From contig CANMOV010000003.1 in the NCBI GenBank assembly GCA_947499565.1, forward strand, positions 558,001 through 622,000: 64,000 bases of DNA, read 5' to 3'. The position numbers and the translations under genes were made by a program. Positions 1-64,000 of the stretch are shown here, piece by piece. A model generated the notes under the pieces. The model saw nothing but the letters and a program-made list of their open reading frames with translations, did not search any database and was not told where the DNA came from. The stretch is from an uncultured Croceitalea sp. Its GTDB lineage: Bacteria; Bacteroidota; Bacteroidia; Flavobacteriales; Flavobacteriaceae. Positions within the stretch are counted from its first letter, which is position 1, and every line of letters starts with the position of its first letter.

Positions 1-1
1 G

Positions 2-577
2 TTTGTTTTTTTAATTATTCAACCCTATTTAGCTGTCACTGGCAAAATAGAAAAGCATAAAACATGGGGAATAATAGGTTTTCTAATTGCTGGTGGCGCA
101 ATTTTTACTGGGTTCAGTTTGCTTGATTATCCTTTACGACTAATTGAGAATTTAACTCCAGACAGACCTGGACCACCTGTCGGCTTTTATTATGGAACGC
201 TGGTTGTTGAATTCGTTTTAATGGCAGCATTTACTTATGCAATTATTAAAGGAATCATCCACAGAAAAAATCTAAAAGAGCATTCTTGGTGGTTGATTGC
301 CAGCGCTTTTTATATGATGATGCCGGCCGTTGGTAGAGGAATGATTGTTTTCTGGAGAGCCACTCTCCCACCAGAAAAACTTAATCCATTATTGATAACA
401 CTCTCTGCTGAGCTAATTTATATTCCGCTGTTTTTGCTCTTTGCCCATAAGTTTGGAAAAATAAAGCATCAAGCTACATTTATAGGTCTTCTGTTGGCGC
501 TAGTTCGTGCTTTAAGATTTCCAATTGGCTCTTTGGAAGGAGTACAAGAATTTTTAAAGGCATTTATTCAATATTGA
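2..577 (+). CDS. Hypothetical multi-pass membrane protein, 5' end missing
   Basis: The reading frame is open from base 2, so the gene begins outside the window and only about 191 C-terminal residues are visible. A TTG at 119 could be mistaken for a start, but the frame upstream of it continues a hydrophobic helix (around GIIGFLIAGGAIF). I see about five hydrophobic segments separated by short charged loops, with a WWLIASAFYMMMPAVGRG stretch in the middle and a re-entrant-looking end. I do not recognise the family. It is followed by about 250 bases without a convincing gene. Confidence 0.6.
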   Translation, partial: FVFLIIQPYLAVTGKIEKHKTWGIIGFLIAGGAIFTGFSLLDYPLRLIENLTPDRPGPPVGFYYGTLVVEFVLMAAFTYAIIKGIIHRKNLKEHSWWLIASAFYMMMPAVGRGMIVFWRATLPPEKLNPLLITLSAELIYIPLFLLFAHKFGKIKHQATFIGLLLALVRALRFPIGSLEGVQEFLKAFIQY

Positions 578-826
578 AGCTTTGCTGGACTTAGATTTTA
601 TCATATGAATATAAATTTTAAGTTATCTTTTGACCATAAATCTATTGGAAGGAAAAGACTCTAACATTAAATTCCCGAAGCTATTTTGTTTATTCCAAAA
701 AGACTAGCAAGAGATAGTAGGTGAACCAAAAGAATTTGTATGTTGCAGTTGAAATTTAACGAATTTATAACAGCTATCCCCTTAGGGTAAAGCACTTTTT
801 AATTGTTTTGTTGAAAACACCGAAAA

Positions 827-1222
827 ATGAAAAAAGCAATTTTTATTGTATTAGTCTTTTTATGTATGTTAAGCTGTGATCCAGTTTCAGATATGGAGGC
901 TAATATTGAAAATTTGACATCCGAAGCTCTTACCATTGAATTTGTTTCATCCATTGAAGAGCTTAGAAAGACTTTGGAAGTAGCCCCTAATGAAATTGAG
1001 CTTTTTCAGGAAGGTTTCGATATTGGCAGCACTTTTCTAGAGCCTTCATTGGTAGACTATGACTCCGTAGTTGTAAAAAATCGGGCAGAACAAATTCTTA
1101 AAGTGTATAAACCAAATAGTTCAGGTAAAAATATTTACAACATAGCCGAATGGAATTCCAGTGAGCCCTCAAAAAGATTTTTTAAATACGAATACGAAAT
1201 ACGGGATGAAGATTTGGAGTAG
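827..1222 (+). CDS. Hypothetical small lipoprotein
   Basis: A 131-residue protein that starts with a lysine-containing n-region and hydrophobic stretch, ending in the lipobox MLSC with the lipidated Cys at about residue 17. The mature part is acidic and contains no motif I can name. The lipobox predicts export by Sec, diacylglyceryl modification and membrane anchoring facing the periplasm or surface. It stands alone between a membrane protein gene and the convergent gltX. Function unknown; that it is a real gene rests on the clean lipoprotein signal peptide and an uninterrupted frame. Confidence 0.7.
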   Translation: MKKAIFIVLVFLCMLSCDPVSDMEANIENLTSEALTIEFVSSIEELRKTLEVAPNEIELFQEGFDIGSTFLEPSLVDYDSVVVKNRAEQILKVYKPNSSGKNIYNIAEWNSSEPSKRFFKYEYEIRDEDLE

Positions 1223-1277
1223 AATATACCTATTGATTAAAGGGAAGTTATATTCATCAATTTGAGTGATTTGGGCC

Positions 1278-2783
1278 TTATCCTAAAACAGATAAGGCTT
1301 TGTTAATCCTCTTGGAACATTCTTCTTTTCCTAGCATCGCTAAAATATCAAACAAATGCGGTCCTTTTAAATCACCTACAATAACCAAACGCAAAGGCCC
1401 CATTACTTTTCCAAAAGAAAGTTCACTCTCGGTAATCCATGTTTTAATGTTGGTTTCTAGATTTACGGAAGTAAAATCTTTAGTAGCTTCAATGATTTCA
1501 GCTACTTTTTGCATTAGTTGTGACGTGTCTTCTTTCCACTGTTTTTTAACAGGCTTTTCAGCATAGCTCTTTGGCGCTTCAAAAAAGTAGTTTCCTAAAT
1601 CCCAAAGGTCCGCGGGGAAGTCCGCCCGCTCTTTTATTAACCCAACTACTTTTTCAATATAATCGTCGTCGAAAGAGATTTCGACAGAGCTCAACCTGAC
1701 ATCCATTTTAAACAAATCCGCTAACTCCGCATCACTTTTGGTCTGTAAGTATTGATGATTATACCATTTAGTTTTATCTGGGTCAAAACGAGCACCAGAT
1801 TTGTTTACACGCTCTAGACTAAAAGTATTTACCAAATCTTCCAGAGAAAACAGTTCTTGCTCTGTTCCAGGATTCCAACCCAACATGGCTAAAAAGTTGA
1901 CCATAGCTTCAGGGAAATATCCTGCTTCACGATAGCCTTGAGAATCGTTCCACGATAATGGAAAAACAGGAAAACCTCCTTTTTCACCATCACGCTTACT
2001 TAATTTTCCTTTGCCCGTTGGTTTCATGATTAAAGGTAAATGTGCAAATTGTGGCGCTTCCCATCCAAAAGCATTGTATAATAATTGGTGTAATGCTAAA
2101 GATGGCAACCATTCTTCCCCACGTATCACATGAGTAATTTCCATTAAATGGTCATCTACAATATTGGCTAAATGATAAGTTGGCATTCCATCACTTTTAA
2201 AAAGAATTTTATCATCCAAAACGTTGGTGTCAATTTCAATAGCTCCGCGAATACTATCTTTTAAGTGTAGTTTTTCATCTTGTGGAGATTTAAAACGAAC
2301 TACATAGGGTTCGCCAGAATCTAGTTTTGTTTTTGTTAGTTGATTAGAAAGTGAAAGCGAGTTATCCAATTTTAGACGATTGTGCCAATTATAGATAAAA
2401 GTCTTTCCCTCAGCTTCATGGTCTTTCCGATGAAAATCTAATCGTTCGGAAGTGTCAAAAGCATAATATGCATGTCCTTTTTCTATCAATTCTAAAGCAT
2501 ATTGTTTATACAAGTGCTTGCGCTCACTTTGTCTGTATGGACCAAAGCCTTTTTCTTTTCCGGGTCCTTCATCAAAAGGAATTCCGCACCAGTTTAAAGC
2601 TTCAACAATATAAGCCTCGGCCCCTTCAACATATCTGTTCTGGTCGGTATCCTCTATGCGCAATACAAAATCTCCATCATGTTTTTTGGCAAACAAATAG
2701 TTGAATAATGCAGTGCGAACACCGCCAATATGAAGCGGTCCTGTTGGACTAGGGGCAAAACGAACCCTTACTTTTTGACTCAT
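1278..2783 (-). CDS. gltX: Glutamyl-tRNA synthetase
   Basis: A 501-residue class I aminoacyl-tRNA synthetase that charges tRNA-Glu with glutamate in the cytoplasm. The HIGH-type ATP motif reads PTGPLHIGG (residues 13-21) and the KMSKS-type motif reads KLSKRDG near residue 260. The EDTDQNR motif that follows the Rossmann start is typical of discriminating or non-discriminating GluRS. Length is normal for the family. The C-terminal anticodon-binding region is present and ends in a short KALSVLG tail. It is encoded just downstream of, and on the same strand as, the AlkB-type hydroxylase, with a 59-base gap that may allow cotranscription. Confidence 0.97.
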   Translation of the reverse strand: MSQKVRVRFAPSPTGPLHIGGVRTALFNYLFAKKHDGDFVLRIEDTDQNRYVEGAEAYIVEALNWCGIPFDEGPGKEKGFGPYRQSERKHLYKQYALELIEKGHAYYAFDTSERLDFHRKDHEAEGKTFIYNWHNRLKLDNSLSLSNQLTKTKLDSGEPYVVRFKSPQDEKLHLKDSIRGAIEIDTNVLDDKILFKSDGMPTYHLANIVDDHLMEITHVIRGEEWLPSLALHQLLYNAFGWEAPQFAHLPLIMKPTGKGKLSKRDGEKGGFPVFPLSWNDSQGYREAGYFPEAMVNFLAMLGWNPGTEQELFSLEDLVNTFSLERVNKSGARFDPDKTKWYNHQYLQTKSDAELADLFKMDVRLSSVEISFDDDYIEKVVGLIKERADFPADLWDLGNYFFEAPKSYAEKPVKKQWKEDTSQLMQKVAEIIEATKDFTSVNLETNIKTWITESELSFGKVMGPLRLVIVGDLKGPHLFDILAMLGKEECSKRINKALSVLG

Positions 2784-2842
2784 TCTCTAAAATTGAGCCA
2801 CAAAGGTAATGAACTCTTTTAAGGTGAATCTGGTATTTAGGT

Positions 2843-3889
2843 TTATGTGGTTAACCGCATTTCTCTTGGAATCCGCTTGTTCATAATACTAAACCAAAGC
2901 GGAGGAATAAAAGACAAAACCATGGAGGTGGGATACCCAAAAGGCATTTGAGGTGAGATATCATGGTAATCTAGGGTCTGATATTTTTTAGAGGACTTAT
3001 AGTGGTGGTCACTGTGCCTTGTTAATTCGTACAACACAATTCTACCAATTACATGATTGCTGTTCCAAGAGTGGCATTCCCGGACACGCTCATAACGACC
3101 AGATGGCAGCTTAAAACGTCTAAGCCCATAATGTTCAATATAATTAACAGTTTCAAGCAAAAGGAAACCAATGATTCCAGAAGCTAAAGCAAAAAGTATC
3201 CCTGTAGTTCCAAAAAACAGAAACACCAAAATAAGATAGCTTAGTTGAATGAGCGTGTAGAAAAACATATCATTATTAAAGGAGAAGAACCTTTTGTTTT
3301 CAGTGCTTAATAGCTTTCCTTGAATTTTCCAGGAGTTTACATATTGTCGGATTGTTGAGGTAAACCAAAACGAGTAAACAGATTGATTAAATTCCGCAGT
3401 AGCCGGATCTTCTTTTGTTGCTGCATGTGCATGGTGTCCAAAATTATGCTCAATATAAAAGTGCATATAAAAAGACGGCAGCAGTAAAAGTTTAGCTAGG
3501 TACCGCTCAAAAGTTTGTTGTCGATGCCCTAGTTCATGGGCAACATTAATTCCGTTAACCCCCAATACAATTCCAACAGAAAAGACCAAACCTACTAGTT
3601 CATAAATTGCATAGGCATGGTTGGTAATATCCCATAAAGTAAAAGCTAAAAATCCAAATACAATAGGAATATTTAGATAGAGCATCCAATCAAAAAGTTT
3701 GCTTTTGGCTTTTAATTTTAGTTCTTCGCCTTCTAAATTAGAAGTATCATGTGGAAATAAGACCTCTAGTATTGGAATTATAACAAAAGCATAGAAAGGA
3801 GTAAAAAAACTCCAATATCCCTTAAAATAAATACTGATTGCCGCCGAAATAGGTATAGTTAACGCTGCCAGATACTTTAAATCCTTCAT
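2843..3889 (-). CDS. AlkB-type membrane alkane 1-monooxygenase
   Basis: A 348-residue integral membrane non-haem di-iron hydroxylase. It carries the histidine boxes of the AlkB family: HELGHR near residue 118, HNFGHH near 150, NYIEHYG near 248 and HSDHH near 290, set between about six hydrophobic helices. AlkB enzymes hydroxylate terminal methyl groups of alkanes using electrons from rubredoxin. No rubredoxin or rubredoxin reductase gene lies nearby, so the electron donor must be encoded elsewhere. The NYIEHYG box separates it from ordinary fatty-acid desaturases. The physiological substrate is inferred from the family, not shown. Confidence 0.88.
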   Translation of the reverse strand: MKDLKYLAALTIPISAAISIYFKGYWSFFTPFYAFVIIPILEVLFPHDTSNLEGEELKLKAKSKLFDWMLYLNIPIVFGFLAFTLWDITNHAYAIYELVGLVFSVGIVLGVNGINVAHELGHRQQTFERYLAKLLLLPSFYMHFYIEHNFGHHAHAATKEDPATAEFNQSVYSFWFTSTIRQYVNSWKIQGKLLSTENKRFFSFNNDMFFYTLIQLSYLILVFLFFGTTGILFALASGIIGFLLLETVNYIEHYGLRRFKLPSGRYERVRECHSWNSNHVIGRIVLYELTRHSDHHYKSSKKYQTLDYHDISPQMPFGYPTSMVLSFIPPLWFSIMNKRIPREMRLTT

Positions 3890-3963
3890 ATCATCTATTT
3901 TAACATAAAATTTTCAGCCCCATTTTGAAACAACGGGTATCTTGGTATTAAATATAGTAGAAT

Positions 3964-6900
3964 TTGGACAGTTTTAATAACATACTAGGTAAGCTAAACG
4001 CCTTTACCAAAAAGTATTACACAAAACTTTTGGTAAAAGGTAGTATTCTGTTTGTGACCATAGGGCTACTATTTTTTCTCACTATTACAGCAGTAGAATA
4101 TTTTTTATGGCTAGACTCTACTTTTCGTTTGGCGCTGCTTTTGGTGTTTATAGCAATAGAACTCTATCTGCTATACCGTTACATTTTAACGCCGCTGTTC
4201 TATTTATTTAAAGTAAAAAAGGGCATTTCCAATAGAGAGGCTTCATTACTTATTGGAAAGCATTTCTCAGAAGTGGATGATAAGCTTATTAACCTTTTAG
4301 ACCTTGCTGATAATTTGGAAGAATCGGACTTGTTGTTGGCCGCGATTGAACAACGTTCTGAGCAGATGAAGCCAATTCCATTTGTAAAAGCTGTGGATTT
4401 TAAAGATAGTTTAAAGTATGCCAAGTATATTTTAATCCCGTTACTAGTAGTTGGTCTTATTTGGCTTTCAGGTAATATTGCTGATTTCTTTGGGTCTTAT
4501 AAAAGAGTAGTTAATTATGATGTCGCTTATGAGCCGCCAGCTCCATTTTCTTTTCAATTACTTAACAAAGAGTTGACCTTGTTGGAAGACGAATCGCTTA
4601 CACTGGATCTAACTACGGAAGGAAAAGTAAAACCCGAAAAGGTTTCTGTTGTTATTGATGGGAAAGCGTTATTAATGCAGGAACGTAATGGGCAATTTCA
4701 ATATACATTTCAGGCACCATTAGAATCGAGCAGTTTTTATTTTACCGCTAACGGATTTAATTCTAGAACACATCAAATCACAGTAGGAAAGGTTCCGGCA
4801 ATTCAAGGTTTTGAAATGCGATTGAATTATCCAAGCTATTTGGGGAAACGGAATGAGGTTTTAAAGGGAACAGGAAACGCTGTGATACCGGAGGGAACTA
4901 AAGTATCCTGGAAGGTCGAAGGTATTCATACAGAACGAATAGATTTTGTAGAAAAGGATACGACTATTGGGTTTACAAACGTGGACAACAACTTTGAGTT
5001 GTCTAAATCTATTTATTCAGATTTAAGTTACGAGTTGAGCACGTCAAACGCTAATGTAAAGCATTATGAGACCCTTGGCTATCGTATTGATGTTGTAAAG
5101 GATGCTTATCCCACAATAAAGGCGGAACAAACTTTGGACTCCTTAAATCCTAATGTTTCGTATTATGTGGGATTAGCTTCAGATGATATAGGTTTACAAC
5201 GAATAGACTTGGTATATTATCCAGTAAATAAACCTCAAGAACCGCAGAGATTAAGGTTGTTAGACGCTAAAACTAACGTGGAACAATTCTATTATACATT
5301 TCCGTCTGGTTTAAACATAGAAGAAGGCCAGGACTATGAAATGTATTTTCAAGTTTTTGACAATGATGGTCTTAGAAACGGAAAATCTGCAAAAAGCGCG
5401 ATTTTTAGAACTACTATTTTAAATGATAACGAACTGAAAGACAAAGAGTTGGAAACTCAAAAGGCTATTCTTCAGAATTTGGACAAGTCTTTAGAGAATT
5501 TTAAAGAACAGAAAGAAGCCTTAAAGCAAATAAACGATAAACAGAAGGAAAATAGCAGTCTTGATTTTAATGAACAAAACCAGATTAAAGACTTTTTGCA
5601 AAAACAAGAACGCCAAGAATCTATGATGCAAAAGTTCAGTAAAGAACTAAAGGATAATCTCAATAAGAGTCAGAAGAATGACGAGATGAACGAGCTGCTT
5701 AAGGAACGTCTTGAGCGACAGGAAATTGAGGCCGAAAAGAATAAAAAGCTCTTGGAAGAATTAAATAAAGTTGCAGACAAGATTAATAAGGAAGACTTAA
5801 AAAAGAGGCTTGAGGAACTGTCTAAGAAGCAAAGTAATAGCGAACGGAATTTGGAGCAGCTTTTAGAATTAACTAAGCGTTATTATGTTACGGAGAAAGC
5901 TTCACAGCTTGCCAAAGAATTAGAAAAGCTAGCTGAACGTCAAAAGCTGTTATCTGAACTTAAGCTTGGCGAGGAGTTTTCCAACGAACAACAAGAAAAA
6001 CTTAACGAAAGGTTCAATAAGATTGCTAAGGAGTTAGAAGAACTTAAAAAAGATAATCAGGCTTTAAAGAAACCCTTAGATATAGCTGTTAGCAAACAAA
6101 AAGAAGAAGGCGTAAAGAAGGACCAGGAAGATGCTTTAGAAGAAATTAATAAGCATCAGGGTATGGATGAGTCATCAGAGAGTCAAGCAAAACAGGATAG
6201 TAAAAACAGGGCATCACAAAAACAGAAATCGGCTGCACAGAAGATGAAGGAAATGAGTGAGAGTTTAGAACAAAGCTCAGCATCTTCTGGAGGTGGGTCA
6301 TCTATTGCTGAGGACGCTGAAATGTTACGTCAGATTTTAGATAACCTTATTACGTTTTCTTTTAAACAGGAAAATCTTTTTGATAAGATACAGGAGTCTC
6401 AGGGGGAGATTTCCGAATTTTCAAATACAGTACGGGAACAAAAAGATTTGCGGGATTTGTTTGAGCATGTAGACGATAGTCTTTTTGCACTTTCGTTACG
6501 AAGAGCTGAACTTTCAGAGTTTGTAAATGAGCAAATTACAGAAGTGTATTATAATATTGATAAGTCCTTAGAAACCATAGCGGAGAATCAAATTTATCAA
6601 GGAGCATCGTATCAGCAATATGTGCTAACAGCTTCTAATTCGTTGTCGGATTTTTTAGCAAAATTATTGGACAATATGCAGCAGAGTATGCAGTCTGGTA
6701 ATGGAAGTGGGCAGGGAGAAGGATTTCAATTGCCTGATATTATTAAAAGCCAACAGCAGTTGGGAGAACAAATGGGCAAGGAAGGTCAGTCCGGGCAACA
6801 GGGACAAAAAGGACAACAGGGGAAGTCTGGAGAAAATGGTAATGAAGGGCAAGGTGGTAAAGAAGGCCAATCTGGAAAAGAAGGTAACTCAGGTGGAGAT

Positions 6901-7446
6901 GGTGATGGTGGAGAAAATGGAAGCAAGGGCAATGATGGTAATGGTAAGATCGGGAATCAAGGTAAAGGACAAAATGGTCAAGGTCAAGGAAATGCCTCAG
7001 GCGGTAATGGAAATGGACCATCGGAGGAAGAGCTAAAGGAAATCTTTGAGATTTATAAGGAGCAACAAACCATTAGACAAAAGCTAGAACAGCAGTTAAA
7101 TAATATTATTCAGAAGGATAAGCAAGATTTGGCCAAGAAGTTGGTTAGACAAATGGAGAACTTTGAGAATGATTTATTAGAGAATGGGATTACGCAACGC
7201 ACTGTGAATAAAATGAACACAATTCAACATCAGTTATTGAAGTTGGAGAATGCTGCTTTAAAACAAGGGGAGCGGAAAGAGCGTGAAAGTAAAACCAATA
7301 GCGCCCAATTTCAGAACCCAATAACTACTAAACCTGATTTGCTAAAGAACAAAAGCAACACGATTGAGATTTTAAATAGACAAGCCTTACCTTTGCGGCA
7401 AAATTATAAGAATAGGGTAAAGACTTATTTTAAAGATGAAGATTGA
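3964..7446 (+). CDS. DUF4175 family large membrane-anchored coiled-coil protein
   Basis: A 1160-residue protein with two N-terminal transmembrane helices (about 25-45 and 50-75), a third near 150-172, a beta-rich extracytoplasmic part to about 490, a long charged coiled coil (about 495-720), and a Gly/Gln-rich collagen-like stretch (about 935-1020) before a final helical region. The DUF4175 assignment rests on the N-terminal layout and on the conserved Bacteroidota order DUF4175-ybeY-mnmG. The start is TTG at 3964: an in-frame TAG lies two codons upstream and there is no in-frame ATG before about residue 134. It overlaps ybeY by 11 bases, implying translational coupling. Function unknown. Confidence 0.85.
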   Translation: MDSFNNILGKLNAFTKKYYTKLLVKGSILFVTIGLLFFLTITAVEYFLWLDSTFRLALLLVFIAIELYLLYRYILTPLFYLFKVKKGISNREASLLIGKHFSEVDDKLINLLDLADNLEESDLLLAAIEQRSEQMKPIPFVKAVDFKDSLKYAKYILIPLLVVGLIWLSGNIADFFGSYKRVVNYDVAYEPPAPFSFQLLNKELTLLEDESLTLDLTTEGKVKPEKVSVVIDGKALLMQERNGQFQYTFQAPLESSSFYFTANGFNSRTHQITVGKVPAIQGFEMRLNYPSYLGKRNEVLKGTGNAVIPEGTKVSWKVEGIHTERIDFVEKDTTIGFTNVDNNFELSKSIYSDLSYELSTSNANVKHYETLGYRIDVVKDAYPTIKAEQTLDSLNPNVSYYVGLASDDIGLQRIDLVYYPVNKPQEPQRLRLLDAKTNVEQFYYTFPSGLNIEEGQDYEMYFQVFDNDGLRNGKSAKSAIFRTTILNDNELKDKELETQKAILQNLDKSLENFKEQKEALKQINDKQKENSSLDFNEQNQIKDFLQKQERQESMMQKFSKELKDNLNKSQKNDEMNELLKERLERQEIEAEKNKKLLEELNKVADKINKEDLKKRLEELSKKQSNSERNLEQLLELTKRYYVTEKASQLAKELEKLAERQKLLSELKLGEEFSNEQQEKLNERFNKIAKELEELKKDNQALKKPLDIAVSKQKEEGVKKDQEDALEEINKHQGMDESSESQAKQDSKNRASQKQKSAAQKMKEMSESLEQSSASSGGGSSIAEDAEMLRQILDNLITFSFKQENLFDKIQESQGEISEFSNTVREQKDLRDLFEHVDDSLFALSLRRAELSEFVNEQITEVYYNIDKSLETIAENQIYQGASYQQYVLTASNSLSDFLAKLLDNMQQSMQSGNGSGQGEGFQLPDIIKSQQQLGEQMGKEGQSGQQGQKGQQGKSGENGNEGQGGKEGQSGKEGNSGGDGDGGENGSKGNDGNGKIGNQGKGQNGQGQGNASGGNGNGPSEEELKEIFEIYKEQQTIRQKLEQQLNNIIQKDKQDLAKKLVRQMENFENDLLENGITQRTVNKMNTIQHQLLKLENAALKQGERKERESKTNSAQFQNPITTKPDLLKNKSNTIEILNRQALPLRQNYKNRVKTYFKDED

Positions 7447-7858
7447 GTTTAATTACGAGATTGCTTATCGACTTGACAAAGAATCAAATTATACCGATTG
7501 GATTAATAAGCTAATTACTAGCCAAGGTTCTTTTTTAGGAAACTTAAGTTATATTTTTTGTGATGATGCTTTTCTATTAGACATCAATCTTAAATATTTA
7601 AATCACGATACCTTAACGGATATTATAACTTTTGATTATTCTGAAGATAATACAATTTCTGGAGACATTTTTATTTCTATAGAAAGAGTAAATGAAAATG
7701 CGACTAAGTTTAAGGTTGACTTTGAAGAGGAGTTGTTGAGAGTTATGAGCCATGGTATTTTGCACTTATTGGGTTACAACGATAAGACTGATGATGATAA
7801 AGATTTGATGCGCAAAAAGGAGAATGAAATGATGCGATTGTTCCACGTGGAACAATAG
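7436..7858 (+). CDS. ybeY: Endoribonuclease YbeY (rRNA maturation factor)
   Basis: A 140-residue UPF0054/YbeY-family metal-dependent RNase, acting in 16S rRNA maturation and ribosome quality control. The zinc motif is visible as HGILHLLGYND at residues 106-116. His106 and His110 are present, but the position of the third histidine in the canonical H3xH5xH pattern is Asp116. The start lies inside the end of the DUF4175 gene (11-base overlap), and mnmG follows 5 bases after the stop, so the three genes look like one operon. The last codons (Leu-Phe-His-Val-Glu-Gln) are encoded by a parS-like palindrome. Confidence 0.93.
   Translation: MKIEFNYEIAYRLDKESNYTDWINKLITSQGSFLGNLSYIFCDDAFLLDINLKYLNHDTLTDIITFDYSEDNTISGDIFISIERVNENATKFKVDFEEELLRVMSHGILHLLGYNDKTDDDKDLMRKKENEMMRLFHVEQ
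7837..7856. promoter_or_regulatory. parS-like centromere palindrome, copy 1
   Basis: A perfect 20-bp palindrome around the core TGTTCCACGTGGAACA, lying inside the last codons of ybeY and just before mnmG. The 16-bp core fits the bacterial parS pattern TGTTnCACGTGnAACA that ParB binds. The symmetry is direct from sequence; ParB binding is inferred. Confidence 0.6.
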
Positions 7859-7863
7859 AAATT

Positions 7864-9732
7864 ATGTTTGATAAAGAATACGATGTAATAGTAGTAGGAG
7901 GAGGGCATGCGGGTGCGGAGGCAACTGCAGCAGCTGCGAACATGGGGTCAAAAACACTTTTGATTACTATGAATCTCCAAACTATCGGACAAATGTCTTG
8001 CAATCCAGCTATGGGCGGAATTGCTAAAGGACAAATAGTGCGGGAAATTGATGCGCTCGGCGGGTATAGTGGAGTTGTTACGGATAAGTCGGCCATACAA
8101 TTTAAGATGCTTAATAAGTCTAAAGGGCCTGCTATGTGGAGCCCAAGAGCGCAGAATGATAGAATGCGTTTTGCAGAGGAATGGCGCCTTGCTTTGGAGA
8201 ATACACCAAATGCGGATTTTTATCAGGAAATGGTTTCTGGATTATTGGTTGAAGGAGAAAAAGTTGTAGGAGTAAGAACTTCTTTGGGAATAGATGTTAG
8301 AGCGAGGGCAGTGGTTTTAACCAATGGCACTTTTCTAAATGGACTAATCCATATTGGGGAGAAACAGTTTGGTGGAGGAAGAGCAGGTGAAAAAGCTGCT
8401 ACGGGAATTACAGAACAGTTGGTTGATTTTGGTTTTGAAAGTGGAAGAATGAAAACGGGAACGCCACCAAGAGTGGATGGACGTTCTCTAGACTATTCTA
8501 AAATGATTCTACAACCCGGTGATGTTAAGCCTGAGAAATTCTCCTATTTGCAAACCCCAAAACTTAAGGAACAAAGGGATTGTCATATGACGCATACGAG
8601 TGCCTTGGTGCATGATTTATTGCGCGAAGGTTTTGATAGGTCTCCTATGTTTAATGGAAGAATAAAAAGTATAGGGCCTAGATATTGCCCATCTATTGAG
8701 GACAAGATTAATCGGTTTGCTGATAAAAATTCACATCAAATATTTGTGGAACCAGAAGGCTGGCATACTGTTGAGGTGTATGTAAATGGCTTTTCAACTT
8801 CGTTGCCAGAAGATGTACAATACAAAGCTTTAAAATCTGTAGTTGGTTTTGAAAATGTAAAATTCTTTAGACCAGGTTACGCCATCGAATATGATTATTT
8901 TCCACCAACACAATTAAAGCACACACTAGAAACTAAACTAGTGAACAATCTATATTTTGCTGGTCAAATAAATGGCACAACGGGGTATGAGGAGGCTGCT
9001 TCTCAAGGATTAATGGCCGGAATAAACGCACACCTAAAGATTAATGAAAAAGAGGCATTTACCTTAAAAAGGGATGAGGCTTATATAGGAGTCTTAATAG
9101 ATGATTTAATAACAAAAGGCACAGAAGAACCTTATCGTATGTTTACTTCTAGAGCGGAATATAGAACCCTATTACGTCAAGACAATGCAGATTTAAGATT
9201 AACACCTAAAGGTTATAAAATAGGTTTAGCAAAGGAGGAGCGTTTAAAACGTATGGAGGAGAAGCAAAGAAACTCTGATAAGTTTGTAGACTTTTTTAAA
9301 AATACGAGTTATAACCCTGAAGAAATCAACCCTATTTTGGAAGAGGTTTCATCTTCGCCTGTTAAGCAATCTGATAAGATGTTTAAAGTATTTTCCAGAC
9401 CTAGTGTAACTATGGATCATATGCTTCGTTTAAATGCTGTTTCAAATTTTGTAGAAGAACATAGCTTGGATACAGAAGTTTTAGAACAGGCCGAAGTGCA
9501 AGTAAAGTACTCTGGATATATTGCTAAAGAAAAGAACAATGCCGATAAACTTTTGCGTTTAGAAAATATAAAAATCCCTGATGGTTTTGATTATAGAAAA
9601 TTAAAATCCTTGTCCTACGAGGCAAGGGAAAAACTGGAAGCAATTAGACCAGTTACCATCTCACAAGCTTCTCGAATTAGTGGAGTTTCTCCTTCGGATA
9701 TTAGTGTATTATTGGTCTTTTTAGGTAGATGA
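7864..9732 (+). CDS. mnmG: tRNA uridine-5-carboxymethylaminomethyl modification enzyme MnmG
   Basis: A 622-residue FAD-dependent enzyme that, with MnmE, installs the cmnm5 group on U34 of certain tRNAs, using methylene-tetrahydrofolate and glycine. The FAD-binding motif VVGGGHAGAEA is at residues 10-20, the SCNPAMGGIAKG motif near 45-56, the GidA signature GPRYCPSIEDKI near 275, and TGYEEAASQGLMAG near 370. Length and C-terminal helical domain are normal. It lies 5 bases after ybeY. Its stop codon overlaps an ATG (ATGA at 9729) that appears to start the next gene. Confidence 0.97.
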   Translation: MFDKEYDVIVVGGGHAGAEATAAAANMGSKTLLITMNLQTIGQMSCNPAMGGIAKGQIVREIDALGGYSGVVTDKSAIQFKMLNKSKGPAMWSPRAQNDRMRFAEEWRLALENTPNADFYQEMVSGLLVEGEKVVGVRTSLGIDVRARAVVLTNGTFLNGLIHIGEKQFGGGRAGEKAATGITEQLVDFGFESGRMKTGTPPRVDGRSLDYSKMILQPGDVKPEKFSYLQTPKLKEQRDCHMTHTSALVHDLLREGFDRSPMFNGRIKSIGPRYCPSIEDKINRFADKNSHQIFVEPEGWHTVEVYVNGFSTSLPEDVQYKALKSVVGFENVKFFRPGYAIEYDYFPPTQLKHTLETKLVNNLYFAGQINGTTGYEEAASQGLMAGINAHLKINEKEAFTLKRDEAYIGVLIDDLITKGTEEPYRMFTSRAEYRTLLRQDNADLRLTPKGYKIGLAKEERLKRMEEKQRNSDKFVDFFKNTSYNPEEINPILEEVSSSPVKQSDKMFKVFSRPSVTMDHMLRLNAVSNFVEEHSLDTEVLEQAEVQVKYSGYIAKEKNNADKLLRLENIKIPDGFDYRKLKSLSYEAREKLEAIRPVTISQASRISGVSPSDISVLLVFLGR

Positions 9733-10204
9733 AAAAGGCTCTTTTTTTAAACAAAAGAAACCGCTTACCGTTATAATTTTAGGAATTGTATTGCTAATAT
9801 TTGCATTCTTAGCTTTATTAGAAGGCTCCAATAAACTAGAACCTATTGTAGGTATGTTTTGCATTGGCATGCTCTTATTAGGATATTCAATTTCTTTTGA
9901 AATAAATGATGCGTATAGCCATAAAAAGCATTTTAGAATCTTTGGAATAAGGATTTTTAAAAGTCAATTAGACTTTTTCAAACCAGAATATGTAACGGTT
10001 TTTTCTTCTACTGGAGTAAAGAATTCTGAATGGGGTCCAATAGCTGCTATGGGCAAGCAAGTTAATGACCATAGTTATGTAGTAAGGTTATTTAAAGGAG
10101 GCCAATATTTTTCTTTGTATAGAACTAAATCCTATGAATTAGCTAAATCCAATGCAGAGAAAGTAGGTGAGCTTCTTAAGATTAAAATTCATTTTAGAGA
10201 CTAG
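9729..10204 (+). CDS. Hypothetical membrane-anchored protein with a frame-disrupted start
   Basis: The body (frame of 9791-10204, 137 residues from a TTG) is a good coding sequence with two hydrophobic segments and a soluble C-terminal part rich in aromatic and basic residues. The only ATG in the right place is 9729, overlapping the mnmG stop, but its frame ends at 9776 after 15 codons. The two frames meet at T_TTA_AAC (9746-9752), a classic -1 slippery heptamer in the correct phase inside a T7 run. A -1 shift gives a 158-residue product MKKALFLN-QKKPLTVIILG with a normal Lys-rich start and a whole first helix. A TTG start at 9791 would cut that helix in two. Programmed shift, transcriptional slippage, real mutation or sequencing error cannot be told apart here. 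I do not recognise the family. Confidence 0.6.
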
Positions 10205-10222
10205 ATGTTCCACGTGGAACAT
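10205..10222. promoter_or_regulatory. parS-like centromere palindrome, copy 2
   Basis: A perfect 18-bp palindrome with the core TGTTCCACGTGGAACA (10206-10221), identical in its 16-bp core to the copy inside ybeY. It lies intergenically, immediately after the stop codon of the preceding gene and 52 bases before the next start. Two identical 16-mers within 2.4 kb support a function beyond chance. Confidence 0.6.
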
Positions 10223-10273
10223 ATTTTTGGCTTGGTTTTTGAGAATAGTTTCTCCAGCTAAATCAAAACCAAA

Positions 10274-10816
10274 ATGAAAAAACTTTTTACGTTAGTATTA
10301 GGATTACTATTCCTAAATTCTTGTATTCCAATCCGTATTGCTCCAAGTATTTCAGATTATAAATTAACCAAAGGAAAGCGCTTTAAAAGAGGCCTACCGG
10401 AGAAGACTACTTTTGTATTTGAAGACCCAAAAGAAGCAGATGCTTTTTACAACTACATTAATACGAAATACAATCTAGAAGATTATTATGTAGATGTGGA
10501 AGTCCCTTTTAAAATAGAAGGTAATGAATACTTTCTTTCCTTTTATGAGGTAGAAATACCAAGTAAAACATTAAACTTATTGCCAATGGTGCTTGATGCT
10601 GCTTTAATAGCATCTGATAGCGATGCTATCCTTACCGATTCTTATGAATCAAGGTCTGGGAATTGGTATATTGCCATTGAGATTTTTAGTGCTGCAGAGA
10701 AAGATTGTCTTCATGATGATTCCGTTTCAAAGGACGTAGTTTTGCCTTATCTTCGAAACCTAAAAGAAGAATACCTTTCTACGCATAACTACAATGAAGT
10801 TGTATTTAAAAACTAA
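10274..10816 (+). CDS. Hypothetical lipoprotein
   Basis: A 180-residue protein with a clear lipoprotein signal peptide, MKKLFTLVLGLLFLNSC, giving a lipidated Cys17. The mature part is mixed alpha/beta with many aromatic and acidic residues and no motif I recognise. The gene overlaps the downstream methyltransferase by 23 bases, so the two are probably translated from one mRNA. It begins 52 bases after the second parS-like site. Function unknown. Confidence 0.75.
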   Translation: MKKLFTLVLGLLFLNSCIPIRIAPSISDYKLTKGKRFKRGLPEKTTFVFEDPKEADAFYNYINTKYNLEDYYVDVEVPFKIEGNEYFLSFYEVEIPSKTLNLLPMVLDAALIASDSDAILTDSYESRSGNWYIAIEIFSAAEKDCLHDDSVSKDVVLPYLRNLKEEYLSTHNYNEVVFKN

Positions 10817-11624
10817 AGATTATTCTATTTCTCAAGAAGAGTTTGAACTTTTTTACGAGGAGGATTTGGATATGTTAATTACCAAACCAACACCCAATAA
10901 TCTAGATAAGTATTACGAAAGCGAAGCCTACATTTCTCATACAGATTCTAAGAAATCTTTTGTAGATAAAATATATCAACTTGTAAAAAGCCATAGTTTA
11001 AAAAAGAAAGTTTCTTTATTAAACTCATTTGGAGCATCTGAAAGAATGGTGTTGGATATTGGTGCAGGAACGGGAGACTTTTTGCTAGCTGCAAAAAAGC
11101 AAAATTGGAAGATAGCAGGAGTAGAGCCAAACGCTTCTGCAAGAAATAGAGCTAGTGAAAAAGGAGTAGTTCTCCATTCAGAATTAAATAAAATTTCTAA
11201 TAATAAGTTTGAGGTAATTACGCTTTGGCATGTACTGGAACATTTATCGGATTTAGAAAATCAGATTAAAACAATAGTTTCCTTATTATCAGAAAATGGA
11301 ACTTTGGTAATTGCTGTTCCAAATTTTAAATCATACGATGCAAACCATTACGGAAAATTTTGGGCGGCATTTGACGTGCCAAGACACCTTTGGCATTTTT
11401 CTAAAAAAAGCATTGAAAAGCTTTTTGCAAAGCATCAAATGGAACTAGTAAAAATCAAACCAATGGTATTTGATTCTTTTTATGTTTCGCTTCTTTCAGA
11501 AAAATACAAATCCGGAAAACAAAATTTCGTCCGAGCATTTATTAATGGATTAAAATCCAATCTTAAGGCAAATAGCACAAAAGAGTATTCTTCGCATATA
11601 TATATTCTTAGAAAATCAATTTAA
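10794..11624 (+). CDS. Class I SAM-dependent methyltransferase
   Basis: A 276-residue methyltransferase. The SAM-binding glycine motif I reads VLDIGAGTGDFL near residue 85, followed by an acidic motif II (GVEPNA) and a WHVLEHLSD post-II motif near 143, as in small-molecule methyltransferases of the Methyltransf_23 type. The roughly 80-residue N-terminal extension (around KYYESEAYISHTDS) is often seen in flavobacterial members. The ATG lies inside the preceding lipoprotein gene. The substrate cannot be read from the sequence. Confidence 0.85.
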   Translation: MKLYLKTKDYSISQEEFELFYEEDLDMLITKPTPNNLDKYYESEAYISHTDSKKSFVDKIYQLVKSHSLKKKVSLLNSFGASERMVLDIGAGTGDFLLAAKKQNWKIAGVEPNASARNRASEKGVVLHSELNKISNNKFEVITLWHVLEHLSDLENQIKTIVSLLSENGTLVIAVPNFKSYDANHYGKFWAAFDVPRHLWHFSKKSIEKLFAKHQMELVKIKPMVFDSFYVSLLSEKYKSGKQNFVRAFINGLKSNLKANSTKEYSSHIYILRKSI

Positions 11625-11937
11625 AGCGGTTTAAGCGCTTTATGAAATAGCTCCCATATCTTTCCATAAAAACAAATTTTTCAGCGAGGAAAGGCTAATT
11701 AGACAAGCCTATTTTGATAGACACAACAAATCAACACTTAAATATAAAATAGAATTTATCTATTGTTCCTTAAACGGAATAAAATCATAAACTTCTAAGG
11801 ATTTGAAATCCCTTTTTATATTTTTGCCGAATCTAAAATCTAAACAGATGAAATGAGCCAAGCAAGTTTTGGATTATATAGAAAAGACTAAATGGCGAAT
11901 TACATATGACCTTAGAAAAACAAATAAAAATAGACAG
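11625..11937. other. Intergenic region upstream of the OmpH-like gene, with a -7 promoter element
   Basis: A 313-base stretch with no convincing gene. It holds a Bacteroidota -7 element TATTTTTG at 11819-11826, matching TAnnTTTG, about 110 bases before the OmpH-like start. No TTG lies at the expected 17-23 base distance upstream, so the promoter is only half supported. An upstream in-frame extension of the next gene (from 11869) lacks a signal peptide and is probably untranslated leader. Confidence 0.35.
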
Positions 11938-12444
11938 ATGAAAAAATTAGTATTGGTTGCAGTTGTTGTTTTAATGGCAGCATGTCAACAAAATAAAATT
12001 GGTTACGTAGATAACCTTAAGTTGATGGATGGCTATCAGGAAAAAATAGAAATCGAAGCTAAATTTAAAACCAAGGCTGAAGCATTAACTAAAAAGCGTG
12101 ATAGTATTTCACAAGCATTCCAAATTGAGGTTCAAGCTTTTCAGTCTAAAGCTCAAAAAATGTCTCAAGCTAAAGCACAAGAGGAATATGGTTTAATTCA
12201 GCAACGCGGACAATTTATGGGGCAACAATTACAGCAGGAGGAGCAGGCTATGCAAGCTGCCGGGCAAGTAGAAATGGATTCTGTTGTTAGTAAAGTAAAA
12301 AGAGAGATTAAAGCATACGGTAAAGCCAATGGATACACTTATATTTTAGGTGGTGGAGATGGCGGAAGCGTACTCTATGGCGCTGATTCACAAGACCTTA
12401 CGAACGAAGTCCTTAAAATATTAAACGATAGCTACAAGAAATAA
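11938..12444 (+). CDS. OmpH/Skp-family lipoprotein chaperone
   Basis: A 168-residue protein of the OmpH/Skp type. These are periplasmic helical chaperones that hold unfolded outer-membrane proteins on the way to the BAM complex. I chose the ATG at 11938 because it begins a proper lipoprotein signal peptide (MKKLVLVAVVVLMAAC, Cys16); the frame is open to 11869 but that extension is hydrophilic. Residues about 25-135 form the Gln/Lys/Ala-rich helical tentacle region, and the ending GYTYILGGGDGGSVLYG is the conserved beta-body segment of flavobacterial OmpH proteins. A hairpin terminator follows the stop. Confidence 0.82.
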   Translation: MKKLVLVAVVVLMAACQQNKIGYVDNLKLMDGYQEKIEIEAKFKTKAEALTKKRDSISQAFQIEVQAFQSKAQKMSQAKAQEEYGLIQQRGQFMGQQLQQEEQAMQAAGQVEMDSVVSKVKREIKAYGKANGYTYILGGGDGGSVLYGADSQDLTNEVLKILNDSYKK

Positions 12445-12467
12445 GCTATTTTGAAATACTACTATGA

Positions 12468-12493
12468 GCCTCAGCTAATGCTGGGGCTTTTTT
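12468..12493 (+). terminator. Rho-independent terminator after the OmpH-like gene
   Basis: An 8-bp stem (GCCTCAGC pairing with GCTGGGGC, one G-T pair) closes a TAAT loop and is followed by six T residues. It lies 24 bases after the stop codon. Confidence 0.75.
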
Positions 12494-12567
12494 ATTATAT
12501 AGAGATGCAGAATAGAAGTTTGAAATAATTGTTCTCGATTCGATTTTTGTTTCTTAGAATACGCTTT

Positions 12568-12691
12568 GTCAGTTCGAGTGTTTTGCAAAGGAAAATGCCC
12601 GTCTGCCGAACAGGCAGCTATCGAGAACTATTTGAAGTTGTTAATACTAACTTCTCAATACAATTTTCTATCGAAAATCACCCGAAGTGAC
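12568..12691. repeat. MITE-like interspersed repeat, copy 1, carrying a 21-bp insertion
   Basis: This 124-bp sequence has near-perfect inverted ends (GTCAGTTCGAGTGTTTT and the complement of GTCACTTCGGGTGATTTT). It matches the repeat at 20517-20619 in inverted orientation. Removing the 21-bp unit at 12598-12618 leaves 103 bp, exactly the length of the other copy. The ORF that crosses it is repeat-derived and not a gene. No transposase is nearby, so any mobility would be in trans. Confidence 0.75.
12598..12618. repeat. 21-bp palindromic insertion unit, copy 1 (inside the MITE-like repeat)
   Basis: An imperfect palindrome around CTGCCGAACAGGCAG, interrupting the MITE-like repeat between AAAATG and TATCGAG. 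The second repeat copy at 20517-20619 has the same flanks joined directly, which defines the unit as 21 bp. Confidence 0.7.
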
Positions 12692-12713
12692 AATACGCTA
12701 TTAATCATGCTAT

Positions 12714-13112
12714 CTACTGCAACAAAAACAATAGAAATACTGTGGGCACCAAATAAATTACAATGGTTTGAGCTCCAACATAATCTTTATTAATCCGCTG
12801 TCCTAAGAACAGCATCAGTAAAGCTAAACAGGAAACTAAGGCTCCGTAAAGCGCGAAAGATTTATTGTCATGCAGTAATAAGTGAACAAGGCCTACTAGG
12901 CATAAAAGCCCTGCTAATATTTCTGTAACCGTTAAAATGCCTAACAATAATGGCACACTATTTTTAAAAGGAGATTTGGAAAAATGACCAATTAGCCAAG
13001 ACAGGTTGCCCTTCCAATCTTTAACTTTATCTATTCCACTTTGTAAAAAAGTGATAATCAAAAAAATGAGTAATACAATTTCAGTAGCATTTTGGTAAAA
13101 ATGTAAGTCCAT
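12714..13112 (-). CDS. DoxX-family small membrane protein
   Basis: A 132-residue protein with four predicted transmembrane helices and the DoxX-type pattern: an N-terminal helix with FLQSGIDKVKDW, a second helix containing TEILAGLLCLVG, and a final QTIVIYLVPTVFLL helix. DoxX proteins are poorly defined inner-membrane proteins, sometimes linked to thiol redox systems. It lies 10 bases downstream of holB on the same strand and is probably cotranscribed with it. The exact role is unknown. Confidence 0.75.
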   Translation of the reverse strand: MDLHFYQNATEIVLLIFLIITFLQSGIDKVKDWKGNLSWLIGHFSKSPFKNSVPLLLGILTVTEILAGLLCLVGLVHLLLHDNKSFALYGALVSCLALLMLFLGQRINKDYVGAQTIVIYLVPTVFLLFLLQ

Positions 13113-13122
13113 AAATGTTGGT

Positions 13123-14274
13123 TTATGCTGCTTTTGTATGCAAAAGCCTGGTTAGTTTAATAGATAAATCGGTGAAAATAATTTTAGCATTTCCGTTACG
13201 TTCCACGTGAAAAATGGCCTCTTCTAATTCCTTTGTTATGTCCAGAATGTTATTCTCATGCACAAAAGGTGCAAACTTTTTTAGGTCAAATCCGTCCATA
13301 TGGATTTTGGCATAAACCAGTTCATTAGCATTAAAATTCATTAACATAGCCTGGCGCATCATTGTAATGCAATAGTGTAAAAACTTCTTTTGAACTTCGC
13401 GGCCATTTTTAGCAAGCTCATTGCTCCAATTTATAAGATCATGGATAGCTGTTTTATTGCCTTTTGCTTTAAATGCACTGCGAACCCATTGCACAAACCA
13501 TTTTTCGAAAACCAAGTCTTCCGAATCGTTGTTCATTAGGTCTAAAGCCTTATTAAAGTTCCCATTAGCTTCATGAGCCAAACGGTTTGCTTCTGCTTCT
13601 CCAAGACCTTTATCCATTAGACCTTTCGCTATAACAGTTGTAGGTAGTGGCGCAAAGTGCAACACTTGGCAACGTGACTTAATGGTAGTAATAATTTGCT
13701 CTTCGTCTTCTGTGATAAAAAGAATAATGGTGTTTTTTGGCGGCTCTTCAATTAGTTTTAAAAGCTTGTTGGAAGCGGCAATATTCATTTTTTCGGCCAT
13801 CCATACAATCAAAATTTTGTAGCCCCCTTCGTAGGATTTTAAAGAAAGTTTTTTAACAATATCCTGGGCTTCATCAACCCCAATTTGGCCTTGCTTTTTC
13901 TCGATACCAATTGCGCGGTACCAATCGAACAAATTCCCATAAGGCTGTGCTTTTACAAACTGCCGCCATTCTTGCAAATAATTATTGCTAACGGCATGAC
14001 TTTTTACTTTGTCTGAATTAGAAACCGGAAAAGCAAAATGCAAATCTGGATGCATTAAAGAAGCACATTTGGTATTGCAAACTTCATTTTCATCCTCGTT
14101 TTCTCCATTGGTGTTTTGGCAAAGCACATATTGCGCATAGGCAATAGCTAAAGCTAATGTTCCCGAACCTTCTGCACCAACAAACAATTGTGCATGAGGA
14201 ATACGCCCAGCCTCTGCAGTGGCGGTTAAATGTTTTTTTAAATGGTTAAGGCCCAGAACTTCTTTAAACTGCAT
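13123..14274 (-). CDS. holB: DNA polymerase III delta' subunit
   Basis: A 383-residue clamp-loader ATPase-like subunit. The N-terminus (RIPHAQLFVGAEGSGTLALA) matches delta' proteins. The P-loop is degenerate, with Thr where the Walker A Lys should be, consistent with the non-hydrolysing delta' role. A Cys-rich zinc-module region (CQN...CNTKCASLMHPDLHF) lies near 53-80, and the conserved NKLLKLIEEPP motif (the SRC-adjacent helix) near 170, followed by TTIKSRCQVLHF. It is preceded 54 bases upstream by the last DUF6090 gene and followed by the DoxX gene. A degraded parS-like sequence lies inside the gene near its 3' end. Confidence 0.92.
   Translation of the reverse strand: MQFKEVLGLNHLKKHLTATAEAGRIPHAQLFVGAEGSGTLALAIAYAQYVLCQNTNGENEDENEVCNTKCASLMHPDLHFAFPVSNSDKVKSHAVSNNYLQEWRQFVKAQPYGNLFDWYRAIGIEKKQGQIGVDEAQDIVKKLSLKSYEGGYKILIVWMAEKMNIAASNKLLKLIEEPPKNTIILFITEDEEQIITTIKSRCQVLHFAPLPTTVIAKGLMDKGLGEAEANRLAHEANGNFNKALDLMNNDSEDLVFEKWFVQWVRSAFKAKGNKTAIHDLINWSNELAKNGREVQKKFLHYCITMMRQAMLMNFNANELVYAKIHMDGFDLKKFAPFVHENNILDITKELEEAIFHVERNGNAKIIFTDLSIKLTRLLHTKAA
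13199..13214. promoter_or_regulatory. Degraded parS-like site inside holB
   Basis: CGTTCCACGTGAAAAA matches the parS pattern TGTTCCACGTGAAACA at 14 of 16 positions, but it is not a perfect palindrome. It lies 3 kb from the second perfect site. It could be a weaker ParB site or chance within coding sequence. Confidence 0.3.
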
Positions 14275-14291
14275 AAAGCAAATATACGTTT

Positions 14292-14327
14292 TAGTGTAAC
14301 AGGATTTTAGCGAAGAATTTGATTACG
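14292..14327 (-). pseudogene. Possible degraded DUF6090 leader after the last array gene
   Basis: Just after the stop of the last array gene, the minus strand reads GTA ATC AAA TTC TTC and then about seven more codons to a stop (Val-Ile-Lys-Phe-Phe-Ala-Lys-Ile-Leu-Leu-His). This resembles the array leader MIKFFRKI with its start codon mutated. It is short, so chance similarity is possible, but it sits where a next leader would be. Confidence 0.35.
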
Positions 14328-14328
14328 G

Positions 14329-15129
14329 TTATTGTTTTTCCAGCTCTTTTTCCAGCATAGTTATGGTGGACAAAATAAAATCTTTTAGGTTCAATTCATT
14401 AATGACTACATAATCTTGATTATGCTTATGATGCCATACTTGGTTCTCTAATTCCATTAAATCTTCTTTTGGTAAATTAAATTTGAAAGGCGATTTCTCT
14501 TTGTAAGTAGTTAAGTAGTTGCTCTTGTCTAAGGGCAATTTTTTAGTGAGCTCACCATTGGCCAGGGGAAACCGCTCCATCAAAAACGGCATTAAATTCA
14601 TGCTGTAATTATCTGATCTAAAAAGAATATCCTCTTCGCAGTCAATAATTAAGGTAAGCCAATTACCCAATTGTTCCCGGATTGCCCTGTTTTTTAGAAT
14701 GCTTAATTTTCCTGAATTCACTATTTCACTAGAAACCCCAGTTAAAGCATCAAAAGAGTAAAAATTGCCTATGGCAATTAGTAAGGCATCAACCTGTTCC
14801 GATTTTTGGGTTAAAGAATCAGTGCGTATGATTTGGGTAAGCTCTAAACAAGATTTAGTAGCTTTTGCATTTATATTGATAGATTCTTCCAAGTATTTCA
14901 GATTATTTTGAAACTCGTCCTTTAGCGCAGTAAGTAGTTCTACTTCTGTTCGATCTTCAATCCGCTGTTGGTTCCAGGTGTTTATTTGGAGTGCCAAAAG
15001 AATCCCAATGACCACAAGTAAAATTTCACCGATGGCGTATTTAAAGTACCTGCCTGCCGGCGAGGCAGGTTTACCCATTTGGTTTTGGTTGATTAATGAA
15101 CGACGTATGTGTCTGAAGAATTTAATCAC
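14329..15129 (-). CDS. DUF6090 family membrane protein (array position 14, last)
   Basis: A 266-residue member: cytoplasmic basic leader, one transmembrane helix (about 32-50), then a helical extracytoplasmic body with VNSGKLSILKNRAIREQL. The start is GTG, overlapping the stop of the upstream paralogue by 8 bases (GTGATTAA). Its leader belongs to the RHIRRSLIN subtype shared with the gene at 18138-18926, but it carries seven extra residues (PASPAGR) between MGK and YFKY, encoded by a 21-bp palindromic insertion. It is the promoter-distal end of the array, 54 bases before holB. Function unknown. Confidence 0.87.
   Translation of the reverse strand: MIKFFRHIRRSLINQNQMGKPASPAGRYFKYAIGEILLVVIGILLALQINTWNQQRIEDRTEVELLTALKDEFQNNLKYLEESININAKATKSCLELTQIIRTDSLTQKSEQVDALLIAIGNFYSFDALTGVSSEIVNSGKLSILKNRAIREQLGNWLTLIIDCEEDILFRSDNYSMNLMPFLMERFPLANGELTKKLPLDKSNYLTTYKEKSPFKFNLPKEDLMELENQVWHHKHNQDYVVINELNLKDFILSTITMLEKELEKQ
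15049..15069. repeat. 21-bp palindromic insertion unit, copy 2, in frame in a DUF6090 leader
   Basis: This near-palindrome with 7-bp arms and core CTGCCGGC adds exactly seven codons (Pro-Ala-Ser-Pro-Ala-Gly-Arg) to the leader, compared with the closest paralogue leader at 18138-18926. It aligns without gaps over 21 bp with the units at 12598, 24006 and (inverted) 30267. Confidence 0.75.
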
Positions 15130-15838
15130 TTAAATGATTTTTAGATAGTTTATTAATTTCAGATAGTTTTTGTAGTGCAGCTTCTAAATAGGGTTCTGAG
15201 CTGGATTTATTCGTTTTAAAAAATTTAAAAAAACTTAAATTAGCAGGATTCTCAAAAAACGATTTAGAATCACGAGGCGAAGCATAGGTTTTCCATTCGA
15301 ACTCTGAAAAATCTTCTTTCATTATAGGAATCCAATCATCTTTAAAAGATTCTTCAACGTCCTTATGAGCAGCATAAACATTAAGCACATGTTCATCATA
15401 ATAGGTGATTAGTGCTAATTGTAACTCATCATTAGAAATAATATCTATACCCTTTGATTTTAGCATCTCAAATGCACTTGATTGGGATTTAAATCGTTCA
15501 AAAGAAATAATCTCTCCTAACCAATAGTTTAAACTATCATTGTAGTTTCCTAAGCTAACCTGCTCTAATAATTTATCTGTTAAATCCTTAGATGATTTTA
15601 AGCTGTATAATTGGTTAGATAATGCAATAGAATCGTTTTCTAAATTTTGATTGATTAAGGTTAAAATCTTACGTTCATAGTTTTGGTTTTTCCGTTTCTC
15701 ATTCCAATTATTAATCTGAAGTGCAATGAGGATACCAATGACTACGAGGATAATTTCGCCAATGGCGTATTTGAGGTATTTGCCTGTTTTACCTTCTGAA
15801 AGCAGGTTTTCTCGAATTTTTCTAAAGAATTTAATCAC
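15122..15838 (-). CDS. DUF6090 family membrane protein (array position 13)
   Basis: A 238-residue member with the standard leader (MIKFFRKIRENLLSEGKTGKYLKYAIGEI), one membrane helix and a helical body. The shared motif appears as MLKSKGIDIISNDELQLALITYYDEH near residue 120. The start codon is GTG. It overlaps both neighbours by 8 bases through GTGATTAA, so its C-terminal Ser-Asp is encoded by the start of the next gene. Function unknown; probably an inner-membrane protein with its C-terminus outside the cytoplasm. Confidence 0.87.
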   Translation of the reverse strand: MIKFFRKIRENLLSEGKTGKYLKYAIGEIILVVIGILIALQINNWNEKRKNQNYERKILTLINQNLENDSIALSNQLYSLKSSKDLTDKLLEQVSLGNYNDSLNYWLGEIISFERFKSQSSAFEMLKSKGIDIISNDELQLALITYYDEHVLNVYAAHKDVEESFKDDWIPIMKEDFSEFEWKTYASPRDSKSFFENPANLSFFKFFKTNKSSSEPYLEAALQKLSEINKLSKNHLSD

Positions 15839-16553
15839 TCGTTTTTTCTCTTAGAAGGGTTAATATTTTATTTGCTTCTATTCTAATCTCTTCAAGGGCT
15901 TCAGAGATTAGGCCACAATTCAAAAAAAAGTAGTTGGCCACCCTATTTTTGTAGTCCATGTTTTCAATGGAATAATTTACAAAACCACTTGATTCTTTGC
16001 CTATTAAGTAGTCTGGATACCAAATAAAATTTTCTTTCCAATAATCATAGTTGCTTTTTAAATCGTCTAATGCAAGTTCATTAAGAGCTTCTAAGCGGGT
16101 ATTATATTTTTCATAAAAATCATTAATTTTTATTTGTACCTCATTAGAAGAGAAATCACTACCGTTAAAATTGCGGAGCTGCTCGTAGCCTTTTGTTTTT
16201 AGGCTAAAATCTTCGCTCCCACCAATTAAATTGTAATATCTATTATTAGAACTGTAATCGTTACGGCTTAAGTTTCCTCTTATAATATGTTTTAGTAAAG
16301 GGGCCTTATTGTTATTGTATTTTAAAATTTCTGGGATATTTTTTAAATCTGATTCTAAGTCACTAATAAGTAAATTGTATATGGCATTTAAAGATTCTTT
16401 TTCTTTTCTTTCTTCGTTCCAGTTATTAATCTGTAGCGCAATGAGAATCCCAATGACCACTAGTACAATTTCGCCAATGGCGTATTTAAAGTACTTGGTG
16501 GTTTTACCTTCTGAAAGGAGGTTTTGCCGAATTTTTCTAAAGAACTTTATCAT
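15831..16553 (-). CDS. DUF6090 family membrane protein (array position 12)
   Basis: A 240-residue paralogue with leader MIKFFRKIRQNLLSEGKTTKYFKYAIGEI, a single membrane helix, and a body in which the shared motif is degenerate (YEQLRNFNGSDFSSNEVQIKINDFYEKY). Its ATG immediately follows the stop of the upstream paralogue (TAAATG), and it overlaps the next gene by 8 bases, ending in Thr-Ser-Asp. The TTKYFKY leader subtype is also seen in the chimeric gene at 23208-24086 and in the gene at 19755-20501, which suggests that leaders exchange independently of bodies. Confidence 0.87.
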   Translation of the reverse strand: MIKFFRKIRQNLLSEGKTTKYFKYAIGEIVLVVIGILIALQINNWNEERKEKESLNAIYNLLISDLESDLKNIPEILKYNNNKAPLLKHIIRGNLSRNDYSSNNRYYNLIGGSEDFSLKTKGYEQLRNFNGSDFSSNEVQIKINDFYEKYNTRLEALNELALDDLKSNYDYWKENFIWYPDYLIGKESSGFVNYSIENMDYKNRVANYFFLNCGLISEALEEIRIEANKILTLLREKTSD

Positions 16554-17321
16554 TTACTTTAACTTATCTATTTCTTGTTCTAATAACTTTATAGTTTTGC
16601 TATTAAACTTTTGATAATCGGTGTTTCTACTTAATAAAGAGCTAAGTAAGAACATTTTATTATCGATCATATTCTCAAATTTTCTGTCTTTTAAAATAAT
16701 TCGATTATCACTGTAATCCAGTTTGCTTTTACCAATTCTATCTTTAATAGGTGCAAAACTGTAATCTACTTGTCTTAGCGAAATATTGTCGTAGAGATAA
16801 GGTACAAAGTTGTCTGAGCCATCTAAATCTTCATTTTTCTCATTCCTTTGAATGCCTGCATAAATACTTGGAATTTGATATAAGAAATCTCGAAGACTAT
16901 CTGAGGCTATCAAAGAAATTGCACCAGAACTTAATGCCTCATCAAGCGTAGAAGATTTATATTTTAAACTAGGGGACGTTAAAAGAGAATAAATTAAGGT
17001 ATCGATTGTTTTTTCATTTTTATCAGTAAAGTCATTACCCATAAATTGAAGTAGCCTTTCAGAATCTGCCATCAATGATTCGATTCTTTTAATATTCTCA
17101 GATAGCGCTTCCTTATTTTTTTTACTTTCAACTAGCAATCTTGCCATTAGATTTGCTGAAGCTTTACTCTCAACACGTTGTTGATTCCAATTATTAATCT
17201 GTAGTGCAATAAGAATACCAATTACTACAAGGACAATTTCACCAAGGGCATATTTAAAATACTTGCCTGTTTTGTTTTCCATGAATAGGTTTTGACGGAT
17301 TTTTCGGAAGAATTTAATCAT
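16554..17321 (-). CDS. DUF6090 family membrane protein (array position 11)
   Basis: A 255-residue paralogue with leader MIKFFRKIRQNLFMENKTGKYFKYALGEI, one membrane helix and a helical body. The shared motif reads LDEALSSGAISLIASDSLRDFLYQIP. After the helix the sequence is INNWNQQRVESKA rather than INNWNENRK, a variant shared with the array-terminal gene. Twelve bases separate it from the upstream paralogue and none from the downstream one. No enzymatic motif is visible. Confidence 0.87.
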   Translation of the reverse strand: MIKFFRKIRQNLFMENKTGKYFKYALGEIVLVVIGILIALQINNWNQQRVESKASANLMARLLVESKKNKEALSENIKRIESLMADSERLLQFMGNDFTDKNEKTIDTLIYSLLTSPSLKYKSSTLDEALSSGAISLIASDSLRDFLYQIPSIYAGIQRNEKNEDLDGSDNFVPYLYDNISLRQVDYSFAPIKDRIGKSKLDYSDNRIILKDRKFENMIDNKMFLLSSLLSRNTDYQKFNSKTIKLLEQEIDKLK

Positions 17322-17333
17322 TTATAGTTGTTG

Positions 17334-18134
17334 TTATTTTTCGAGAAAAGGATAATTATCAACTAGCAATTTGTTTAAGTTATAAATGTCCTCCTCTATA
17401 TCTTTATACATACTAGCATGAAAATTAGAAATAGATTTTTTGTGATTAATGAGATTATATAACACCAATGAATTTTCTGGAATATTAATTGATCTAGAAA
17501 TAAGTTCAATTATTTTATCTGGAACGTTATTAAATGTATCGCTTATTCCAGAGTCGAAATTTGCAAATTGCTCGGAGTCATCTCCAGTAACACTAATTAA
17601 ATTTATACTTTTAGACATAGCAGTATCGTCATTTTGCAAATTATTACTGGCAATAATTTGAGCAGATAATCTTAGCTCGTCATAATACTTTAGTAAACTA
17701 TCTTTTACGGCACTTTTTTGAATAATATCTAAATCACCAGAAGATTTAACCTCGTCTAATGCTGTATCTATAATATTAAAAGTAAACCGATCGTTAATAG
17801 CTGAGATGTTAGCAAGATTCTCAGTACTTACCACAAAACCGTTATTTTGATAAAATGATTTTTGAGCAGCTAATAGATTTTCGTAACTATTTAATTCGCC
17901 TTTAGTGGCACGATCTAAAATGACTATCTGTGCCTTTAAATCTCTTTGAATATTAGTAATGTAGACTTTTTCCTTTTGTCTGTCTTTTCTATTTTCATTC
18001 CAATTGTTAATCTGCAACGCAATAAGAATCCCAATTACTACAAGTATAATTTCACCAATGGCGTATTTAAAGTATTTGCCTGTTTTGTTTTTCTCCATAA
18101 GATCTTTTCTAATATATCTAAAGAATTTAATCAT
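17334..18134 (-). CDS. DUF6090 family membrane protein (array position 10)
   Basis: A 266-residue paralogue. The leader is MIKFFRYIRKDLMEKNKTGKYFKYAIGEI; the membrane helix is followed by a helical, acidic body with the motif LDEVKSSGDLDIIQKSAVKDSLLKYYDEL. It starts with ATG three bases after the upstream stop. The body shares little with its neighbours outside the motif, consistent with an old duplication. Confidence 0.87.
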   Translation of the reverse strand: MIKFFRYIRKDLMEKNKTGKYFKYAIGEIILVVIGILIALQINNWNENRKDRQKEKVYITNIQRDLKAQIVILDRATKGELNSYENLLAAQKSFYQNNGFVVSTENLANISAINDRFTFNIIDTALDEVKSSGDLDIIQKSAVKDSLLKYYDELRLSAQIIASNNLQNDDTAMSKSINLISVTGDDSEQFANFDSGISDTFNNVPDKIIELISRSINIPENSLVLYNLINHKKSISNFHASMYKDIEEDIYNLNKLLVDNYPFLEK

Positions 18135-18137
18135 TGG

Positions 18138-18926
18138 TTAGTCTTTAATTTCTTGATTTAATAGGTCTAATATTTCCGAAATGCGCTTGTGTAAGACTTG
18201 AGATTGTAAGTTCGCTGCATAATTAACCGAAACCGCAGATGAAACTATACCCTCTAACTTCTTTGTCTTTAAAATTTCACCTGCTATTATAGTGTTATCT
18301 GTTTTTGGTTTTTTAAATGGATTTGTAAAAGAACCATCCATTACCCATTTAATGTTTTGCTCGTCATTCCACCATTTATAAAAGCCGTTTCGGAGGATGC
18401 CCATATCATTGAATAATGGAATAACAGATTCCCACATTTTATTATTCCAAATATTTTCTATCTCTTTTATATGCATAACACTAGATGGCCAAGTAGTTAG
18501 TAACTGATTTAATTTTTTATTCTTAATTAAAAGGATATCTCCAGAATTAATAAGATTATTTTGAATAGGTTTAAATGTAGGGTTCCCAATCAATACATTT
18601 AATTGGTTGTAGAGGCTATCAGTATTAACATTTAATGGTTTATCTATATAATCTAAGAGTTTATTACCAGCCTTAATTATCTTTTTGCGATGGGCAATCT
18701 TTTGTTCTAATTGTAGGAGATTACTTTTGTATTCTTCGGTGAGTTGTTTTAATATTTGTTGTTCTTTATCATTATCCTTTCTATTTTCATTCCACGTATT
18801 GACCTGTAAAGCTAAGAGAATACCAAGCATTACCAGAAAAATTTCGCCAATTGCGTATTTAAAGTATTTTCCCATTTTATTATCATTTATTAATGATCTT
18901 CTAATATGTCTGAAGAATTTAATCAT
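18138..18926 (-). CDS. DUF6090 family membrane protein (array position 9)
   Basis: A 262-residue paralogue. The leader (MIKFFRHIRRSLINDNKMGKYFKYAIGEI) is of the same subtype as the array-terminal gene but without the seven inserted residues, making it the natural empty-site comparison. The body motif reads NLINSGDILLIKNKKLNQLLTTWP. It is overlapped by 8 bases at its start (ATGATTAA) by the upstream gene, which thereby ends in Ser-Asn-Asp. Confidence 0.87.
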   Translation of the reverse strand: MIKFFRHIRRSLINDNKMGKYFKYAIGEIFLVMLGILLALQVNTWNENRKDNDKEQQILKQLTEEYKSNLLQLEQKIAHRKKIIKAGNKLLDYIDKPLNVNTDSLYNQLNVLIGNPTFKPIQNNLINSGDILLIKNKKLNQLLTTWPSSVMHIKEIENIWNNKMWESVIPLFNDMGILRNGFYKWWNDEQNIKWVMDGSFTNPFKKPKTDNTIIAGEILKTKKLEGIVSSAVSVNYAANLQSQVLHKRISEILDLLNQEIKD

Positions 18927-19653
18927 TGCTATTGGGTTTTGATAGCTTAATAATATTATCTATGGTTTCTTGTACTTTTTGCAATTCTCCACTAGAGAAT
19001 AATATCTGATTCATAAGATCATATTGACTTTTTACATGGTATTCAAACTGTAATGACTGAAGTGCCTCAAAGTTATTTCTGTCGTCATTAAAATTAAAAC
19101 TCCAATCAAAGTGCTTTGACAAATATGGATCATACTGATTGTATAAATAGTTTCTTGAGTACAGTTCTTCCTCCTGATAGTCTTTAATTAAATCGTTCCA
19201 TGATACCAAGTAATCTCGCAAGGATTCATTTTTAATAATATCAAAAGATGAAGTGCTGGCAAGTGCATTAATGCTAGTCTGAGAAGGATTAAATGTAACA
19301 CCACCATACGACCAAAATAAATGATAAGCCAAAGAATCTAAAACAGTTTGTTTAGGTTTAGATGTGATTGGAAAAAGTTCGATAATTTTTGCACAATTGG
19401 CATGTACATTTTGATGCTGATTTACGACTGAATCTAGCTGTTTTTTATTTTGTTTAAACTCTTTATGAATATTTGCTAATATGGCAGTTTCCTTATTAGC
19501 ATTTATTCTGTTTTCATTCCAATTATTAATTTGAAGTGCAATTAAAATCCCAATAACCACTAGCAGTATTTCACCAATTGCGTATTTAAAGTATTTACCC
19601 ATTTTGTTTTCGCTCATGAGTTTGTATCTAATTCGTCTAAAAAACTTTATCAT
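18919..19653 (-). CDS. DUF6090 family membrane protein (array position 8)
   Basis: A 244-residue paralogue with leader MIKFFRRIRYKLMSENKMGKYFKYAIGEI. Its body is clearly closest to that of the next gene upstream (19755-20501): both contain NALASTSS/NALSSSSS, then a [SW]-rich segment with LIKDYQEEE/VLKDYQEEE, and end in a similar ETI[DN]xII helix. This suggests a recent duplication. A truncated leader lies between the two genes. It overlaps the downstream gene by 8 bases. Confidence 0.87.
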   Translation of the reverse strand: MIKFFRRIRYKLMSENKMGKYFKYAIGEILLVVIGILIALQINNWNENRINANKETAILANIHKEFKQNKKQLDSVVNQHQNVHANCAKIIELFPITSKPKQTVLDSLAYHLFWSYGGVTFNPSQTSINALASTSSFDIIKNESLRDYLVSWNDLIKDYQEEELYSRNYLYNQYDPYLSKHFDWSFNFNDDRNNFEALQSLQFEYHVKSQYDLMNQILFSSGELQKVQETIDNIIKLSKPNSND

Positions 19654-19654
19654 A

Positions 19655-19762
19655 TTAATAGTTTCTGTTTTTTCCGTAAGCGGCTATCTTCATCAAAGGT
19701 CTTCTAGACCTTAGGTTTTGCTTTTGCAAAATTTTGTTTCGATAATGGAAAAATTTAATCAT
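19655..19762 (-). pseudogene. Truncated DUF6090 leader (35 codons)
   Basis: After the stop of the gene at 19755-20501 the minus strand starts again with ATGATTAAATTTTTCC (Met-Ile-Lys-Phe-Phe-His) and runs 35 codons (MIKFFHYRNKILQKQNLRSR) to a TAA just before the next gene. The 8-base ATGATTAA overlap with the upstream stop is exactly the junction used between intact array genes. The membrane helix and body are missing, so this is a leftover start of a lost or never-completed gene. It also contains a short hairpin (AAGGTCT...AGACCTT). Confidence 0.7.
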
Positions 19763-20501
19763 CAATTTCGGTTTCAGTTAGTTCAATAATTTGGTTAATT
19801 GTTTCAAGGACTAAATCTAACTCACCCGTTTCACTACCTAAAATTTCTTTAAGATCAAAATGTCTATCACGCACATAATTTTCAAACTCCAAAGTTTCTA
19901 GAAAACTAAGATCTATTCGTGGGTCATTAAAAGAGTTTTTATAATTATTCCAACCAAAAGCCATGTGTTTCTTTTCATAAGGTTTTAAGTGGTTTTTGTA
20001 ATTAGATACAGCTAATATTTCTTCTTCTTGATAATCTTTAAGGACATCACTCCAACTTATTAGTGTTTTACGCAAATCATTATTAGAAATAAGATCATAT
20101 GACGAACTACTTGACAATGCATTTGTAATACCTTCTGAAGGATTAAATGTGTAATACCAACGCATATAATGGCTATGTAAACCTAAAGAGTCAAAATCAA
20201 TTGTTTTTATATCAATTGGAAATTTTGATATTATGTATTCTGCAGATTTTACCGCCCTATTGTGATAATATTGTGCCGAATCAAATTGAATTTTGTTTAA
20301 TTTAAATTCAGTATTCAATTCCTTTAGAAGCAATTTTTCTTTGTTTTTTGCATTTCGGTTTTCATTCCAGTTATTAATCTGAAGGGCAATAAGAATACCA
20401 ATTACTACAAGTATAATTTCACCAATAGCGTATTTAAAGTACTTGGTGGTTTTACCTTCTGTAAGCAGGTTTTGACGGATTTTTCTAAAAAATTTTATCA
20501 T
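19755..20501 (-). CDS. DUF6090 family membrane protein (array position 7)
   Basis: A 248-residue paralogue starting at the ATG whose last base is 20501 (MIKFFRKIRQNLLTEGKTTKYFKY). The frame is open 36 codons further upstream to 20609, but that extension is translated from the MITE-like repeat and should not be annotated as protein. The body is close to that of the next gene downstream. It is separated from the DUF885-like gene by the MITE-like repeat, so it may depend on read-through or on a promoter in that gap. Confidence 0.87.
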   Translation of the reverse strand: MIKFFRKIRQNLLTEGKTTKYFKYAIGEIILVVIGILIALQINNWNENRNAKNKEKLLLKELNTEFKLNKIQFDSAQYYHNRAVKSAEYIISKFPIDIKTIDFDSLGLHSHYMRWYYTFNPSEGITNALSSSSSYDLISNNDLRKTLISWSDVLKDYQEEEILAVSNYKNHLKPYEKKHMAFGWNNYKNSFNDPRIDLSFLETLEFENYVRDRHFDLKEILGSETGELDLVLETINQIIELTETEIDD

Positions 20502-20516
20502 AGTTTTTAGCGTGTT

Positions 20517-20619
20517 GTCACTTCGAGTGATTTTCGATAGAAAATTGTATCGAGAGGTTAGTATTAACAACCGCAAATAGTTCTCGATACATTTTGCAAT
20601 GCAAAACACTCGAACTGAT
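20517..20619. repeat. MITE-like interspersed repeat, copy 2 (uninterrupted, 103 bp)
   Basis: The reverse complement of the repeat at 12568-12691, without the 21-bp unit. Ends are inverted (GTCACTTCGAGTGATTTT at one side, complement of ATCAGTTCGAGTGTTTT at the other). It lies between the DUF885-like gene and a DUF6090 gene, which interrupts the otherwise tight array. Confidence 0.75.
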
Positions 20620-20648
20620 ATGGTGGATATGGTGAAAGAATTTTAGCA

Positions 20649-22319
20649 TTAGTTAAGTGATTTCAATTGCTTATTTTCTCCTGTCATTTCCCAATGCCCT
20701 AAAGCTATAGGGATATTTCCAATACTGTTAAGCGTATCAAAAAAGGCTTTGGTTTTAAATGGTTCGCCATTTTCTTCTTGCAATTTGGCATAATCTGCCA
20801 TGGCATTTTCGAGCAAATATTTACCTGTGATGTAGCTTGTACCATAACCTGGTTGGCGCAAATACAAATGTTGCTCAAAAATTAGGAGTTCTTTTTCGGT
20901 TTTCATCCAACCACGAGGGGTGTATTCGCTATGTATTCCGCCAGCCTCTTCCATAGTCATTTCATTGGCATGGGCATATAGAGAACCTAAGCCACGCGCA
21001 GCGCGTTGGGCAATCATTATGTACACTATTTCTTTTGTTCTTGGACTATCATCATACAAGCCAGCTTGCATGAACATTTCCTCTACCGCTGTTGCGGTAC
21101 CTTCATTACGAGAATCGAAAATATTATAAAGCAACGGCCCACGTCTAATCTCACTTTTATGGGGTTCGTTGTCCATCCGCGCCAACTCAAACCAATGGTA
21201 AAAATGCGAGTACAATGGCCTTGGGTCATAATGCTCGCCAATTATAAAGAAGTTGCGCTTTTCTTTGGGTACAAATTCTCCCAAATGTTCACGAAGGGCA
21301 ACATCAAAATAAGGTTTTACAGTAACTATTTCTTGTTGACCCAGAAAGTTGATTAAGCTTTTCGCAGCTTCATCAGCCATGTTATCATACGCTTCCTGAG
21401 AATCGGCATCTACCAATTCTGGCAAGCCTCTATTTCTATGTTCTTCTAGCTTAAGCGCGGTCCAAGCACGGGCTAATTCTCGCTTTAATAACATTACCTC
21501 ATCATCCCAAGTTAAGGGAACTAAATGTACGTTTTGCAAATACCAGGTATAGTTGTCTTTACCAATCCCTGAAGGGCCAGTTTTGTTTTTAGATTCATTC
21601 TGCAACCAGTTTACTAAATCGTCCGTTGCGGTAATCGCTGTGTCAATGGCCGCAATAAGTTCCGCATCATCATTAACACCGGGCTTTTCTTTTAGCGTGG
21701 CTAAAACTGTGCTCTGATTTTGGACGTCTCTTATACCGGTTATCCACAAATCTTTGGCATTGCCAGTTAGATTTTTCTTAGCCTGTGCAGTAAAAGGTGG
21801 AATAACATTTAACTCTTTTACGAATTGCGTTCGCGCTGCTGCTGATAGTGGAAATTCATAGGTCCACAACTCTAAAGTGCTATGATTTGTAGGACCTTCA
21901 TGGGCTGGGACGTCACTTTTGTAAGACCATACTGTTTTGTAAAATGCAGGATCACGAACCCAAGGTTTTAAGATGTTATGGTTAAAATCGTAACCATTCA
22001 TTTCTGCCCAAACTAACATCCAATCTACTTGGCTTGGTATTGCCCAATTGGTAGTATCAATGGCATGTAGTTGCGCTCTTAGATTTTTAAAGGTGGGCCA
22101 ACGTTTCTCAAAAGTAGCTTTGGTATAGTCCGGAGCGTTATCTAAAAGTGGAGGTTTTTCAAAAGCGCGCCAATCATGGAACAGGGAGACAAGGGACTTA
22201 TAATCGGCTGAAGTTGTTACTTGTAGCTCCGTGTCTGCAGTATCTTCTTTAGTTGCCTCTTTGCAACCGAATATGACTAATAGGCTTAGTAAAAGTATTT
22301 TGGCTAGTTGTGTTTTCAT
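20649..22319 (-). CDS. DUF885-like lipoprotein inserted in the DUF6090 array
   Basis: A 556-residue protein with a lipoprotein signal peptide ([19 protein letters not shown], Cys19). The mature part resembles DUF885 proteins, which are related to metallopeptidase folds. It has a late [11 protein letters not shown] segment comparable to the family's EGWALYAE motif and [14 protein letters not shown] comparable to their conserved C-terminal motif. I cannot find the HExxH zinc motif; the corresponding region carries YSHFYHWFE. It is therefore either divergent or not catalytic. It sits between array genes with a truncated DUF6090 leader directly upstream and a MITE-like repeat directly downstream, and looks like an insertion into the array. 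Confidence 0.6.
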
Positions 22320-22332
22320 AATAGTTAAGTTT

Positions 22333-22425
22333 TTAATGTTTATGACCCACTTCTACAGACTCAGAACAACGCCTCCTATGAGGGGAATATAACTTAGCGG
22401 ATTTTTCTCGGAAGAGTTTAATCAT
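22333..22425 (-). pseudogene. Truncated DUF6090 leader (30 codons) before the DUF885-like gene
   Basis: The stop codon of the gene at 22422-23201 overlaps a new ATG (ATGA), which begins Met-Ile-Lys-Leu-Phe-Arg-Glu-Lys and runs 30 codons to a stop 13 bases before the DUF885-like ATG. The MIKLFR start is the array leader, as in the gene at 25535-26284. The rest is unrelated and lacks a membrane helix. It marks the point where a paralogue was replaced or truncated when the DUF885-like gene arrived. Confidence 0.65.
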
Positions 22426-23201
22426 TGATTCGTACACTTTTGGTTTAGTAGTCTTAACATATTGTCTACTTCACTTTCAATTAAGTTTAATAATTCTAAA
22501 CGCCGTCTATTGTTTAAACCAATACTAAGCGCAGTACCGTATAGTCTGGGTTTGATATCCTTGGGTATAAATTGAGGTAGGTCTTCTTTAAGTTGCTGTC
22601 TAATGTCTTCTGTAAATATTTTATTCTTATAAAATTCGTCATTGGCATTAAATAAGCCTAATGAGATGAAATTTTCAAAGTTAGAAAGTCGGTCAAAATC
22701 AAGTTCAAAATTTGTGATAATAGCTTTTGTATAGCCATCTGTTGTTTTAAAATATGTGTTTAGAGCTTTTACTATTTTTTTGTCTTTTATGATACTAAGA
22801 TTTCCACTTGATTTTATGTCTTCATATGTGGCATCATTGGGTTGAAATGAATTTGCTGCCAAACGTATCGCATACCTTAAATTTTCACCAAATTTAGTAG
22901 CGTCTGATTGGTCTTGTTGAATCACAGAAATCATTTGATTTGAGTAACTGATACGCTCTTTTACTAAGGTTTTAAGTACGTCTACTTGTTGTTTGTCTTG
23001 CTTTAGGTCATCTAGCAATAAACAATAATAGCTTTTCTCTAAAGTGTTGGCCTTTCTGTTTTCATTCCAATTATTAATCTGTAGCGCAATAAGAATCCCA
23101 ATAACCACAAGGATAATTTCACCAATGGCGTATTTAAAATATTTACCTGTTTTACCTTCTGAAAGCATGTTTTGGCGGATTTTTCTAAAAAACTTGATCA
23201 T
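22422..23201 (-). CDS. DUF6090 family membrane protein (array position 6)
   Basis: A 259-residue paralogue with leader MIKFFRKIRQNMLSEGKTGKYFKYAIGEI and membrane helix. The body motif reads YEDIKSSGNLSIIKDKKIVKALNTYF. It lies 6 bases downstream of the chimeric gene, and its TGA overlaps the ATG of a truncated leader. It is the last complete array gene before the DUF885-like intruder. Confidence 0.87.
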   Translation of the reverse strand: MIKFFRKIRQNMLSEGKTGKYFKYAIGEIILVVIGILIALQINNWNENRKANTLEKSYYCLLLDDLKQDKQQVDVLKTLVKERISYSNQMISVIQQDQSDATKFGENLRYAIRLAANSFQPNDATYEDIKSSGNLSIIKDKKIVKALNTYFKTTDGYTKAIITNFELDFDRLSNFENFISLGLFNANDEFYKNKIFTEDIRQQLKEDLPQFIPKDIKPRLYGTALSIGLNNRRRLELLNLIESEVDNMLRLLNQKCTNQ

Positions 23202-23207
23202 TTAGTG

Positions 23208-24086
23208 CTATATATTTGAATCGAATAGGATTTGCCAACCTTCACCGGTTTTTTGCCAGATGAGTATGTATTTTCCATTGTACGACCCTTTACATTGCCC
23301 TATTTCGTAGACAATATTTTTTGAAACGGGTTCAATTATAATTGGATGCAGTGCTAACTTATAATCTGCATTATTCATGTACGCATAGTTAGTAATTAGA
23401 TCTTCTCTGCCTATAACAATAGGCCTATGGTTATAATACATGGTGTTTTGGCTGTAGAGATTGTTAATTAGATTGGTTGCGTTGTGCGAATTACAAAGCT
23501 TTATCCATTTATCTCTTTGGGCATGTATCGGTTTTAAATCTAGAGAAAAGTCATCGGCCTCAGCTAGAAACTCTAGGACACGTTTTTCTGTTTCGTGAGA
23601 GGTGTCCCAAATAACAGCATACTTCATCAATCCATTAGTTGCATTTTTGAAGCTCCCAATTTCGTAATCATATTTCCTATTGGCTTTTATGCGTTGTATC
23701 GTATTAACATCTTTTACTACAAAGTTGTTATTCGCGACGATGCTAATAAGCGTATCGCGATTAGTAAAATCGATACCATTTGGGGAGAGCCCGTAAACAT
23801 CATTTACATATAACGCTTTTAAGACCTCTAAATCTTTGGTGTTAATAGCATTCATCCATCTTTTGTTAGGAGACAAATTATCTTGTGAAACATGATTAGT
23901 GTCTGACATAACTTTACTAGCCTTACTTTTTTTATTTGATGTATTACAGCTTAAAAAGATGCACATGATCATAAGAAAAAGGTGGCCAACAGCGTATTTA
24001 AAGTACCTACCTGCCGGCAAGGCAGGTTTGGTTGTGTTACTTTCTGAAAGCAAGTTTTGGCGAATTTTATGAAAGAATTTTAGCAT
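23208..24086 (-). CDS. Chimera: DUF6090 leader fused to an NTF2-like (SnoaL/DUF4440-type) protein
   Basis: A 292-residue protein. Residues 1-45 are a DUF6090 leader (MLKFFHKIRQNLLSE..YFKYAVGHLFLMIM), including the membrane helix and a seven-residue PALPAGR insertion encoded by the 21-bp palindromic unit. From Cys47 onward the sequence is unrelated to DUF6090. It contains what look like two NTF2-like units, one around RWMNAINTKDLEVLKALY and one around RDKWIKLCNSHNATNLINNLYSQ ending in WQKTGEGWQILFDSN. FLSC before Cys47 looks like a lipobox, but the 46-residue n-region would be unusual. The body may have been a lipoprotein that acquired the leader. Substrate or partner unknown. Confidence 0.75.
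   Translation of the reverse strand: MLKFFHKIRQNLLSESNTTKPALPAGRYFKYAVGHLFLMIMCIFLSCNTSNKKSKASKVMSDTNHVSQDNLSPNKRWMNAINTKDLEVLKALYVNDVYGLSPNGIDFTNRDTLISIVANNNFVVKDVNTIQRIKANRKYDYEIGSFKNATNGLMKYAVIWDTSHETEKRVLEFLAEADDFSLDLKPIHAQRDKWIKLCNSHNATNLINNLYSQNTMYYNHRPIVIGREDLITNYAYMNNADYKLALHPIIIEPVSKNIVYEIGQCKGSYNGKYILIWQKTGEGWQILFDSNI
24006..24026. repeat. 21-bp palindromic insertion unit, copy 3, in frame in the chimeric gene
   Basis: It encodes Pro-Ala-Leu-Pro-Ala-Gly-Arg between TTK and YFKY of the leader, at exactly the same leader position as the unit at 15049-15069. It aligns over 21 bp with the other three copies, with the core CTGCCGGC conserved. Confidence 0.75.
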
Positions 24087-24094
24087 AAGTATCT

Positions 24095-24808
24095 TTAAAG
24101 TTCTTTTAACTGAATTTCAATTGTTCTTTGCAATTCATCATTCCTGGCTATTGCGGAGCCTAAAAGATTAAGCTCAAATAGTTTTACGTTTCGTTGGTAT
24201 TTAATCAATTTAATAAGTACTGTATTATCTAGTTCATTTCTTATCGTTGTCTCATCTACCATCATAGCTATATTATAGTCAACATTACTGTTTAGTATAT
24301 AGGGAATTACATTATCATTTGTAAAGGTTTCACCATATTCCGAACATACACGAAGCCGTTCATATGTTTGTTCATAATAGCTAGTAATATCAGCTTTTAA
24401 TTCATGATTAGCCATGGAAGCAAATAGTCCACTATTTTTTAAACCTGAATAAGAATTATTGCTTTTGTAGAAGTAGAAATAATTATCTAAAATCATAAAA
24501 ACAGAATCTAAACCAATAGTCCCATATTCTTTTTTGGCAAGTTTTGTTAGATAACTGAATCTTTTAGTGTCACCTTTTTGAAATCCAGTTAATTGAACTT
24601 TATCCTGTTTCAGGTCATTCAGAATTTGTGCAAGGGCTATTTTTAATTCACCTTGTTGATTTTTATCCTCATTCCAATTGTTAATCTGAAGTGCGAGCAG
24701 AATCCCAATAACAACTAGTAAAATTTCACCAATAGCGTATTTAAAGTATTTACCTGTTTTGTTTTCTGAAAGCAGGTTTTGGCGGATTTTTCGGAAGAAT
24801 TTAATCAT
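24095..24808 (-). CDS. DUF6090 family membrane protein (array position 4)
   Basis: A 237-residue paralogue with leader MIKFFRKIRQNLLSENKTGKYFKYAIGEI. The motif reads YSGLKNSGLFASMANHELKADITSYYEQTY. It overlaps the upstream gene by 8 bases (ATGATTAA) and lies 8 bases before the chimeric gene. It ends in a short amphipathic helix (TIEIQLKEL). No catalytic motif is visible. Confidence 0.87.
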   Translation of the reverse strand: MIKFFRKIRQNLLSENKTGKYFKYAIGEILLVVIGILLALQINNWNEDKNQQGELKIALAQILNDLKQDKVQLTGFQKGDTKRFSYLTKLAKKEYGTIGLDSVFMILDNYFYFYKSNNSYSGLKNSGLFASMANHELKADITSYYEQTYERLRVCSEYGETFTNDNVIPYILNSNVDYNIAMMVDETTIRNELDNTVLIKLIKYQRNVKLFELNLLGSAIARNDELQRTIEIQLKEL

Positions 24809-25538
24809 TAGCTTGGTGTAATAGTTTTAAAACCAATTCGGTTTGTTGCAATACATCGTCTGTTAACTCTATATACCTTGAAATGGTGTAATGTTCTTGT
24901 CCAAAATAATTCAATAAATCTCTTGGTAAATCATTTACTTTTACATCTTTCCATAAGAGTTGGTGTGTTTTATTTTTACTAAAAGGACTTCCAAATTGAG
25001 GATATTTACTTCCAAGTTTTAGCATAAAGTTAAAAAGGTAAGCTTTATTACCATTTTGTACAGTTTTCTCAAAAGTTTGAAGTCGATTTAGTTCCATAAG
25101 TTCTTTTCTTAGGTCTTTATCTAACAAATCAATTTTTCCACTAGATATGAGTAAATTAAAACTGTTGGTATTGTAAACATTGGTAACTCTCATTCCAATT
25201 AATTCGTTATTTAAGAGTCTAAAATAACTTTCAAGATTATTATAATGACCATTTGTAAGACTGTCACCTATTGAGTTAATCCGATCAATTCTAAGGTTAT
25301 TTCTTAAAAGCCTATCGTTAACTTGTATGGTGTCTTTTGTGTAATCATTAATCAAGGCTGTTTTGTATTCGCTTTTTAGAGTTTCTTTTTTTCTATTCTC
25401 ATTCCAGTTATTAACTTGTAGTGCTAATAGAATACCAATCATGACAAGTGCTATTTCGCCTATGGCGTATTTAAAATATTTACCTGTTTTGCCCTCTGAA
25501 AGCAGGTTTTGGCGAATTTTTCTAAAGAATTTAATCAT
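24801..25538 (-). CDS. DUF6090 family membrane protein (array position 3)
   Basis: A 245-residue paralogue with leader MIKFFRKIRQNLLSEGKTGKYFKYAIGEI and a slightly different helix (ALVMIGILLALQVNNWNE). The motif reads FNLLISSGKIDLLDKDLRKELMELNR. It ends in Ala-Asn-Asp, the last codons lying within the ATGATTAA start of the next gene, and overlaps the upstream paralogue by 4 bases (ATGA). Confidence 0.87.
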   Translation of the reverse strand: MIKFFRKIRQNLLSEGKTGKYFKYAIGEIALVMIGILLALQVNNWNENRKKETLKSEYKTALINDYTKDTIQVNDRLLRNNLRIDRINSIGDSLTNGHYNNLESYFRLLNNELIGMRVTNVYNTNSFNLLISSGKIDLLDKDLRKELMELNRLQTFEKTVQNGNKAYLFNFMLKLGSKYPQFGSPFSKNKTHQLLWKDVKVNDLPRDLLNYFGQEHYTISRYIELTDDVLQQTELVLKLLHQAND

Positions 25539-26284
25539 CTTAATTTTGGCTCAGTTTCTATTTTAGCTATGATATCTTTAATAGTTGCTTTTTTTTCCGT
25601 TAACTCGTTGTTTAATGTGCCTGTGACTTGAAGCATAATAAATAAAGTTGAAATTACCTTTTCGTCTGAATGTATTATTATTTCTGAAGCAGGTTTTAGA
25701 TCCAAATCCAACCCAATAAAAGATTGTATTAATTCTTTTGAAATAACTTTAGGAATAATATCATCAGTAAATTCTCTCGTAATTTGCTGTACTCGTTTTT
25801 GGGTACCATCTCTATAACTAAAATCACTATAATAATTAGATAGTTCCGCTCGCAATATCTTATTACTTATCAATCCTATTTTTTCTGAAGACACCATATT
25901 GTCGAACCCAGTTCTTACAGGTTCGAAAATTACATGGTCTGTTAAAATCGCCATTTTTGGACTAAAGCTTTTAAAGTAAGGAGAGCCCATTTTGGCCTTC
26001 TCAAACAAAGCCAAACTATTTACTATCGAATCTATTTTTTTTGAACTAAAATGGAGTGTCTTATTAATATTTAGAGTATCCCTAACCAAATTTTCTTTTA
26101 TTTCAGAAAGATAATCGCGTTCTAGGTTTTTCTTTTGTCGATTTTCATTCCAGTTATTAATTTGTAGCGCTATAAGAATACCAATAACTACAAGAATAAT
26201 TTCTCCTATAGCATAGAGCAAGTACTGTGAGAATTTGTTCTGAGATAGTAGGTTTTGGCGAATTTTTCTAAAGAGTTTAATCAT
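25535..26284 (-). CDS. DUF6090 family membrane protein (array position 2)
   Basis: A 249-residue paralogue with an atypical leader, MIKLFRKIRQNLLSQNKFSQYLLYAIGEI. YLLYAIGE replaces YFKYAIGE, so this leader has diverged more than the rest. The body motif reads FDNMVSSEKIGLISNKILRAELSNYY. Its TGA overlaps the next ATG. It follows the first array gene after 7 bases. Confidence 0.87.
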   Translation of the reverse strand: MIKLFRKIRQNLLSQNKFSQYLLYAIGEIILVVIGILIALQINNWNENRQKKNLERDYLSEIKENLVRDTLNINKTLHFSSKKIDSIVNSLALFEKAKMGSPYFKSFSPKMAILTDHVIFEPVRTGFDNMVSSEKIGLISNKILRAELSNYYSDFSYRDGTQKRVQQITREFTDDIIPKVISKELIQSFIGLDLDLKPASEIIIHSDEKVISTLFIMLQVTGTLNNELTEKKATIKDIIAKIETEPKLR

Positions 26285-26291
26285 AGGTGAA

Positions 26292-27041
26292 TTAGTTAAG
26301 ATAAGGTTGTAATAGTGGTAGTAGCTCTCTTATATTTTTTTGGTTTGTCTCTAATTCTGCTTGAGCGCCGGTATAAAGGACGCGATAGGAGGCTAACATT
26401 ACAGCCACTCTAGGAGTAAAATCCTTACTATCAATATTTGTCCAAGTATGATTATATAAATAACTGTTGCTATAGTTTTCATCATATAACCTACCAATGA
26501 TATTGTATTTTTTTACAAAATCATCTAAATGAATACGATATTGAGCAAGTGTCTTTTCATTGAAATCTTGACCCGATTGCATAACAGTATAATAGTTAGA
26601 CAAAGGGTTTTTTATAGTATCTGGTAAAATGTCGAAAACACCTGTAGATTTTAAGTTAGAAAATGTGTTTGTGTTATAAGCAGGTGAAGAATACCATCTT
26701 ACAGGAAACTCATTTTTCATTATGTTAATTAGGGTGTCTATGTTTGTGGTAGTGGCGTAAGATTTCTTAATTAAAGAATTCGTAGCAGTAAGTCTTGTAT
26801 TAACACCAGGCAGAGCTTTAGTAATAAGCAAACTGTCTATAACTAAGTCGTTATAAACAGATTGTAATGCGGTTTTTAATTTAATATTTTCTTTCCTTTT
26901 TTCATTCCAGTTGTTGATTGAGAGCGCAATTAGAATACCAATTACTACGAGGATGATTTCACCTATAGCATATTTAAAGTATTTGCCCATTTTACCTTCT
27001 GAAAGCAGGTTCTGGCGAATTTTTCTAAGGAATTTAATCAT
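26292..27041 (-). CDS. DUF6090 family membrane protein (array position 1, promoter-proximal)
   Basis: A 249-residue paralogue with leader MIKFLRKIRQNLLSEGKMGKYFKYAIGEI and ALSINNWNE after the helix. The body motif reads FSNLKSTGVFDILPDTIKNPLSNYY. It is the first gene of the array and the only one with a free upstream region. A Bacteroidota-type promoter with both elements lies about 36 bases upstream of its ATG. The gene is divergent from pgk. Confidence 0.87.
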   Translation of the reverse strand: MIKFLRKIRQNLLSEGKMGKYFKYAIGEIILVVIGILIALSINNWNEKRKENIKLKTALQSVYNDLVIDSLLITKALPGVNTRLTATNSLIKKSYATTTNIDTLINIMKNEFPVRWYSSPAYNTNTFSNLKSTGVFDILPDTIKNPLSNYYTVMQSGQDFNEKTLAQYRIHLDDFVKKYNIIGRLYDENYSNSYLYNHTWTNIDSKDFTPRVAVMLASYRVLYTGAQAELETNQKNIRELLPLLQPYLN

Positions 27042-27076
27042 TGGTTTTTGGTTGGTTGGTGGGGAAGTACTCGTAT

Positions 27077-27110
27077 CAAATATACGGGAACGTGTACTTC
27101 ATTTTAACAA
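27077..27110 (-). promoter_or_regulatory. Promoter of the DUF6090 array
   Basis: On the minus strand a -7 element TATATTTG (complement of 27077-27084) matches TAnnTTTG, and a TTG (complement of 27108-27110) lies 23 bases upstream, within the 17-23 spacing reported for Flavobacterium promoters. Transcription would start near 27070, giving a leader of about 30 bases. Confidence 0.5.
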
Positions 27111-27238
27111 AAGCCATTCAATTTCAGTGTTTTGGATTGTTAATAGCTAAAAAGTGAATTCAATTGAACGTATGTAAAAAACCACAAAAACAAGAAAATT
27201 TAGTGATTTGCTAACATCATAAAGCTTTTAGAAATCTT

Positions 27239-27246
27239 TACTTTTG
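27239..27246 (+). promoter_or_regulatory. -7 promoter element upstream of pgk
   Basis: TACTTTTG matches TAnnTTTG and ends 20 bases before the pgk ATG. The nearest upstream TTG is 28 bases away, outside the usual spacing, so only the -7 half is supported. Confidence 0.4.
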
Positions 27247-27266
27247 GCATTCAAACCGAGTAACTC

Positions 27267-28457
27267 ATGAAAACACTAGAAGATTTCAATTTTGAAGATA
27301 AAAAAGCACTAATACGTGTAGATTTTAATGTGCCCTTAGATGCAGACTTTAATGTAGCGGATACTAGTAGGATAGATGCTGCAAAACCTACAATCTTGAA
27401 AATTTTAGAAGATGGCGGAAGCGCTGTTTTAATGAGTCATTTAGGCAGACCAAAAGGACAGCGTAATCAAGACATGTCGTTAAAACATATCTGCAATACC
27501 GTTTCAGATATTATTGGGGTACAAGTAAAATTTGTTGAAGATTGTGTTGGAGAAAAAGTAGACGAGGCCTATGCAAATTTGGAAAGTGGCGAAATTCTAT
27601 TACTAGAAAACCTTAGGTTCTATGATGAGGAGACTTCAGGTGATAGTGAGTTTGCAGAAAAATTATCAAAATATGGAGATGTTTACGTTAACGATGCTTT
27701 TGGAACAGCACATAGGGCGCATGCTTCAACAACAATAGTTGCCAACTATTTTCCAGAAAACAAATGCTTTGGGTATTTATTGGCCAAGGAAATAAAAGCG
27801 ATTGAAAAAGTGATGCAGACAGGAGAAAAACCGGTTACTGCTATCTTGGGTGGCGCTAAGGTTTCTTCTAAAATCACCATCATAGAAAACATTTTAGATA
27901 AGGTAGACCATCTAATTATTGGTGGCGGAATGACCTATACGTTTATAAAGGCACAAGGAGGAAAAGTAGGAGATTCTATTTGCGAAGATGACAAAATGGA
28001 ATTGGCTTTAGAGATACTAAATCAAGCAAAAGCAAAAGGAGTTGAAATACATTTACCTGTAGATGTTTTAGCTGCAGATGCTTTTGATAATAATGCAAAA
28101 ACGCAGGCGGTAGCTGTTGATGCTATTGCAGATGGGTGGCAAGGCTTAGATGCAGGTCCTGCGACCTTAGATAATTTTAGAGATGTAATTCTAAAATCTA
28201 AAACCATTCTTTGGAATGGTCCAGTAGGTGTTTTTGAAATGGAAAGTTTTGCGAAAGGAACAATTGCTATTGGTAATGCGATAGATGAAGCCACCCAAAA
28301 TGGCGCCTTTTCACTTGTTGGAGGAGGAGATTCTGTGGCAGCAGTGAAACAGTTTGGCTTTGAAGATAAGGTAAGCTATGTTTCTACTGGAGGTGGCGCA
28401 ATGTTGGAGAGTTTAGAGGGCAAAACACTACCGGGTATCGCCGCAATATTGGGCTAG
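27267..28457 (+). CDS. pgk: Phosphoglycerate kinase
   Basis: A 396-residue glycolytic enzyme converting 1,3-bisphosphoglycerate and ADP to 3-phosphoglycerate and ATP in the cytoplasm. The substrate-binding segments RVDFNVPL (residues 17-24) and SHLGRPKG (near 58) and the C-terminal nucleotide-binding GGGDSVAAV motif (near 350) are intact, and the length is normal. It is a single-gene unit, divergent from the DUF6090 array, with a weak hairpin after the stop. Confidence 0.97.
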
Positions 28458-28458
28458 T

Positions 28459-28485
28459 AAAGCCGTTATCGATTAACGGACTTTA
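28459..28485 (+). terminator. Possible terminator after pgk
   Basis: A hairpin CCGTTA-TCGAT-TAACGG (28463-28479), extended by AAAG/CTTT across a bulged A, follows the pgk stop by one base. The T-rich tract after it is interrupted, so the call is tentative. Confidence 0.4.
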
Positions 28486-28564
28486 TCTTAATTTTTGATG
28501 GTTTTATCCATAATCCTTTATTTTTTCAATAAAAAACTGCATTTTCGCTAGTCCCAAACAAACT

Positions 28565-30181
28565 ATGACCAAAATGAAAAGAATTAAAATTCATTATTTG
28601 GCCGTACTGTTTTTGACTACACTTACAGTTAGCGCCCAGCAAGCAGACACTACTGCCGTAAAAACGGTTGATTCACTTGAAGTAAAGTTTGAGGAAAAGG
28701 CACCTATTTCTAAAGAGGAAAGCGCTAAAACTGTACTTAATATTCCAGCAATTGAAGAGAAACGTGAAGAAAGTAAGCTTAAGGACTTGGCTGAAGCCTA
28801 TACGTATGATAGTCTTTGGATAGCAGAACTACATAAAAATGCTTCCCATTTTAAGGAAATGTATGCTGAGGTTAATAACTCAAATACTGCTGAAGAATAT
28901 ACTACAGATTTACCCACAGACACCTTAAAAGCTCGCTTAGAAATACTAAATGCAAGGACTCCGTTTAATATTGCTTACAATCCTTCTTTAGAAAGTGTAA
29001 TCAAATCTTTCTTGACAAGGAAAAGAGGATTAATGGAAAAAATGTTGACGAAAAGTCAATTTTACTTTCCGCTTTTTGAGCAAGAATTGGATAGTTATGA
29101 TGTGCCTTTAGAAATTAAATATTTGGCTATTGTAGAATCGGCGCTAGACCCAAGAGCAAGGTCACGAGTTGGCGCTACAGGTCTATGGCAATTTATGTAT
29201 GGTACAGGAAAAGAGTATAACTTAGATGTTAGCAGTTATGTAGATGAACGTAGGGACCCCATAAATGCAACTAAAGCCGCGACAAAATATCTTAAGAGAC
29301 TTTATGCCATATACAATGATTGGGATTTGGCCTTAGCGGCCTACAATTCTGGACCAGGCAATGTAAACAAAGCAATTAGACGTTCTGGAGGGTATAAAAA
29401 TTATTGGAACCTAAGACAACATTTGCCACGTGAAACAGCAGGTTATGTCCCTGCTTTTTTAGCAACAATGTATCTTTTTGAATATGCTGAAGAACATGGT
29501 TTAAAGGGGAAAAAAGTAGACCGCCCTTATTTTGAGACAGATACCATACATGTAAAAAGTATACTAAGTTTTGAGCAGATTTCAAAAATGGTAGGGATTT
29601 CAGTAGAAGAACTTGAGGTATTGAATCCTGCTTACAAATTGAATATTATCCCAAAGATAGAAGGGAAGGCATACACGTTAAGACTACCCTTAAAACATGT
29701 TGGCACATTTGTAAATAATGAAGATGCAATTTATGCGTTTGCTAAAAAGGAATTGGAATCAGCAGAAAAGCCGTTACCACAGTTAGTAACAAATAACAAT
29801 AGAACGCGCTATAAAGTAAGAAGTGGCGATTATCTTGGTAAAATTGCTGAACGTTATGGTGTAGGGGTAAGCCAAATTAAGAGATGGAATGGTTTAAGAA
29901 GCAATAACCTTAGAGTTGGGCAACGATTAACCATATATCCTAGAAAACCTGTTACAAGTAATGTAGCTTCTACTTCTGTAAAAGAGGCAACGGCAAAACC
30001 TGTGGGAGCACTACCTAAAGACCCGTCAAAAATTCATGTAGTACAATCTGGAGATTCTTTATGGACTATTTCTAAGAAATATCCTGGAATTTCTATAGAC
30101 AACCTGCGCAAATGGAATGGTCTTAGCAGCAATAACCTTAAACCAGGAACTAAATTGCGACTGTGTAATTGTTCTTCATAA
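28565..30181 (+). CDS. Membrane-bound lytic murein transglycosylase D-like protein with two LysM domains
   Basis: A 538-residue exported peptidoglycan-cleaving enzyme. A signal peptide (ending near VSAQQ) is followed by a low-complexity region, an SLT domain (about 175-300) and two LysM domains (about 418-462 and 490-535). The catalytic Glu is in IVESALDPRARSRVGATGLWQFM (near residue 193), and the AAYNSGPGNVNKAI motif is present. It forms 1,6-anhydro-muramyl products and binds glycan through LysM. ATG codons at 28565 and 28574 are both possible starts. The gene lies upstream of DUF4837 in the same direction. Confidence 0.92.
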   Translation: MTKMKRIKIHYLAVLFLTTLTVSAQQADTTAVKTVDSLEVKFEEKAPISKEESAKTVLNIPAIEEKREESKLKDLAEAYTYDSLWIAELHKNASHFKEMYAEVNNSNTAEEYTTDLPTDTLKARLEILNARTPFNIAYNPSLESVIKSFLTRKRGLMEKMLTKSQFYFPLFEQELDSYDVPLEIKYLAIVESALDPRARSRVGATGLWQFMYGTGKEYNLDVSSYVDERRDPINATKAATKYLKRLYAIYNDWDLALAAYNSGPGNVNKAIRRSGGYKNYWNLRQHLPRETAGYVPAFLATMYLFEYAEEHGLKGKKVDRPYFETDTIHVKSILSFEQISKMVGISVEELEVLNPAYKLNIIPKIEGKAYTLRLPLKHVGTFVNNEDAIYAFAKKELESAEKPLPQLVTNNNRTRYKVRSGDYLGKIAERYGVGVSQIKRWNGLRSNNLRVGQRLTIYPRKPVTSNVASTSVKEATAKPVGALPKDPSKIHVVQSGDSLWTISKKYPGISIDNLRKWNGLSSNNLKPGTKLRLCNCSS

Positions 30182-30208
30182 CTCAATCATAACACTTTAA
30201 AGAAATTC

Positions 30209-30375
30209 GTCAATTCGAGTGATTTTTCAGAATAGAATTTTGGAAAATAAAAACTTGTTCTCTATCCCTGTCCGTCCGGCAGGCGGGCTTTTCCCTTTGG
30301 GAAAAATTTGAACTAACCTTGTTTTCTCGTTCTTGCCTTCCCTTTGAAATGCTAAGAATAACACTTAGGAATGAC
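30209..30375. repeat. Diverged MITE-like interspersed repeat, copy 3
   Basis: This intergenic sequence starts with GTCAATTCGAGTGATTTTTC, matching the end of the repeats at 12568 and 20517, and ends near 30375 with the complement of GTCATTCCTAAGTG. It contains the fourth 21-bp unit and a TTTTCCC/GGGAAAA hairpin. It is longer and more diverged than the other copies, so its borders are approximate. Confidence 0.45.
30267..30287. repeat. 21-bp palindromic insertion unit, copy 4 (inverted, intergenic)
   Basis: Read on the minus strand, this 21-bp sequence aligns without gaps to the units at 12598, 15049 and 24006, with the CTGCCGG core kept. Like the first copy, it lies inside a MITE-like repeat. 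Confidence 0.6.
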
Positions 30376-30462
30376 AAAATTTACCTCTAATACTCATTGA
30401 AAAAAGCATTACACTCATTCTAATGCAATCGGTTTATAGAAATTGATTACTTTAGAATCGTT

Positions 30463-31455
30463 ATGCGAAAACTAGGAACACTTCTATTAGTTGCCTTCTT
30501 GGCACTTACTGCTTGTAAAGAAAGCTCAAAGAATAAAAGATACCTCCCACCCTCAACAGGGGCAATTAATTCGCTAATGGTTGTAATGGAAAATGACCTT
30601 TGGCAGGGAGAAGTAGGAGATAAGGTTAGAGCGCTTTTTGCGGATAGAGTTCTAGCGGTACCACAAAGTGAAGCTATTTTTTCACTTACCCAGATTCCAC
30701 CTCAAGTATTTAGTGGCGCCATAACCAATTCTAGGTCTGTGCTCTATGTACAAAAAGATAGCTTGTCTATAGGGCATGTAAAGTCAAATGTGTATGCATT
30801 GCCTCAAAAAGTAGCTGTAGTAAAAGGAAGGACCAATGATGAATTACTTACAAATATTGATGCGATTGCCCCAAAAGCAATAGCATCATTCAAAAACAAT
30901 GAAATTAGCGAGGCACAGAAGCGCTTTAAAAGGTCTCTTAACAAGGAAACAGACCTTAAGGACGTACTAGGAATTCATTTAGACATTCCATCGGTATATC
31001 GCGTGGGAAAGCACGAAGAGAACTTTGTATGGCTTGATAGGCAAATTCTTAAGGGGAACATGAATATTATCGCATACACTATGCCTAATAATTCCTTTTC
31101 CAACGATTCCACCTTTGTACGAGATATTGTAAGCATGCGAGATTCCATTGGTAAAAAATATGTTCCAGGACCTTATGAAGGTACTTTTATGATAACTGAA
31201 AGAGCCTTTTCACCATACATATTCCCAGCTGAAATTAACGGGTATAAGGCAGCTGAAATCCGCGGTATTTGGGAGGTAAATGGTTATCCAATGGCAGGGC
31301 CTTTTTTAAGCTATATCATTAACGACGATATTAATAATAGAAAGCTGATTTTAGAAGGTTTTATTTTTGCCCCTTCAGCAAATAAAAGAGATGACCTTTT
31401 GGAGCTAGAAGCAATACTCAAAACCTTAGAAATCCTTCCCAAAAAATCCGTTTAG
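30463..31455 (+). CDS. DUF4837 family lipoprotein
   Basis: A 330-residue lipoprotein with signal MRKLGTLLLVAFLALTAC (Cys18). The mature start (RYLPPSTGAINSLMVVMENDLWQG) and the segments FVWLDRQI and VNGYPMAGPFLSYII, near residues 185 and 270, are typical of DUF4837, a Bacteroidota family of unknown function usually found next to MltD-type transglycosylases, as here. The family association suggests a role in the envelope, which is inference. Confidence 0.85.
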   Translation: MRKLGTLLLVAFLALTACKESSKNKRYLPPSTGAINSLMVVMENDLWQGEVGDKVRALFADRVLAVPQSEAIFSLTQIPPQVFSGAITNSRSVLYVQKDSLSIGHVKSNVYALPQKVAVVKGRTNDELLTNIDAIAPKAIASFKNNEISEAQKRFKRSLNKETDLKDVLGIHLDIPSVYRVGKHEENFVWLDRQILKGNMNIIAYTMPNNSFSNDSTFVRDIVSMRDSIGKKYVPGPYEGTFMITERAFSPYIFPAEINGYKAAEIRGIWEVNGYPMAGPFLSYIINDDINNRKLILEGFIFAPSANKRDDLLELEAILKTLEILPKKSV

Positions 31456-31460
31456 CTTTT

Positions 31461-31631
31461 TTAGTCAAACGCAAAACCTGTTGCTAATCTATATACGAAT
31501 GCATACAGCACAAGGAAAAATAGCATAAAACAAAACCAAGAAAAAACTTTAAAATAGTTCTCTACTAGAATATGCCCTAGATTTTTAAATCCTTCTAAAT
31601 AAATCTCTTTAATAAGTAGTAATTTTTTCAT
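31461..31631 (-). CDS. Small single-helix membrane protein (56 residues, DUF6747-like)
   Basis: A complete minus-strand frame of 57 codons, starting MKKLLLIKEIYLEGFKNLGH, followed by one transmembrane helix (about 31-50) and the ending RLATGFAFD. The pattern of a basic amphipathic start, NYFKVFSWF and TGFAFD resembles a small flavobacterial family that I tentatively equate with DUF6747. It overlaps nothing and lies between DUF4837 and a perfect-palindrome terminator. Function unknown. Confidence 0.6.
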   Translation of the reverse strand: MKKLLLIKEIYLEGFKNLGHILVENYFKVFSWFCFMLFFLVLYAFVYRLATGFAFD

Positions 31632-31847
31632 AACATAAATCTTTATATAGTTTCTAATTTCAAATGCTAGACCATTTTCTTCCTTTTGGGAAGTAATTAG
31701 ATGTAAAAGCAGATAAATGCGATTAAAAGCAACTATTTAAGATTAGGCGGTGGGGTTTTTACACCATTAAGTGGACTTATTAAGCTAAATGTAAAAAGGC
31801 CATCATTTTAAAATGATGGCCTTTTACTTTTTTGAACTAGAACTTTA
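31632..31847. other. Intergenic stretch containing a bidirectional terminator
   Basis: Apart from the 32-bp palindrome at 31794-31825 I see no gene with a start codon. A minus-strand frame ending in a proline-rich NGVKTPPPNLK is open here but has no start. The full gene-poor interval between DUF4837 and the OmpA-family gene is 31456-31847; its other half holds the small membrane protein. Confidence 0.4.
31794..31825. terminator. Bidirectional terminator, perfect 32-bp palindrome
   Basis: Two 16-base arms (AAAAGGCCATCATTTT and its exact complement) meet without a spacer, with A and T tracts at both ends. It lies 22 bases past the stop of the minus-strand OmpA-family gene and would terminate that transcript. 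On the plus strand it could also stop read-through. Confidence 0.75.
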
Positions 31848-33887
31848 TTACATATTCACGATAATAAATTCTGAACGTCTATTTTGTCTGTGTTTATCTC
31901 TGCCACATCGTACGCCATTGCCACAATCGTTAAGCAGTCTTTCTTCACCGTAACCAATAGCGCTTTCTATTCTAGATGCATCTATACCTTGCGATATTAA
32001 GTACTCTTTGGTTGAGGTGGCACGTTTGCCAGAAAGGTATTTATTGTAGGCGGCATTACCGATAGCATCTGTATGCGATTCTATTTTAATGACCATTGTT
32101 GGATACTCGTTCATTACTTCAACAAGCTTATCCAATTCCTGTGATGCATCTTGTTTTATATTAAATCGGTCAAAGTCAAAGAATATCATTTCAGTTTTTA
32201 ACTTTTTAACTCCAGCTTCCACCACAACCATTTCTTGTAATCGTTTCATAGGTTGAACAAAGTCTATGACCTCATTATCTTTGGTGGCAATTGAGGTGGT
32301 TTGGTCAAAATAGCCATCTAAAATAGTCTGAAGCGTATAGTCTACTGAGGACTTTAAGTTGTTAAAGCGATAACTGCCCTTATCGTTTGTTCTAATTTCT
32401 CCTATCTTAACATTTTCACTGTCATACAACGATACCATTGCATTAGGTAAGGAATCCCCCGTAATTCTATCCACGATATAACCAGAAATTTCGTTTAGGT
32501 TAGGCATTTCTTTGCGTGTAGGCACAAAAGAATAGATATCATCTCTACCTTTTCCTCCAGGCCTGTTTGAGGCAAAATAACCTTTTTCAGTCTTCTCATC
32601 AATGATGAGAGAAAAATCATCTCTAACACTATTAAAAGGAGCTCCTAAGTTTTCTGCCTTATCAAAACCTTCAGCGCTAAAGCTAGACTTATATATATCT
32701 AGACCGCCCAATCCTTCAGTTCTATTAGAAGAAAAGTAAAGGGTGTTTTCTGTTATAAAAGGGAACATTTCTTTGCGAGGAGAATTTACGGCCATCCCTA
32801 AATTTCTTGGCTTAGAAAAGGTGTTGCCCTCTTCTATATCTACAACATATACATCTGTTCCTCCATAACCTCCTGGCATATCTGACACAAAAAAGAGTCT
32901 TTTGCCATCTGCTGTGATTGCAGGGTGCCCTGTAGAGTAGTTGTCACTATTAAAAGGTAATTCTATAGCCTCTGTCCACTCTCCATTAACTTCTTTAGAC
33001 ATATAAAGTTTTAAATGGCTTACTCCTTTTTTATCTCTTCTAATCTTCTTCTTTTTATTATAGTTGTTTCTAGTAAAATAAATCGTTTTTTTATCTGGAG
33101 AGAAACAAGCGGAAGCTTCATGGTATTTCGTATTTACATTTTTAGAAAAACGATAGGTGCCAGAAGCATCATTTTTAGCAGAATCAACTTTTGCGGTATA
33201 TAAATCTAAATAGGGTTGATTATCCCATTTATACTTTCTGGTATTTAAAAACAAAGTGTCTTTTGCAGAAGTATAGAGTAATTTGTCTTTACCATAGTAA
33301 ATAGGCGAAAAATCAGAATACTTAGAATTAATTTTTAGATTCTTTAGCTCGAATCTAGAATCTTCATCTAAACTTTCTTTTACAGAAGCTGCATCTTCTT
33401 TAAGTTCTCTAGCATTCTTTTTGTTTAGGACAACCATTATACGTTTAGCTCTCCTTTTGCGTCCTGTACCCTTTAAAGTGTGAACGTAATTAAAAAGGGT
33501 ATTTTCCGAAATTTCATTTTCGTAATCTTTATACAAACGATTGTACCACTCGTATGCTTGCTTTATGTTTGAATTGAAGTAATGAGAATCACCAGCCCGC
33601 GACAATAAATGTCTTGATGGGTTCCCTTCGGCTTCTTCAATTGCTAAATCATAGAATTTAGCCGCCTCAGCATACCACATTTTATCAAAAAAGCCATCCG
33701 CTTTGCGTACCAGCCTGCTCTTTTCTTCTTTTATGGTTTTTGATTCTTCAAGATCAGTATTGATGCTATCAGAAACTATCTGGTCTGTGGCTTCTAATTG
33801 AAGATCCGCAACAGCGTTGTCTGATAATTTTTGAGCGTTAAGCCCAAATGTAAAGAGCAATATAAATATGAAATTAATTCTAGTCAT
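31848..33887 (-). CDS. PorE-like OmpA family protein with PD40 propeller
   Basis: A 679-residue exported protein (signal peptide MTRINFIFILLFTFGLNAQ). Domain order is a TPR-like helical region (about 50-150), PD40/WD40-like propeller repeats (about 190-450, with SPDKKTIYFTRN and ADGKRLFFVSDMPGG), a carboxypeptidase-regulatory-like fold (about 465-545), and an OmpA C-terminal peptidoglycan-binding domain (about 560-679, FFDFDRFNIKQDA to NRRSEFIIV). This is the architecture of PorE of the type IX secretion system, but Flavobacteria have several such paralogues, so orthology is not shown. No PorP/SprF-like gene is adjacent. Confidence 0.85.
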   Translation of the reverse strand: MTRINFIFILLFTFGLNAQKLSDNAVADLQLEATDQIVSDSINTDLEESKTIKEEKSRLVRKADGFFDKMWYAEAAKFYDLAIEEAEGNPSRHLLSRAGDSHYFNSNIKQAYEWYNRLYKDYENEISENTLFNYVHTLKGTGRKRRAKRIMVVLNKKNARELKEDAASVKESLDEDSRFELKNLKINSKYSDFSPIYYGKDKLLYTSAKDTLFLNTRKYKWDNQPYLDLYTAKVDSAKNDASGTYRFSKNVNTKYHEASACFSPDKKTIYFTRNNYNKKKKIRRDKKGVSHLKLYMSKEVNGEWTEAIELPFNSDNYSTGHPAITADGKRLFFVSDMPGGYGGTDVYVVDIEEGNTFSKPRNLGMAVNSPRKEMFPFITENTLYFSSNRTEGLGGLDIYKSSFSAEGFDKAENLGAPFNSVRDDFSLIIDEKTEKGYFASNRPGGKGRDDIYSFVPTRKEMPNLNEISGYIVDRITGDSLPNAMVSLYDSENVKIGEIRTNDKGSYRFNNLKSSVDYTLQTILDGYFDQTTSIATKDNEVIDFVQPMKRLQEMVVVEAGVKKLKTEMIFFDFDRFNIKQDASQELDKLVEVMNEYPTMVIKIESHTDAIGNAAYNKYLSGKRATSTKEYLISQGIDASRIESAIGYGEERLLNDCGNGVRCGRDKHRQNRRSEFIIVNM

Positions 33888-33978
33888 GGTTCACTTTCGT
33901 TCGACTACTAAGTAGGTTATAAATGCTTAAGGCACATAGCGATCCTAGTAATAACGCCCAAATTACGTTATCATACAT
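33880..33978 (-). CDS. Possible 32-residue membrane peptide overlapping the OmpA-family start
   Basis: A short minus-strand frame (MYDNVIWALLLGSLCALSIY, then NLLSSRTKVNHD) with a single hydrophobic helix and basic tail. Its stop overlaps the first codons of the OmpA-family gene (ATGACTAG), so it could be a translationally coupled leader peptide or small membrane protein. Support is only the helix and the overlap. Confidence 0.35.
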   Translation of the reverse strand: MYDNVIWALLLGSLCALSIYNLLSSRTKVNHD

Positions 33979-34099
33979 AAAAGAATTAGTTTTTGTTGTG
34001 AAAAGAGAAGTTTACGAGGTGAACTGTATTTATCGCGCGTTTTTTATCGATATCACCTTTAAAATAAAGCTATTTTGAAGTATTTAACTAGTAGTAATT

Positions 34100-34294
34100 T
34101 TACGAGTTTTCACCCGTTTTATCCTCCAGTTTTTCATCTTCTTTAGAAGCATCCTTAAATTCTTTGATACCGCTACCTAAACCTCGCATTAATTCAGGAA
34201 TTTTCTTGCCGCCAAACAATAAGAGAATACATAAAACGATAATAGCAATCTGCCAAGGACCTACTAAACCAAGAAATATATTTTGAGCAATCAT
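34100..34294 (-). CDS. tatA: Twin-arginine translocase subunit TatA/TatE
   Basis: A 64-residue protein with one N-terminal transmembrane helix, the hinge [23 protein letters not shown] (family consensus FGxxKLPEL..GLGxxIxxFK) and an acidic-basic amphipathic tail. TatA oligomers form the passage for folded proteins exported by the Tat route. No tatC or tatB lies nearby. It is divergent from the M23 peptidase gene, with 167 bases between the two starts. Confidence 0.93.
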
Positions 34295-34461
34295 AATTAC
34301 AGCTTTTTAAATAGAGAGTAAAAGTACAAAAAAAGAAGACGCACTTATTTTTGTTAACGTAAAATTGCCTTAAGAATTGTTGTATTTATTTATTTCCTAA
34401 AAATTTCACAATTTTAAAGTGATAATGCTCATATTAAAATCTAAGATTATATTTGTCTATT

Positions 34462-35331
34462 ATGGCCAAAAAACAAAAAAAAGGCAAAGAAATAAAACGA
34501 AAGTTACTCCATAAGTATCGCTTGGTGATACTTAACGAAAGTACTTTTGAAGAAAAAATATCATTTAAACTTAGCCGTCTTAATGTTTTTGTTACTGGAA
34601 CGCTGTTTATTATAGTATTAATAGGGCTTACCACACTTTTAGTTGCATTTACTCCCTTAAGAGAATACATACCTGGCTACTCATCTACGCGATTAAAAAG
34701 ACAAGCTACAGAATTAACTTATAAGACAGACTCTTTGGTCACTGTTTTGGAATATACCAATAAGTATTTAGAAAATGTTCGCCTTGTTTTGCGAGGAGAT
34801 GTTGAAAATAATGAAATAAATAGAGATTCTTTATTTGAAAAATTTAAGTTGGACCCTTCCACAATTGATTTAAAACCGATTAGGGAAGACCTTGCTTTAA
34901 GGGAACAAGTTGAACTTGAAGATAAGTATAACCTATTTGAACGAAATATTAGTAACAACGGAGAAACGCTGTTTTCCCCAATTAGCGGAACAATAACCCA
35001 AAGTTACGATTTGCAGAAAAAGCACTATGCTACAGATATTGTTGCGCCAAAAGACACGCCAGTTAAATCTGCTGCTGACGGCACTGTTATTTTTGCAGAA
35101 TGGACATCTGATACAGGTTATGTGATTATCGTAGAACATAAAAGCGATTTAATTTCTGTTTATAAACATAATGGGGCTTTAAGTAAATCTCAAGGGGATA
35201 TTGTTAAAGCCGGCGAAGTAATCGCTGCAGTGGGAAATACGGGTGAATTAACAACAGGTCCTCATCTACATTTTGAGTTATGGAGAAAAGGAAAGCCTTT
35301 AAACGCTCAAGATTACATCGATTTTAACTAA
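34462..35331 (+). CDS. Membrane-anchored M23 (LytM-type) peptidoglycan endopeptidase
   Basis: A 289-residue protein starting at the ATG at 34462. An in-frame TTG at 34453 lies within a TATATTTG promoter-like element and is unlikely to be the start. One transmembrane helix (about 42-65) is followed by a coiled region and a C-terminal M23 domain with HYATDIVAP (first zinc ligands) and GPHLHFELW (HxH motif), all present, so it should be active. It lies 5 bases upstream of the GH3-family gene. A role in cell-wall cutting or divisome control is inferred from the family. Confidence 0.9.
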   Translation: MAKKQKKGKEIKRKLLHKYRLVILNESTFEEKISFKLSRLNVFVTGTLFIIVLIGLTTLLVAFTPLREYIPGYSSTRLKRQATELTYKTDSLVTVLEYTNKYLENVRLVLRGDVENNEINRDSLFEKFKLDPSTIDLKPIREDLALREQVELEDKYNLFERNISNNGETLFSPISGTITQSYDLQKKHYATDIVAPKDTPVKSAADGTVIFAEWTSDTGYVIIVEHKSDLISVYKHNGALSKSQGDIVKAGEVIAAVGNTGELTTGPHLHFELWRKGKPLNAQDYIDFN

Positions 35332-35336
35332 CATTC

Positions 35337-36830
35337 ATGTCTCTAAAATCTGTTGCTGCCAAAATTTTTGCAAAAAGAATAGCAAAAAAAAATACCAAAT
35401 GGATTTTAAATCCACATAAAGCTCAAGATGAGGTTTTTAAGACTCTTGTTGCTTCTGCTTTGAATACTCAGTTTGGTAAAGACCATGATTTTAATTCTAT
35501 AAAAACACATAACGATTTTGTAAAGCATGTACCTATTAGAGACTATGAAGAACTAAAAGGTTATGTCGAAAAAATTATTGAAGGAGCGAGTGATGTATTA
35601 TGGCCTGGAAAGCCAATTTACTTTGCGAAAACATCTGGAACTACTTCTGGAGCTAAGTATATTCCTATTACCGAAAGCTCAATTAAAAATCAGGTAGAAG
35701 CTTCTAGAAATGCAATCCTAAACTACATTCATGAAACCGGAAATGCAGATTTTGTAAATGGAAAGATGATTTTTCTTCAAGGAAGTCCTGTTTTGGAAGA
35801 GAAAAATGGAATTAAATTAGGTAGGCTCTCCGGAATATCTGCACATTATGTTCCAAGTTACCTTCAAAAAAACCGTTTGCCAAGTTGGGAAACCAATTGC
35901 ATTGAAGATTGGGAAACCAAAGTGAATGAAATTATTAAAGAAACCCAAAATGAAGATATGTCTGTGATTGCGGGGATTCCTTCTTGGGTTCAAATGTATT
36001 TTGAAAAGTTAAATTCAAAAACAGGTAAGAAAGTAGGAGACCTTTTTGAAAATTTTCAACTGTTTATTTATGGAGGCGTTAATTATGAGCCCTACCGAGC
36101 AAAATTTGAAAGTTTAATAGGGCGTAAGGTAGATAGTATAGAACTCTTTCCAGCAAGCGAGGGCTTTTTTGCATATCAAGATTCGCAGAAAGAAAAAGGA
36201 ATGCTATTGCTTTTAAATTCTGGAATTTTCTATGAATTTGTTAAAGCAGATGATTTTTTCTCAGAAAACCCAGAACGAATTACCATAAAAGATGTGGAAT
36301 TAGAGGTTAATTATGCAATGATAATTAGCACAGACGCGGGTTTATGGGGCTATAATTTAGGAGATACCGTTCAGTTTATTTCTTTAAGGCCTTATAAAGT
36401 AATAGTATCTGGACGAATAAAACATTTTATTTCCGCCTTTGGCGAACATGTTATTGCTAAAGAAGTTGAAGAAGCCATGCGACAAGCTATCGAAGTTACA
36501 GATGCTGAGGTTTCTGAGTTTACTGTTGCTCCAGAAACTACACCGAAAGAAGGCTTGCCTTATCATGAATGGTTTGTAGAATTCGAAAGAGCGCCATCAG
36601 ATATGGATAAGTTTTGTGAAACACTGGATTTGGTAATGCAAAAACAGAATAGCTACTATTTTGATTTGATTGACGGGAAAATATTGCAGCAACTACAAAT
36701 AGCACAAGTTTCTAAGGGTGGTTTTCAGAACTATATGAAATCTTTAGGCAAATTAGGAGGTCAAAATAAAGTGCAACGCTTATCTAATGATAGGAAAGTA
36801 GCAAATGCCTTGCAGCCATTTATTTTATAA
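35337..36830 (+). CDS. GH3 family acyl-adenylate-forming protein
   Basis: A 497-residue homologue of plant GH3 acyl-acid-amido synthetases, in the ANL adenylating superfamily. The ATP-binding motif reads AKTSGTTSGAKYIPIT (near residue 97), followed by LFPASEGFF (near 265) and the TDAGLWGYNLGD and VSGRIKHFISAFGEHV motifs (near 330-370), all characteristic of GH3. These enzymes activate a carboxylate and couple it to an amine. The bacterial substrate is unknown. It lies between the M23 peptidase and the next gene with 5-6 base gaps, suggesting an operon. Confidence 0.9.
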   Translation: MSLKSVAAKIFAKRIAKKNTKWILNPHKAQDEVFKTLVASALNTQFGKDHDFNSIKTHNDFVKHVPIRDYEELKGYVEKIIEGASDVLWPGKPIYFAKTSGTTSGAKYIPITESSIKNQVEASRNAILNYIHETGNADFVNGKMIFLQGSPVLEEKNGIKLGRLSGISAHYVPSYLQKNRLPSWETNCIEDWETKVNEIIKETQNEDMSVIAGIPSWVQMYFEKLNSKTGKKVGDLFENFQLFIYGGVNYEPYRAKFESLIGRKVDSIELFPASEGFFAYQDSQKEKGMLLLLNSGIFYEFVKADDFFSENPERITIKDVELEVNYAMIISTDAGLWGYNLGDTVQFISLRPYKVIVSGRIKHFISAFGEHVIAKEVEEAMRQAIEVTDAEVSEFTVAPETTPKEGLPYHEWFVEFERAPSDMDKFCETLDLVMQKQNSYYFDLIDGKILQQLQIAQVSKGGFQNYMKSLGKLGGQNKVQRLSNDRKVANALQPFIL

Positions 36831-36890
36831 GTAGTATTGACCCGATTTACTTTTGAGCGAATTTCCATGTACTTTTGTAAAGAAGTCGAT

Positions 36891-38576
36891 ATGGGTACAA
36901 AAATCAAAGAAACTACAAGAGCTCAAGAATCCACAAACGCAATTGAGCGCTTATATATTACTATGCGCCACCTATTAAACAGGGGGTTTTATAAGCCGTC
37001 TGGGGTATCTGGCAATGCACTGCGTAGCGCACTACTTTCTTTAAGACCAGAAATTTATGGCTCTATTGCAGAAGAGAAAGCGGAATTAAGCGGTTTAATA
37101 TATGTCTTAGAAAGACTTCCAATTGGTATTGAAGAATGTCGCTTTATTAATTTGACTTCTGATGAAGGGTTTTCAAAATCACACTTAAAACCAATTGTAC
37201 CTCCAAAAAGAAGAAGAAACTGTTATCGTATTGATGACGAACAAATGAATATTGAGATTACGAGGGGGCGTTCAGATATCTACGATATTTTAACGCACCT
37301 TACTTTTCTATATGTAGAATCTGGTAAAATCTGTGACCGAGTATTGGTTGAAGATGGAAAAGCTACAGTTCGTGATTGGGATAAAATGATAGAGTTTGTT
37401 CTGAAGGATGAAAAAACAGAAGCAGAAAGAGAGGTTGCTTTAATTCATGCTGCCAATATTTTAGGAAGGTCATTTGATGAAGTTTCCGAAATACATGATA
37501 GTTTAAAAACCAAAGACAAGCCAGACCGATTTTTAAATATTGTGTATTGGTTAGGGAAGTTGGCGATTGAAGAAGAAACTACGGGAAATAAGAGAACAAT
37601 TACCTTTACACCGCTGCTTAGGGAGAGAATAGGTCATCATATTCATGGAGAGCGTTGGGCAGAGACCATAAAAGAAACCTTAAAAAAGAATAGTCTTTTA
37701 GAACGTCCAATCCATATCATAAGTGCAAATATGCACAGCGTAATGAATTCTTTATTTGCTAAAAAAGCATTAAAAAAGGAATTTCCAGACACTAATTCCT
37801 TAGATATTTATGAGACGCTCAGTTCTTCTGCGAATAAAGATTTAAGGAAAAAAGTAATAGATCTGGCAACAAAAAATGGAATGATTTATATAGACGATAA
37901 ATCAGGAGCCAATATAGATGTTCAGATTTTTGATATGGCAAAAGCAAGCAAAGCAGCATGCTGTTACGATTTCCCAGATGATAAACCGGAGGTAGAAAAA
38001 CCTGTTATATTTGTAATGGATTATGCCTTTGGAGAGCAAGCTTATGAAACAATTGATGAGTTGCTTAAGCCCTATGAAGTTAATGGCAAGAAATTGTTTT
38101 TAAATGTAGATTCAGTATCCATAATGGGTAAAGCAGGTATTCTAGAAGGAGGTAAAGGAGATTTAATGATTCCTTCTGCACATATTTTTGAAGGTTCTGC
38201 AGACAACTATCCATTTACAAATGAACTATGTGCGAAGGACTTTGAAGGTTATGGATTAAAAGTGGTTGAAGGAGCAATGGTAACTGTCTTAGGAACATCG
38301 CTTCAGAATAAAGATATTTTACAATTCTTTTATGACTCTACTTGGAATGTAATTGGTTTAGAAATGGAAGGTGTGCATTACCAAAAAGCAATACAATCTG
38401 CATCGCGAATAAGAAAGAGTATAAAGAAAGACGTAAAAGTAAGGTATGCCTACTATGCTTCGGATAATCCATTAGAAACAGGAAGCACATTGGCATCTGG
38501 GGGATTGGGCACTACAGGAGTAAAACCTACATATTTAATTACAGATAAAATTTTGGAACAACTTTTTAGCAACTAA
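36891..38576 (+). CDS. Conserved Bacteroidota protein with nucleoside-phosphorylase-like C-terminus (possibly DUF6909)
   Basis: A 561-residue protein if started at the ATG at 36891 (MGTKIKETTRAQEST). Upstream TTG (36837) and ATG (36867) are also in frame, but two -7-like TACTTTTG sequences (36848 and 36870) lie there, arguing for the later start. The N-terminal half is helical (NAIERLYITMRHLLNRGFY). The C-terminal half has alternating strands and helices and a GLEMEGVHY motif near residue 495, reminiscent of the EMEA segment of purine nucleoside phosphorylases. It may be what is catalogued as DUF6909. It ends 2 bases before the Wzz-like gene. Function unknown. Confidence 0.7.
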   Translation: MGTKIKETTRAQESTNAIERLYITMRHLLNRGFYKPSGVSGNALRSALLSLRPEIYGSIAEEKAELSGLIYVLERLPIGIEECRFINLTSDEGFSKSHLKPIVPPKRRRNCYRIDDEQMNIEITRGRSDIYDILTHLTFLYVESGKICDRVLVEDGKATVRDWDKMIEFVLKDEKTEAEREVALIHAANILGRSFDEVSEIHDSLKTKDKPDRFLNIVYWLGKLAIEEETTGNKRTITFTPLLRERIGHHIHGERWAETIKETLKKNSLLERPIHIISANMHSVMNSLFAKKALKKEFPDTNSLDIYETLSSSANKDLRKKVIDLATKNGMIYIDDKSGANIDVQIFDMAKASKAACCYDFPDDKPEVEKPVIFVMDYAFGEQAYETIDELLKPYEVNGKKLFLNVDSVSIMGKAGILEGGKGDLMIPSAHIFEGSADNYPFTNELCAKDFEGYGLKVVEGAMVTVLGTSLQNKDILQFFYDSTWNVIGLEMEGVHYQKAIQSASRIRKSIKKDVKVRYAYYASDNPLETGSTLASGGLGTTGVKPTYLITDKILEQLFSN

Positions 38577-38578
38577 TA

Positions 38579-39556
38579 ATGGCAGATAATAACAATTCTG
38601 AAGAGATAGATTTGGGACAATTATTCCAAATGATAGAGAAAGGATTTAAAAAAGTGTTAACAAGCTTTCTACGAGTATTTCTCTACTTAAAGAAAAACAT
38701 ATTTATTATTGGGGGGTTAGCAATAATAGGTTTAGCAATAGGATATGGTCTAAATAAAATGACCTCTAAGGAACTTAAAACAGAGGTAATTGTTAAGCCT
38801 AATATGGAAAGTAAAAATTATTTGTATGACGTTGTAAATGAAGTACAAGCAAATATTAAGGCAAAGGACACTTCTTTTTTTAATAGTATTGGAATAAATG
38901 ATATAGACTTTAAGAGATTAAGAGTTGAAATTTCTAGAGTAGAGAGTAGTTCTAGCCCTGAAAGTGATTTGAAATACTTGGAGTTGCTCCAAAGTTTTGA
39001 AAATACAGGAACCATTTCCGACATATTAAGAGCTGAACTGCTAAACAAAAGCTCTTTTAATCACAGAATCTCTTTTTTTTATAGCGATTCTGATTCAGGG
39101 CAAAGATTTGCTAAATCTATCATAGAGTATATAAATACCAATGAGTATTTTGACGGGCTCATAGAAATTAATAGAACTAATTCAAAAAATAGAATATCGG
39201 AAAACAGAATACTTTTAAAACAAGTAGATGAGTTAATCGCTAACTATTCCAAAAAAATGGCTCAAGATGACTTTCTAGATGGTAATGATAGGATAATATT
39301 GGATAGCAAAGAACATATCGATATTACAGGGCTTTTTGATTTGAAAAATGATTTAATCAAAGATATCGAGGCAAAAAAAGTGGAATTGCTAAAACAAACG
39401 GATTCTGTTAAAGTAATCAACTTTGGAAAATCACAACAGATCCAAAGACCTTTTTTTACAAGGAAGATAGTTTTAATTCCATTAGTATTAGTGGGAATCT
39501 TCTTTTTGATTTCAATTTTAAAGCATCTTAACAGGAAGGCAGCTGAAATAGGTTAG
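38579..39556 (+). CDS. Wzz-like chain-length determinant protein
   Basis: A 325-residue inner-membrane protein with a cytoplasmic start, a first membrane helix (about 41-60), a long periplasmic helical region, and a C-terminal helix (about 297-315). This is the topology of polysaccharide co-polymerases that set glycan chain length. The usual Pro-rich motif before the second helix is reduced to QIQRPFFTRK. It opens the polysaccharide locus, which supports the assignment. No tyrosine-kinase domain is attached. Confidence 0.78.
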   Translation: MADNNNSEEIDLGQLFQMIEKGFKKVLTSFLRVFLYLKKNIFIIGGLAIIGLAIGYGLNKMTSKELKTEVIVKPNMESKNYLYDVVNEVQANIKAKDTSFFNSIGINDIDFKRLRVEISRVESSSSPESDLKYLELLQSFENTGTISDILRAELLNKSSFNHRISFFYSDSDSGQRFAKSIIEYINTNEYFDGLIEINRTNSKNRISENRILLKQVDELIANYSKKMAQDDFLDGNDRIILDSKEHIDITGLFDLKNDLIKDIEAKKVELLKQTDSVKVINFGKSQQIQRPFFTRKIVLIPLVLVGIFFLISILKHLNRKAAEIG

Positions 39557-39583
39557 TAATGTAAGAATTTAAAGAATAACTAA

Positions 39584-40627
39584 ATGAACATTTTGATAAC
39601 TGGAGGTGCTGGATTTATAGGATCTCATGTGGTTAGAAGGTTTGTAACCACTTATCCTAATTACCACATATATAATTTGGATGCCCTCACATATGCTGGT
39701 AATCTAGAGAACCTTAAAGATATAGAGAAAGCTTCGAATTATAAGTTTTTAAAAGGAGATATTGTAGATGAAGCCTTTATTTTTGAAATATTTAAAGAAT
39801 ATCGTTTTGATGGGGTTATTCATTTAGCGGCGGAATCTCATGTAGACCGCTCAATAAAAGACCCACTTGCATTTGTAAAAACCAATGTTATTGGAACCGT
39901 AAATCTATTGAATGCGGCTAAAGAATTTTGGAAGGATGACATAGAAGAGAAAAGATTTTATCATGTAAGTACGGATGAGGTTTATGGGTCTTTAGGTCAA
40001 ATAGGGCTTTTTACGGAAACCACTTCTTATGACCCGAATTCACCTTATTCTGCATCAAAAGCTAGCTCTGACCACTTTGTAAGGGCATATGGGGAAACGT
40101 ATAATCTACCTTATGTTATAACAAATTGCTCCAATAATTATGGGCCTAACCACTTTCCTGAAAAATTAATCCCTCTTTTTATAAATAACATCATTGAGGG
40201 GAAATCCCTTCCTGTTTACGGAGATGGAAAATATACTCGTGATTGGTTATTTGTTGAAGACCATGCAACTGCCATAGACTTAGTTTTTCATAAAGGGAAT
40301 AACCACGAAACCTATAATATTGGTGGATTTAATGAATGGCAAAATATTGAATTGGTACAATTACTTTGTCAAATTATGGATGGGAAACTTGGTAAGCCAG
40401 CTGGATTTTCAGAGAAATTAATAGAATATGTAAAAGATCGCCCAGGCCATGATTTAAGATATGCTATAGATGCCAATAAAATAAACAAAGAGTTGGGGTG
40501 GAAGCCCTCCGTTACCTTTGAGCAAGGATTAGAGAGAACTGTTGATTGGTTTCTTCAAAACAAAGAATGGTTATCACGTGTTACTTCTGGTGAATATCAG
40601 GAGTATTACAATAAAATGTATTCATAA
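39584..40627 (+). CDS. rfbB: dTDP-glucose 4,6-dehydratase
   Basis: A 347-residue short-chain dehydrogenase/reductase, the second step of dTDP-L-rhamnose synthesis. The NAD-binding motif GGAGFIGSH is at residues 7-15; the active-site STDEVYG (near 130) and YSASK (near 158) motifs and NCSNNYGP are intact. The order rfbB-rfbA-rfbC-rfbD with 0-13 base spacing indicates a single operon. Confidence 0.96.
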
Positions 40628-40640
40628 ACTCTCACAAAAA

Positions 40641-41507
40641 ATGAAAGGAATAATATTAGCTGGAGGTTCAGGAACTAGGCTCCATCCACTCACGCTATCA
40701 GTAAGTAAGCAGCTTATGCCTATTTATGATAAACCAATGATTTATTACCCTTTATCGACGTTGATGTATGCAGGGATTCAAGATATTTTAATTATTTCCA
40801 CTCCAAAAGATTTACCACTATTTAAAGATTTATTGGGTGATGGAAAAAAATATGGGTGTAGTTTTTCTTATGCGGTTCAAGAGGCGCCTAATGGATTGGC
40901 AGAAGCATTTATTATTGGTGAAGATTTTATCGGAGATGACAAGGTGGCCCTAATTCTTGGGGATAATATATTTTACGGTTCAGGTCTTGCAAAATTATTA
41001 CAATCTAACAATAATCCAGATGGTGGAATTATCTATGCTTATAGAGTTCATGACCCCGAAAGATATGGAGTAGTAGAATTTAATGAAGAGGGAAAAGCAA
41101 TAAGTATTGAAGAGAAACCAGAACAACCAAAATCCAATTATGCCGTTCCAGGAATTTACTTTTACGACAATGATGTTGTAGAAATTGCAAAAAATATCCC
41201 GCCAAGTCATAGAGGAGAACTAGAAATTACCGACGTCAATAAAGTTTATCTAAAGCGCAAAAAACTTAGCGTAAGTATATTAGACAGAGGTACTGCATGG
41301 TTAGACACAGGCACTTTTCAATCTTTGATGCAAGCGTCACAGTTTGTTGAAGTAATTGAAGAGCGTCAAGGCTTGAAAATAGGCACTATAGAGGGAGCTG
41401 CTTTTGAGATGGGATATATTGATAAAAACCAGTTTAAGATTTTGGCGGAGCCTTTGATGAAAAGTGGTTATGGTAAAAACCTGTTGGGGATTTTAAATAA
41501 AAAGTAA
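40641..41507 (+). CDS. rfbA: Glucose-1-phosphate thymidylyltransferase
   Basis: A 288-residue nucleotidyltransferase making dTDP-glucose, the first step of rhamnose synthesis. The start is the ATG at 40641 ([18 protein letters not shown]), 13 bases after rfbB; a longer frame from 40542 overlaps rfbB and is spurious. The dTTP-binding GGSGTRL motif, [26 protein letters not shown] and the EEKPE motif are all intact. Confidence 0.96.
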
Positions 41508-42053
41508 ATGAATTTTATTGAAACTAAACTTTCAGGTTGTTTTATACTTGAGCCTAAGGTTTTTAACGATGAGAGAGGTTATTTTTTAGAATCCTTCAAT
41601 AAAGTACGCTTTAATAAAGGGATTGGTCAGCAAATCAATTTTGTTCAAGACAATCAGTCTTTTTCTACTAAAGGCGTAATCAGAGCAATTCATTATCAAG
41701 TTGGAGAGCATGCGCAAGCAAAATTAGTACGAGTATTATACGGTACTGTGCTTGATGTAGCAGTGGATTTAAGAAAAGACTCCCCAACTTTTGGAGAACA
41801 TGTGGCTGTGGAACTTAGCAGTGAAAACAAAAAACAGCTGTTTATCCCTAGAGGTTTCGGTCATGGTTTTGCTGTTTTATCTGATGCAGCCGAGTTTTTT
41901 TATAAATGTGATAATTATTATCATAAAGAAGCAGAAGGTGGTATAATCTATAATGATTCAAATTTGAAAATAGATTGGAACTTAGCTGTAAAAGACATTA
42001 AAGTCTCCAAAAAAGACCTAGTCTTACCCACTCTTCAAAATGCATTATTATGA
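41508..42053 (+). CDS. rfbC: dTDP-4-dehydrorhamnose 3,5-epimerase
   Basis: A 181-residue cupin epimerase. The catalytic His is in GVIRAIHYQ (near residue 63) and the conserved segment FIPRGFGHGFAVLSD lies near 113-127. It begins directly after the rfbA stop and overlaps rfbD by 4 bases (ATGA), an arrangement that couples translation. Confidence 0.96.
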   Translation: MNFIETKLSGCFILEPKVFNDERGYFLESFNKVRFNKGIGQQINFVQDNQSFSTKGVIRAIHYQVGEHAQAKLVRVLYGTVLDVAVDLRKDSPTFGEHVAVELSSENKKQLFIPRGFGHGFAVLSDAAEFFYKCDNYYHKEAEGGIIYNDSNLKIDWNLAVKDIKVSKKDLVLPTLQNALL

Positions 42054-42922
42054 AAAATATATTGGTTACAGGAGGTAATGGTCAATTAGCTACCTGTATT
42101 AGGAATATTAGCAGTAATGTGGAAGAATGCAATTTTATATTTGTTGATGTTGATGAGTTAGATATTGCCAAGAAAACAGATGTTAAGATTTTCTTCAAAA
42201 AAAATAATATTACCCACTGTATCAATTGCGCTGCTTATACAGCTGTAGATAGAGCTGAATCAGACCAGAATTTAGCAAAACGGATTAATATTACGGGAGC
42301 CAAAAACTTAGCTGAAGAATGCAAAAATAATGCTGCTACCCTAATTCATATTTCAACGGACTTTGTATTTGATGGGAAAAAGAATTCTCACTATAATGAA
42401 AAAGATAAAGAGGCCCCACTTGGAGTTTATGGCGAAACCAAATTGTTGGGAGAAAAAGAAATAGTCTCTATATTAAAAGAACATTTTATCATCAGAACCT
42501 CATGGTTATACTCTGAATATGGCCATAATTTTTTAAAAACCATGTTAAAACTTGGTGAAGAAAAAAAAATAATAAGTGTAGTCGTAGATCAGATAGGTAC
42601 ACCTACTTATGCTGGGGATTTAGCAAAAGTTATTGTCGATTTAATTATGTCTGGAAGTAGTTCGTATGGAACATATCATTATAGTAATGAAGGTGTTTCA
42701 AGTTGGTATGATTTTGCAAAGGCTATTTTCGATGAAGCAAGAATCAAAGTAAATGTAGTTCCAATAAAAACCGAAGCGTTCCCAACCCCTGCAGAAAGGC
42801 CCAGGTTCAGTGTCATGGATAAATCGAAAATTAAAAAGAAGCTTTCATTACCAATTCCCTATTGGCGTGATAGCTTGGCTATATGTCTCACTAAATTGCA
42901 AAAGGTCAATAACGATAGTTAG
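42050..42922 (+). CDS. rfbD: dTDP-4-dehydrorhamnose reductase
   Basis: A 290-residue SDR enzyme making dTDP-L-rhamnose. The GGNGQLAT nucleotide motif is at residues 7-14; CINCAAYTAVDRAE, the STDFVFDG motif and the active-site YGETK (near 131) follow. It completes the four-gene rhamnose set; a small lipoprotein gene comes 65 bases later. Confidence 0.95.
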   Translation: MKNILVTGGNGQLATCIRNISSNVEECNFIFVDVDELDIAKKTDVKIFFKKNNITHCINCAAYTAVDRAESDQNLAKRINITGAKNLAEECKNNAATLIHISTDFVFDGKKNSHYNEKDKEAPLGVYGETKLLGEKEIVSILKEHFIIRTSWLYSEYGHNFLKTMLKLGEEKKIISVVVDQIGTPTYAGDLAKVIVDLIMSGSSSYGTYHYSNEGVSSWYDFAKAIFDEARIKVNVVPIKTEAFPTPAERPRFSVMDKSKIKKKLSLPIPYWRDSLAICLTKLQKVNNDS

Positions 42923-42987
42923 TTCTTTAACCTTGTTTTATTTAGTATTGTCAAAAGAAACTTAGAAAATTTTTAAAAAAAAACTTT

Positions 42988-43521
42988 ATGCGAAAAATAA
43001 TATTAGTAATATGCTTTTTATCTCTCTTATGTTGTAAGAAAGGAAAGAGAGAGAATCAAACTATAAGCCCTCAAATAGAACAATTTAAACAAGCCAAACT
43101 TGAACTCATAATTGAGGTAATTGTGCAGCAAGATGATGTTTTTGAACTGTATTATTATGAGCAAGGAGAGAAAACCTTCTCTTCTCAGAATTTTGTTTAT
43201 AATAGGATTAATGGTAAAAATGAAGTTCAAGAGATTACTTTCGTTATTCCTGTTGGAATTTATCCTGAACGGTTGAGAATAGACTTAGGTAAAAATAATG
43301 AACAGGAGGAAATGTTTTTTAACGGAGCAAAACTCATATTTGGCAAAAAAGAATATGTATTCTCAAAAGAAGAGATTAACGAACAATTTAAACCAAGTAA
43401 GTTTATGTTATTTGACCCAATTACTAGATCAATAAAAACACAAAGTATTAATAATCGTTACGACCCTTACTTTTATACAATGAAAGTAAATAGTATTGTT
43501 GACTATTTAATGGAAGACTAA
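42988..43521 (+). CDS. Hypothetical lipoprotein in the polysaccharide locus
   Basis: A 177-residue protein with lipoprotein signal MRKIILVICFLSLLCC; Cys15 or Cys16 would be modified. The mature part has alternating strands (LELIIEVIVQQDDVFELYYYEQ) and could be a beta-sandwich. I do not recognise the family. It lies between rfbD and the cytidylyltransferase fusion, in the same direction, 11 bases before the latter, so it probably belongs to the locus. Confidence 0.65.
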   Translation: MRKIILVICFLSLLCCKKGKRENQTISPQIEQFKQAKLELIIEVIVQQDDVFELYYYEQGEKTFSSQNFVYNRINGKNEVQEITFVIPVGIYPERLRIDLGKNNEQEEMFFNGAKLIFGKKEYVFSKEEINEQFKPSKFMLFDPITRSIKTQSINNRYDPYFYTMKVNSIVDYLMED

Positions 43522-43532
43522 AAATTGTTTAA

Positions 43533-45164
43533 ATGAATATTTTAATAATCATACCTGCAAGGGGTGGGTCAAAGGGAATTCCTAGAAAGAACATAAGATC
43601 TTTAGCCGGAAAACCGTTGCTTTATTACAGTATAAGAAATGCAAAGAAAATAAATGATGGTGAAGTAGATATTTACGTATCAAGCGAAGACACAGAGATT
43701 CTTACACTGGCAAAAAAATTTGGAGCCAAAACTATTCAAAGAGCTGTTAATATTGCCGACGATAAAACCACTCTAGACCCCGTAATATATAATAGCTATT
43801 TAGAGGCATCGGAGATTGAGCAGAAACATTATGATACTGTAATTACAATGCAGCCAACTTCTCCCTTATTACAACCAAAAAGCATTAATGATGCATTGAA
43901 GTTATTGACGGATAAAAATTATGATACTGTAATTTCAGGAATATATGATACTCATTTAACTTGGATAAAAGGAGTAAAGGAATTTACTCCAAATTATGAA
44001 AAACGGTTAAATCGGCAGGAATTACCTCAAATATATAAAGAAACGGGAGGATTTGTAATCACTAAGTCAGCTTTTATGACATTAGATTCTAGATTCGGAC
44101 CTAACACGCAGATATATCCACTAACAAAAAAAGAAGCTGTAGATATTGACGATTTTGAAGATTGGAATATATGTGAGTATTATCTAAATAGAAAAAGAAT
44201 ACTTTTTGTGATTTGTGGTAATTCTTCAGTCGGAATGGGACATGTTTACAATAGCTTAAGTATAGCCAACGAAATTTTAAACCATCAAGTAAATTTTTTA
44301 ACAGATAAAAAAAGCAGCCTTGCTTACGATAAAATTAAGGAGAATAATTACAACGTATATATTCAAAAAGAGGAGAACCTTCTTCAAGAGATAAAAAACA
44401 TTAATCCTGATATTGTTATAAACGATATTTTAGATACCAGTTCTACATATATTAAAGGTTTAAAAGAATTTGTTGATATTGTCATAAATTTTGAAGATTT
44501 AGGTGAAGGTTCAGAGTTTGCAGATTTGGTGGTAAATGCTATGTACCCAGAAGGGAAAATTAATATTGATCATTTTTATGGTTCAAAATATTTTATTCTA
44601 AGAGATGAGTTTCTGTATTCTAAAGAAAAAATAATATTACCAGAAATTGAAACGATATTAATTTCTTTTGGAGGTGTAGATCCGAACAACTATACAGAAA
44701 GAATTTTAGGATTGATCTCCAATTACTGTAAAAAAAATAATATTACGATAAATGTAATTACGGGTCTTGGGTATGAACATGATAATGAATTGGGGAAAAA
44801 GTTCCCAGATATAGAAATACGCAAAAATGTTCTTAATATGTCAGATGAAATTTATCAGGCTGATTTAATATTTACATCTGCAGGAAGAACTACTTTTGAA
44901 ATTGCAGCAATTGGAGTACCTGCAATAGTGTTATGTCAAAATGAAAGAGAGACGACCCACTTCTTCGCATCTGAAAAGAATGGGTTTTTTAATCTTGGCC
45001 TAGGATATGAAATTTCTGACGAAAGAATTCATAAAGCTTTTACAGGTGCTATGAGTTTAAATGTTAGAAAGTTCATGCATGAGCGAATGCTAGATACAGA
45101 TTTGAAAAATGGAAAAAAGAGAGTCATTGATCTAATTAAAAAAACTATAAATAATCTTGTTTAA
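43533..45164 (+). CDS. Fusion of acylneuraminate cytidylyltransferase and PseG-like hydrolase/glycosyltransferase domain
   Basis: A 543-residue two-domain protein. Residues 1 to about 225 are a CMP-nonulosonate synthetase: IIPARGGSKGIPRKNI at 6-21 binds CTP, with MQPTSPLL near 107 and DIDDFEDW near 207. From about 227 the sequence restarts as a PseG-type GT-B domain (ILFVICGNSSVGMGHVYNSL, FGGVDPNN near 382, and SAGRTTFEIAAIGVPAIVL near 447). PseG removes UDP from a 2,4-diacetamido altrose derivative before condensation by the synthase encoded next. The fused order (activation with an earlier step) and the adjacent NeuB-like gene point to a pseudaminic- or legionaminic-type sugar. Confidence 0.88.
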   Translation: MNILIIIPARGGSKGIPRKNIRSLAGKPLLYYSIRNAKKINDGEVDIYVSSEDTEILTLAKKFGAKTIQRAVNIADDKTTLDPVIYNSYLEASEIEQKHYDTVITMQPTSPLLQPKSINDALKLLTDKNYDTVISGIYDTHLTWIKGVKEFTPNYEKRLNRQELPQIYKETGGFVITKSAFMTLDSRFGPNTQIYPLTKKEAVDIDDFEDWNICEYYLNRKRILFVICGNSSVGMGHVYNSLSIANEILNHQVNFLTDKKSSLAYDKIKENNYNVYIQKEENLLQEIKNINPDIVINDILDTSSTYIKGLKEFVDIVINFEDLGEGSEFADLVVNAMYPEGKINIDHFYGSKYFILRDEFLYSKEKIILPEIETILISFGGVDPNNYTERILGLISNYCKKNNITINVITGLGYEHDNELGKKFPDIEIRKNVLNMSDEIYQADLIFTSAGRTTFEIAAIGVPAIVLCQNERETTHFFASEKNGFFNLGLGYEISDERIHKAFTGAMSLNVRKFMHERMLDTDLKNGKKRVIDLIKKTINNLV

Positions 45165-46220
45165 ATGAAAATCAAAGATTTAATTGTCAATTTTGACCAT
45201 ACGAAGAGTTTACAAAAACCATATATTATTGCTGAGGCCGGAGTTAATCATGAAGGGTCAATGGATTTGGCCAAAAGGCTAATCGATGAAGCTAAAGAGG
45301 GTGGCGCACATGCCATAAAATTTCAAACATATAAAGCAAGCACTATTGCATCTAAAGAAAGCCCATCTTATTGGGATACAAGTAAAGAATCTACGGAGAG
45401 TCAATTTGAGCTTTTCAAAAAATATGATAAGTTTTGGAAGTCAGAATATGAAAAACTAAAGCTTTATTGTGACAAGGTAGATATTGAGTTTATGTCTACA
45501 CCTTTTGATGTTGCCTCAGCAAATTTTTTAAATGACATGATGGATGTGTTTAAAATATCGTCTTCTGACATTACTAATCTACCATTTATAGAACACATGG
45601 CCTCTTTTGGTAAACCAATTATTCTTTCAACCGGGGCAAGTTATTTGTGGGAAATTCAACAAGCATTGGAAACCATAGAAAAATATAATTTACCTGTTTG
45701 CTTGATGCACTGTATTCTCAATTACCCTACTTTAGATGAGAATGCAAATTTGGGGATGATTAAAGATCTTATAAATCGTTTCCCGAAAACCATTCCTGGT
45801 TATTCGGATCATACGTTGCCGGACAAGATGGAAGTTTTAAAAGTGGCAAACTTATTGGGTGCTGTTATTTTGGAAAAGCACTTTACCCATGATAAAAGTT
45901 TACCAGGCAATGATCATTATCATGCAATGAATAAAGATGATTTGACTCTGTTTTTCGATAAAATGGATACGGTTTATGGTTATATCGGGAGTGACAATAA
46001 AAAACCATTGAGAACGGAAGAAATTTCAAGACAAAACGCCCGACGCAGCTTAGTTGCGTTAAAAGACATTGACCAAGGAGAAGCCATAAAAATGGAACAC
46101 TTGACTTGGAAAAGACCAGCTAGTGGGATTTCTCCAAAAGAAATTCAAAAAGTGTTAGGCAAAACCTCAAAGATAACAATAAAAGAAGATTCAATTATTC
46201 AATGGAATATGTTGGATTAA
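45165..46220 (+). CDS. NeuB-family nonulosonic acid synthase
   Basis: A 351-residue enzyme condensing phosphoenolpyruvate with a hexosamine derivative to give a nine-carbon acid. Motifs IIAEAGVNHEG (near 20), FMSTPFD (near 109), MHCILNYPT (near 186), GYSDHT (near 213) and LEKHFTHDKSLPGNDH (near 237) are conserved. The C-terminal SAF/antifreeze-like domain spans about 285-345. It starts directly after the fusion gene (TAAATG). Which of sialic, pseudaminic or legionaminic acid is made cannot be decided from sequence. Confidence 0.92.
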   Translation: MKIKDLIVNFDHTKSLQKPYIIAEAGVNHEGSMDLAKRLIDEAKEGGAHAIKFQTYKASTIASKESPSYWDTSKESTESQFELFKKYDKFWKSEYEKLKLYCDKVDIEFMSTPFDVASANFLNDMMDVFKISSSDITNLPFIEHMASFGKPIILSTGASYLWEIQQALETIEKYNLPVCLMHCILNYPTLDENANLGMIKDLINRFPKTIPGYSDHTLPDKMEVLKVANLLGAVILEKHFTHDKSLPGNDHYHAMNKDDLTLFFDKMDTVYGYIGSDNKKPLRTEEISRQNARRSLVALKDIDQGEAIKMEHLTWKRPASGISPKEIQKVLGKTSKITIKEDSIIQWNMLD

Positions 46221-46234
46221 TTAAAACTAAATAG

Positions 46235-47269
46235 ATGATTGTACTATTATCAGGTCAAATCAAAAACATAGGAGATTTTTTAATTACGGAAAGAGCAAGA
46301 AAGCTTTTTGATTATTTTTTTGACGATGAAATTGTAATATTGGATAGAACTAAATATCTAGATGATAAGCTAGATTTAATTAATAAAGCTAAATTTCTGG
46401 TTCTTTGTGGAGGACCAGCATATGCCCCTGACATTTATAAGGGTATATATCCTCTTGTTGATGATTTGTCTAAAATAAAAGTTCCTATTGTGCCTTTTGG
46501 ACTTGGTTGGTGTGGGAGACCCGCGGATGACCCGCTTAAATTTAGTTTTGACGATAATTCTCAGGCTTTTTTACAGGAAGCTCATAAATCAATAAAGAGT
46601 TCTAGTTGTAGATGCAATGTTACCGAAAAGGTTTTAAATCATAACGGATTTAAGAATGTTACAATGACGGGTTGCCCTGTTTGGTATGATTTAGAATCAA
46701 TTAATAAGCCATTTAAGAAAATTAAAGAGGTGAAAAATATAGTTTTCACAACGGCTGCAGATCCTAAGCTTATTTCTCAAACAGTCAAACTAATTAAAGT
46801 TCTCAATAAACAGTTTCCTAATGCGAACATTACCATGACCTATCATAGAGGCATTATGCCAGACAAATATACTACCATAAGAGCAACAATAGGTTATTTG
46901 GCGATGGCACTAGGAGCCAAGTTTGTAAATTCTAAGATTAAAATTAAGGATGTTGCTTATGATTTAAGAAAATTGGATTTTTATGATAATTGTGATTTTC
47001 ATCTTGGCTACAGAGTACATGCACATTTATATTTTTTAAGTAAAAGGTTACCTTCAATTCTGATAAATGAGGATGGTCGAGGAAAGGGAATGGTAGAAAC
47101 AATGAACCTACCTGTTTTTAATATAGAAGACAAAGAGCTTATTTCTAGAATTGACTCACAAATTATCGCTTATAAAAATACAGATTTTGAATCTTTTAAG
47201 GCAGTGGGCGATTATATTGATAATCATTTTTCGATTATGAAGAATTTTCTTCAATCATTGCCAAATTAG
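46235..47269 (+). CDS. Polysaccharide pyruvyl transferase family protein
   Basis: A 344-residue GT-B-like protein. The N-terminal LSGQIKNIGDFLITERA and LCGGPAYAPDIY motifs and the C-terminal DFHLGYRVHAHLYFLSKRLPSILINEDGRGKG are typical of the PS_pyruv_trans family, which adds pyruvate ketals to sugars of surface polymers. It follows the synthase by 14 bases and abuts the acetyltransferase. Confidence 0.85.
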   Translation: MIVLLSGQIKNIGDFLITERARKLFDYFFDDEIVILDRTKYLDDKLDLINKAKFLVLCGGPAYAPDIYKGIYPLVDDLSKIKVPIVPFGLGWCGRPADDPLKFSFDDNSQAFLQEAHKSIKSSSCRCNVTEKVLNHNGFKNVTMTGCPVWYDLESINKPFKKIKEVKNIVFTTAADPKLISQTVKLIKVLNKQFPNANITMTYHRGIMPDKYTTIRATIGYLAMALGAKFVNSKIKIKDVAYDLRKLDFYDNCDFHLGYRVHAHLYFLSKRLPSILINEDGRGKGMVETMNLPVFNIEDKELISRIDSQIIAYKNTDFESFKAVGDYIDNHFSIMKNFLQSLPN

Positions 47270-47277
47270 TGTACATA

Positions 47278-47883
47278 ATGGTCTCATTTTTTCTAAGAAA
47301 TTATAGAAAATTATTCAAGAAGAATAATGCAATTAGATTCGGTGCAGAAGTTAAAAACACTGTTTTAGGCAGTAATATTAATATTTCTCGCTATTGCTTT
47401 GTCAGTAATTCAGTAATTGGCAACTATTCTTCTTTAGGAAGAAACACAACGGTTATTAACGCGGAAATTGGAAATTTTTGTTCTATTTCTTGGAATTCTA
47501 CTATTGGAGCAACTAGTCATGATTATAAACGATTAACAACACATGCTTTTCCATATATAAGTCATTATAATTTTGTGAAGAAAGACGAACGCTTTATAAT
47601 TAAAACGACCTTGGGTAATGATGTATGGATAGGAGCAAACGTTATTATTATGCCTGGGGTTAAAGTAGGAAACGGAGCGGTTATAGGTGCTGGCTCTATT
47701 GTTACAAAAGATGTTGATGATTTTGAAATCGTCTATGGAATACCGGCAAAATCAAAAGGCTTTAGATTTTCAAAACAAACTATAGAAGAAATCACTGAAA
47801 TGGCCTGGTGGAATTGGGATGATGGTAAACTAAAAAAACATATTGGAATATTTAAAGAACCTTACGAGCAAACTGGAGCTTAA
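47278..47883 (+). CDS. Left-handed beta-helix O-acetyltransferase (CatB/xenobiotic type)
   Basis: A 201-residue hexapeptide-repeat acetyltransferase starting at the ATG at 47278; a GTG at 47269 overlapping the previous stop is also possible. Hexapeptide repeats (about 30-75 and 115-150), the catalytic His in GATSHDYKR (near 81) and the acetyl-CoA loop DVWIGANVIIMPGVKVG are visible. It would acetylate a sugar of the polymer or its precursor. Confidence 0.88.
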   Translation: MVSFFLRNYRKLFKKNNAIRFGAEVKNTVLGSNINISRYCFVSNSVIGNYSSLGRNTTVINAEIGNFCSISWNSTIGATSHDYKRLTTHAFPYISHYNFVKKDERFIIKTTLGNDVWIGANVIIMPGVKVGNGAVIGAGSIVTKDVDDFEIVYGIPAKSKGFRFSKQTIEEITEMAWWNWDDGKLKKHIGIFKEPYEQTGA

Positions 47884-49129
47884 AAACCTTACACGCATTA
47901 AGAATGGATATTTTTATTATATACTGGGCGAAGGTTTATCTAAAGGTATAGTATTTTTATTTTTAGGTTTTTTTACGAATGTGTTAAGCAAACAAGACTT
48001 TGGCAAAATATCTCTTTTTTGGGTATCTGTGCCATTACTTTCGGTTTTTATTGATTTTTCTCAACGAAGCTATGTTAAGTATTTTTACATTCATAATAAG
48101 GAAAAGACAAGAGAATTAATACAGACCATTAAGTTATTCTGCCTCATTTTATCACCTTTAATCACAGCTCTTTTTTTACTTAAAGATTATTGTGAAATTT
48201 ATATTATTGATAGTAAAAGTGATTATTATATTCTGTTTTCTGCATTTCTTTTTGCAATAATAGAGTTACATCTATCCTATTTTCAAATTAAAGGCGCTTA
48301 TAAGAAATATAATATAATTTTTACTTTAAGAAATACTGCGCCTTATATTTTAACCGCTATAGTAATCCAATATTTTTCTGGAGATTTATATTCTTTTATG
48401 ATTATACAAGGGTGCTTAATGTTATTAATGACAATTCTACTTTCAAAAAATGATTTTAACACAAGAATTCGATTCAAAAAAAGTCTTGACTATTTTAAAT
48501 CATCCATTAAATTTAGCACGCCTTTTATACCAGCAATGATTTCTGTGCTAGCTTTAAGCTTTTCAGATAGATTTATTATTAATTATTATTATTCAGAAAT
48601 TGAAGTAGCAAATTATACTGTTGCATATACTGTAAGCTCAATTTTTATGGCTTTTTTTATGGCAACTAATAAAATGTGGCAAAAATTTATATTAGAGAAT
48701 TTAAAAGCAAAAAATATTTTTGCCATTTCAAAGGCAACCAAATATTATATTGTTGTAGTAATTTTTGTTGGCATTGTAATTATAATTAGTAGAGAGTTCC
48801 TAGTTTCTTTAATGTCAAACTCTTCTTATCTTCTAATTTTGGATATAGTGCCTACAATTGTTTTAGGGATGTTCTTTTATTTTCTATATACAGTTTTGTC
48901 TAATATTCCTTTTTTTTATAAAAACACAATTTTAATGACATTGCCGGCAATAGTGGCTGCATGCATAAACTTAATTTTAAACTTTATATTGATTCCTTTA
49001 TATGGTTACAAAGCAGCAGCTTTGACTACAACTATTAGTTATTTAATTGAGTTTGTAATTATTTATATTATATGTTTACGAAAGTATAAAATAGATATAC
49101 TATTTAAAACTTCCAATGAACTTAAATAA
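47843..49129 (+). CDS. Wzx-type polysaccharide flippase
   Basis: A 428-residue polytopic protein with about 12 membrane helices, of the MOP/polysaccharide-transport superfamily. It moves undecaprenol-linked repeat units across the inner membrane. The first helix contains GYFYYILGEGLSKGIVFLFLG, typical of the family. There is no ATG near the start: TTG at 47843 gives a 15-20 residue cytoplasmic leader and overlaps the acetyltransferase by 41 bases. The exact start is uncertain. Base composition here is notably AT-rich. Confidence 0.85.
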   Translation: MEYLKNLTSKLELKNLTRIKNGYFYYILGEGLSKGIVFLFLGFFTNVLSKQDFGKISLFWVSVPLLSVFIDFSQRSYVKYFYIHNKEKTRELIQTIKLFCLILSPLITALFLLKDYCEIYIIDSKSDYYILFSAFLFAIIELHLSYFQIKGAYKKYNIIFTLRNTAPYILTAIVIQYFSGDLYSFMIIQGCLMLLMTILLSKNDFNTRIRFKKSLDYFKSSIKFSTPFIPAMISVLALSFSDRFIINYYYSEIEVANYTVAYTVSSIFMAFFMATNKMWQKFILENLKAKNIFAISKATKYYIVVVIFVGIVIIISREFLVSLMSNSSYLLILDIVPTIVLGMFFYFLYTVLSNIPFFYKNTILMTLPAIVAACINLILNFILIPLYGYKAAALTTTISYLIEFVIIYIICLRKYKIDILFKTSNELK

Positions 49130-50447
49130 AACACTTGTTGATACTTTTAATTCATATTGTGTAGTATATGATAATATAAATATACTCTCCTTATCTCAAG
49201 TATATGTTTTTGAATTAAGTCAAAGAAGAATGGATAATTCTTTACTGGGCCTAATTAAAAAGTTAAGCTTAGAAAATTACGTTAAGTATATCTTTTTTTT
49301 CTTCATTAAAGAACAAAATATTGCTAAGACCAAATATCTTTTTATAAATGATATTTTTAACGCCAGTATGATTTCAAATATGAGGTCAGTTCAGAATCAA
49401 TTTGATGTTCCTTTCAAAGAAATAATAACTGACAAAAGACTACTTTCTGATTACTCTAAATTCATTTATAAATATCTAAGCGTACTCAGTTATTTGGCAG
49501 CACTTCCAAAATATCTCAAAGTCCTAATAAATAGTAGAAAAACAATTATCGCTTTAGCAAATGAGTTTAAGATTAGTCCAACTCTATTATCACTCAACCT
49601 CTTAGACACTCTATTTGTTTTATGCACTGTAAAAGGATTATTAAAAAAAGAGAATCATACTAAAAACATAATATTGAATACGGATGTTCACAAAATATCA
49701 AGAGCAATCGTACTGCAGGCAAGAACAAATAATATAAGAACCTTTGTTATTCAGCATGGCTCAACAGTATTGGAATATGGGTATCTTCCTGTTAGTAGTG
49801 ATTATATGTTAGCTTGGGGTGAATTGTCTAGCAACTGGTTCTTAGAAAGAGATACACCTTTAGAAAAACTTAAGGTTTTAGGTACCCCTAAAATGGACTT
49901 TCTACAAAACTTTACGATTAACAAAGAACCACACCATGACGAAGTTAAAAATATACTTATAATAGTAAACCCCATTGGTGATGAGAACGTAAATATATTT
50001 TTGCGTACTATTTTAGATTCAGATATTCATAAAACTTTTCAATTGACGATTAAACTTCATCCTAGTTCTTTTGATAATAGGGATTTAGTAGAAAAACATT
50101 TTGGTAATACAAAAGCAATAATTTTAAAGAATGAGAATACTCAGAACCTAATTTATGAAACAGATGTTGTGATAACGAGTACCTCTACGGTAGGGAATGA
50201 AGCCATAGCTTTTTTTAAACCACTAATCCAAATTTCAATTAAGAATTTTAATATTACAATGGATTATGAAATATACAATTGTTGTCACAAGATTAGCACA
50301 TCAGAAAAATTAAAAAAACTTATCGGAGATAAAGGTAAAATCTATTCTAAGCTTACGAATTACAATAACTTTATTGAAAATTACTTTTACAGATTAGATG
50401 GACTCGCTTCAAAAAGAATTATGGACTTTATAATAAGCAAAGAATGA
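49116..50447 (+). CDS. Putative GT-B fold glycosyltransferase
   Basis: A 443-residue soluble protein. The late region (VIQHGSTVLEYGYLPVSSDYMLAWGELSSNWF, then LKVLGTPKMD and TIKLHPSS) is like that of GT-B enzymes related to capsule and polysialyl-type or CDP-glycerol transferases: an HG motif, a donor-loop LGTPK, and a KLHP segment. A STSTVGNEAIAFFKPLIQI segment near 350 matches the donor phosphate-binding end. It overlaps both neighbours (14 and 4 bases). Given the nonulosonate genes it could be the transferase for that sugar, which is inference. Confidence 0.6.
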   Translation: MNLNKTLVDTFNSYCVVYDNINILSLSQVYVFELSQRRMDNSLLGLIKKLSLENYVKYIFFFFIKEQNIAKTKYLFINDIFNASMISNMRSVQNQFDVPFKEIITDKRLLSDYSKFIYKYLSVLSYLAALPKYLKVLINSRKTIIALANEFKISPTLLSLNLLDTLFVLCTVKGLLKKENHTKNIILNTDVHKISRAIVLQARTNNIRTFVIQHGSTVLEYGYLPVSSDYMLAWGELSSNWFLERDTPLEKLKVLGTPKMDFLQNFTINKEPHHDEVKNILIIVNPIGDENVNIFLRTILDSDIHKTFQLTIKLHPSSFDNRDLVEKHFGNTKAIILKNENTQNLIYETDVVITSTSTVGNEAIAFFKPLIQISIKNFNITMDYEIYNCCHKISTSEKLKKLIGDKGKIYSKLTNYNNFIENYFYRLDGLASKRIMDFIISKE

Positions 50448-51700
50448 ATTGGGAAATATTTCTAATCGCTATTGTTATGTTAACACTAGTACACATCTTT
50501 TTCGATTTAAAAAACTTATTAAATCCGTTTGTTTTTTTTTATATATACCAAACCATTTTTTGCTTTATAGCACTTTCTTACTGCGATTTACTGTATCCAA
50601 ACATAGAAATTTCTAGTGATTTAAAGTTATTCATAGTAGTATCATATGTGTTAACATTTGTAGGAGCATTTATTTCAAGAAGTATCTTTTCTAGGATGGG
50701 CATCAAATATGTTAGAATTAATCAAATTTCTCTAAATAACGCTCCCTCTAACACTTTTCAGATAGCAGGATTAATAGTATTTATTTTAGGCGTTTTAACT
50801 TTTATAATTTTTACTTTCAAAACAGATGGCATAATATTATTTGCAGAAGATTTGGAAAATGAAAGGATTACCCGAAAATCAGGAGCTGGCTTATCCAATC
50901 TTATTTTTGTTGCTTTTCTGTTATATGGATATTCGATTGTTTTACTAAACACAAAAAAAAGCTTAATTATTAAAACACTGCTATTTTTGATTACTGCATT
51001 CGCCTTAATATCTTATGGTAGTAGGGCGCCACTCCTTAAACTTATTGTTGCATCATACATAATTTTTCTCATCAAATCTTCTAAGAAAATTACTTTGACA
51101 AAATTATTTAAAATAGGGATACTACTATTTATAATACTAGCAACAGTTGAAGCTTTTCGATCAAACCTTAGTGGGTCAGATGTAAGTTTTTTCAAACTTA
51201 GCTTGTTAAGACTTAGCTGGAGACCTTTTGTGAATATCCAAAATTTGCAAAGGATTTATGATTTTTTTCCAAATCAACATGATTTTCTATATGGATATAG
51301 TTATTTAGTTGATATGAAATTATTTTTGCCGGGGAGCAACCCGAATTTTGGCACTTATTTAAAAAACTTAATGGATTGGGAATTTGAAGGCGGTAGTATA
51401 ACAACAACATTTATAGGACTAAGTTATTTGAATTTTGGGAAGATTGCTTTTTTCTTTACACCATTATTTTATGGATTCTTGTTCAATTCTATTTATCAAA
51501 TTTTTTTCCCCAAAAAAAGAGCCTATAGTCTTAGCGTATTGTTTATTTTATTTTTTTCAATAGGTGTTTCTGGGTCGGTAAGCACGGGCTTATTTGGAAC
51601 TTTAATTAACAATATTTTATTTTTGTTGCTTACTATAATAGTCCATTTGTTTATAAGACAGTTACTGCAAAAAAAACAGCTTACATTTAAAATCGAATAG
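50444..51700 (+). CDS. Wzy-type oligosaccharide repeat-unit polymerase
   Basis: A 418-residue membrane protein with about 10-12 helices and a large periplasmic loop in the second half (about 250-320, FRSNLSGSDVSFFKLSLLRLSWRPF). These features match Wzy O-antigen polymerases, which diverge strongly in sequence. Its place between the putative glycosyltransferase and the end of the plus-strand block supports the call. Its first 4 bases overlap the upstream stop. Confidence 0.75.
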   Translation: MNWEIFLIAIVMLTLVHIFFDLKNLLNPFVFFYIYQTIFCFIALSYCDLLYPNIEISSDLKLFIVVSYVLTFVGAFISRSIFSRMGIKYVRINQISLNNAPSNTFQIAGLIVFILGVLTFIIFTFKTDGIILFAEDLENERITRKSGAGLSNLIFVAFLLYGYSIVLLNTKKSLIIKTLLFLITAFALISYGSRAPLLKLIVASYIIFLIKSSKKITLTKLFKIGILLFIILATVEAFRSNLSGSDVSFFKLSLLRLSWRPFVNIQNLQRIYDFFPNQHDFLYGYSYLVDMKLFLPGSNPNFGTYLKNLMDWEFEGGSITTTFIGLSYLNFGKIAFFFTPLFYGFLFNSIYQIFFPKKRAYSLSVLFILFFSIGVSGSVSTGLFGTLINNILFLLLTIIVHLFIRQLLQKKQLTFKIE

Positions 51701-51780
51701 TTTTAAGCTTTACCCTTCTTGCTGTTAGACAATAGAGATTAAAGTTAGATATAGCCTATAATCTTAAAACCATACAAGAG

Positions 51781-52809
51781 TTAACGAAAAGACTTAATAA
51801 AGGGCCTTTCATAAAACCTATACACCAAAGAGCTTAAAATCATAGTAGCTACCAAACAAAGAAATAAGGATGCCAATTCGTTTTCAAAAAGCAATTCATA
51901 CTTCTTCAAGGTATAATAGATAATCGGATGTACTAAATATATAGTATAAGAAATATTTCCTAAATGATTGAGCAAAGGACTAAAAAAGTTACCTAAGTTA
52001 AATTCAAGTTTAAAAGCTGAAATGACTAATATAAAACTCAAAAGAGAAAACACCAACCTATACATACCAGCTGTTATCACAACCCTATCACCACTAATAG
52101 GAAAGAAAATAAATAACAGTAACACAACAATTGCGCCTAAACCATAAATGAAATTATTCATTGGTTTATTACGAAATATATCTGCGATAAGAATTCCTCC
52201 AATGAAAAGGAATAATTGATTAAAAGGGTTAATATAAAACTCCCAATTTTTTGAAAGTACTTGTTCAACATCAATAATATAAAATGCGAAATAAATACCA
52301 ATGAATAATGTCAAACAAAAACAAGCATAAAGCAACCTTTTGTCTATATTCCTTAGAAAAATCACTAAAGGAAAAATAGAATAAAAGAATAATTCATTAC
52401 CAATTGACCATGCTCCAGTAGCAATATACCTTCTAGGATCTACAAACCCAAATAGTCCAGTTAAGTTTAAAAAGAGACTATTAATTGCTCTAGTATTAGT
52501 AACAAAAAGATTAGGGTTTCGCAGTAGAATTATAGTTAAAATGGTAGTCAAAATTAATAAAGGGTGGATCCTTAAAACCCTTCTTTTTATATAATACCAA
52601 ATTCCTTTTTTGAAAAAGTTATTTTCATAAACCAAATAAAGCGTTAACCCACTTAAAATGTAAAAAATTGCAACTCCATAAATGCCTATCCTTCCCCAAA
52701 AACTTGACGCATCAAAACTTCCGTATATCCATGAGAAATAATGATAAATCATTATTGCAAAAGCCATTAGGCCTCTTAAATAATCTAAACCGACAATTCT
52801 ATTTTTCAT
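51781..52809 (-). CDS. Acyltransferase 3 family membrane O-acyltransferase
   Basis: A 342-residue protein with about ten membrane helices. The N-terminus GLDYLRGLMAFAIMIYHYF carries the family's conserved RG and His, and IYGVAIFYILSGLTLYL follows. These proteins usually O-acetylate sugars of surface polysaccharides. It is the only minus-strand gene of the locus, convergent to the polymerase and divergent from the next glycosyltransferase, suggesting independent expression or acquisition. Confidence 0.88.
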   Translation of the reverse strand: MKNRIVGLDYLRGLMAFAIMIYHYFSWIYGSFDASSFWGRIGIYGVAIFYILSGLTLYLVYENNFFKKGIWYYIKRRVLRIHPLLILTTILTIILLRNPNLFVTNTRAINSLFLNLTGLFGFVDPRRYIATGAWSIGNELFFYSIFPLVIFLRNIDKRLLYACFCLTLFIGIYFAFYIIDVEQVLSKNWEFYINPFNQLFLFIGGILIADIFRNKPMNNFIYGLGAIVVLLLFIFFPISGDRVVITAGMYRLVFSLLSFILVISAFKLEFNLGNFFSPLLNHLGNISYTIYLVHPIIYYTLKKYELLFENELASLFLCLVATMILSSLVYRFYERPFIKSFR

Positions 52810-52914
52810 AAGGTTTCAAAAAAGACTTTTCAAAAATAATCCTTTTGAGTGAAGATTAATTAATATTGTATTCTTTAAGAAAACAAGAGAACCCTATAAA
52901 ATTTCAACTCCGTT

Positions 52915-54012
52915 ATGAAAATTGCAATTCTCGGTACTCGTGGTATTCCCAACAATCATGGAGGTTTTGAACAGTTTGCCGAATATCTATCTAAACAATT
53001 ATCTGATAATGGTCATGAAGTCTTTGTTTATAATTCACATTTACATCCATATCAAAACACTGTTTGGAAAGGAGTCAATATAATTCATAAAAAGGATCCG
53101 GAAGATAAAATAGGTACTGCTGGGCAATTTATTTACGATTTCAATTGTATTTTGGATAGTAGAAAAAGAAAGTTTGATGTCCTTTTGCAATTAGGCTATA
53201 CAAGTAGTTCAGTTTGGGGGAGCCTATTACCAAAGAATTCAACCATCATTACAAATATGGATGGTCTTGAGTGGAAAAGGTCAAAATATTCTAAACCTGT
53301 AAGAAATTTTTTAAAAATTGCCGAGAGACTTGCAGTAAAAAGCAGCGACTTCCTCATTTCAGATTCAATAGGTATAAAGGAATATCTTAAAGAAAAGTAC
53401 AATATAATTTCTGAGTTCATACCTTATGGTGCCAATCTTTTTGAAAACCCTACTAGTGAGATTTTATTGGACTACCAAGTAGAAATATCAGCTTATAATA
53501 TGTTAATTGCCAGACTAGAACCTGAAAATAATATTGAAGTTATTTTGGACGGGGTCGCCATGTCACAAAGTAAGCAAAAGTTTCTGGTAATAGGAAAACA
53601 TAAAACAAAATTTGGGGAATATTTGAAAAATAAATATTCCCCAAATAAAAATATTCAGTTCTTAGGAGGTATTTATAACCAAAATCATTTAAATAATCTC
53701 CGGTATTTTGCTAATATTTATTTTCATGGACATTCTGTTGGCGGAACCAACCCTTCTTTATTAGAAGCGATGGCATCGAATTCATTTATAGTTGCTCATG
53801 ATAACATTTTTAATAAAAGTATTTTAAACGATGACGCCTTCTTTTTTAAAAATTCGACTGATGTAATGCAATTATTAGGCATGAACAAAAAGGACTTTGA
53901 AAATAAAGTAGCAGCGAATTCAAAAAAAATCATAACACGTTATTCTTGGCCAAAAATTAATGATGATTATGAACAATTCATTCAAGATTGCCTCAAAAAA
54001 AAACAGGTATAA
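52915..54012 (+). CDS. DUF1972-type GT4 glycosyltransferase (rhamnosyltransferase-like)
   Basis: A 365-residue GT-B glycosyltransferase. The DUF1972 start MKIAILGTRGIPNNHGGFEQFAEYL is typical of rhamnosyltransferases that extend lipid-linked sugars, and the C-terminal GT4 part has the donor EX7E-type region (GGTNPSLLEAMASNSFIVAHD) near 280. With rfbBACD in the same locus a rhamnosyl transfer is plausible but not proven. It overlaps the next gene by 53 bases. Confidence 0.85.
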   Translation: MKIAILGTRGIPNNHGGFEQFAEYLSKQLSDNGHEVFVYNSHLHPYQNTVWKGVNIIHKKDPEDKIGTAGQFIYDFNCILDSRKRKFDVLLQLGYTSSSVWGSLLPKNSTIITNMDGLEWKRSKYSKPVRNFLKIAERLAVKSSDFLISDSIGIKEYLKEKYNIISEFIPYGANLFENPTSEILLDYQVEISAYNMLIARLEPENNIEVILDGVAMSQSKQKFLVIGKHKTKFGEYLKNKYSPNKNIQFLGGIYNQNHLNNLRYFANIYFHGHSVGGTNPSLLEAMASNSFIVAHDNIFNKSILNDDAFFFKNSTDVMQLLGMNKKDFENKVAANSKKIITRYSWPKINDDYEQFIQDCLKKKQV

Positions 54013-55183
54013 TATTCTAAAAAATTGCATATTGCTCTTTGTTTTTGGGCAGTTTTTTGGAAACGCAGTATTATCGGTTTGTTTTGTGTTTTTAGTTATT
54101 AGTACTATAATAAACCTAGATTCAATAAGAGGCGTTTCTAAAAAAATGATACTAGTAATCTTGTTGTTTTTCACTTTCTTTTTCATACATATAATTAGTG
54201 CTGCACTAAACACCTATAATCTTAAAGAATTTATTAAAGTAGAAAAATTTGTGCCATTTTTTATTTTTCCTTTTGTCTTTCTTGTAGCTAAAGACTATTT
54301 TACCGAACAAAGTTTTATTCATAAATGTCAATGCACCTACTTCTTAGCCGCTAATCTTAGTGTAGTGATTTTGACATTAATCGCTATAAAGAATACTATA
54401 GTTACTTCTAATATTATTTATTTTACTTACAATGAATTTACCAATCCATTAGGTATTCAACCAATTTATTATGGTGCTTTTTATTGTTTAGCTCTAATAT
54501 TTGGATTTGAAATACTAGGTATTTATAAAAAGTATAAGAGATCAATTATCATTGGAATGTTTTTACTTTCTCTCGCTATTATTTTAGTTGCCTCTAGAAC
54601 AGCTTGGATTATTCTAACAATAATATTGATAGTCCGACTTATTCCAATTTTGAAGAAGAATATTAAAATTAGATATATAAGCTCAGTAGTTTTACTAGGC
54701 ATAGTATTGCTAGTAGTTAATAACCCTACTTTAAAAAACAGATTATTTTACTCAAATAGTAATATTAGTTCTTATTCCGGACTTTCATTTAGGTTAAAGA
54801 TTTGGCAAAATTCAATGGAGCTAATTTCAAAAAAGCCAGTCTTAGGTTATGGGCCATACGACACTCAATTAGAGTTGCAGAATAAATTTTTAAAAGAAAA
54901 TTTTAGACGCGCATATTTTTTAAAATTAAATTCACACAATCAATATTTGCAAACTGCTTTGGAATCAGGAATGCTCGGCCTGTTATGTCTAATATTGCTG
55001 TTATTATTGCTTTTGTTTCATGCAAGAGCAGATACCAATAAACTTCTTTTTTTCATACTTATTTGCTTATCATTGTTAACAGAATCATATTTCCGAAGAT
55101 TTAATGGAATATTGTTCTTTTGTTATTTTTATTTTTTCTTTCTCTTTGTAGATGACACAAAAAGAAAATTAAACAAACAATAA
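53960..55183 (+). CDS. O-antigen ligase/polymerase family membrane protein (Wzy_C)
   Basis: A 407-residue polytopic protein. The conserved ligase segment is RLKIWQNSMELISKKPVLGYGPYDT followed by NSHNQYLQTALESGMLGLL (His in the periplasmic loop). This matches the Wzy_C/WaaL family, which either ligates the finished glycan to its acceptor or polymerises units. With a separate polymerase present, ligase is the better guess. The start (ATG at 53960) lies inside the previous gene; no later in-frame start fits as well. Confidence 0.82.
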   Translation: MMIMNNSFKIASKKNRYNILKNCILLFVFGQFFGNAVLSVCFVFLVISTIINLDSIRGVSKKMILVILLFFTFFFIHIISAALNTYNLKEFIKVEKFVPFFIFPFVFLVAKDYFTEQSFIHKCQCTYFLAANLSVVILTLIAIKNTIVTSNIIYFTYNEFTNPLGIQPIYYGAFYCLALIFGFEILGIYKKYKRSIIIGMFLLSLAIILVASRTAWIILTIILIVRLIPILKKNIKIRYISSVVLLGIVLLVVNNPTLKNRLFYSNSNISSYSGLSFRLKIWQNSMELISKKPVLGYGPYDTQLELQNKFLKENFRRAYFLKLNSHNQYLQTALESGMLGLLCLILLLLLLLFHARADTNKLLFFILICLSLLTESYFRRFNGILFFCYFYFFFLFVDDTKRKLNKQ

Positions 55184-56535
55184 TGTTTTTTAAACAAGGC
55201 AGATATTCTGGTTTAATCAACCCAATCTCAATGAGTATTGACCTTTTGGTGATAAACTTATTTGCATACTATTTGCCTATAAATTTTCTAAATCCCTATT
55301 TATTTCATGCATATATCTCCTCAGCTTGGATATTTATTGCTTTTACTCTAGATTTTTATGTCATCTATCGCTATACAAAGGTTACTCACATTTTAAAACT
55401 ACTTTTCAGGCAGTTTTTTTTCTATGGTTTAGTTGTCTACGCTTTTATAGGCTTTTTTAAGCAGCCTAACATGAGTAGATTGGCTCTTGCCAAATACGTT
55501 GCTTTTGTTTTTATATCTGTATTTATTTTAAAATTTGTTAGCTATTACCTCTTAATGAAATATAGAGAAAAGATTAAGGGTAATATTAGAAATGTGGTGG
55601 TGATTGGAGATAATAAAAAAACTCAACAGCTCATCAATGTTTTCAATGAAAGAACTGAATATGGATATGATTTTAAAAGACAATTTTCTGCTAAAACAGA
55701 CGAATTTAACATAATGGATTGTTTCCGGTTTATAGTAAAGAATAATGTAGATGAAATCTATTGTTCCATATCTGAACTTACGAATACTCAAATTAGTGCT
55801 TTTATTAACTTTGCTGACAATAATCTTAAAACACTAAAATTTCTACCTGATAATAAGAATATATTTTCCAAAAAATTAAAGTTTGAATATTATGATTACC
55901 TACCCATACTTTCTTTACGAGATATACCAGTTCATAATCCTATAAATGCATTTATTAAAAGAGCTTTTGATGTTTTATTTTCACTATTCGTTTTTTTTGG
56001 AATTTTAATTTGGTTTGCGCCCTTGTTAGCATTATTAATCCGATTAGAATCTAGAGGGCCAATCTTTTTTATTCAGAAGAGAACAGGTTTTGACAATAGG
56101 GAGTTTCAATGCTTTAAGTTTAGATCTATGGCCGTAAATAAAGATGCAGATAATGTTCAGGCAAGTAAAAATGATATGAGAGTTACTAAAATCGGGAAAT
56201 TTATTAGACGAACTAGTATTGATGAGCTACCTCAGTTTTATAATGTTCTTTTTGGGAATATGTCAGTCGTAGGTCCTAGGCCACATATGCTAAAGCATAC
56301 CGATGAATATGCTAATAAGGTAGATAAATATATGCTGCGTCACTTTGTAAAACCTGGAATTACGGGCCTGGCACAAGTAAGAGGTTATCGTGGAGAAATA
56401 GAGCAAGACAGTGATATTCAGAATAGGATTAAATTTGATATATTTTATGTAGAAAACTGGTCTTTTCTATTAGATTTAAAAATAATTTTTCAGACCATAC
56501 TTAATGGTATGGCTGGAGAAGAAAAAGCGTACTAA
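55183..56535 (+). CDS. Undecaprenyl-phosphate glycosyl-1-phosphate transferase (WcaJ-type)
   Basis: A 450-residue polyisoprenyl-phosphate hexose-1-phosphate transferase that starts repeat-unit assembly. It has four N-terminal helices (to about 130), a CoA-binding-like middle domain (VVVIGDNKKTQQLI) and a C-terminal bacterial sugar transferase domain (about 262-450) with KRAFDVLFSL, FIQKRTGFDNREFQCFKFRSM, RRTSIDELPQFYNVLFGNMSVVGPRP and PGITGLAQVRGYRGE. All catalytic segments are intact. It shares one base with the preceding stop. Confidence 0.95.
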   Translation: MFFKQGRYSGLINPISMSIDLLVINLFAYYLPINFLNPYLFHAYISSAWIFIAFTLDFYVIYRYTKVTHILKLLFRQFFFYGLVVYAFIGFFKQPNMSRLALAKYVAFVFISVFILKFVSYYLLMKYREKIKGNIRNVVVIGDNKKTQQLINVFNERTEYGYDFKRQFSAKTDEFNIMDCFRFIVKNNVDEIYCSISELTNTQISAFINFADNNLKTLKFLPDNKNIFSKKLKFEYYDYLPILSLRDIPVHNPINAFIKRAFDVLFSLFVFFGILIWFAPLLALLIRLESRGPIFFIQKRTGFDNREFQCFKFRSMAVNKDADNVQASKNDMRVTKIGKFIRRTSIDELPQFYNVLFGNMSVVGPRPHMLKHTDEYANKVDKYMLRHFVKPGITGLAQVRGYRGEIEQDSDIQNRIKFDIFYVENWSFLLDLKIIFQTILNGMAGEEKAY

Positions 56536-56544
56536 TCATACTAA

Positions 56545-57525
56545 ATGAAAAAAACCCTAATCACAGGAGCGGCAGGTTTTCTAGGTTCTCATCTTTGCGA
56601 TAGATTTATTGCAGAAGGGCATCATGTAATTGGAATGGATAATCTCATTACTGGAGATTTAAAAAATATAGCACACTTATTTCCTTTAGAGAATTTTGAG
56701 TTCCATCATCATGATGTGTCCACATTTGTTCATTTAGAAGGCGACCTAGATTATATCCTACATTTTGCATCACCCGCAAGCCCTATAGACTATTTAAAGA
56801 TTCCCATTGAGACACTAAAAGTGGGTTCTTTAGGAACGCTAAACCTGCTTGGCTTAGCGAAGCAAAAGGGTGCTCGAATATTAGTAGCATCAACCTCAGA
56901 AGTTTATGGAGATCCATTAGTACATCCACAAAATGAGGACTATTTTGGGAATGTAAGCCCAATAGGCCCAAGAGGAGTCTATGATGAAGCCAAACGCTTT
57001 ATGGAATCTATTACTATGGCGTATCATAGACATCATGGATTAGATACTCGAATCGTTAGAATTTTTAATACGTACGGTTCTCGTATGCGATTAAATGATG
57101 GCCGAGTGGTTCCTGCATTTATGGGTCAGGCATTACGGGGGGAAGACTTAACTGTTTTTGGAGATGGTTCCCAAACTAGATCATTTACCTACATAGATGA
57201 TCAGGTCGAAGGAATATATCGCTTATTAATGAGTGATTATGTAGAACCTGTAAATATTGGGAATCCGGATGAAACAACGATAAAAGAGTTTGCTGAGGAA
57301 ATTATTAACCTTACTGGGACGGATCAAAAAGTAATCTACAAACCGCTACCTCAAGACGATCCTCTACAGCGTCAACCAGATATTTCTAGAGCAAAGGAAG
57401 TATTAGGCTGGGAGCCTAAAGTACATCGGTCGGAAGGGTTAAAAATAGTATTTGAATATTTTAAATCCCTATCTCCAGAAGAACTTCAAAAAAAAGAACA
57501 CAGAGATTTTTCTAACAATTCTTAG
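56545..57525 (+). CDS. UDP-glucuronate decarboxylase-like SDR enzyme
   Basis: A 326-residue extended [17 protein letters not shown] (8-21) binds NAD, and [30 protein letters not shown] and [10 protein letters not shown] (YxxxK) are diagnostic of UDP-xylose synthases, which convert UDP-glucuronate to UDP-xylose. It is the last gene of the polysaccharide locus, 9 bases after the initiating transferase. Confidence 0.9.
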
Positions 57526-57567
57526 TTAGACTTTTTTCAAGTAGTATTTTAGCCAAAAATTTGACAA

Positions 57568-58839
57568 ATGAATATTCTTATTCTTGGTTCTGGAGGTAGA
57601 GAACATACTCTTGCTTGGAAAATTGCTCAAAGTAATAAACTCACTAAACTTTTTGTTGCTCCAGGTAATGCGGGAACAAATGAGCTAGCCGAGAATGTAG
57701 AAATAGCGATAAACGATTTTGAAGCTATCAAAGCATTAGTTTTAAAAGAAGAAATTAATTTGGTTCTTGTTGGACCTGAGGATCCTTTGGTAAATGGGAT
57801 TCATGATTTCTTTTTAAATGATGCTCAGTTAAAAGAAGTAGCCGTAATAGGACCAGAAAAATTGGCCGCAACTTTAGAGGGCTCAAAGGAATTTGCCAAG
57901 GAGTTTATGATGCGCCATAATATTCCAACGGCAGCTTATCAAAGTTTCACTTCAATAAATCTGGAAGAAGGATATTCCTTTTTAGAAAGCCTAAAGCCAC
58001 CTTATGTGCTTAAAGCAGATGGTCTAGCTGCCGGGAAAGGGGTTTTGATACTTAATAACCTTAAAGAAGCAAAAAGTGAGCTTAAATCAATGCTATTAGA
58101 TGCCAAATTTGGCAGTGCCAGTGCAACTGTGGTTATTGAAGAGTTTTTAGACGGAATAGAATTAAGTTGCTTTGTACTTACTGATGGTAAAAACTACAAA
58201 GTATTACCAATGGCGAAAGATTACAAGCGCATAGGAGAAGGGGATACAGGTCTTAATACTGGAGGCATGGGAGCTATTTCTCCAGTTCCATTTGTAGATG
58301 AAACATTTATTCAAAAAATTGAAGAACGAATAGTAATACCTACTGTAGAAGGATTAAGAAAAGATAAATATCCTTACAAAGGATTCATTTTTATTGGATT
58401 GATAAAAGTTGGCAATGACCCAAAAGTCATTGAGTACAATGTAAGAATGGGAGATCCAGAGACCGAAGTTGTAATCCCAAGGATTAAAAATGACTTTGTT
58501 GAGGTGCTAGATGCAACCGCGAATCAAAAATTAGATACAATAGCACTTCAAATTGATGAACGAGCTGCAGTTACATTAATGGCAGTTTCAGGAGGGTACC
58601 CAGAAGCTTATGAAAAAGGAAAAGAAATTAGTGGTTTAGAAAAAATTAATGAATCACTAGTTTATCATGCGGGAACCAAATCCCATAATGGTAAAGTACA
58701 AACCAATGGAGGTAGAGTATTGGCAGTAACTTCTTATGGCAGCAGCTATAAAGACGCTTTACAAACGTCCTACAAAAATATTAAAGAGATTGACTTTGAA
58801 GGAATGTATTATCGAAAAGATATTGGTTTCGATTTATAA
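57568..58839 (+). CDS. purD: Phosphoribosylamine-glycine ligase
   Basis: A 423-residue ATP-grasp enzyme of purine synthesis. GSGGREHTLAW (7-17), VLKADGLAAGKGV (near 150), GMGAISPVP and the metal-binding EYNVRMGDPETEVV (near 290) are intact. Its last two codons (TTA TAA) form a palindrome shared with the end of the convergent small gene. It marks the return to core chromosome after the polysaccharide locus. Confidence 0.97.
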   Translation: MNILILGSGGREHTLAWKIAQSNKLTKLFVAPGNAGTNELAENVEIAINDFEAIKALVLKEEINLVLVGPEDPLVNGIHDFFLNDAQLKEVAVIGPEKLAATLEGSKEFAKEFMMRHNIPTAAYQSFTSINLEEGYSFLESLKPPYVLKADGLAAGKGVLILNNLKEAKSELKSMLLDAKFGSASATVVIEEFLDGIELSCFVLTDGKNYKVLPMAKDYKRIGEGDTGLNTGGMGAISPVPFVDETFIQKIEERIVIPTVEGLRKDKYPYKGFIFIGLIKVGNDPKVIEYNVRMGDPETEVVIPRIKNDFVEVLDATANQKLDTIALQIDERAAVTLMAVSGGYPEAYEKGKEISGLEKINESLVYHAGTKSHNGKVQTNGGRVLAVTSYGSSYKDALQTSYKNIKEIDFEGMYYRKDIGFDL

Positions 58840-59055
58840 GTAAGAATGCGAAGAAATACTTTTATCTTCTTCACCATTATCACTGAAGGTTTTTAATTGA
58901 CCCATCCAGTAAACCATAGCAACAAAACCTGTAATCATAAACAACCAGTTAAGGGTATTTGAACTCCACCAACTTTCCATAAAACGGAAAAAATCAAAAG
59001 GAGCAAAAAGTACGTTTACAAATAAGTCTTCAATCCAATAAAAAAATGCGCTCAT
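58834..59055 (-). CDS. DUF6341 family small membrane protein
   Basis: A 73-residue protein with one clear membrane helix (about 37-53, LNWLFMITGFVAMVYWMGQL) and an amphipathic start rich in Phe and Trp (FFRFMESWWSSNT). The pattern matches the small flavobacterial DUF6341 family, which databases sometimes mislabel as uracil phosphoribosyltransferase; nothing here supports an enzyme. It is divergent from the DUF6427 gene (39 bases between starts) and overlaps purD by 6 bases tail to tail. Confidence 0.75.
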   Translation of the reverse strand: MSAFFYWIEDLFVNVLFAPFDFFRFMESWWSSNTLNWLFMITGFVAMVYWMGQLKTFSDNGEEDKSISSHSYL

Positions 59056-59094
59056 CTTAGCTATATTTACTAGGCAAAAATAGTAAAACGAAAC

Positions 59095-60030
59095 ATGATA
59101 TCAAGTTTTTTTAGCAAAACTAAACCAATCAACTATTTAGTTTTATTGATTTTCCTGCTTGTATTTTACACAATCAACTTTTTTGCCTTTAAAAACCCCT
59201 CCTTAGATGTTGTACTATTTGCTTTGGTCTTAATTGCAACTTTACTGCAGGTAATAGGTGTTCAAGAGATTGTTAGAAAAAGCAAAACTACCAATACAAC
59301 TTCCTTTGCAATGTTATTTTTTGTGTTGCTTTGCATGGCTATTCCACAGATAATACACTTTAAAGAAGTAGTTTTTTGCAATTTGTTTTTAATGCTTTCG
59401 CTTAATCGCTTACTCCCTTTAAAAAACTTGAAGCAAGTAAAAAGTAAAATTTTTGATGCTACACTTTGGATATGCGTTGCCAGTATTTTTGACCCCTGGG
59501 TTTTATTGTTTTTAACCATAGTTTTTTTAGCGGTATACGTTTACGGTACTAAGGATTTTAAAAACTGGCTTGTTCCAATAGTGGCAATTATCTTTTTTGT
59601 TTTATTGCTAGTAACGTTTTTAACCTTAACCAAAAACATTGCCTTTCTAGGGGACCACTATATTGTAGAGTTTAAAGCAGGGTTTTTAGAAAGTTTCATC
59701 AATAATTTTAACCTAAAACCCTTTATTTATATCCTTATAGTTTTAGGCCTAATCTTAATCGTTTTTATAAAGCAAGGATATCAAGGCGTTGCGCGTATTG
59801 TGCATTTGCGATTGTTACTCGTTTATTTTTTAGTTGCCGTCTTTGTTTTTAGTATTCAAAATACCAAGACCAATAATTATATGGTTTTGCTTTATTCATT
59901 TTTTCCAGCTTCAGTATTTGCGACTAATTTTTTGGAAACACTTAAAAAGAAACGTTTAAAAGAATTAGTCCTTGTGATATGTGTTTTGTTTCCGTTCATT
60001 TTACTTATTATTGATTTAGTAAAAAAATAA
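59095..60030 (+). CDS. DUF6427 family polytopic membrane protein
   Basis: A 311-residue protein with about ten membrane helices and very few polar residues. The start MISSFFSKTKPINYLVLLIF and the NRLLPLKNLKQVKSKIFDATLW segment after the fourth helix are typical of DUF6427 proteins of Flavobacteriaceae. The overall layout resembles glycosyltransferase-type or permease-like membrane proteins, but no catalytic motif is evident. A DUF4254 gene follows 32 bases later. Function unknown. Confidence 0.78.
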   Translation: MISSFFSKTKPINYLVLLIFLLVFYTINFFAFKNPSLDVVLFALVLIATLLQVIGVQEIVRKSKTTNTTSFAMLFFVLLCMAIPQIIHFKEVVFCNLFLMLSLNRLLPLKNLKQVKSKIFDATLWICVASIFDPWVLLFLTIVFLAVYVYGTKDFKNWLVPIVAIIFFVLLLVTFLTLTKNIAFLGDHYIVEFKAGFLESFINNFNLKPFIYILIVLGLILIVFIKQGYQGVARIVHLRLLLVYFLVAVFVFSIQNTKTNNYMVLLYSFFPASVFATNFLETLKKKRLKELVLVICVLFPFILLIIDLVKK

Positions 60031-60062
60031 AGAGATAGGGTATATTTGCTAAAATTTCTATC

Positions 60063-60665
60063 ATGTTTAGCAGCTCAGCTTTTAAAATATTCGAAGAGAG
60101 TATTAATAAGTACCATATACTTGATGATGTAAGCCAACCCTTTTCAAATCCATATGATAAAGATAAAATTGAGCATTTATTATATCGTAAGAATTGGATA
60201 GACACGGTACAATGGCATTATGAAGATATTATTAGAGACCCTAATATAGAACCATCTGCAGCACTTGTTCTTAAACGAAAGATTGATGCCAGTAATCAAG
60301 ATAGAACGGATTTGGTGGAGTATATAGACAGCTATTTTTTTAAAAAATACGAATCGGTTCAAATTCAAAATAGCGCAACTATTAATACCGAAAGCCCGGC
60401 TTGGGCTATTGATAGGTTGTCCATTTTAGCATTGAAAATTTATCACATGCAAGAAGAGGTAAACCGAACAGATGCATCTGACGAGCATCTTGAAAAGTGC
60501 AAAACAAAGCTTCAGGTGTTATTAGAGCAGAGAAAGGATTTGTCTACTGCCATTGATCAGTTATTAGGAGATATTGAAGCTGGTAAAAAATACATGAAAG
60601 TCTACAAACAAATGAAGATGTATAATGATGATGAGCTAAACCCTGTCCTTCGTGGTCAGAAATGA
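60063..60665 (+). CDS. DUF4254 family protein
   Basis: A 200-residue, mostly helical soluble protein. The segments WHYEDIIRDP (near 53), RKIDASNQDRTDLVEYID (near 74) and SPAWAIDRLSILALKIYHMQEE (near 115) are the conserved blocks of DUF4254, which usually lies next to a GT9 glycosyltransferase as here. The 14-base overlap with that gene supports coupled expression. Function unknown. Confidence 0.85.
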   Translation: MFSSSAFKIFEESINKYHILDDVSQPFSNPYDKDKIEHLLYRKNWIDTVQWHYEDIIRDPNIEPSAALVLKRKIDASNQDRTDLVEYIDSYFFKKYESVQIQNSATINTESPAWAIDRLSILALKIYHMQEEVNRTDASDEHLEKCKTKLQVLLEQRKDLSTAIDQLLGDIEAGKKYMKVYKQMKMYNDDELNPVLRGQK

Positions 60666-61704
60666 TAAAGAAGCACATGTTTTAGTAATTCGCCTATCCG
60701 CAATGGGTGATGTCGCCATGCTTCTTCCAGTTTTGTCTTTTTTAGTTGAATCCAACCCTGCTTTAAAAATAACATTACTTACCAAAACGCATTTTGCTCC
60801 TATTTTTAGCTCATTTCCAAACCTCAGAATAGTTGAGGCTGATGTAAAAGGAAAACACAAAGGACTTTTGGGTCTTTTTAGATTATATAAAGATTTAAAG
60901 GAATTGGGAATTACTTCTGTAGCGGATGTGCATAATGTGCTAAGAAGTAATATTTTAAAATTCTTTTTTAGCCATGGGAATATTCCTTTTGTTCAAATTG
61001 ATAAGGGGCGAAAAGAAAAAGCTGCACTTACGAGAGCCTCAAATAAAGATTTTAAGCAATTAAAAACAACACAGCAACGTTACGCAGATGTTTTTGAAAA
61101 ACTAGGATATCCTATTGATTTAAAGAAGACAAAGCTTTTAGAAAGAGATCAACTTAATGAGAAGATTATTGAGATTACAGGCTTAAAAAACCAAAGATGG
61201 ATTGGTATTGCACCCTTTGCCGCTCATGAAGGTAAAATGTACCCCTTACACTTAATGGAGAAAGTAATTACGGAGCTTTCAAAAGTTGAAAACTATAAAA
61301 TACTATTGTTTGGGGGTGGGGCAAAAGATATTGAAATACTAAGCGCTATTGAAAACCAGTTTAAGTATAAGGTAGTTTCTATGGCGGGTAAGTTGTCATT
61401 TTCTGAGGAACTTAACGTAATCTCCAATCTAGACCTTATGCTTTCAATGGATAGTGGGAATGGTCATTTGGCTGCCAATTTTGGCATTCCTGTAATCACA
61501 CTTTGGGGTGTTACACACCCTTATGCTGGTTTTGCCCCTTTTGGCCAACCTGAAAAAAATGGGATAACATCAGATATAGAAAATTATCCTTTGATCCCTA
61601 CATCAATTTATGGAAATAAGGTTCCACAAGGGTATGAAAAAGTTATGGAGACTATTTCGGCAAAAAAGGTAGCTCAAAAAATAGTCGCAATAGTTAACAG
61701 CTAG
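60652..61704 (+). CDS. GT9 (heptosyltransferase-like) glycosyltransferase
   Basis: A 350-residue GT-B enzyme. VIRLSAMGDVAMLLPVL near residue 13 is the GT9 start motif, and DLMLSMDSGNGHLAANFGIPVITLWGVTHPYAGFAPFG near 265 is the donor-binding end. Such enzymes add heptose or a related sugar to the lipopolysaccharide core. The start is GTG at 60652; no in-frame ATG precedes the domain. It is convergent with the TonB receptor, with 9 bases between the stops. Confidence 0.9.
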   Translation: MVRNDKEAHVLVIRLSAMGDVAMLLPVLSFLVESNPALKITLLTKTHFAPIFSSFPNLRIVEADVKGKHKGLLGLFRLYKDLKELGITSVADVHNVLRSNILKFFFSHGNIPFVQIDKGRKEKAALTRASNKDFKQLKTTQQRYADVFEKLGYPIDLKKTKLLERDQLNEKIIEITGLKNQRWIGIAPFAAHEGKMYPLHLMEKVITELSKVENYKILLFGGGAKDIEILSAIENQFKYKVVSMAGKLSFSEELNVISNLDLMLSMDSGNGHLAANFGIPVITLWGVTHPYAGFAPFGQPEKNGITSDIENYPLIPTSIYGNKVPQGYEKVMETISAKKVAQKIVAIVNS

Positions 61705-61713
61705 GGCTAGGGT

Positions 61714-64000
61714 TTAAAATCCAAAACTTACCCCAAACTGCATTCGCCATCGAGAGTTTTGGTTGTCTACTACCCAAGGCGTATCATCGGTATTGGTATA
61801 TTGAAATAAGGGTTGATTATTTTCAATTCCCCTAAAGCGGAGTAAACTAAAATTGGAGTTTACCACATTAGGTACAAAAACCAATCTCCCCCAATTTTTG
61901 TTGATTAAGTTAAATGCATTAAAAACATCCATTGAAAAGCGAAGTCTTTTTGCACCTGCTAGTTTAATATTATAACCTAGTTTAGCATCTAAGCGATGAT
62001 TCCAAGGGGTCTTAGATTCGTTACGTTCTGCAATACTTCCACGATTGTTTCTTAAATAATCATTACTTTCAATAAATGCATCCAAACGTTCCCATTGCTC
62101 AGCAGCTGTTTGAGTAATTGTACCATTCCCATCTACAATATCAATTAAATTAATTTCTGAAGCGTCTCTTGGAATATAAATCAAGTCATTTCTAGAGGAA
62201 CCGTCTCTATTTGCATCACCTTGGTAAACAAAAGAGAAAGGACTCCCAGAAGTTCCATTATACAGAGCAGAAATTTCAAATTGGCTTTTAGTACCCAAGT
62301 TAAACGTATAGGATTGTGAACTCACAATTTTATGCCTAAGATCAAAATTAGATGCAGATAAACTTGGTGCGTTTGGAGTTATAGATTGGTTCCATTCAAA
62401 ATTTGCAGCAGGAGAACTACGTACGGTACTCGAAATGTCTTTACTTCTCCCATTGGTATAGCCAATGTATCCGTTGTAATTTTGGGTAGTTTTAGATAGA
62501 CCTAAAGTTAGATTGTATCTGAATCCTGCTTCCGAGTTTGTCAACAGAAAAACATTGGTAAAATTTGGATTGATTTTAATAGCGTCACCAGTCTCCAAAA
62601 AGTAAGACCTATTATCTGCACCATCAAAATTACTTTTGTTGTCTTGCCGGTTTATAGACTGAAAGAAAATTCCTTTTAAAACTCTAGTATAGGACGCATC
62701 AAATGTTAAATCGTAATTATTTGGTAAGGCAACGTTAAGTCCTAAATTACTTTTCCATTCTCGTGGTAATTCAAAATCATTGTCTACAAGGTTAATTTCT
62801 GCGATAGGAGAATCTCCTGCTAATTCTGAAACATCATTCACAATGGTCTGCACTCCGTTTGGTCTAGTATCGATATTAAAATATTGCGTTCCAGAAATAT
62901 ATTCTGCATAAGCAAACCACAGATAAGGTAACCTACCTGTAAAAAGACCAGTGCCACCATGTAGTTTAATATTCCTAGAGTTATCAAATGTATACTCAAA
63001 ACCAAACCTTGGGTTAATATGCGGTGATGTTCTGATTTTATTACTGAATTGGCTAAACTCTAGAGTACGACCTACTTCTTCACTTAACGGAATTTCGTTT
63101 AGTAGAAATTGCGAATCCAATCGTAGACCCAGACTTAAGGATAGTTTATCTGAATACCTATATCTATCCTGGGCATAAAGTCCCGCAACAAGAATATCTA
63201 CAGTAGCTGAAGGGTTGTCCTGTACAAAATCAAATGTGTTATTTTCCAAACGGTAAACCCCACGTATACGGGAAGGACTATCGTTTAAAAAATTATCTAA
63301 GGAACTGTATTCCCAGCGACCGTTCCAGGCGGATAAAAACCCATAATCAACATCGTTATACTGCGCTAAACCACCAAATGTAAACGTGTGCTTGTCTCTA
63401 AATAAGGTGTATTTATCAGAAATTTGCAAGGTATTTAAGTCCGTATTGTACACAGATGCTTCTCTATACGTTCCTGCAAAGATTCTGTTAGATGCATCAG
63501 AGATTTGTATATGTGGAAACAATTCGCCATCAAAATCACGATTTTCACGCCCAATATTATAGCCTATACTAAGCACATTGGAGCTGTTATTCTTAAAATT
63601 TGAGTTAAGTTCTGCAGTAAAACTATTTGCTACGCTATTATGGCGAAACCCTTGATTTCCAAAGTTGAAGATTGACTCGTTCCACTCTAAATTGTCAGCA
63701 AAACTATTCACGTAGTTGTTGCGTAAAGTAAGTTTGGTATTGTCTGAGATATTAAAGTCAAAACGTAGAAATAACTTGGTACTATTGGTTTTTAGGCTAG
63801 CATTCGTAAAAGTTCCTGGGTCATAATTATAATCGTCTCGGAGTTTGTTTACAATTAAGTCAATGGTTTCTGAGGAAATATTGGAACTACTACTTCCAGG
63901 AGCATTTAAAACAGGATTATTAGAATTTGCTTGTTCAAAATTTACAAAATAGAAGAGCTTATCTTTTTTAAGGGCACCTCCGGTAGAGAAACCTAATTGA
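61714..64000 (-). CDS. TonB-dependent outer-membrane receptor (Oar-like), N-terminus beyond the window
   Basis: The frame is open on the minus strand from 63999 through 61714. A GTG at 63711 is an internal codon, not a start, because upstream codons read QLGFSTGGALKKDKLFYFVNFE, the hallmark segment near the plug/barrel junction of Oar-like receptors. About 762 residues are visible, nearly all beta barrel, with YAQDRYRYSDKLSLSLGLRLD, NPRFGFEY, FNLGTKSQFEISALYNGTSG and NRDGSSRNDLIYIP, ending WRMQFGVSFGF. The CarboxypepD_reg and plug domains lie off the end. Ligand unknown. Confidence 0.9.
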   Translation of the reverse strand, partial: QLGFSTGGALKKDKLFYFVNFEQANSNNPVLNAPGSSSSNISSETIDLIVNKLRDDYNYDPGTFTNASLKTNSTKLFLRFDFNISDNTKLTLRNNYVNSFADNLEWNESIFNFGNQGFRHNSVANSFTAELNSNFKNNSSNVLSIGYNIGRENRDFDGELFPHIQISDASNRIFAGTYREASVYNTDLNTLQISDKYTLFRDKHTFTFGGLAQYNDVDYGFLSAWNGRWEYSSLDNFLNDSPSRIRGVYRLENNTFDFVQDNPSATVDILVAGLYAQDRYRYSDKLSLSLGLRLDSQFLLNEIPLSEEVGRTLEFSQFSNKIRTSPHINPRFGFEYTFDNSRNIKLHGGTGLFTGRLPYLWFAYAEYISGTQYFNIDTRPNGVQTIVNDVSELAGDSPIAEINLVDNDFELPREWKSNLGLNVALPNNYDLTFDASYTRVLKGIFFQSINRQDNKSNFDGADNRSYFLETGDAIKINPNFTNVFLLTNSEAGFRYNLTLGLSKTTQNYNGYIGYTNGRSKDISSTVRSSPAANFEWNQSITPNAPSLSASNFDLRHKIVSSQSYTFNLGTKSQFEISALYNGTSGSPFSFVYQGDANRDGSSRNDLIYIPRDASEINLIDIVDGNGTITQTAAEQWERLDAFIESNDYLRNNRGSIAERNESKTPWNHRLDAKLGYNIKLAGAKRLRFSMDVFNAFNLINKNWGRLVFVPNVVNSNFSLLRFRGIENNQPLFQYTNTDDTPWVVDNQNSRWRMQFGVSFGF

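What the first reader, a model, noticed from the sequence alone, without database searches (positions are those of the whole stretch)
14329..27041. Thirteen-member DUF6090 array: constant membrane leader on divergent bodies
Seen: 13 complete paralogues and one chimera in 12.7 kb share a nearly constant first ~50 residues (basic MIKFFRKI helix, YFKYAIGE, one membrane helix, INNWNE), while the ~200-residue extracytoplasmic bodies differ strongly and keep only a Ser-Ser-Gly-x-Leu-x-Ile-Ile motif. Inference: repeated ~140-bp leaders are substrates for recombination, so the locus may work as a cassette bank that diversifies an exported or surface-facing domain (sensing, self/non-self or phage exclusion). 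No published role for this family is known to me.
Basis: partly seen in the sequence, partly recalled or inferred. Interest (0 to 1): 0.85.

Follow-up and report, generated by a model that had tools for sequence, protein, structure and literature searches.

The report
Gene cassettes swapped at shared leaders
A marine bacterium carries thirteen neighbouring genes that share one membrane-anchor start but have different outward-facing bodies, and comparison with relatives suggests that single bodies move between species and genera by crossing over in that shared start, so the cluster behaves like a renewable repertoire whose job is still unknown.

Summary
Thirteen intact DUF6090 (PF19578) genes and one leader-DUF4440 chimera lie head to tail at 14329-27041, between holB and pgk, in a Croceitalea genome; a DUF885 gene interrupts them. 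Leaders average 80% amino-acid identity, bodies 24%.

The recombination inference is largely supported. At this site the array is a late insertion: pgk and holB are neighbours in 78 of the 80 holB loci read, and the closest relative keeps only a scar of the array's two ends. Several single bodies are shared with other species and genera at dS 0.14-0.65 while holB/pgk are mostly saturated. Of 16 cross-genome body matches of at least 80%, 13 start at nt 0-144, in the leader; in 13 the far side is also visible and the island is about one gene long. Leaders with unrelated bodies are at least 95% alike in 10/1238 same-genome and 0/38678 different-genome pairs.

The silent-bank idea is not supported: all 13 genes are intact, spacing is operon-like, and body dN/dS is 0.08-0.48 (11 of 13 pairs computable).

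Function is undetermined. Best guess: a membrane-anchored analogue of homogeneous polyimmunity loci, renewed by leader-to-leader exchange.

The parts
27077..27110 (-). Bacteroidetes-type promoter-like motif (TTG ... TATATTTG) at the head of the array
   Evidence: Regex scan: 4 minus-strand matches in 14001-27600, the other 3 lie inside g09. The consensus form is recalled. The G006 scar has a similar stretch, not an exact match (sequence). The sigma-70 scan is not above chance.
26292..27041 (-). g14, DUF6090, first gene of the array
   Evidence: PF19578 31.8 bits
25535..26284 (-). g13, DUF6090, leader of the SQYLLYA type
   Evidence: PF19578 42 bits
24801..25538 (-). g12, DUF6090; body shared with G004 (87%) and another genus, G109 (86%)
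   Evidence: 42.9 bits; islands
24095..24808 (-). g11, DUF6090; body shared with G004 (91%), where g11 and g12 are in the opposite order
   Evidence: 57.5 bits
23208..24086 (-). g10, chimera: DUF6090 leader + lipobox (FLSC) + DUF4440 domain
   Evidence: PF14534 37 bits, no DUF6090 hit. In 8 genus genomes its matches all begin in the leader; the longest apart from itself, to g14, spans residues 1-189 at 34%
24006..24026 (-). 21-bp palindromic in-frame insert in the g10 leader (PALPAGR)
22422..23201 (-). g09, DUF6090
   Evidence: PF19578 46.1 bits
20649..22319 (-). DUF885 lipoprotein gene interrupting the array
   Evidence: PF05960 46.1 bits
19755..20501 (-). g08, DUF6090; body 92% identical to a gene of another genus (G654) under a different leader
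   Evidence: 29.4 bits
18919..19653 (-). g07, DUF6090; related bodies under different leaders in G002 and G005
   Evidence: 31.6 bits
18138..18926 (-). g06, DUF6090
   Evidence: PF19578 29.7 bits
17334..18134 (-). g05, DUF6090
   Evidence: PF19578 38.1 bits
16554..17321 (-). g04, DUF6090
   Evidence: PF19578 27.6 bits
15831..16553 (-). g03, DUF6090; body shared with G004 (96%) and G109 (88%)
   Evidence: PF19578 44.4 bits
15122..15838 (-). g02, DUF6090
   Evidence: PF19578 32.6 bits
14329..15129 (-). g01, DUF6090, last gene; its body end survives in the G006 scar
   Evidence: PF19578 40.8 bits
15049..15069 (-). 21-bp palindromic in-frame insert in the g01 leader (PASPAGR)
13123..14274 (-). holB (DNA polymerase III delta' subunit), downstream flank and site marker
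   Evidence: PF13177 146.5 bits
27267..28457 (+). pgk (phosphoglycerate kinase), divergent flank and site marker
   Evidence: PF00162 519.5 bits

Best explanation
This is an operon-like array of single-pass membrane proteins. Shown by comparison: the ~144-nt leader common to all genes is where similarity between genomes starts and leaders change; a unit of roughly one body, in two cases clearly together with the start of the next leader, is shared between genomes of different species and genera and sits under different leaders; leaders are also homogenised within a genome; one whole array has collapsed to its two ends. Inferred: incoming DNA pairs with any resident leader by ordinary homologous recombination, with no dedicated recombinase, and the leader anchors every body in the inner membrane with the body facing the periplasm (positive-inside rule, recalled). 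Inferred and less sure: the array serves as a standing repertoire of alternative recognition or protection domains, working like a homogeneous polyimmunity locus that covers many incoming toxins or other envelope attackers at once.
For: Cross-genome body matches of 80% or more over at least 350 nt: 16 pairs among 319 genes of 55 genomes; 5' edges at nt 0-144 in 13 of 16, 10 of 16 at nt 40-144. In 13 of 16 the far side is visible and the island is 531-1047 nt; in the other 3 a contig ends inside the gene. g08/G654: body 92%, edges at nt 133 of its own leader and nt ~937, about 88 nt into the next leader; first 63 nt only 42/63 identical. g03/G004: 95% island from nt 10 to 43-54 nt past the stop, inside the next leader; G004 then shows a leader start without a body. 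Body dS 0.14-0.32 for five within-genus array pairs and 0.29-0.65 for three cross-genus pairs, against flank genes that are saturated, 2.95, or 0.98 (pgk G004/G005). Leader homogenisation: 10/1238 same-genome against 0/38678 different-genome pairs at 95%; 0 of 500 label shuffles reach the mean or the count at 90%. Site: no DUF6090 between pgk and holB in 78 of 80 loci; scar in G006. Junctions: 57 of 134 overlap, 32 by 8 nt and 16 by 4 nt. Polyimmunity-like traits: same strand, tight spacing, variable gene number, no toxin family among the Pfam results shown for genes between DUF6090 genes.
Against: 3 of 16 islands begin 24-44 nt upstream of the gene, outside the leader; 3 of the 13 others begin at the start codon (nt 0-10), so the whole leader came along. 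The uniform breakpoint null is crude, since only leaders offer homology, and pairs are not independent. Within the genus alone the mean same-genome leader excess is small (0.713 against 0.695). Binomial support for a replaced leader start is weak for g11 and g12 against G004 (0.017, 0.03). Other body relatives are old or possibly vertical: g07/G002 dS 1.22, g14/G004 2.19, two of 13 pairs saturated, and 6 of 10 pairs have dS above 1 or saturated. For L077/L034 (G002/G006, dS 0.25) flank divergence was not computed. G004 and G005 are MAGs by record title, G002 is 54% complete, and contigs of all three break at the array. Some members elsewhere are broken (G001 L031:10624; internal stops in G076, G206, G343). 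No expression data. DUF885 and g10 break the homogeneity of the array.
Confidence: 0.6

Rival explanations
1. Neutral or selfish expansion: shared leaders merely make these genes prone to recombine, duplicate and spread, and the bodies have no repertoire role.
For: The array is dispensable: lost in G006 and not seen at this site in most relatives read. Copy number ranges from 1 to 17 within the genus. Leaders are homogenised within genomes.
Against: All 13 frames here are intact and body dN/dS is 0.08-0.48 in the 11 of 13 pairs where it could be computed, so bodies are kept under purifying selection.
Confidence: 0.2
2. Phage or mobile-element exclusion: membrane-anchored proteins block entry, each body specific to one phage type.
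For: Turnover and between-genus transfer fit an arms race. One of 110 members has a weak hit to SieB (E 0.016).
Against: No consistent PADLOC hit: one of 10 window proteins at 0.027, 9 families hit by 1-2 of 110 members each, best 0.00069. No match of g11 in phage or plasmid records; 43 viral-contig stretches fitted a pattern, none was confirmed. Neighbouring defence genes were not searched for systematically.
Confidence: 0.15
3. Envelope housekeeping or sensing: the invariant G35/A39 (GxxxA) in the membrane helix lets paralogues form mixed oligomers that sense or shape the envelope; diversity reflects niches.
For: R9, Y21, Y24, G27, E28, L31, G35, I36 and A39 are invariant in 110 members; the meaning of GxxxA is recalled.
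Against: Presence is patchy: 91 of 149 genomes of the family, one per genus, and 44 of 296 across the phylum; between-genus body exchange is unusual for a housekeeping complex.
Confidence: 0.2
4. Ordinary vertical paralogues: tandem duplication with strong selection on the anchor and fast divergence of bodies; apparent swaps are convergence or conserved nucleotides.
For: The leader is conserved at the protein level across the family, and pairs without a swapped leader exist (g03/G004, A in G004/G005, L077/L034).
Against: Body dS far below flank dS, sharp islands across genera, one leader insert type under different bodies in several genomes.
Confidence: 0.05

Closest known systems
Homogeneous polyimmunity loci (Zhang et al. 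2012, PMC3482391; section 39 read in full, otherwise passages)
   Same: Tandem, same-strand, tightly spaced, distantly related paralogues of one family; no toxin genes between them; gene number and type vary between relatives.
   Different: No known Imm domain; constant N-terminal membrane anchor; exchange at a repeated leader instead of a neighbouring recombinase; more than one cluster in several genomes read (for example G000, G031, G092); immunity untested.
T6SS immunity-gene arrays of Vibrio cholerae (Kirchberger et al. 2017, PMC5361080; passages seen)
   Same: Arrays built by horizontal gain and homologous recombination from other strains and species.
   Different: There, breakpoints varied greatly in position, also inside effector and immunity genes, and arrays sit in T6SS clusters behind effectors; here 13 of 16 5' edges lie in the leader, none in a body, and no effector was seen in the arrays read.
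[quoted passage not shown] passages of PMC3482391 and PMC5361080)
   Same: A constant 5' part works as the recombination arm for variable 3' cassettes.
   Different: Here each gene is complete with its own start, orphan tips are not the rule, and bodies show no toxin domain.
Pfam PF19578 (DUF6090)
   Same: All 13 genes are members above the curated cut-off.
   Different: Membership says nothing of function; no paper in the library names it.

Membership tests
PF19578 DUF6090 | Score above the curated Pfam cut-off (23.5 bits) | tested here: met
   13 of 13 genes, 27.6-57.5 bits; g10 does not match
Homogeneous polyimmunity locus | Tandem paralogues of one family, not interrupted by toxin genes | tested here: met
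   13 genes; the only interruptions are DUF885 and the chimera. Of 41 ORFs found between DUF6090 genes in the loci read, the other 40 were scanned (18, 22): no toxin family among those shown; 3 are stand-alone GIY-YIG. One search lists 25 of 51 families.
Homogeneous polyimmunity locus | Same orientation and small spacing, implying one message | tested here: met
   All on the minus strand, gaps mostly -8 to +12 nt, larger around g07/g08, DUF885 and g09; transcript itself not tested
Homogeneous polyimmunity locus | Gene number and type differ between relatives | tested here: met
   tested between species, not between strains
Homogeneous polyimmunity locus | Members are immunity proteins that neutralise toxins | not testable with these tools
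   No Imm family among Pfam hits of all 13 (one search shows 25 of 53 families) or NCBIfam hits of 8 of 13; needs an assay
Homogeneous polyimmunity locus | Recombinase next to the locus (in several cases only) | tested here: not met
   Flanks are pgk and holB, no recombinase between them. The authors report it in several cases only
Silent cassette bank (vls/pilS type, recalled) | Promoterless partial copies feeding one expressed gene | tested here: not met
   13 complete genes with their own starts
Known anti-phage system | Match to a PADLOC model | tested here: not met
   No consistent hit: 10 window proteins (9 of 13 DUF6090 and the chimera), 110 members with all 13

The most novel reading that the evidence does not exclude
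DUF6090 leaders are a recombinase-free cassette system of Flavobacteriaceae and wider Bacteroidota: a ~144-nt coding repeat serves at once as membrane anchor, homology arm for capture of foreign bodies, and punctuation (starts such as ATGATTAA close both other frames in 134 of 319 genes, so an upstream body that runs out of frame ends there), letting whole communities share a pool of outward-facing domains across genera.
Probability: 0.5. Interest if true: 0.85.

Novelty: new variant of a known kind. Interest (0 to 1): 0.72.

Why it matters
It points to a widespread gene family of unknown function whose bodies are traded between genera by way of a coding leader. If the repertoire has a defence role, it would be a large, uncharted pool of envelope-protection domains in marine Bacteroidota; even if not, it shows how a short protein-coding repeat can act as a natural cassette junction without an integrase.

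Tried and rejected
Structure prediction of g11 on a 110-row alignment: tool switched off, so no fold search was possible. Profile search against solved structures gave 13 hits, none better than E 0.12; the single-sequence search gave one at 0.57. PHROGs: phrog_35526 hits 3 of 110 members (best 7.6e-7), phrog_1152 hits 4, nine others 1 each; not followed. NCBIfam gave only hits far below cut-off. Phage, plasmid and viral-contig searches confirmed no relative. The first palindrome pattern was one base short and found nothing in the window; corrected, which finds three places in the genome, two of them the leaders of g01 and g10. Sigma-70 and terminator scans are at chance level. A partner-gene hypothesis was dropped: genes inside arrays are mixed. 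Nuclease-driven exchange (GIY-YIG in G002, G113 and G626 arrays; DUF559 beside the G004 array) was not tested. A competence gene (PF03772) is present in the genome, but it also rings in 10 of 14 controls, so it says little. Papers: DUF6090 and the leader string give no paper; one search gave none; some searches were seen as listings only, apart from the three papers cited. The first punctuation count (221 ORFs) held some genes twice because loci overlap; one search recounts distinct genes.
Full report
Observation. Thirteen complete DUF6090 genes lie on the minus strand between holB and pgk. A fourteenth gene, 23208-24086, has the leader fused to a lipobox and DUF4440. A DUF885 lipoprotein gene, 20649-22319, interrupts the row. 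Over 78 pairs of the 13, leaders average 0.80 and bodies 0.24 amino-acid identity. The strict SSGxLxII motif is in 2 of 13 bodies (by eye). In 110 aligned members the invariant residues are all in the leader: R9, Y21, Y24, G27, E28, L31, G35, I36, A39.

Distribution. The own genome has 17 matches; all 8 genomes of the genus held have between 1 and 17. In the family, 91 of 149 genomes, one per genus, have a match (numbers per genome are capped there at about 21). Across the phylum 44 of 296 genomes and 30 of 140 genera match; 0 of 14 control genomes do.

A late and fragile insertion. A holB scan kept the best 80 of 390 relatives. In 78 of the 80, pgk is in view next to holB, with 633 bp or less between them (negative values come from over-extended ORF starts), and no DUF6090 in between; the other 2, both Croceitalea (G004, G005), have DUF6090 genes beside holB and no pgk in view. 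In G002, G004 and G005 DUF6090 genes also lie on the pgk side, in G004 after some 5 kb of other genes. G001, G003 and G007 have nothing there. So among the loci read an array at this site is confined to some Croceitalea. G006, the nearest by holB (91%), keeps a 680-bp interval in which blastn finds the pgk side up to the first leader start, a scrap of leader, and the end of the g01 body running into holB: the expected remnant of a collapse between outer leaders.

Single bodies travel. Between G000 and G004, bodies of g03, g11 and g12 have dS 0.14, 0.32 and 0.26, whereas holB and pgk of the same pair are saturated. G002/G005 share a body at dS 0.26 with saturated pgk; G004/G005 share one at 0.23 with pgk at 0.98. 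The other 8 of the 13 pairs are less telling: 0.25 (L077/L034, flank not computed), 0.55, 0.70, 1.22, 1.23, 2.19 and two saturated. A DNA search of 397 family genomes found matches in 167, many of them leaders or DUF885; among them were g08 in G654 and g12 and g03 at two distant places in G109. Bodies there have dS 0.29, 0.42 and 0.65, while holB is 65% and 69% identical at the protein level with dS 2.95 or saturated. Of the 10 pairs, the other 6 cross-genus ones have dS 1.15-2.64 or are saturated. In G004 the order of g11 and g12 is reversed.

Edges. Leader-bearing genes from the loci listed in that script were compared (319 distinct genes, 55 genomes); every cross-genome body pair of at least 80% over at least 350 nt was examined, 16 in all. 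5' edges: nt 0-144 in 13, of which 10 at nt 40-144 and 3 at the start codon; the other 3 lie 24-44 nt upstream. After dropping 4 pairs (2 that were redundant, G004/G109, and 2 that looked like single loci, G002/G006 and G000/G002), 12 of 12 lie in the leader (the dropping was my choice and the uniform null is crude). In 3 of 16 pairs (those with G005 L091:7472 or G004 L098:1-711) a contig ends inside the gene, so the far side cannot be seen. In the other 13 the island is 531-1047 nt. The fitted 3' edge lies past the stop in 9 of 16 (one of these is the broken G001 gene). Two end demonstrably inside the next leader. For g08/G654 the edge is about 88 nt into it; that next leader is 54/63 identical to the g07 leader while the body behind it is only 24% identical to g07 over 111 residues, and the true g07 relative in G654 has a leader 42/63 identical. 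For g03/G004 the edge is 43-54 nt past the stop, after which G004 has no body.

Leaders are homogenised. Among gene pairs with unrelated bodies, the first 63 nt are at least 95% identical in 10 of 1238 same-genome pairs and 0 of 38678 different-genome pairs, at least 90% in 33 and 38; 0 of 500 label shuffles reach the observed mean or the 90% count (289 genes, 54 genomes; genes with other leader lengths and body-related pairs were left out). In the genus alone the excess is small in the mean (0.713 against 0.695) and at 92% it is 3 of 468 against 2 of 2672. In-frame inserts, many palindromic, lengthen the leader loop of 24 of 288 distinct genes under differing bodies.

Punctuation. Leader starts such as ATGATTAA stop both alternative frames within 12 nt in 134 of 319 distinct genes, against 35 of 337 other ATG ORFs of at least 150 aa in the same loci; at least one frame in 298 of 319 against 246 of 337. 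In the window it is both in 9 of 14 and one in 5 of 14. Of 134 junctions, 57 overlap, 32 by 8 nt and 16 by 4 nt. One Bacteroidetes-type promoter motif stands before g14.

Selection. Body dN/dS is 0.08-0.48 in the 11 of 13 pairs that could be computed. This argues against decay and against pervasive diversifying selection, though not against selection at a few sites.

Function. No family in Pfam, NCBIfam or PADLOC gives a function; no solved structure is near. The anatomy fits polyimmunity loci as described in PMC3482391 (section 39 read; passages) in spacing, orientation, variability and lack of toxins, but immunity was not tested, so I do not file it as one. In V. cholerae immunity arrays breakpoints varied greatly in place (PMC5361080, passages). 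A 2025 preprint on orphan immunity genes in gut bacteria says that the way such a cluster gains two homologous copies is not yet clear (PMC12247911, passages).

Noticed in passing
window 15049-15069 and 24006-24026: A 21-bp palindromic insert (CCTGCCTYGCCGGCAGGYAGG) sits in frame at the same leader site of g01 and g10; variants occur in leaders of other genera.
   Followed up: partly
window 12652-12693 (+) and 20515-20556 (-): A 42-bp repeat, 1-2 mismatches to the pattern, in two intergenic places, one of them just upstream of the g08 leader.
   Followed up: no
window 20649-22319; L224, L225, L227: The DUF885 gene lies next to DUF6090 genes also in G113, G595 and G089, but no DUF6090 was seen within the 1.5-kb flanks in 5 other genomes.
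   Followed up: partly
L033:8767-9081, L111:4957-5376, L246:9679-10002, L087:3857-4264: Stand-alone GIY-YIG nuclease genes lie inside arrays of three genera, and a DUF559 gene lies beside the G004 array.
   Followed up: no
L087, after the g03 relative: G004 has a leader start of about 50 nt with no body behind it.
   Followed up: no
L031:10624-11407: A G001 array member looks broken: a 178-aa ORF with the leader followed by a 92-aa ORF.
   Followed up: no
window 39584-56535: A polysaccharide synthesis cluster (sugar-nucleotide genes, flippase-like and polymerase-like genes, glycosyltransferases), judged from ORF translations only.
   Followed up: no
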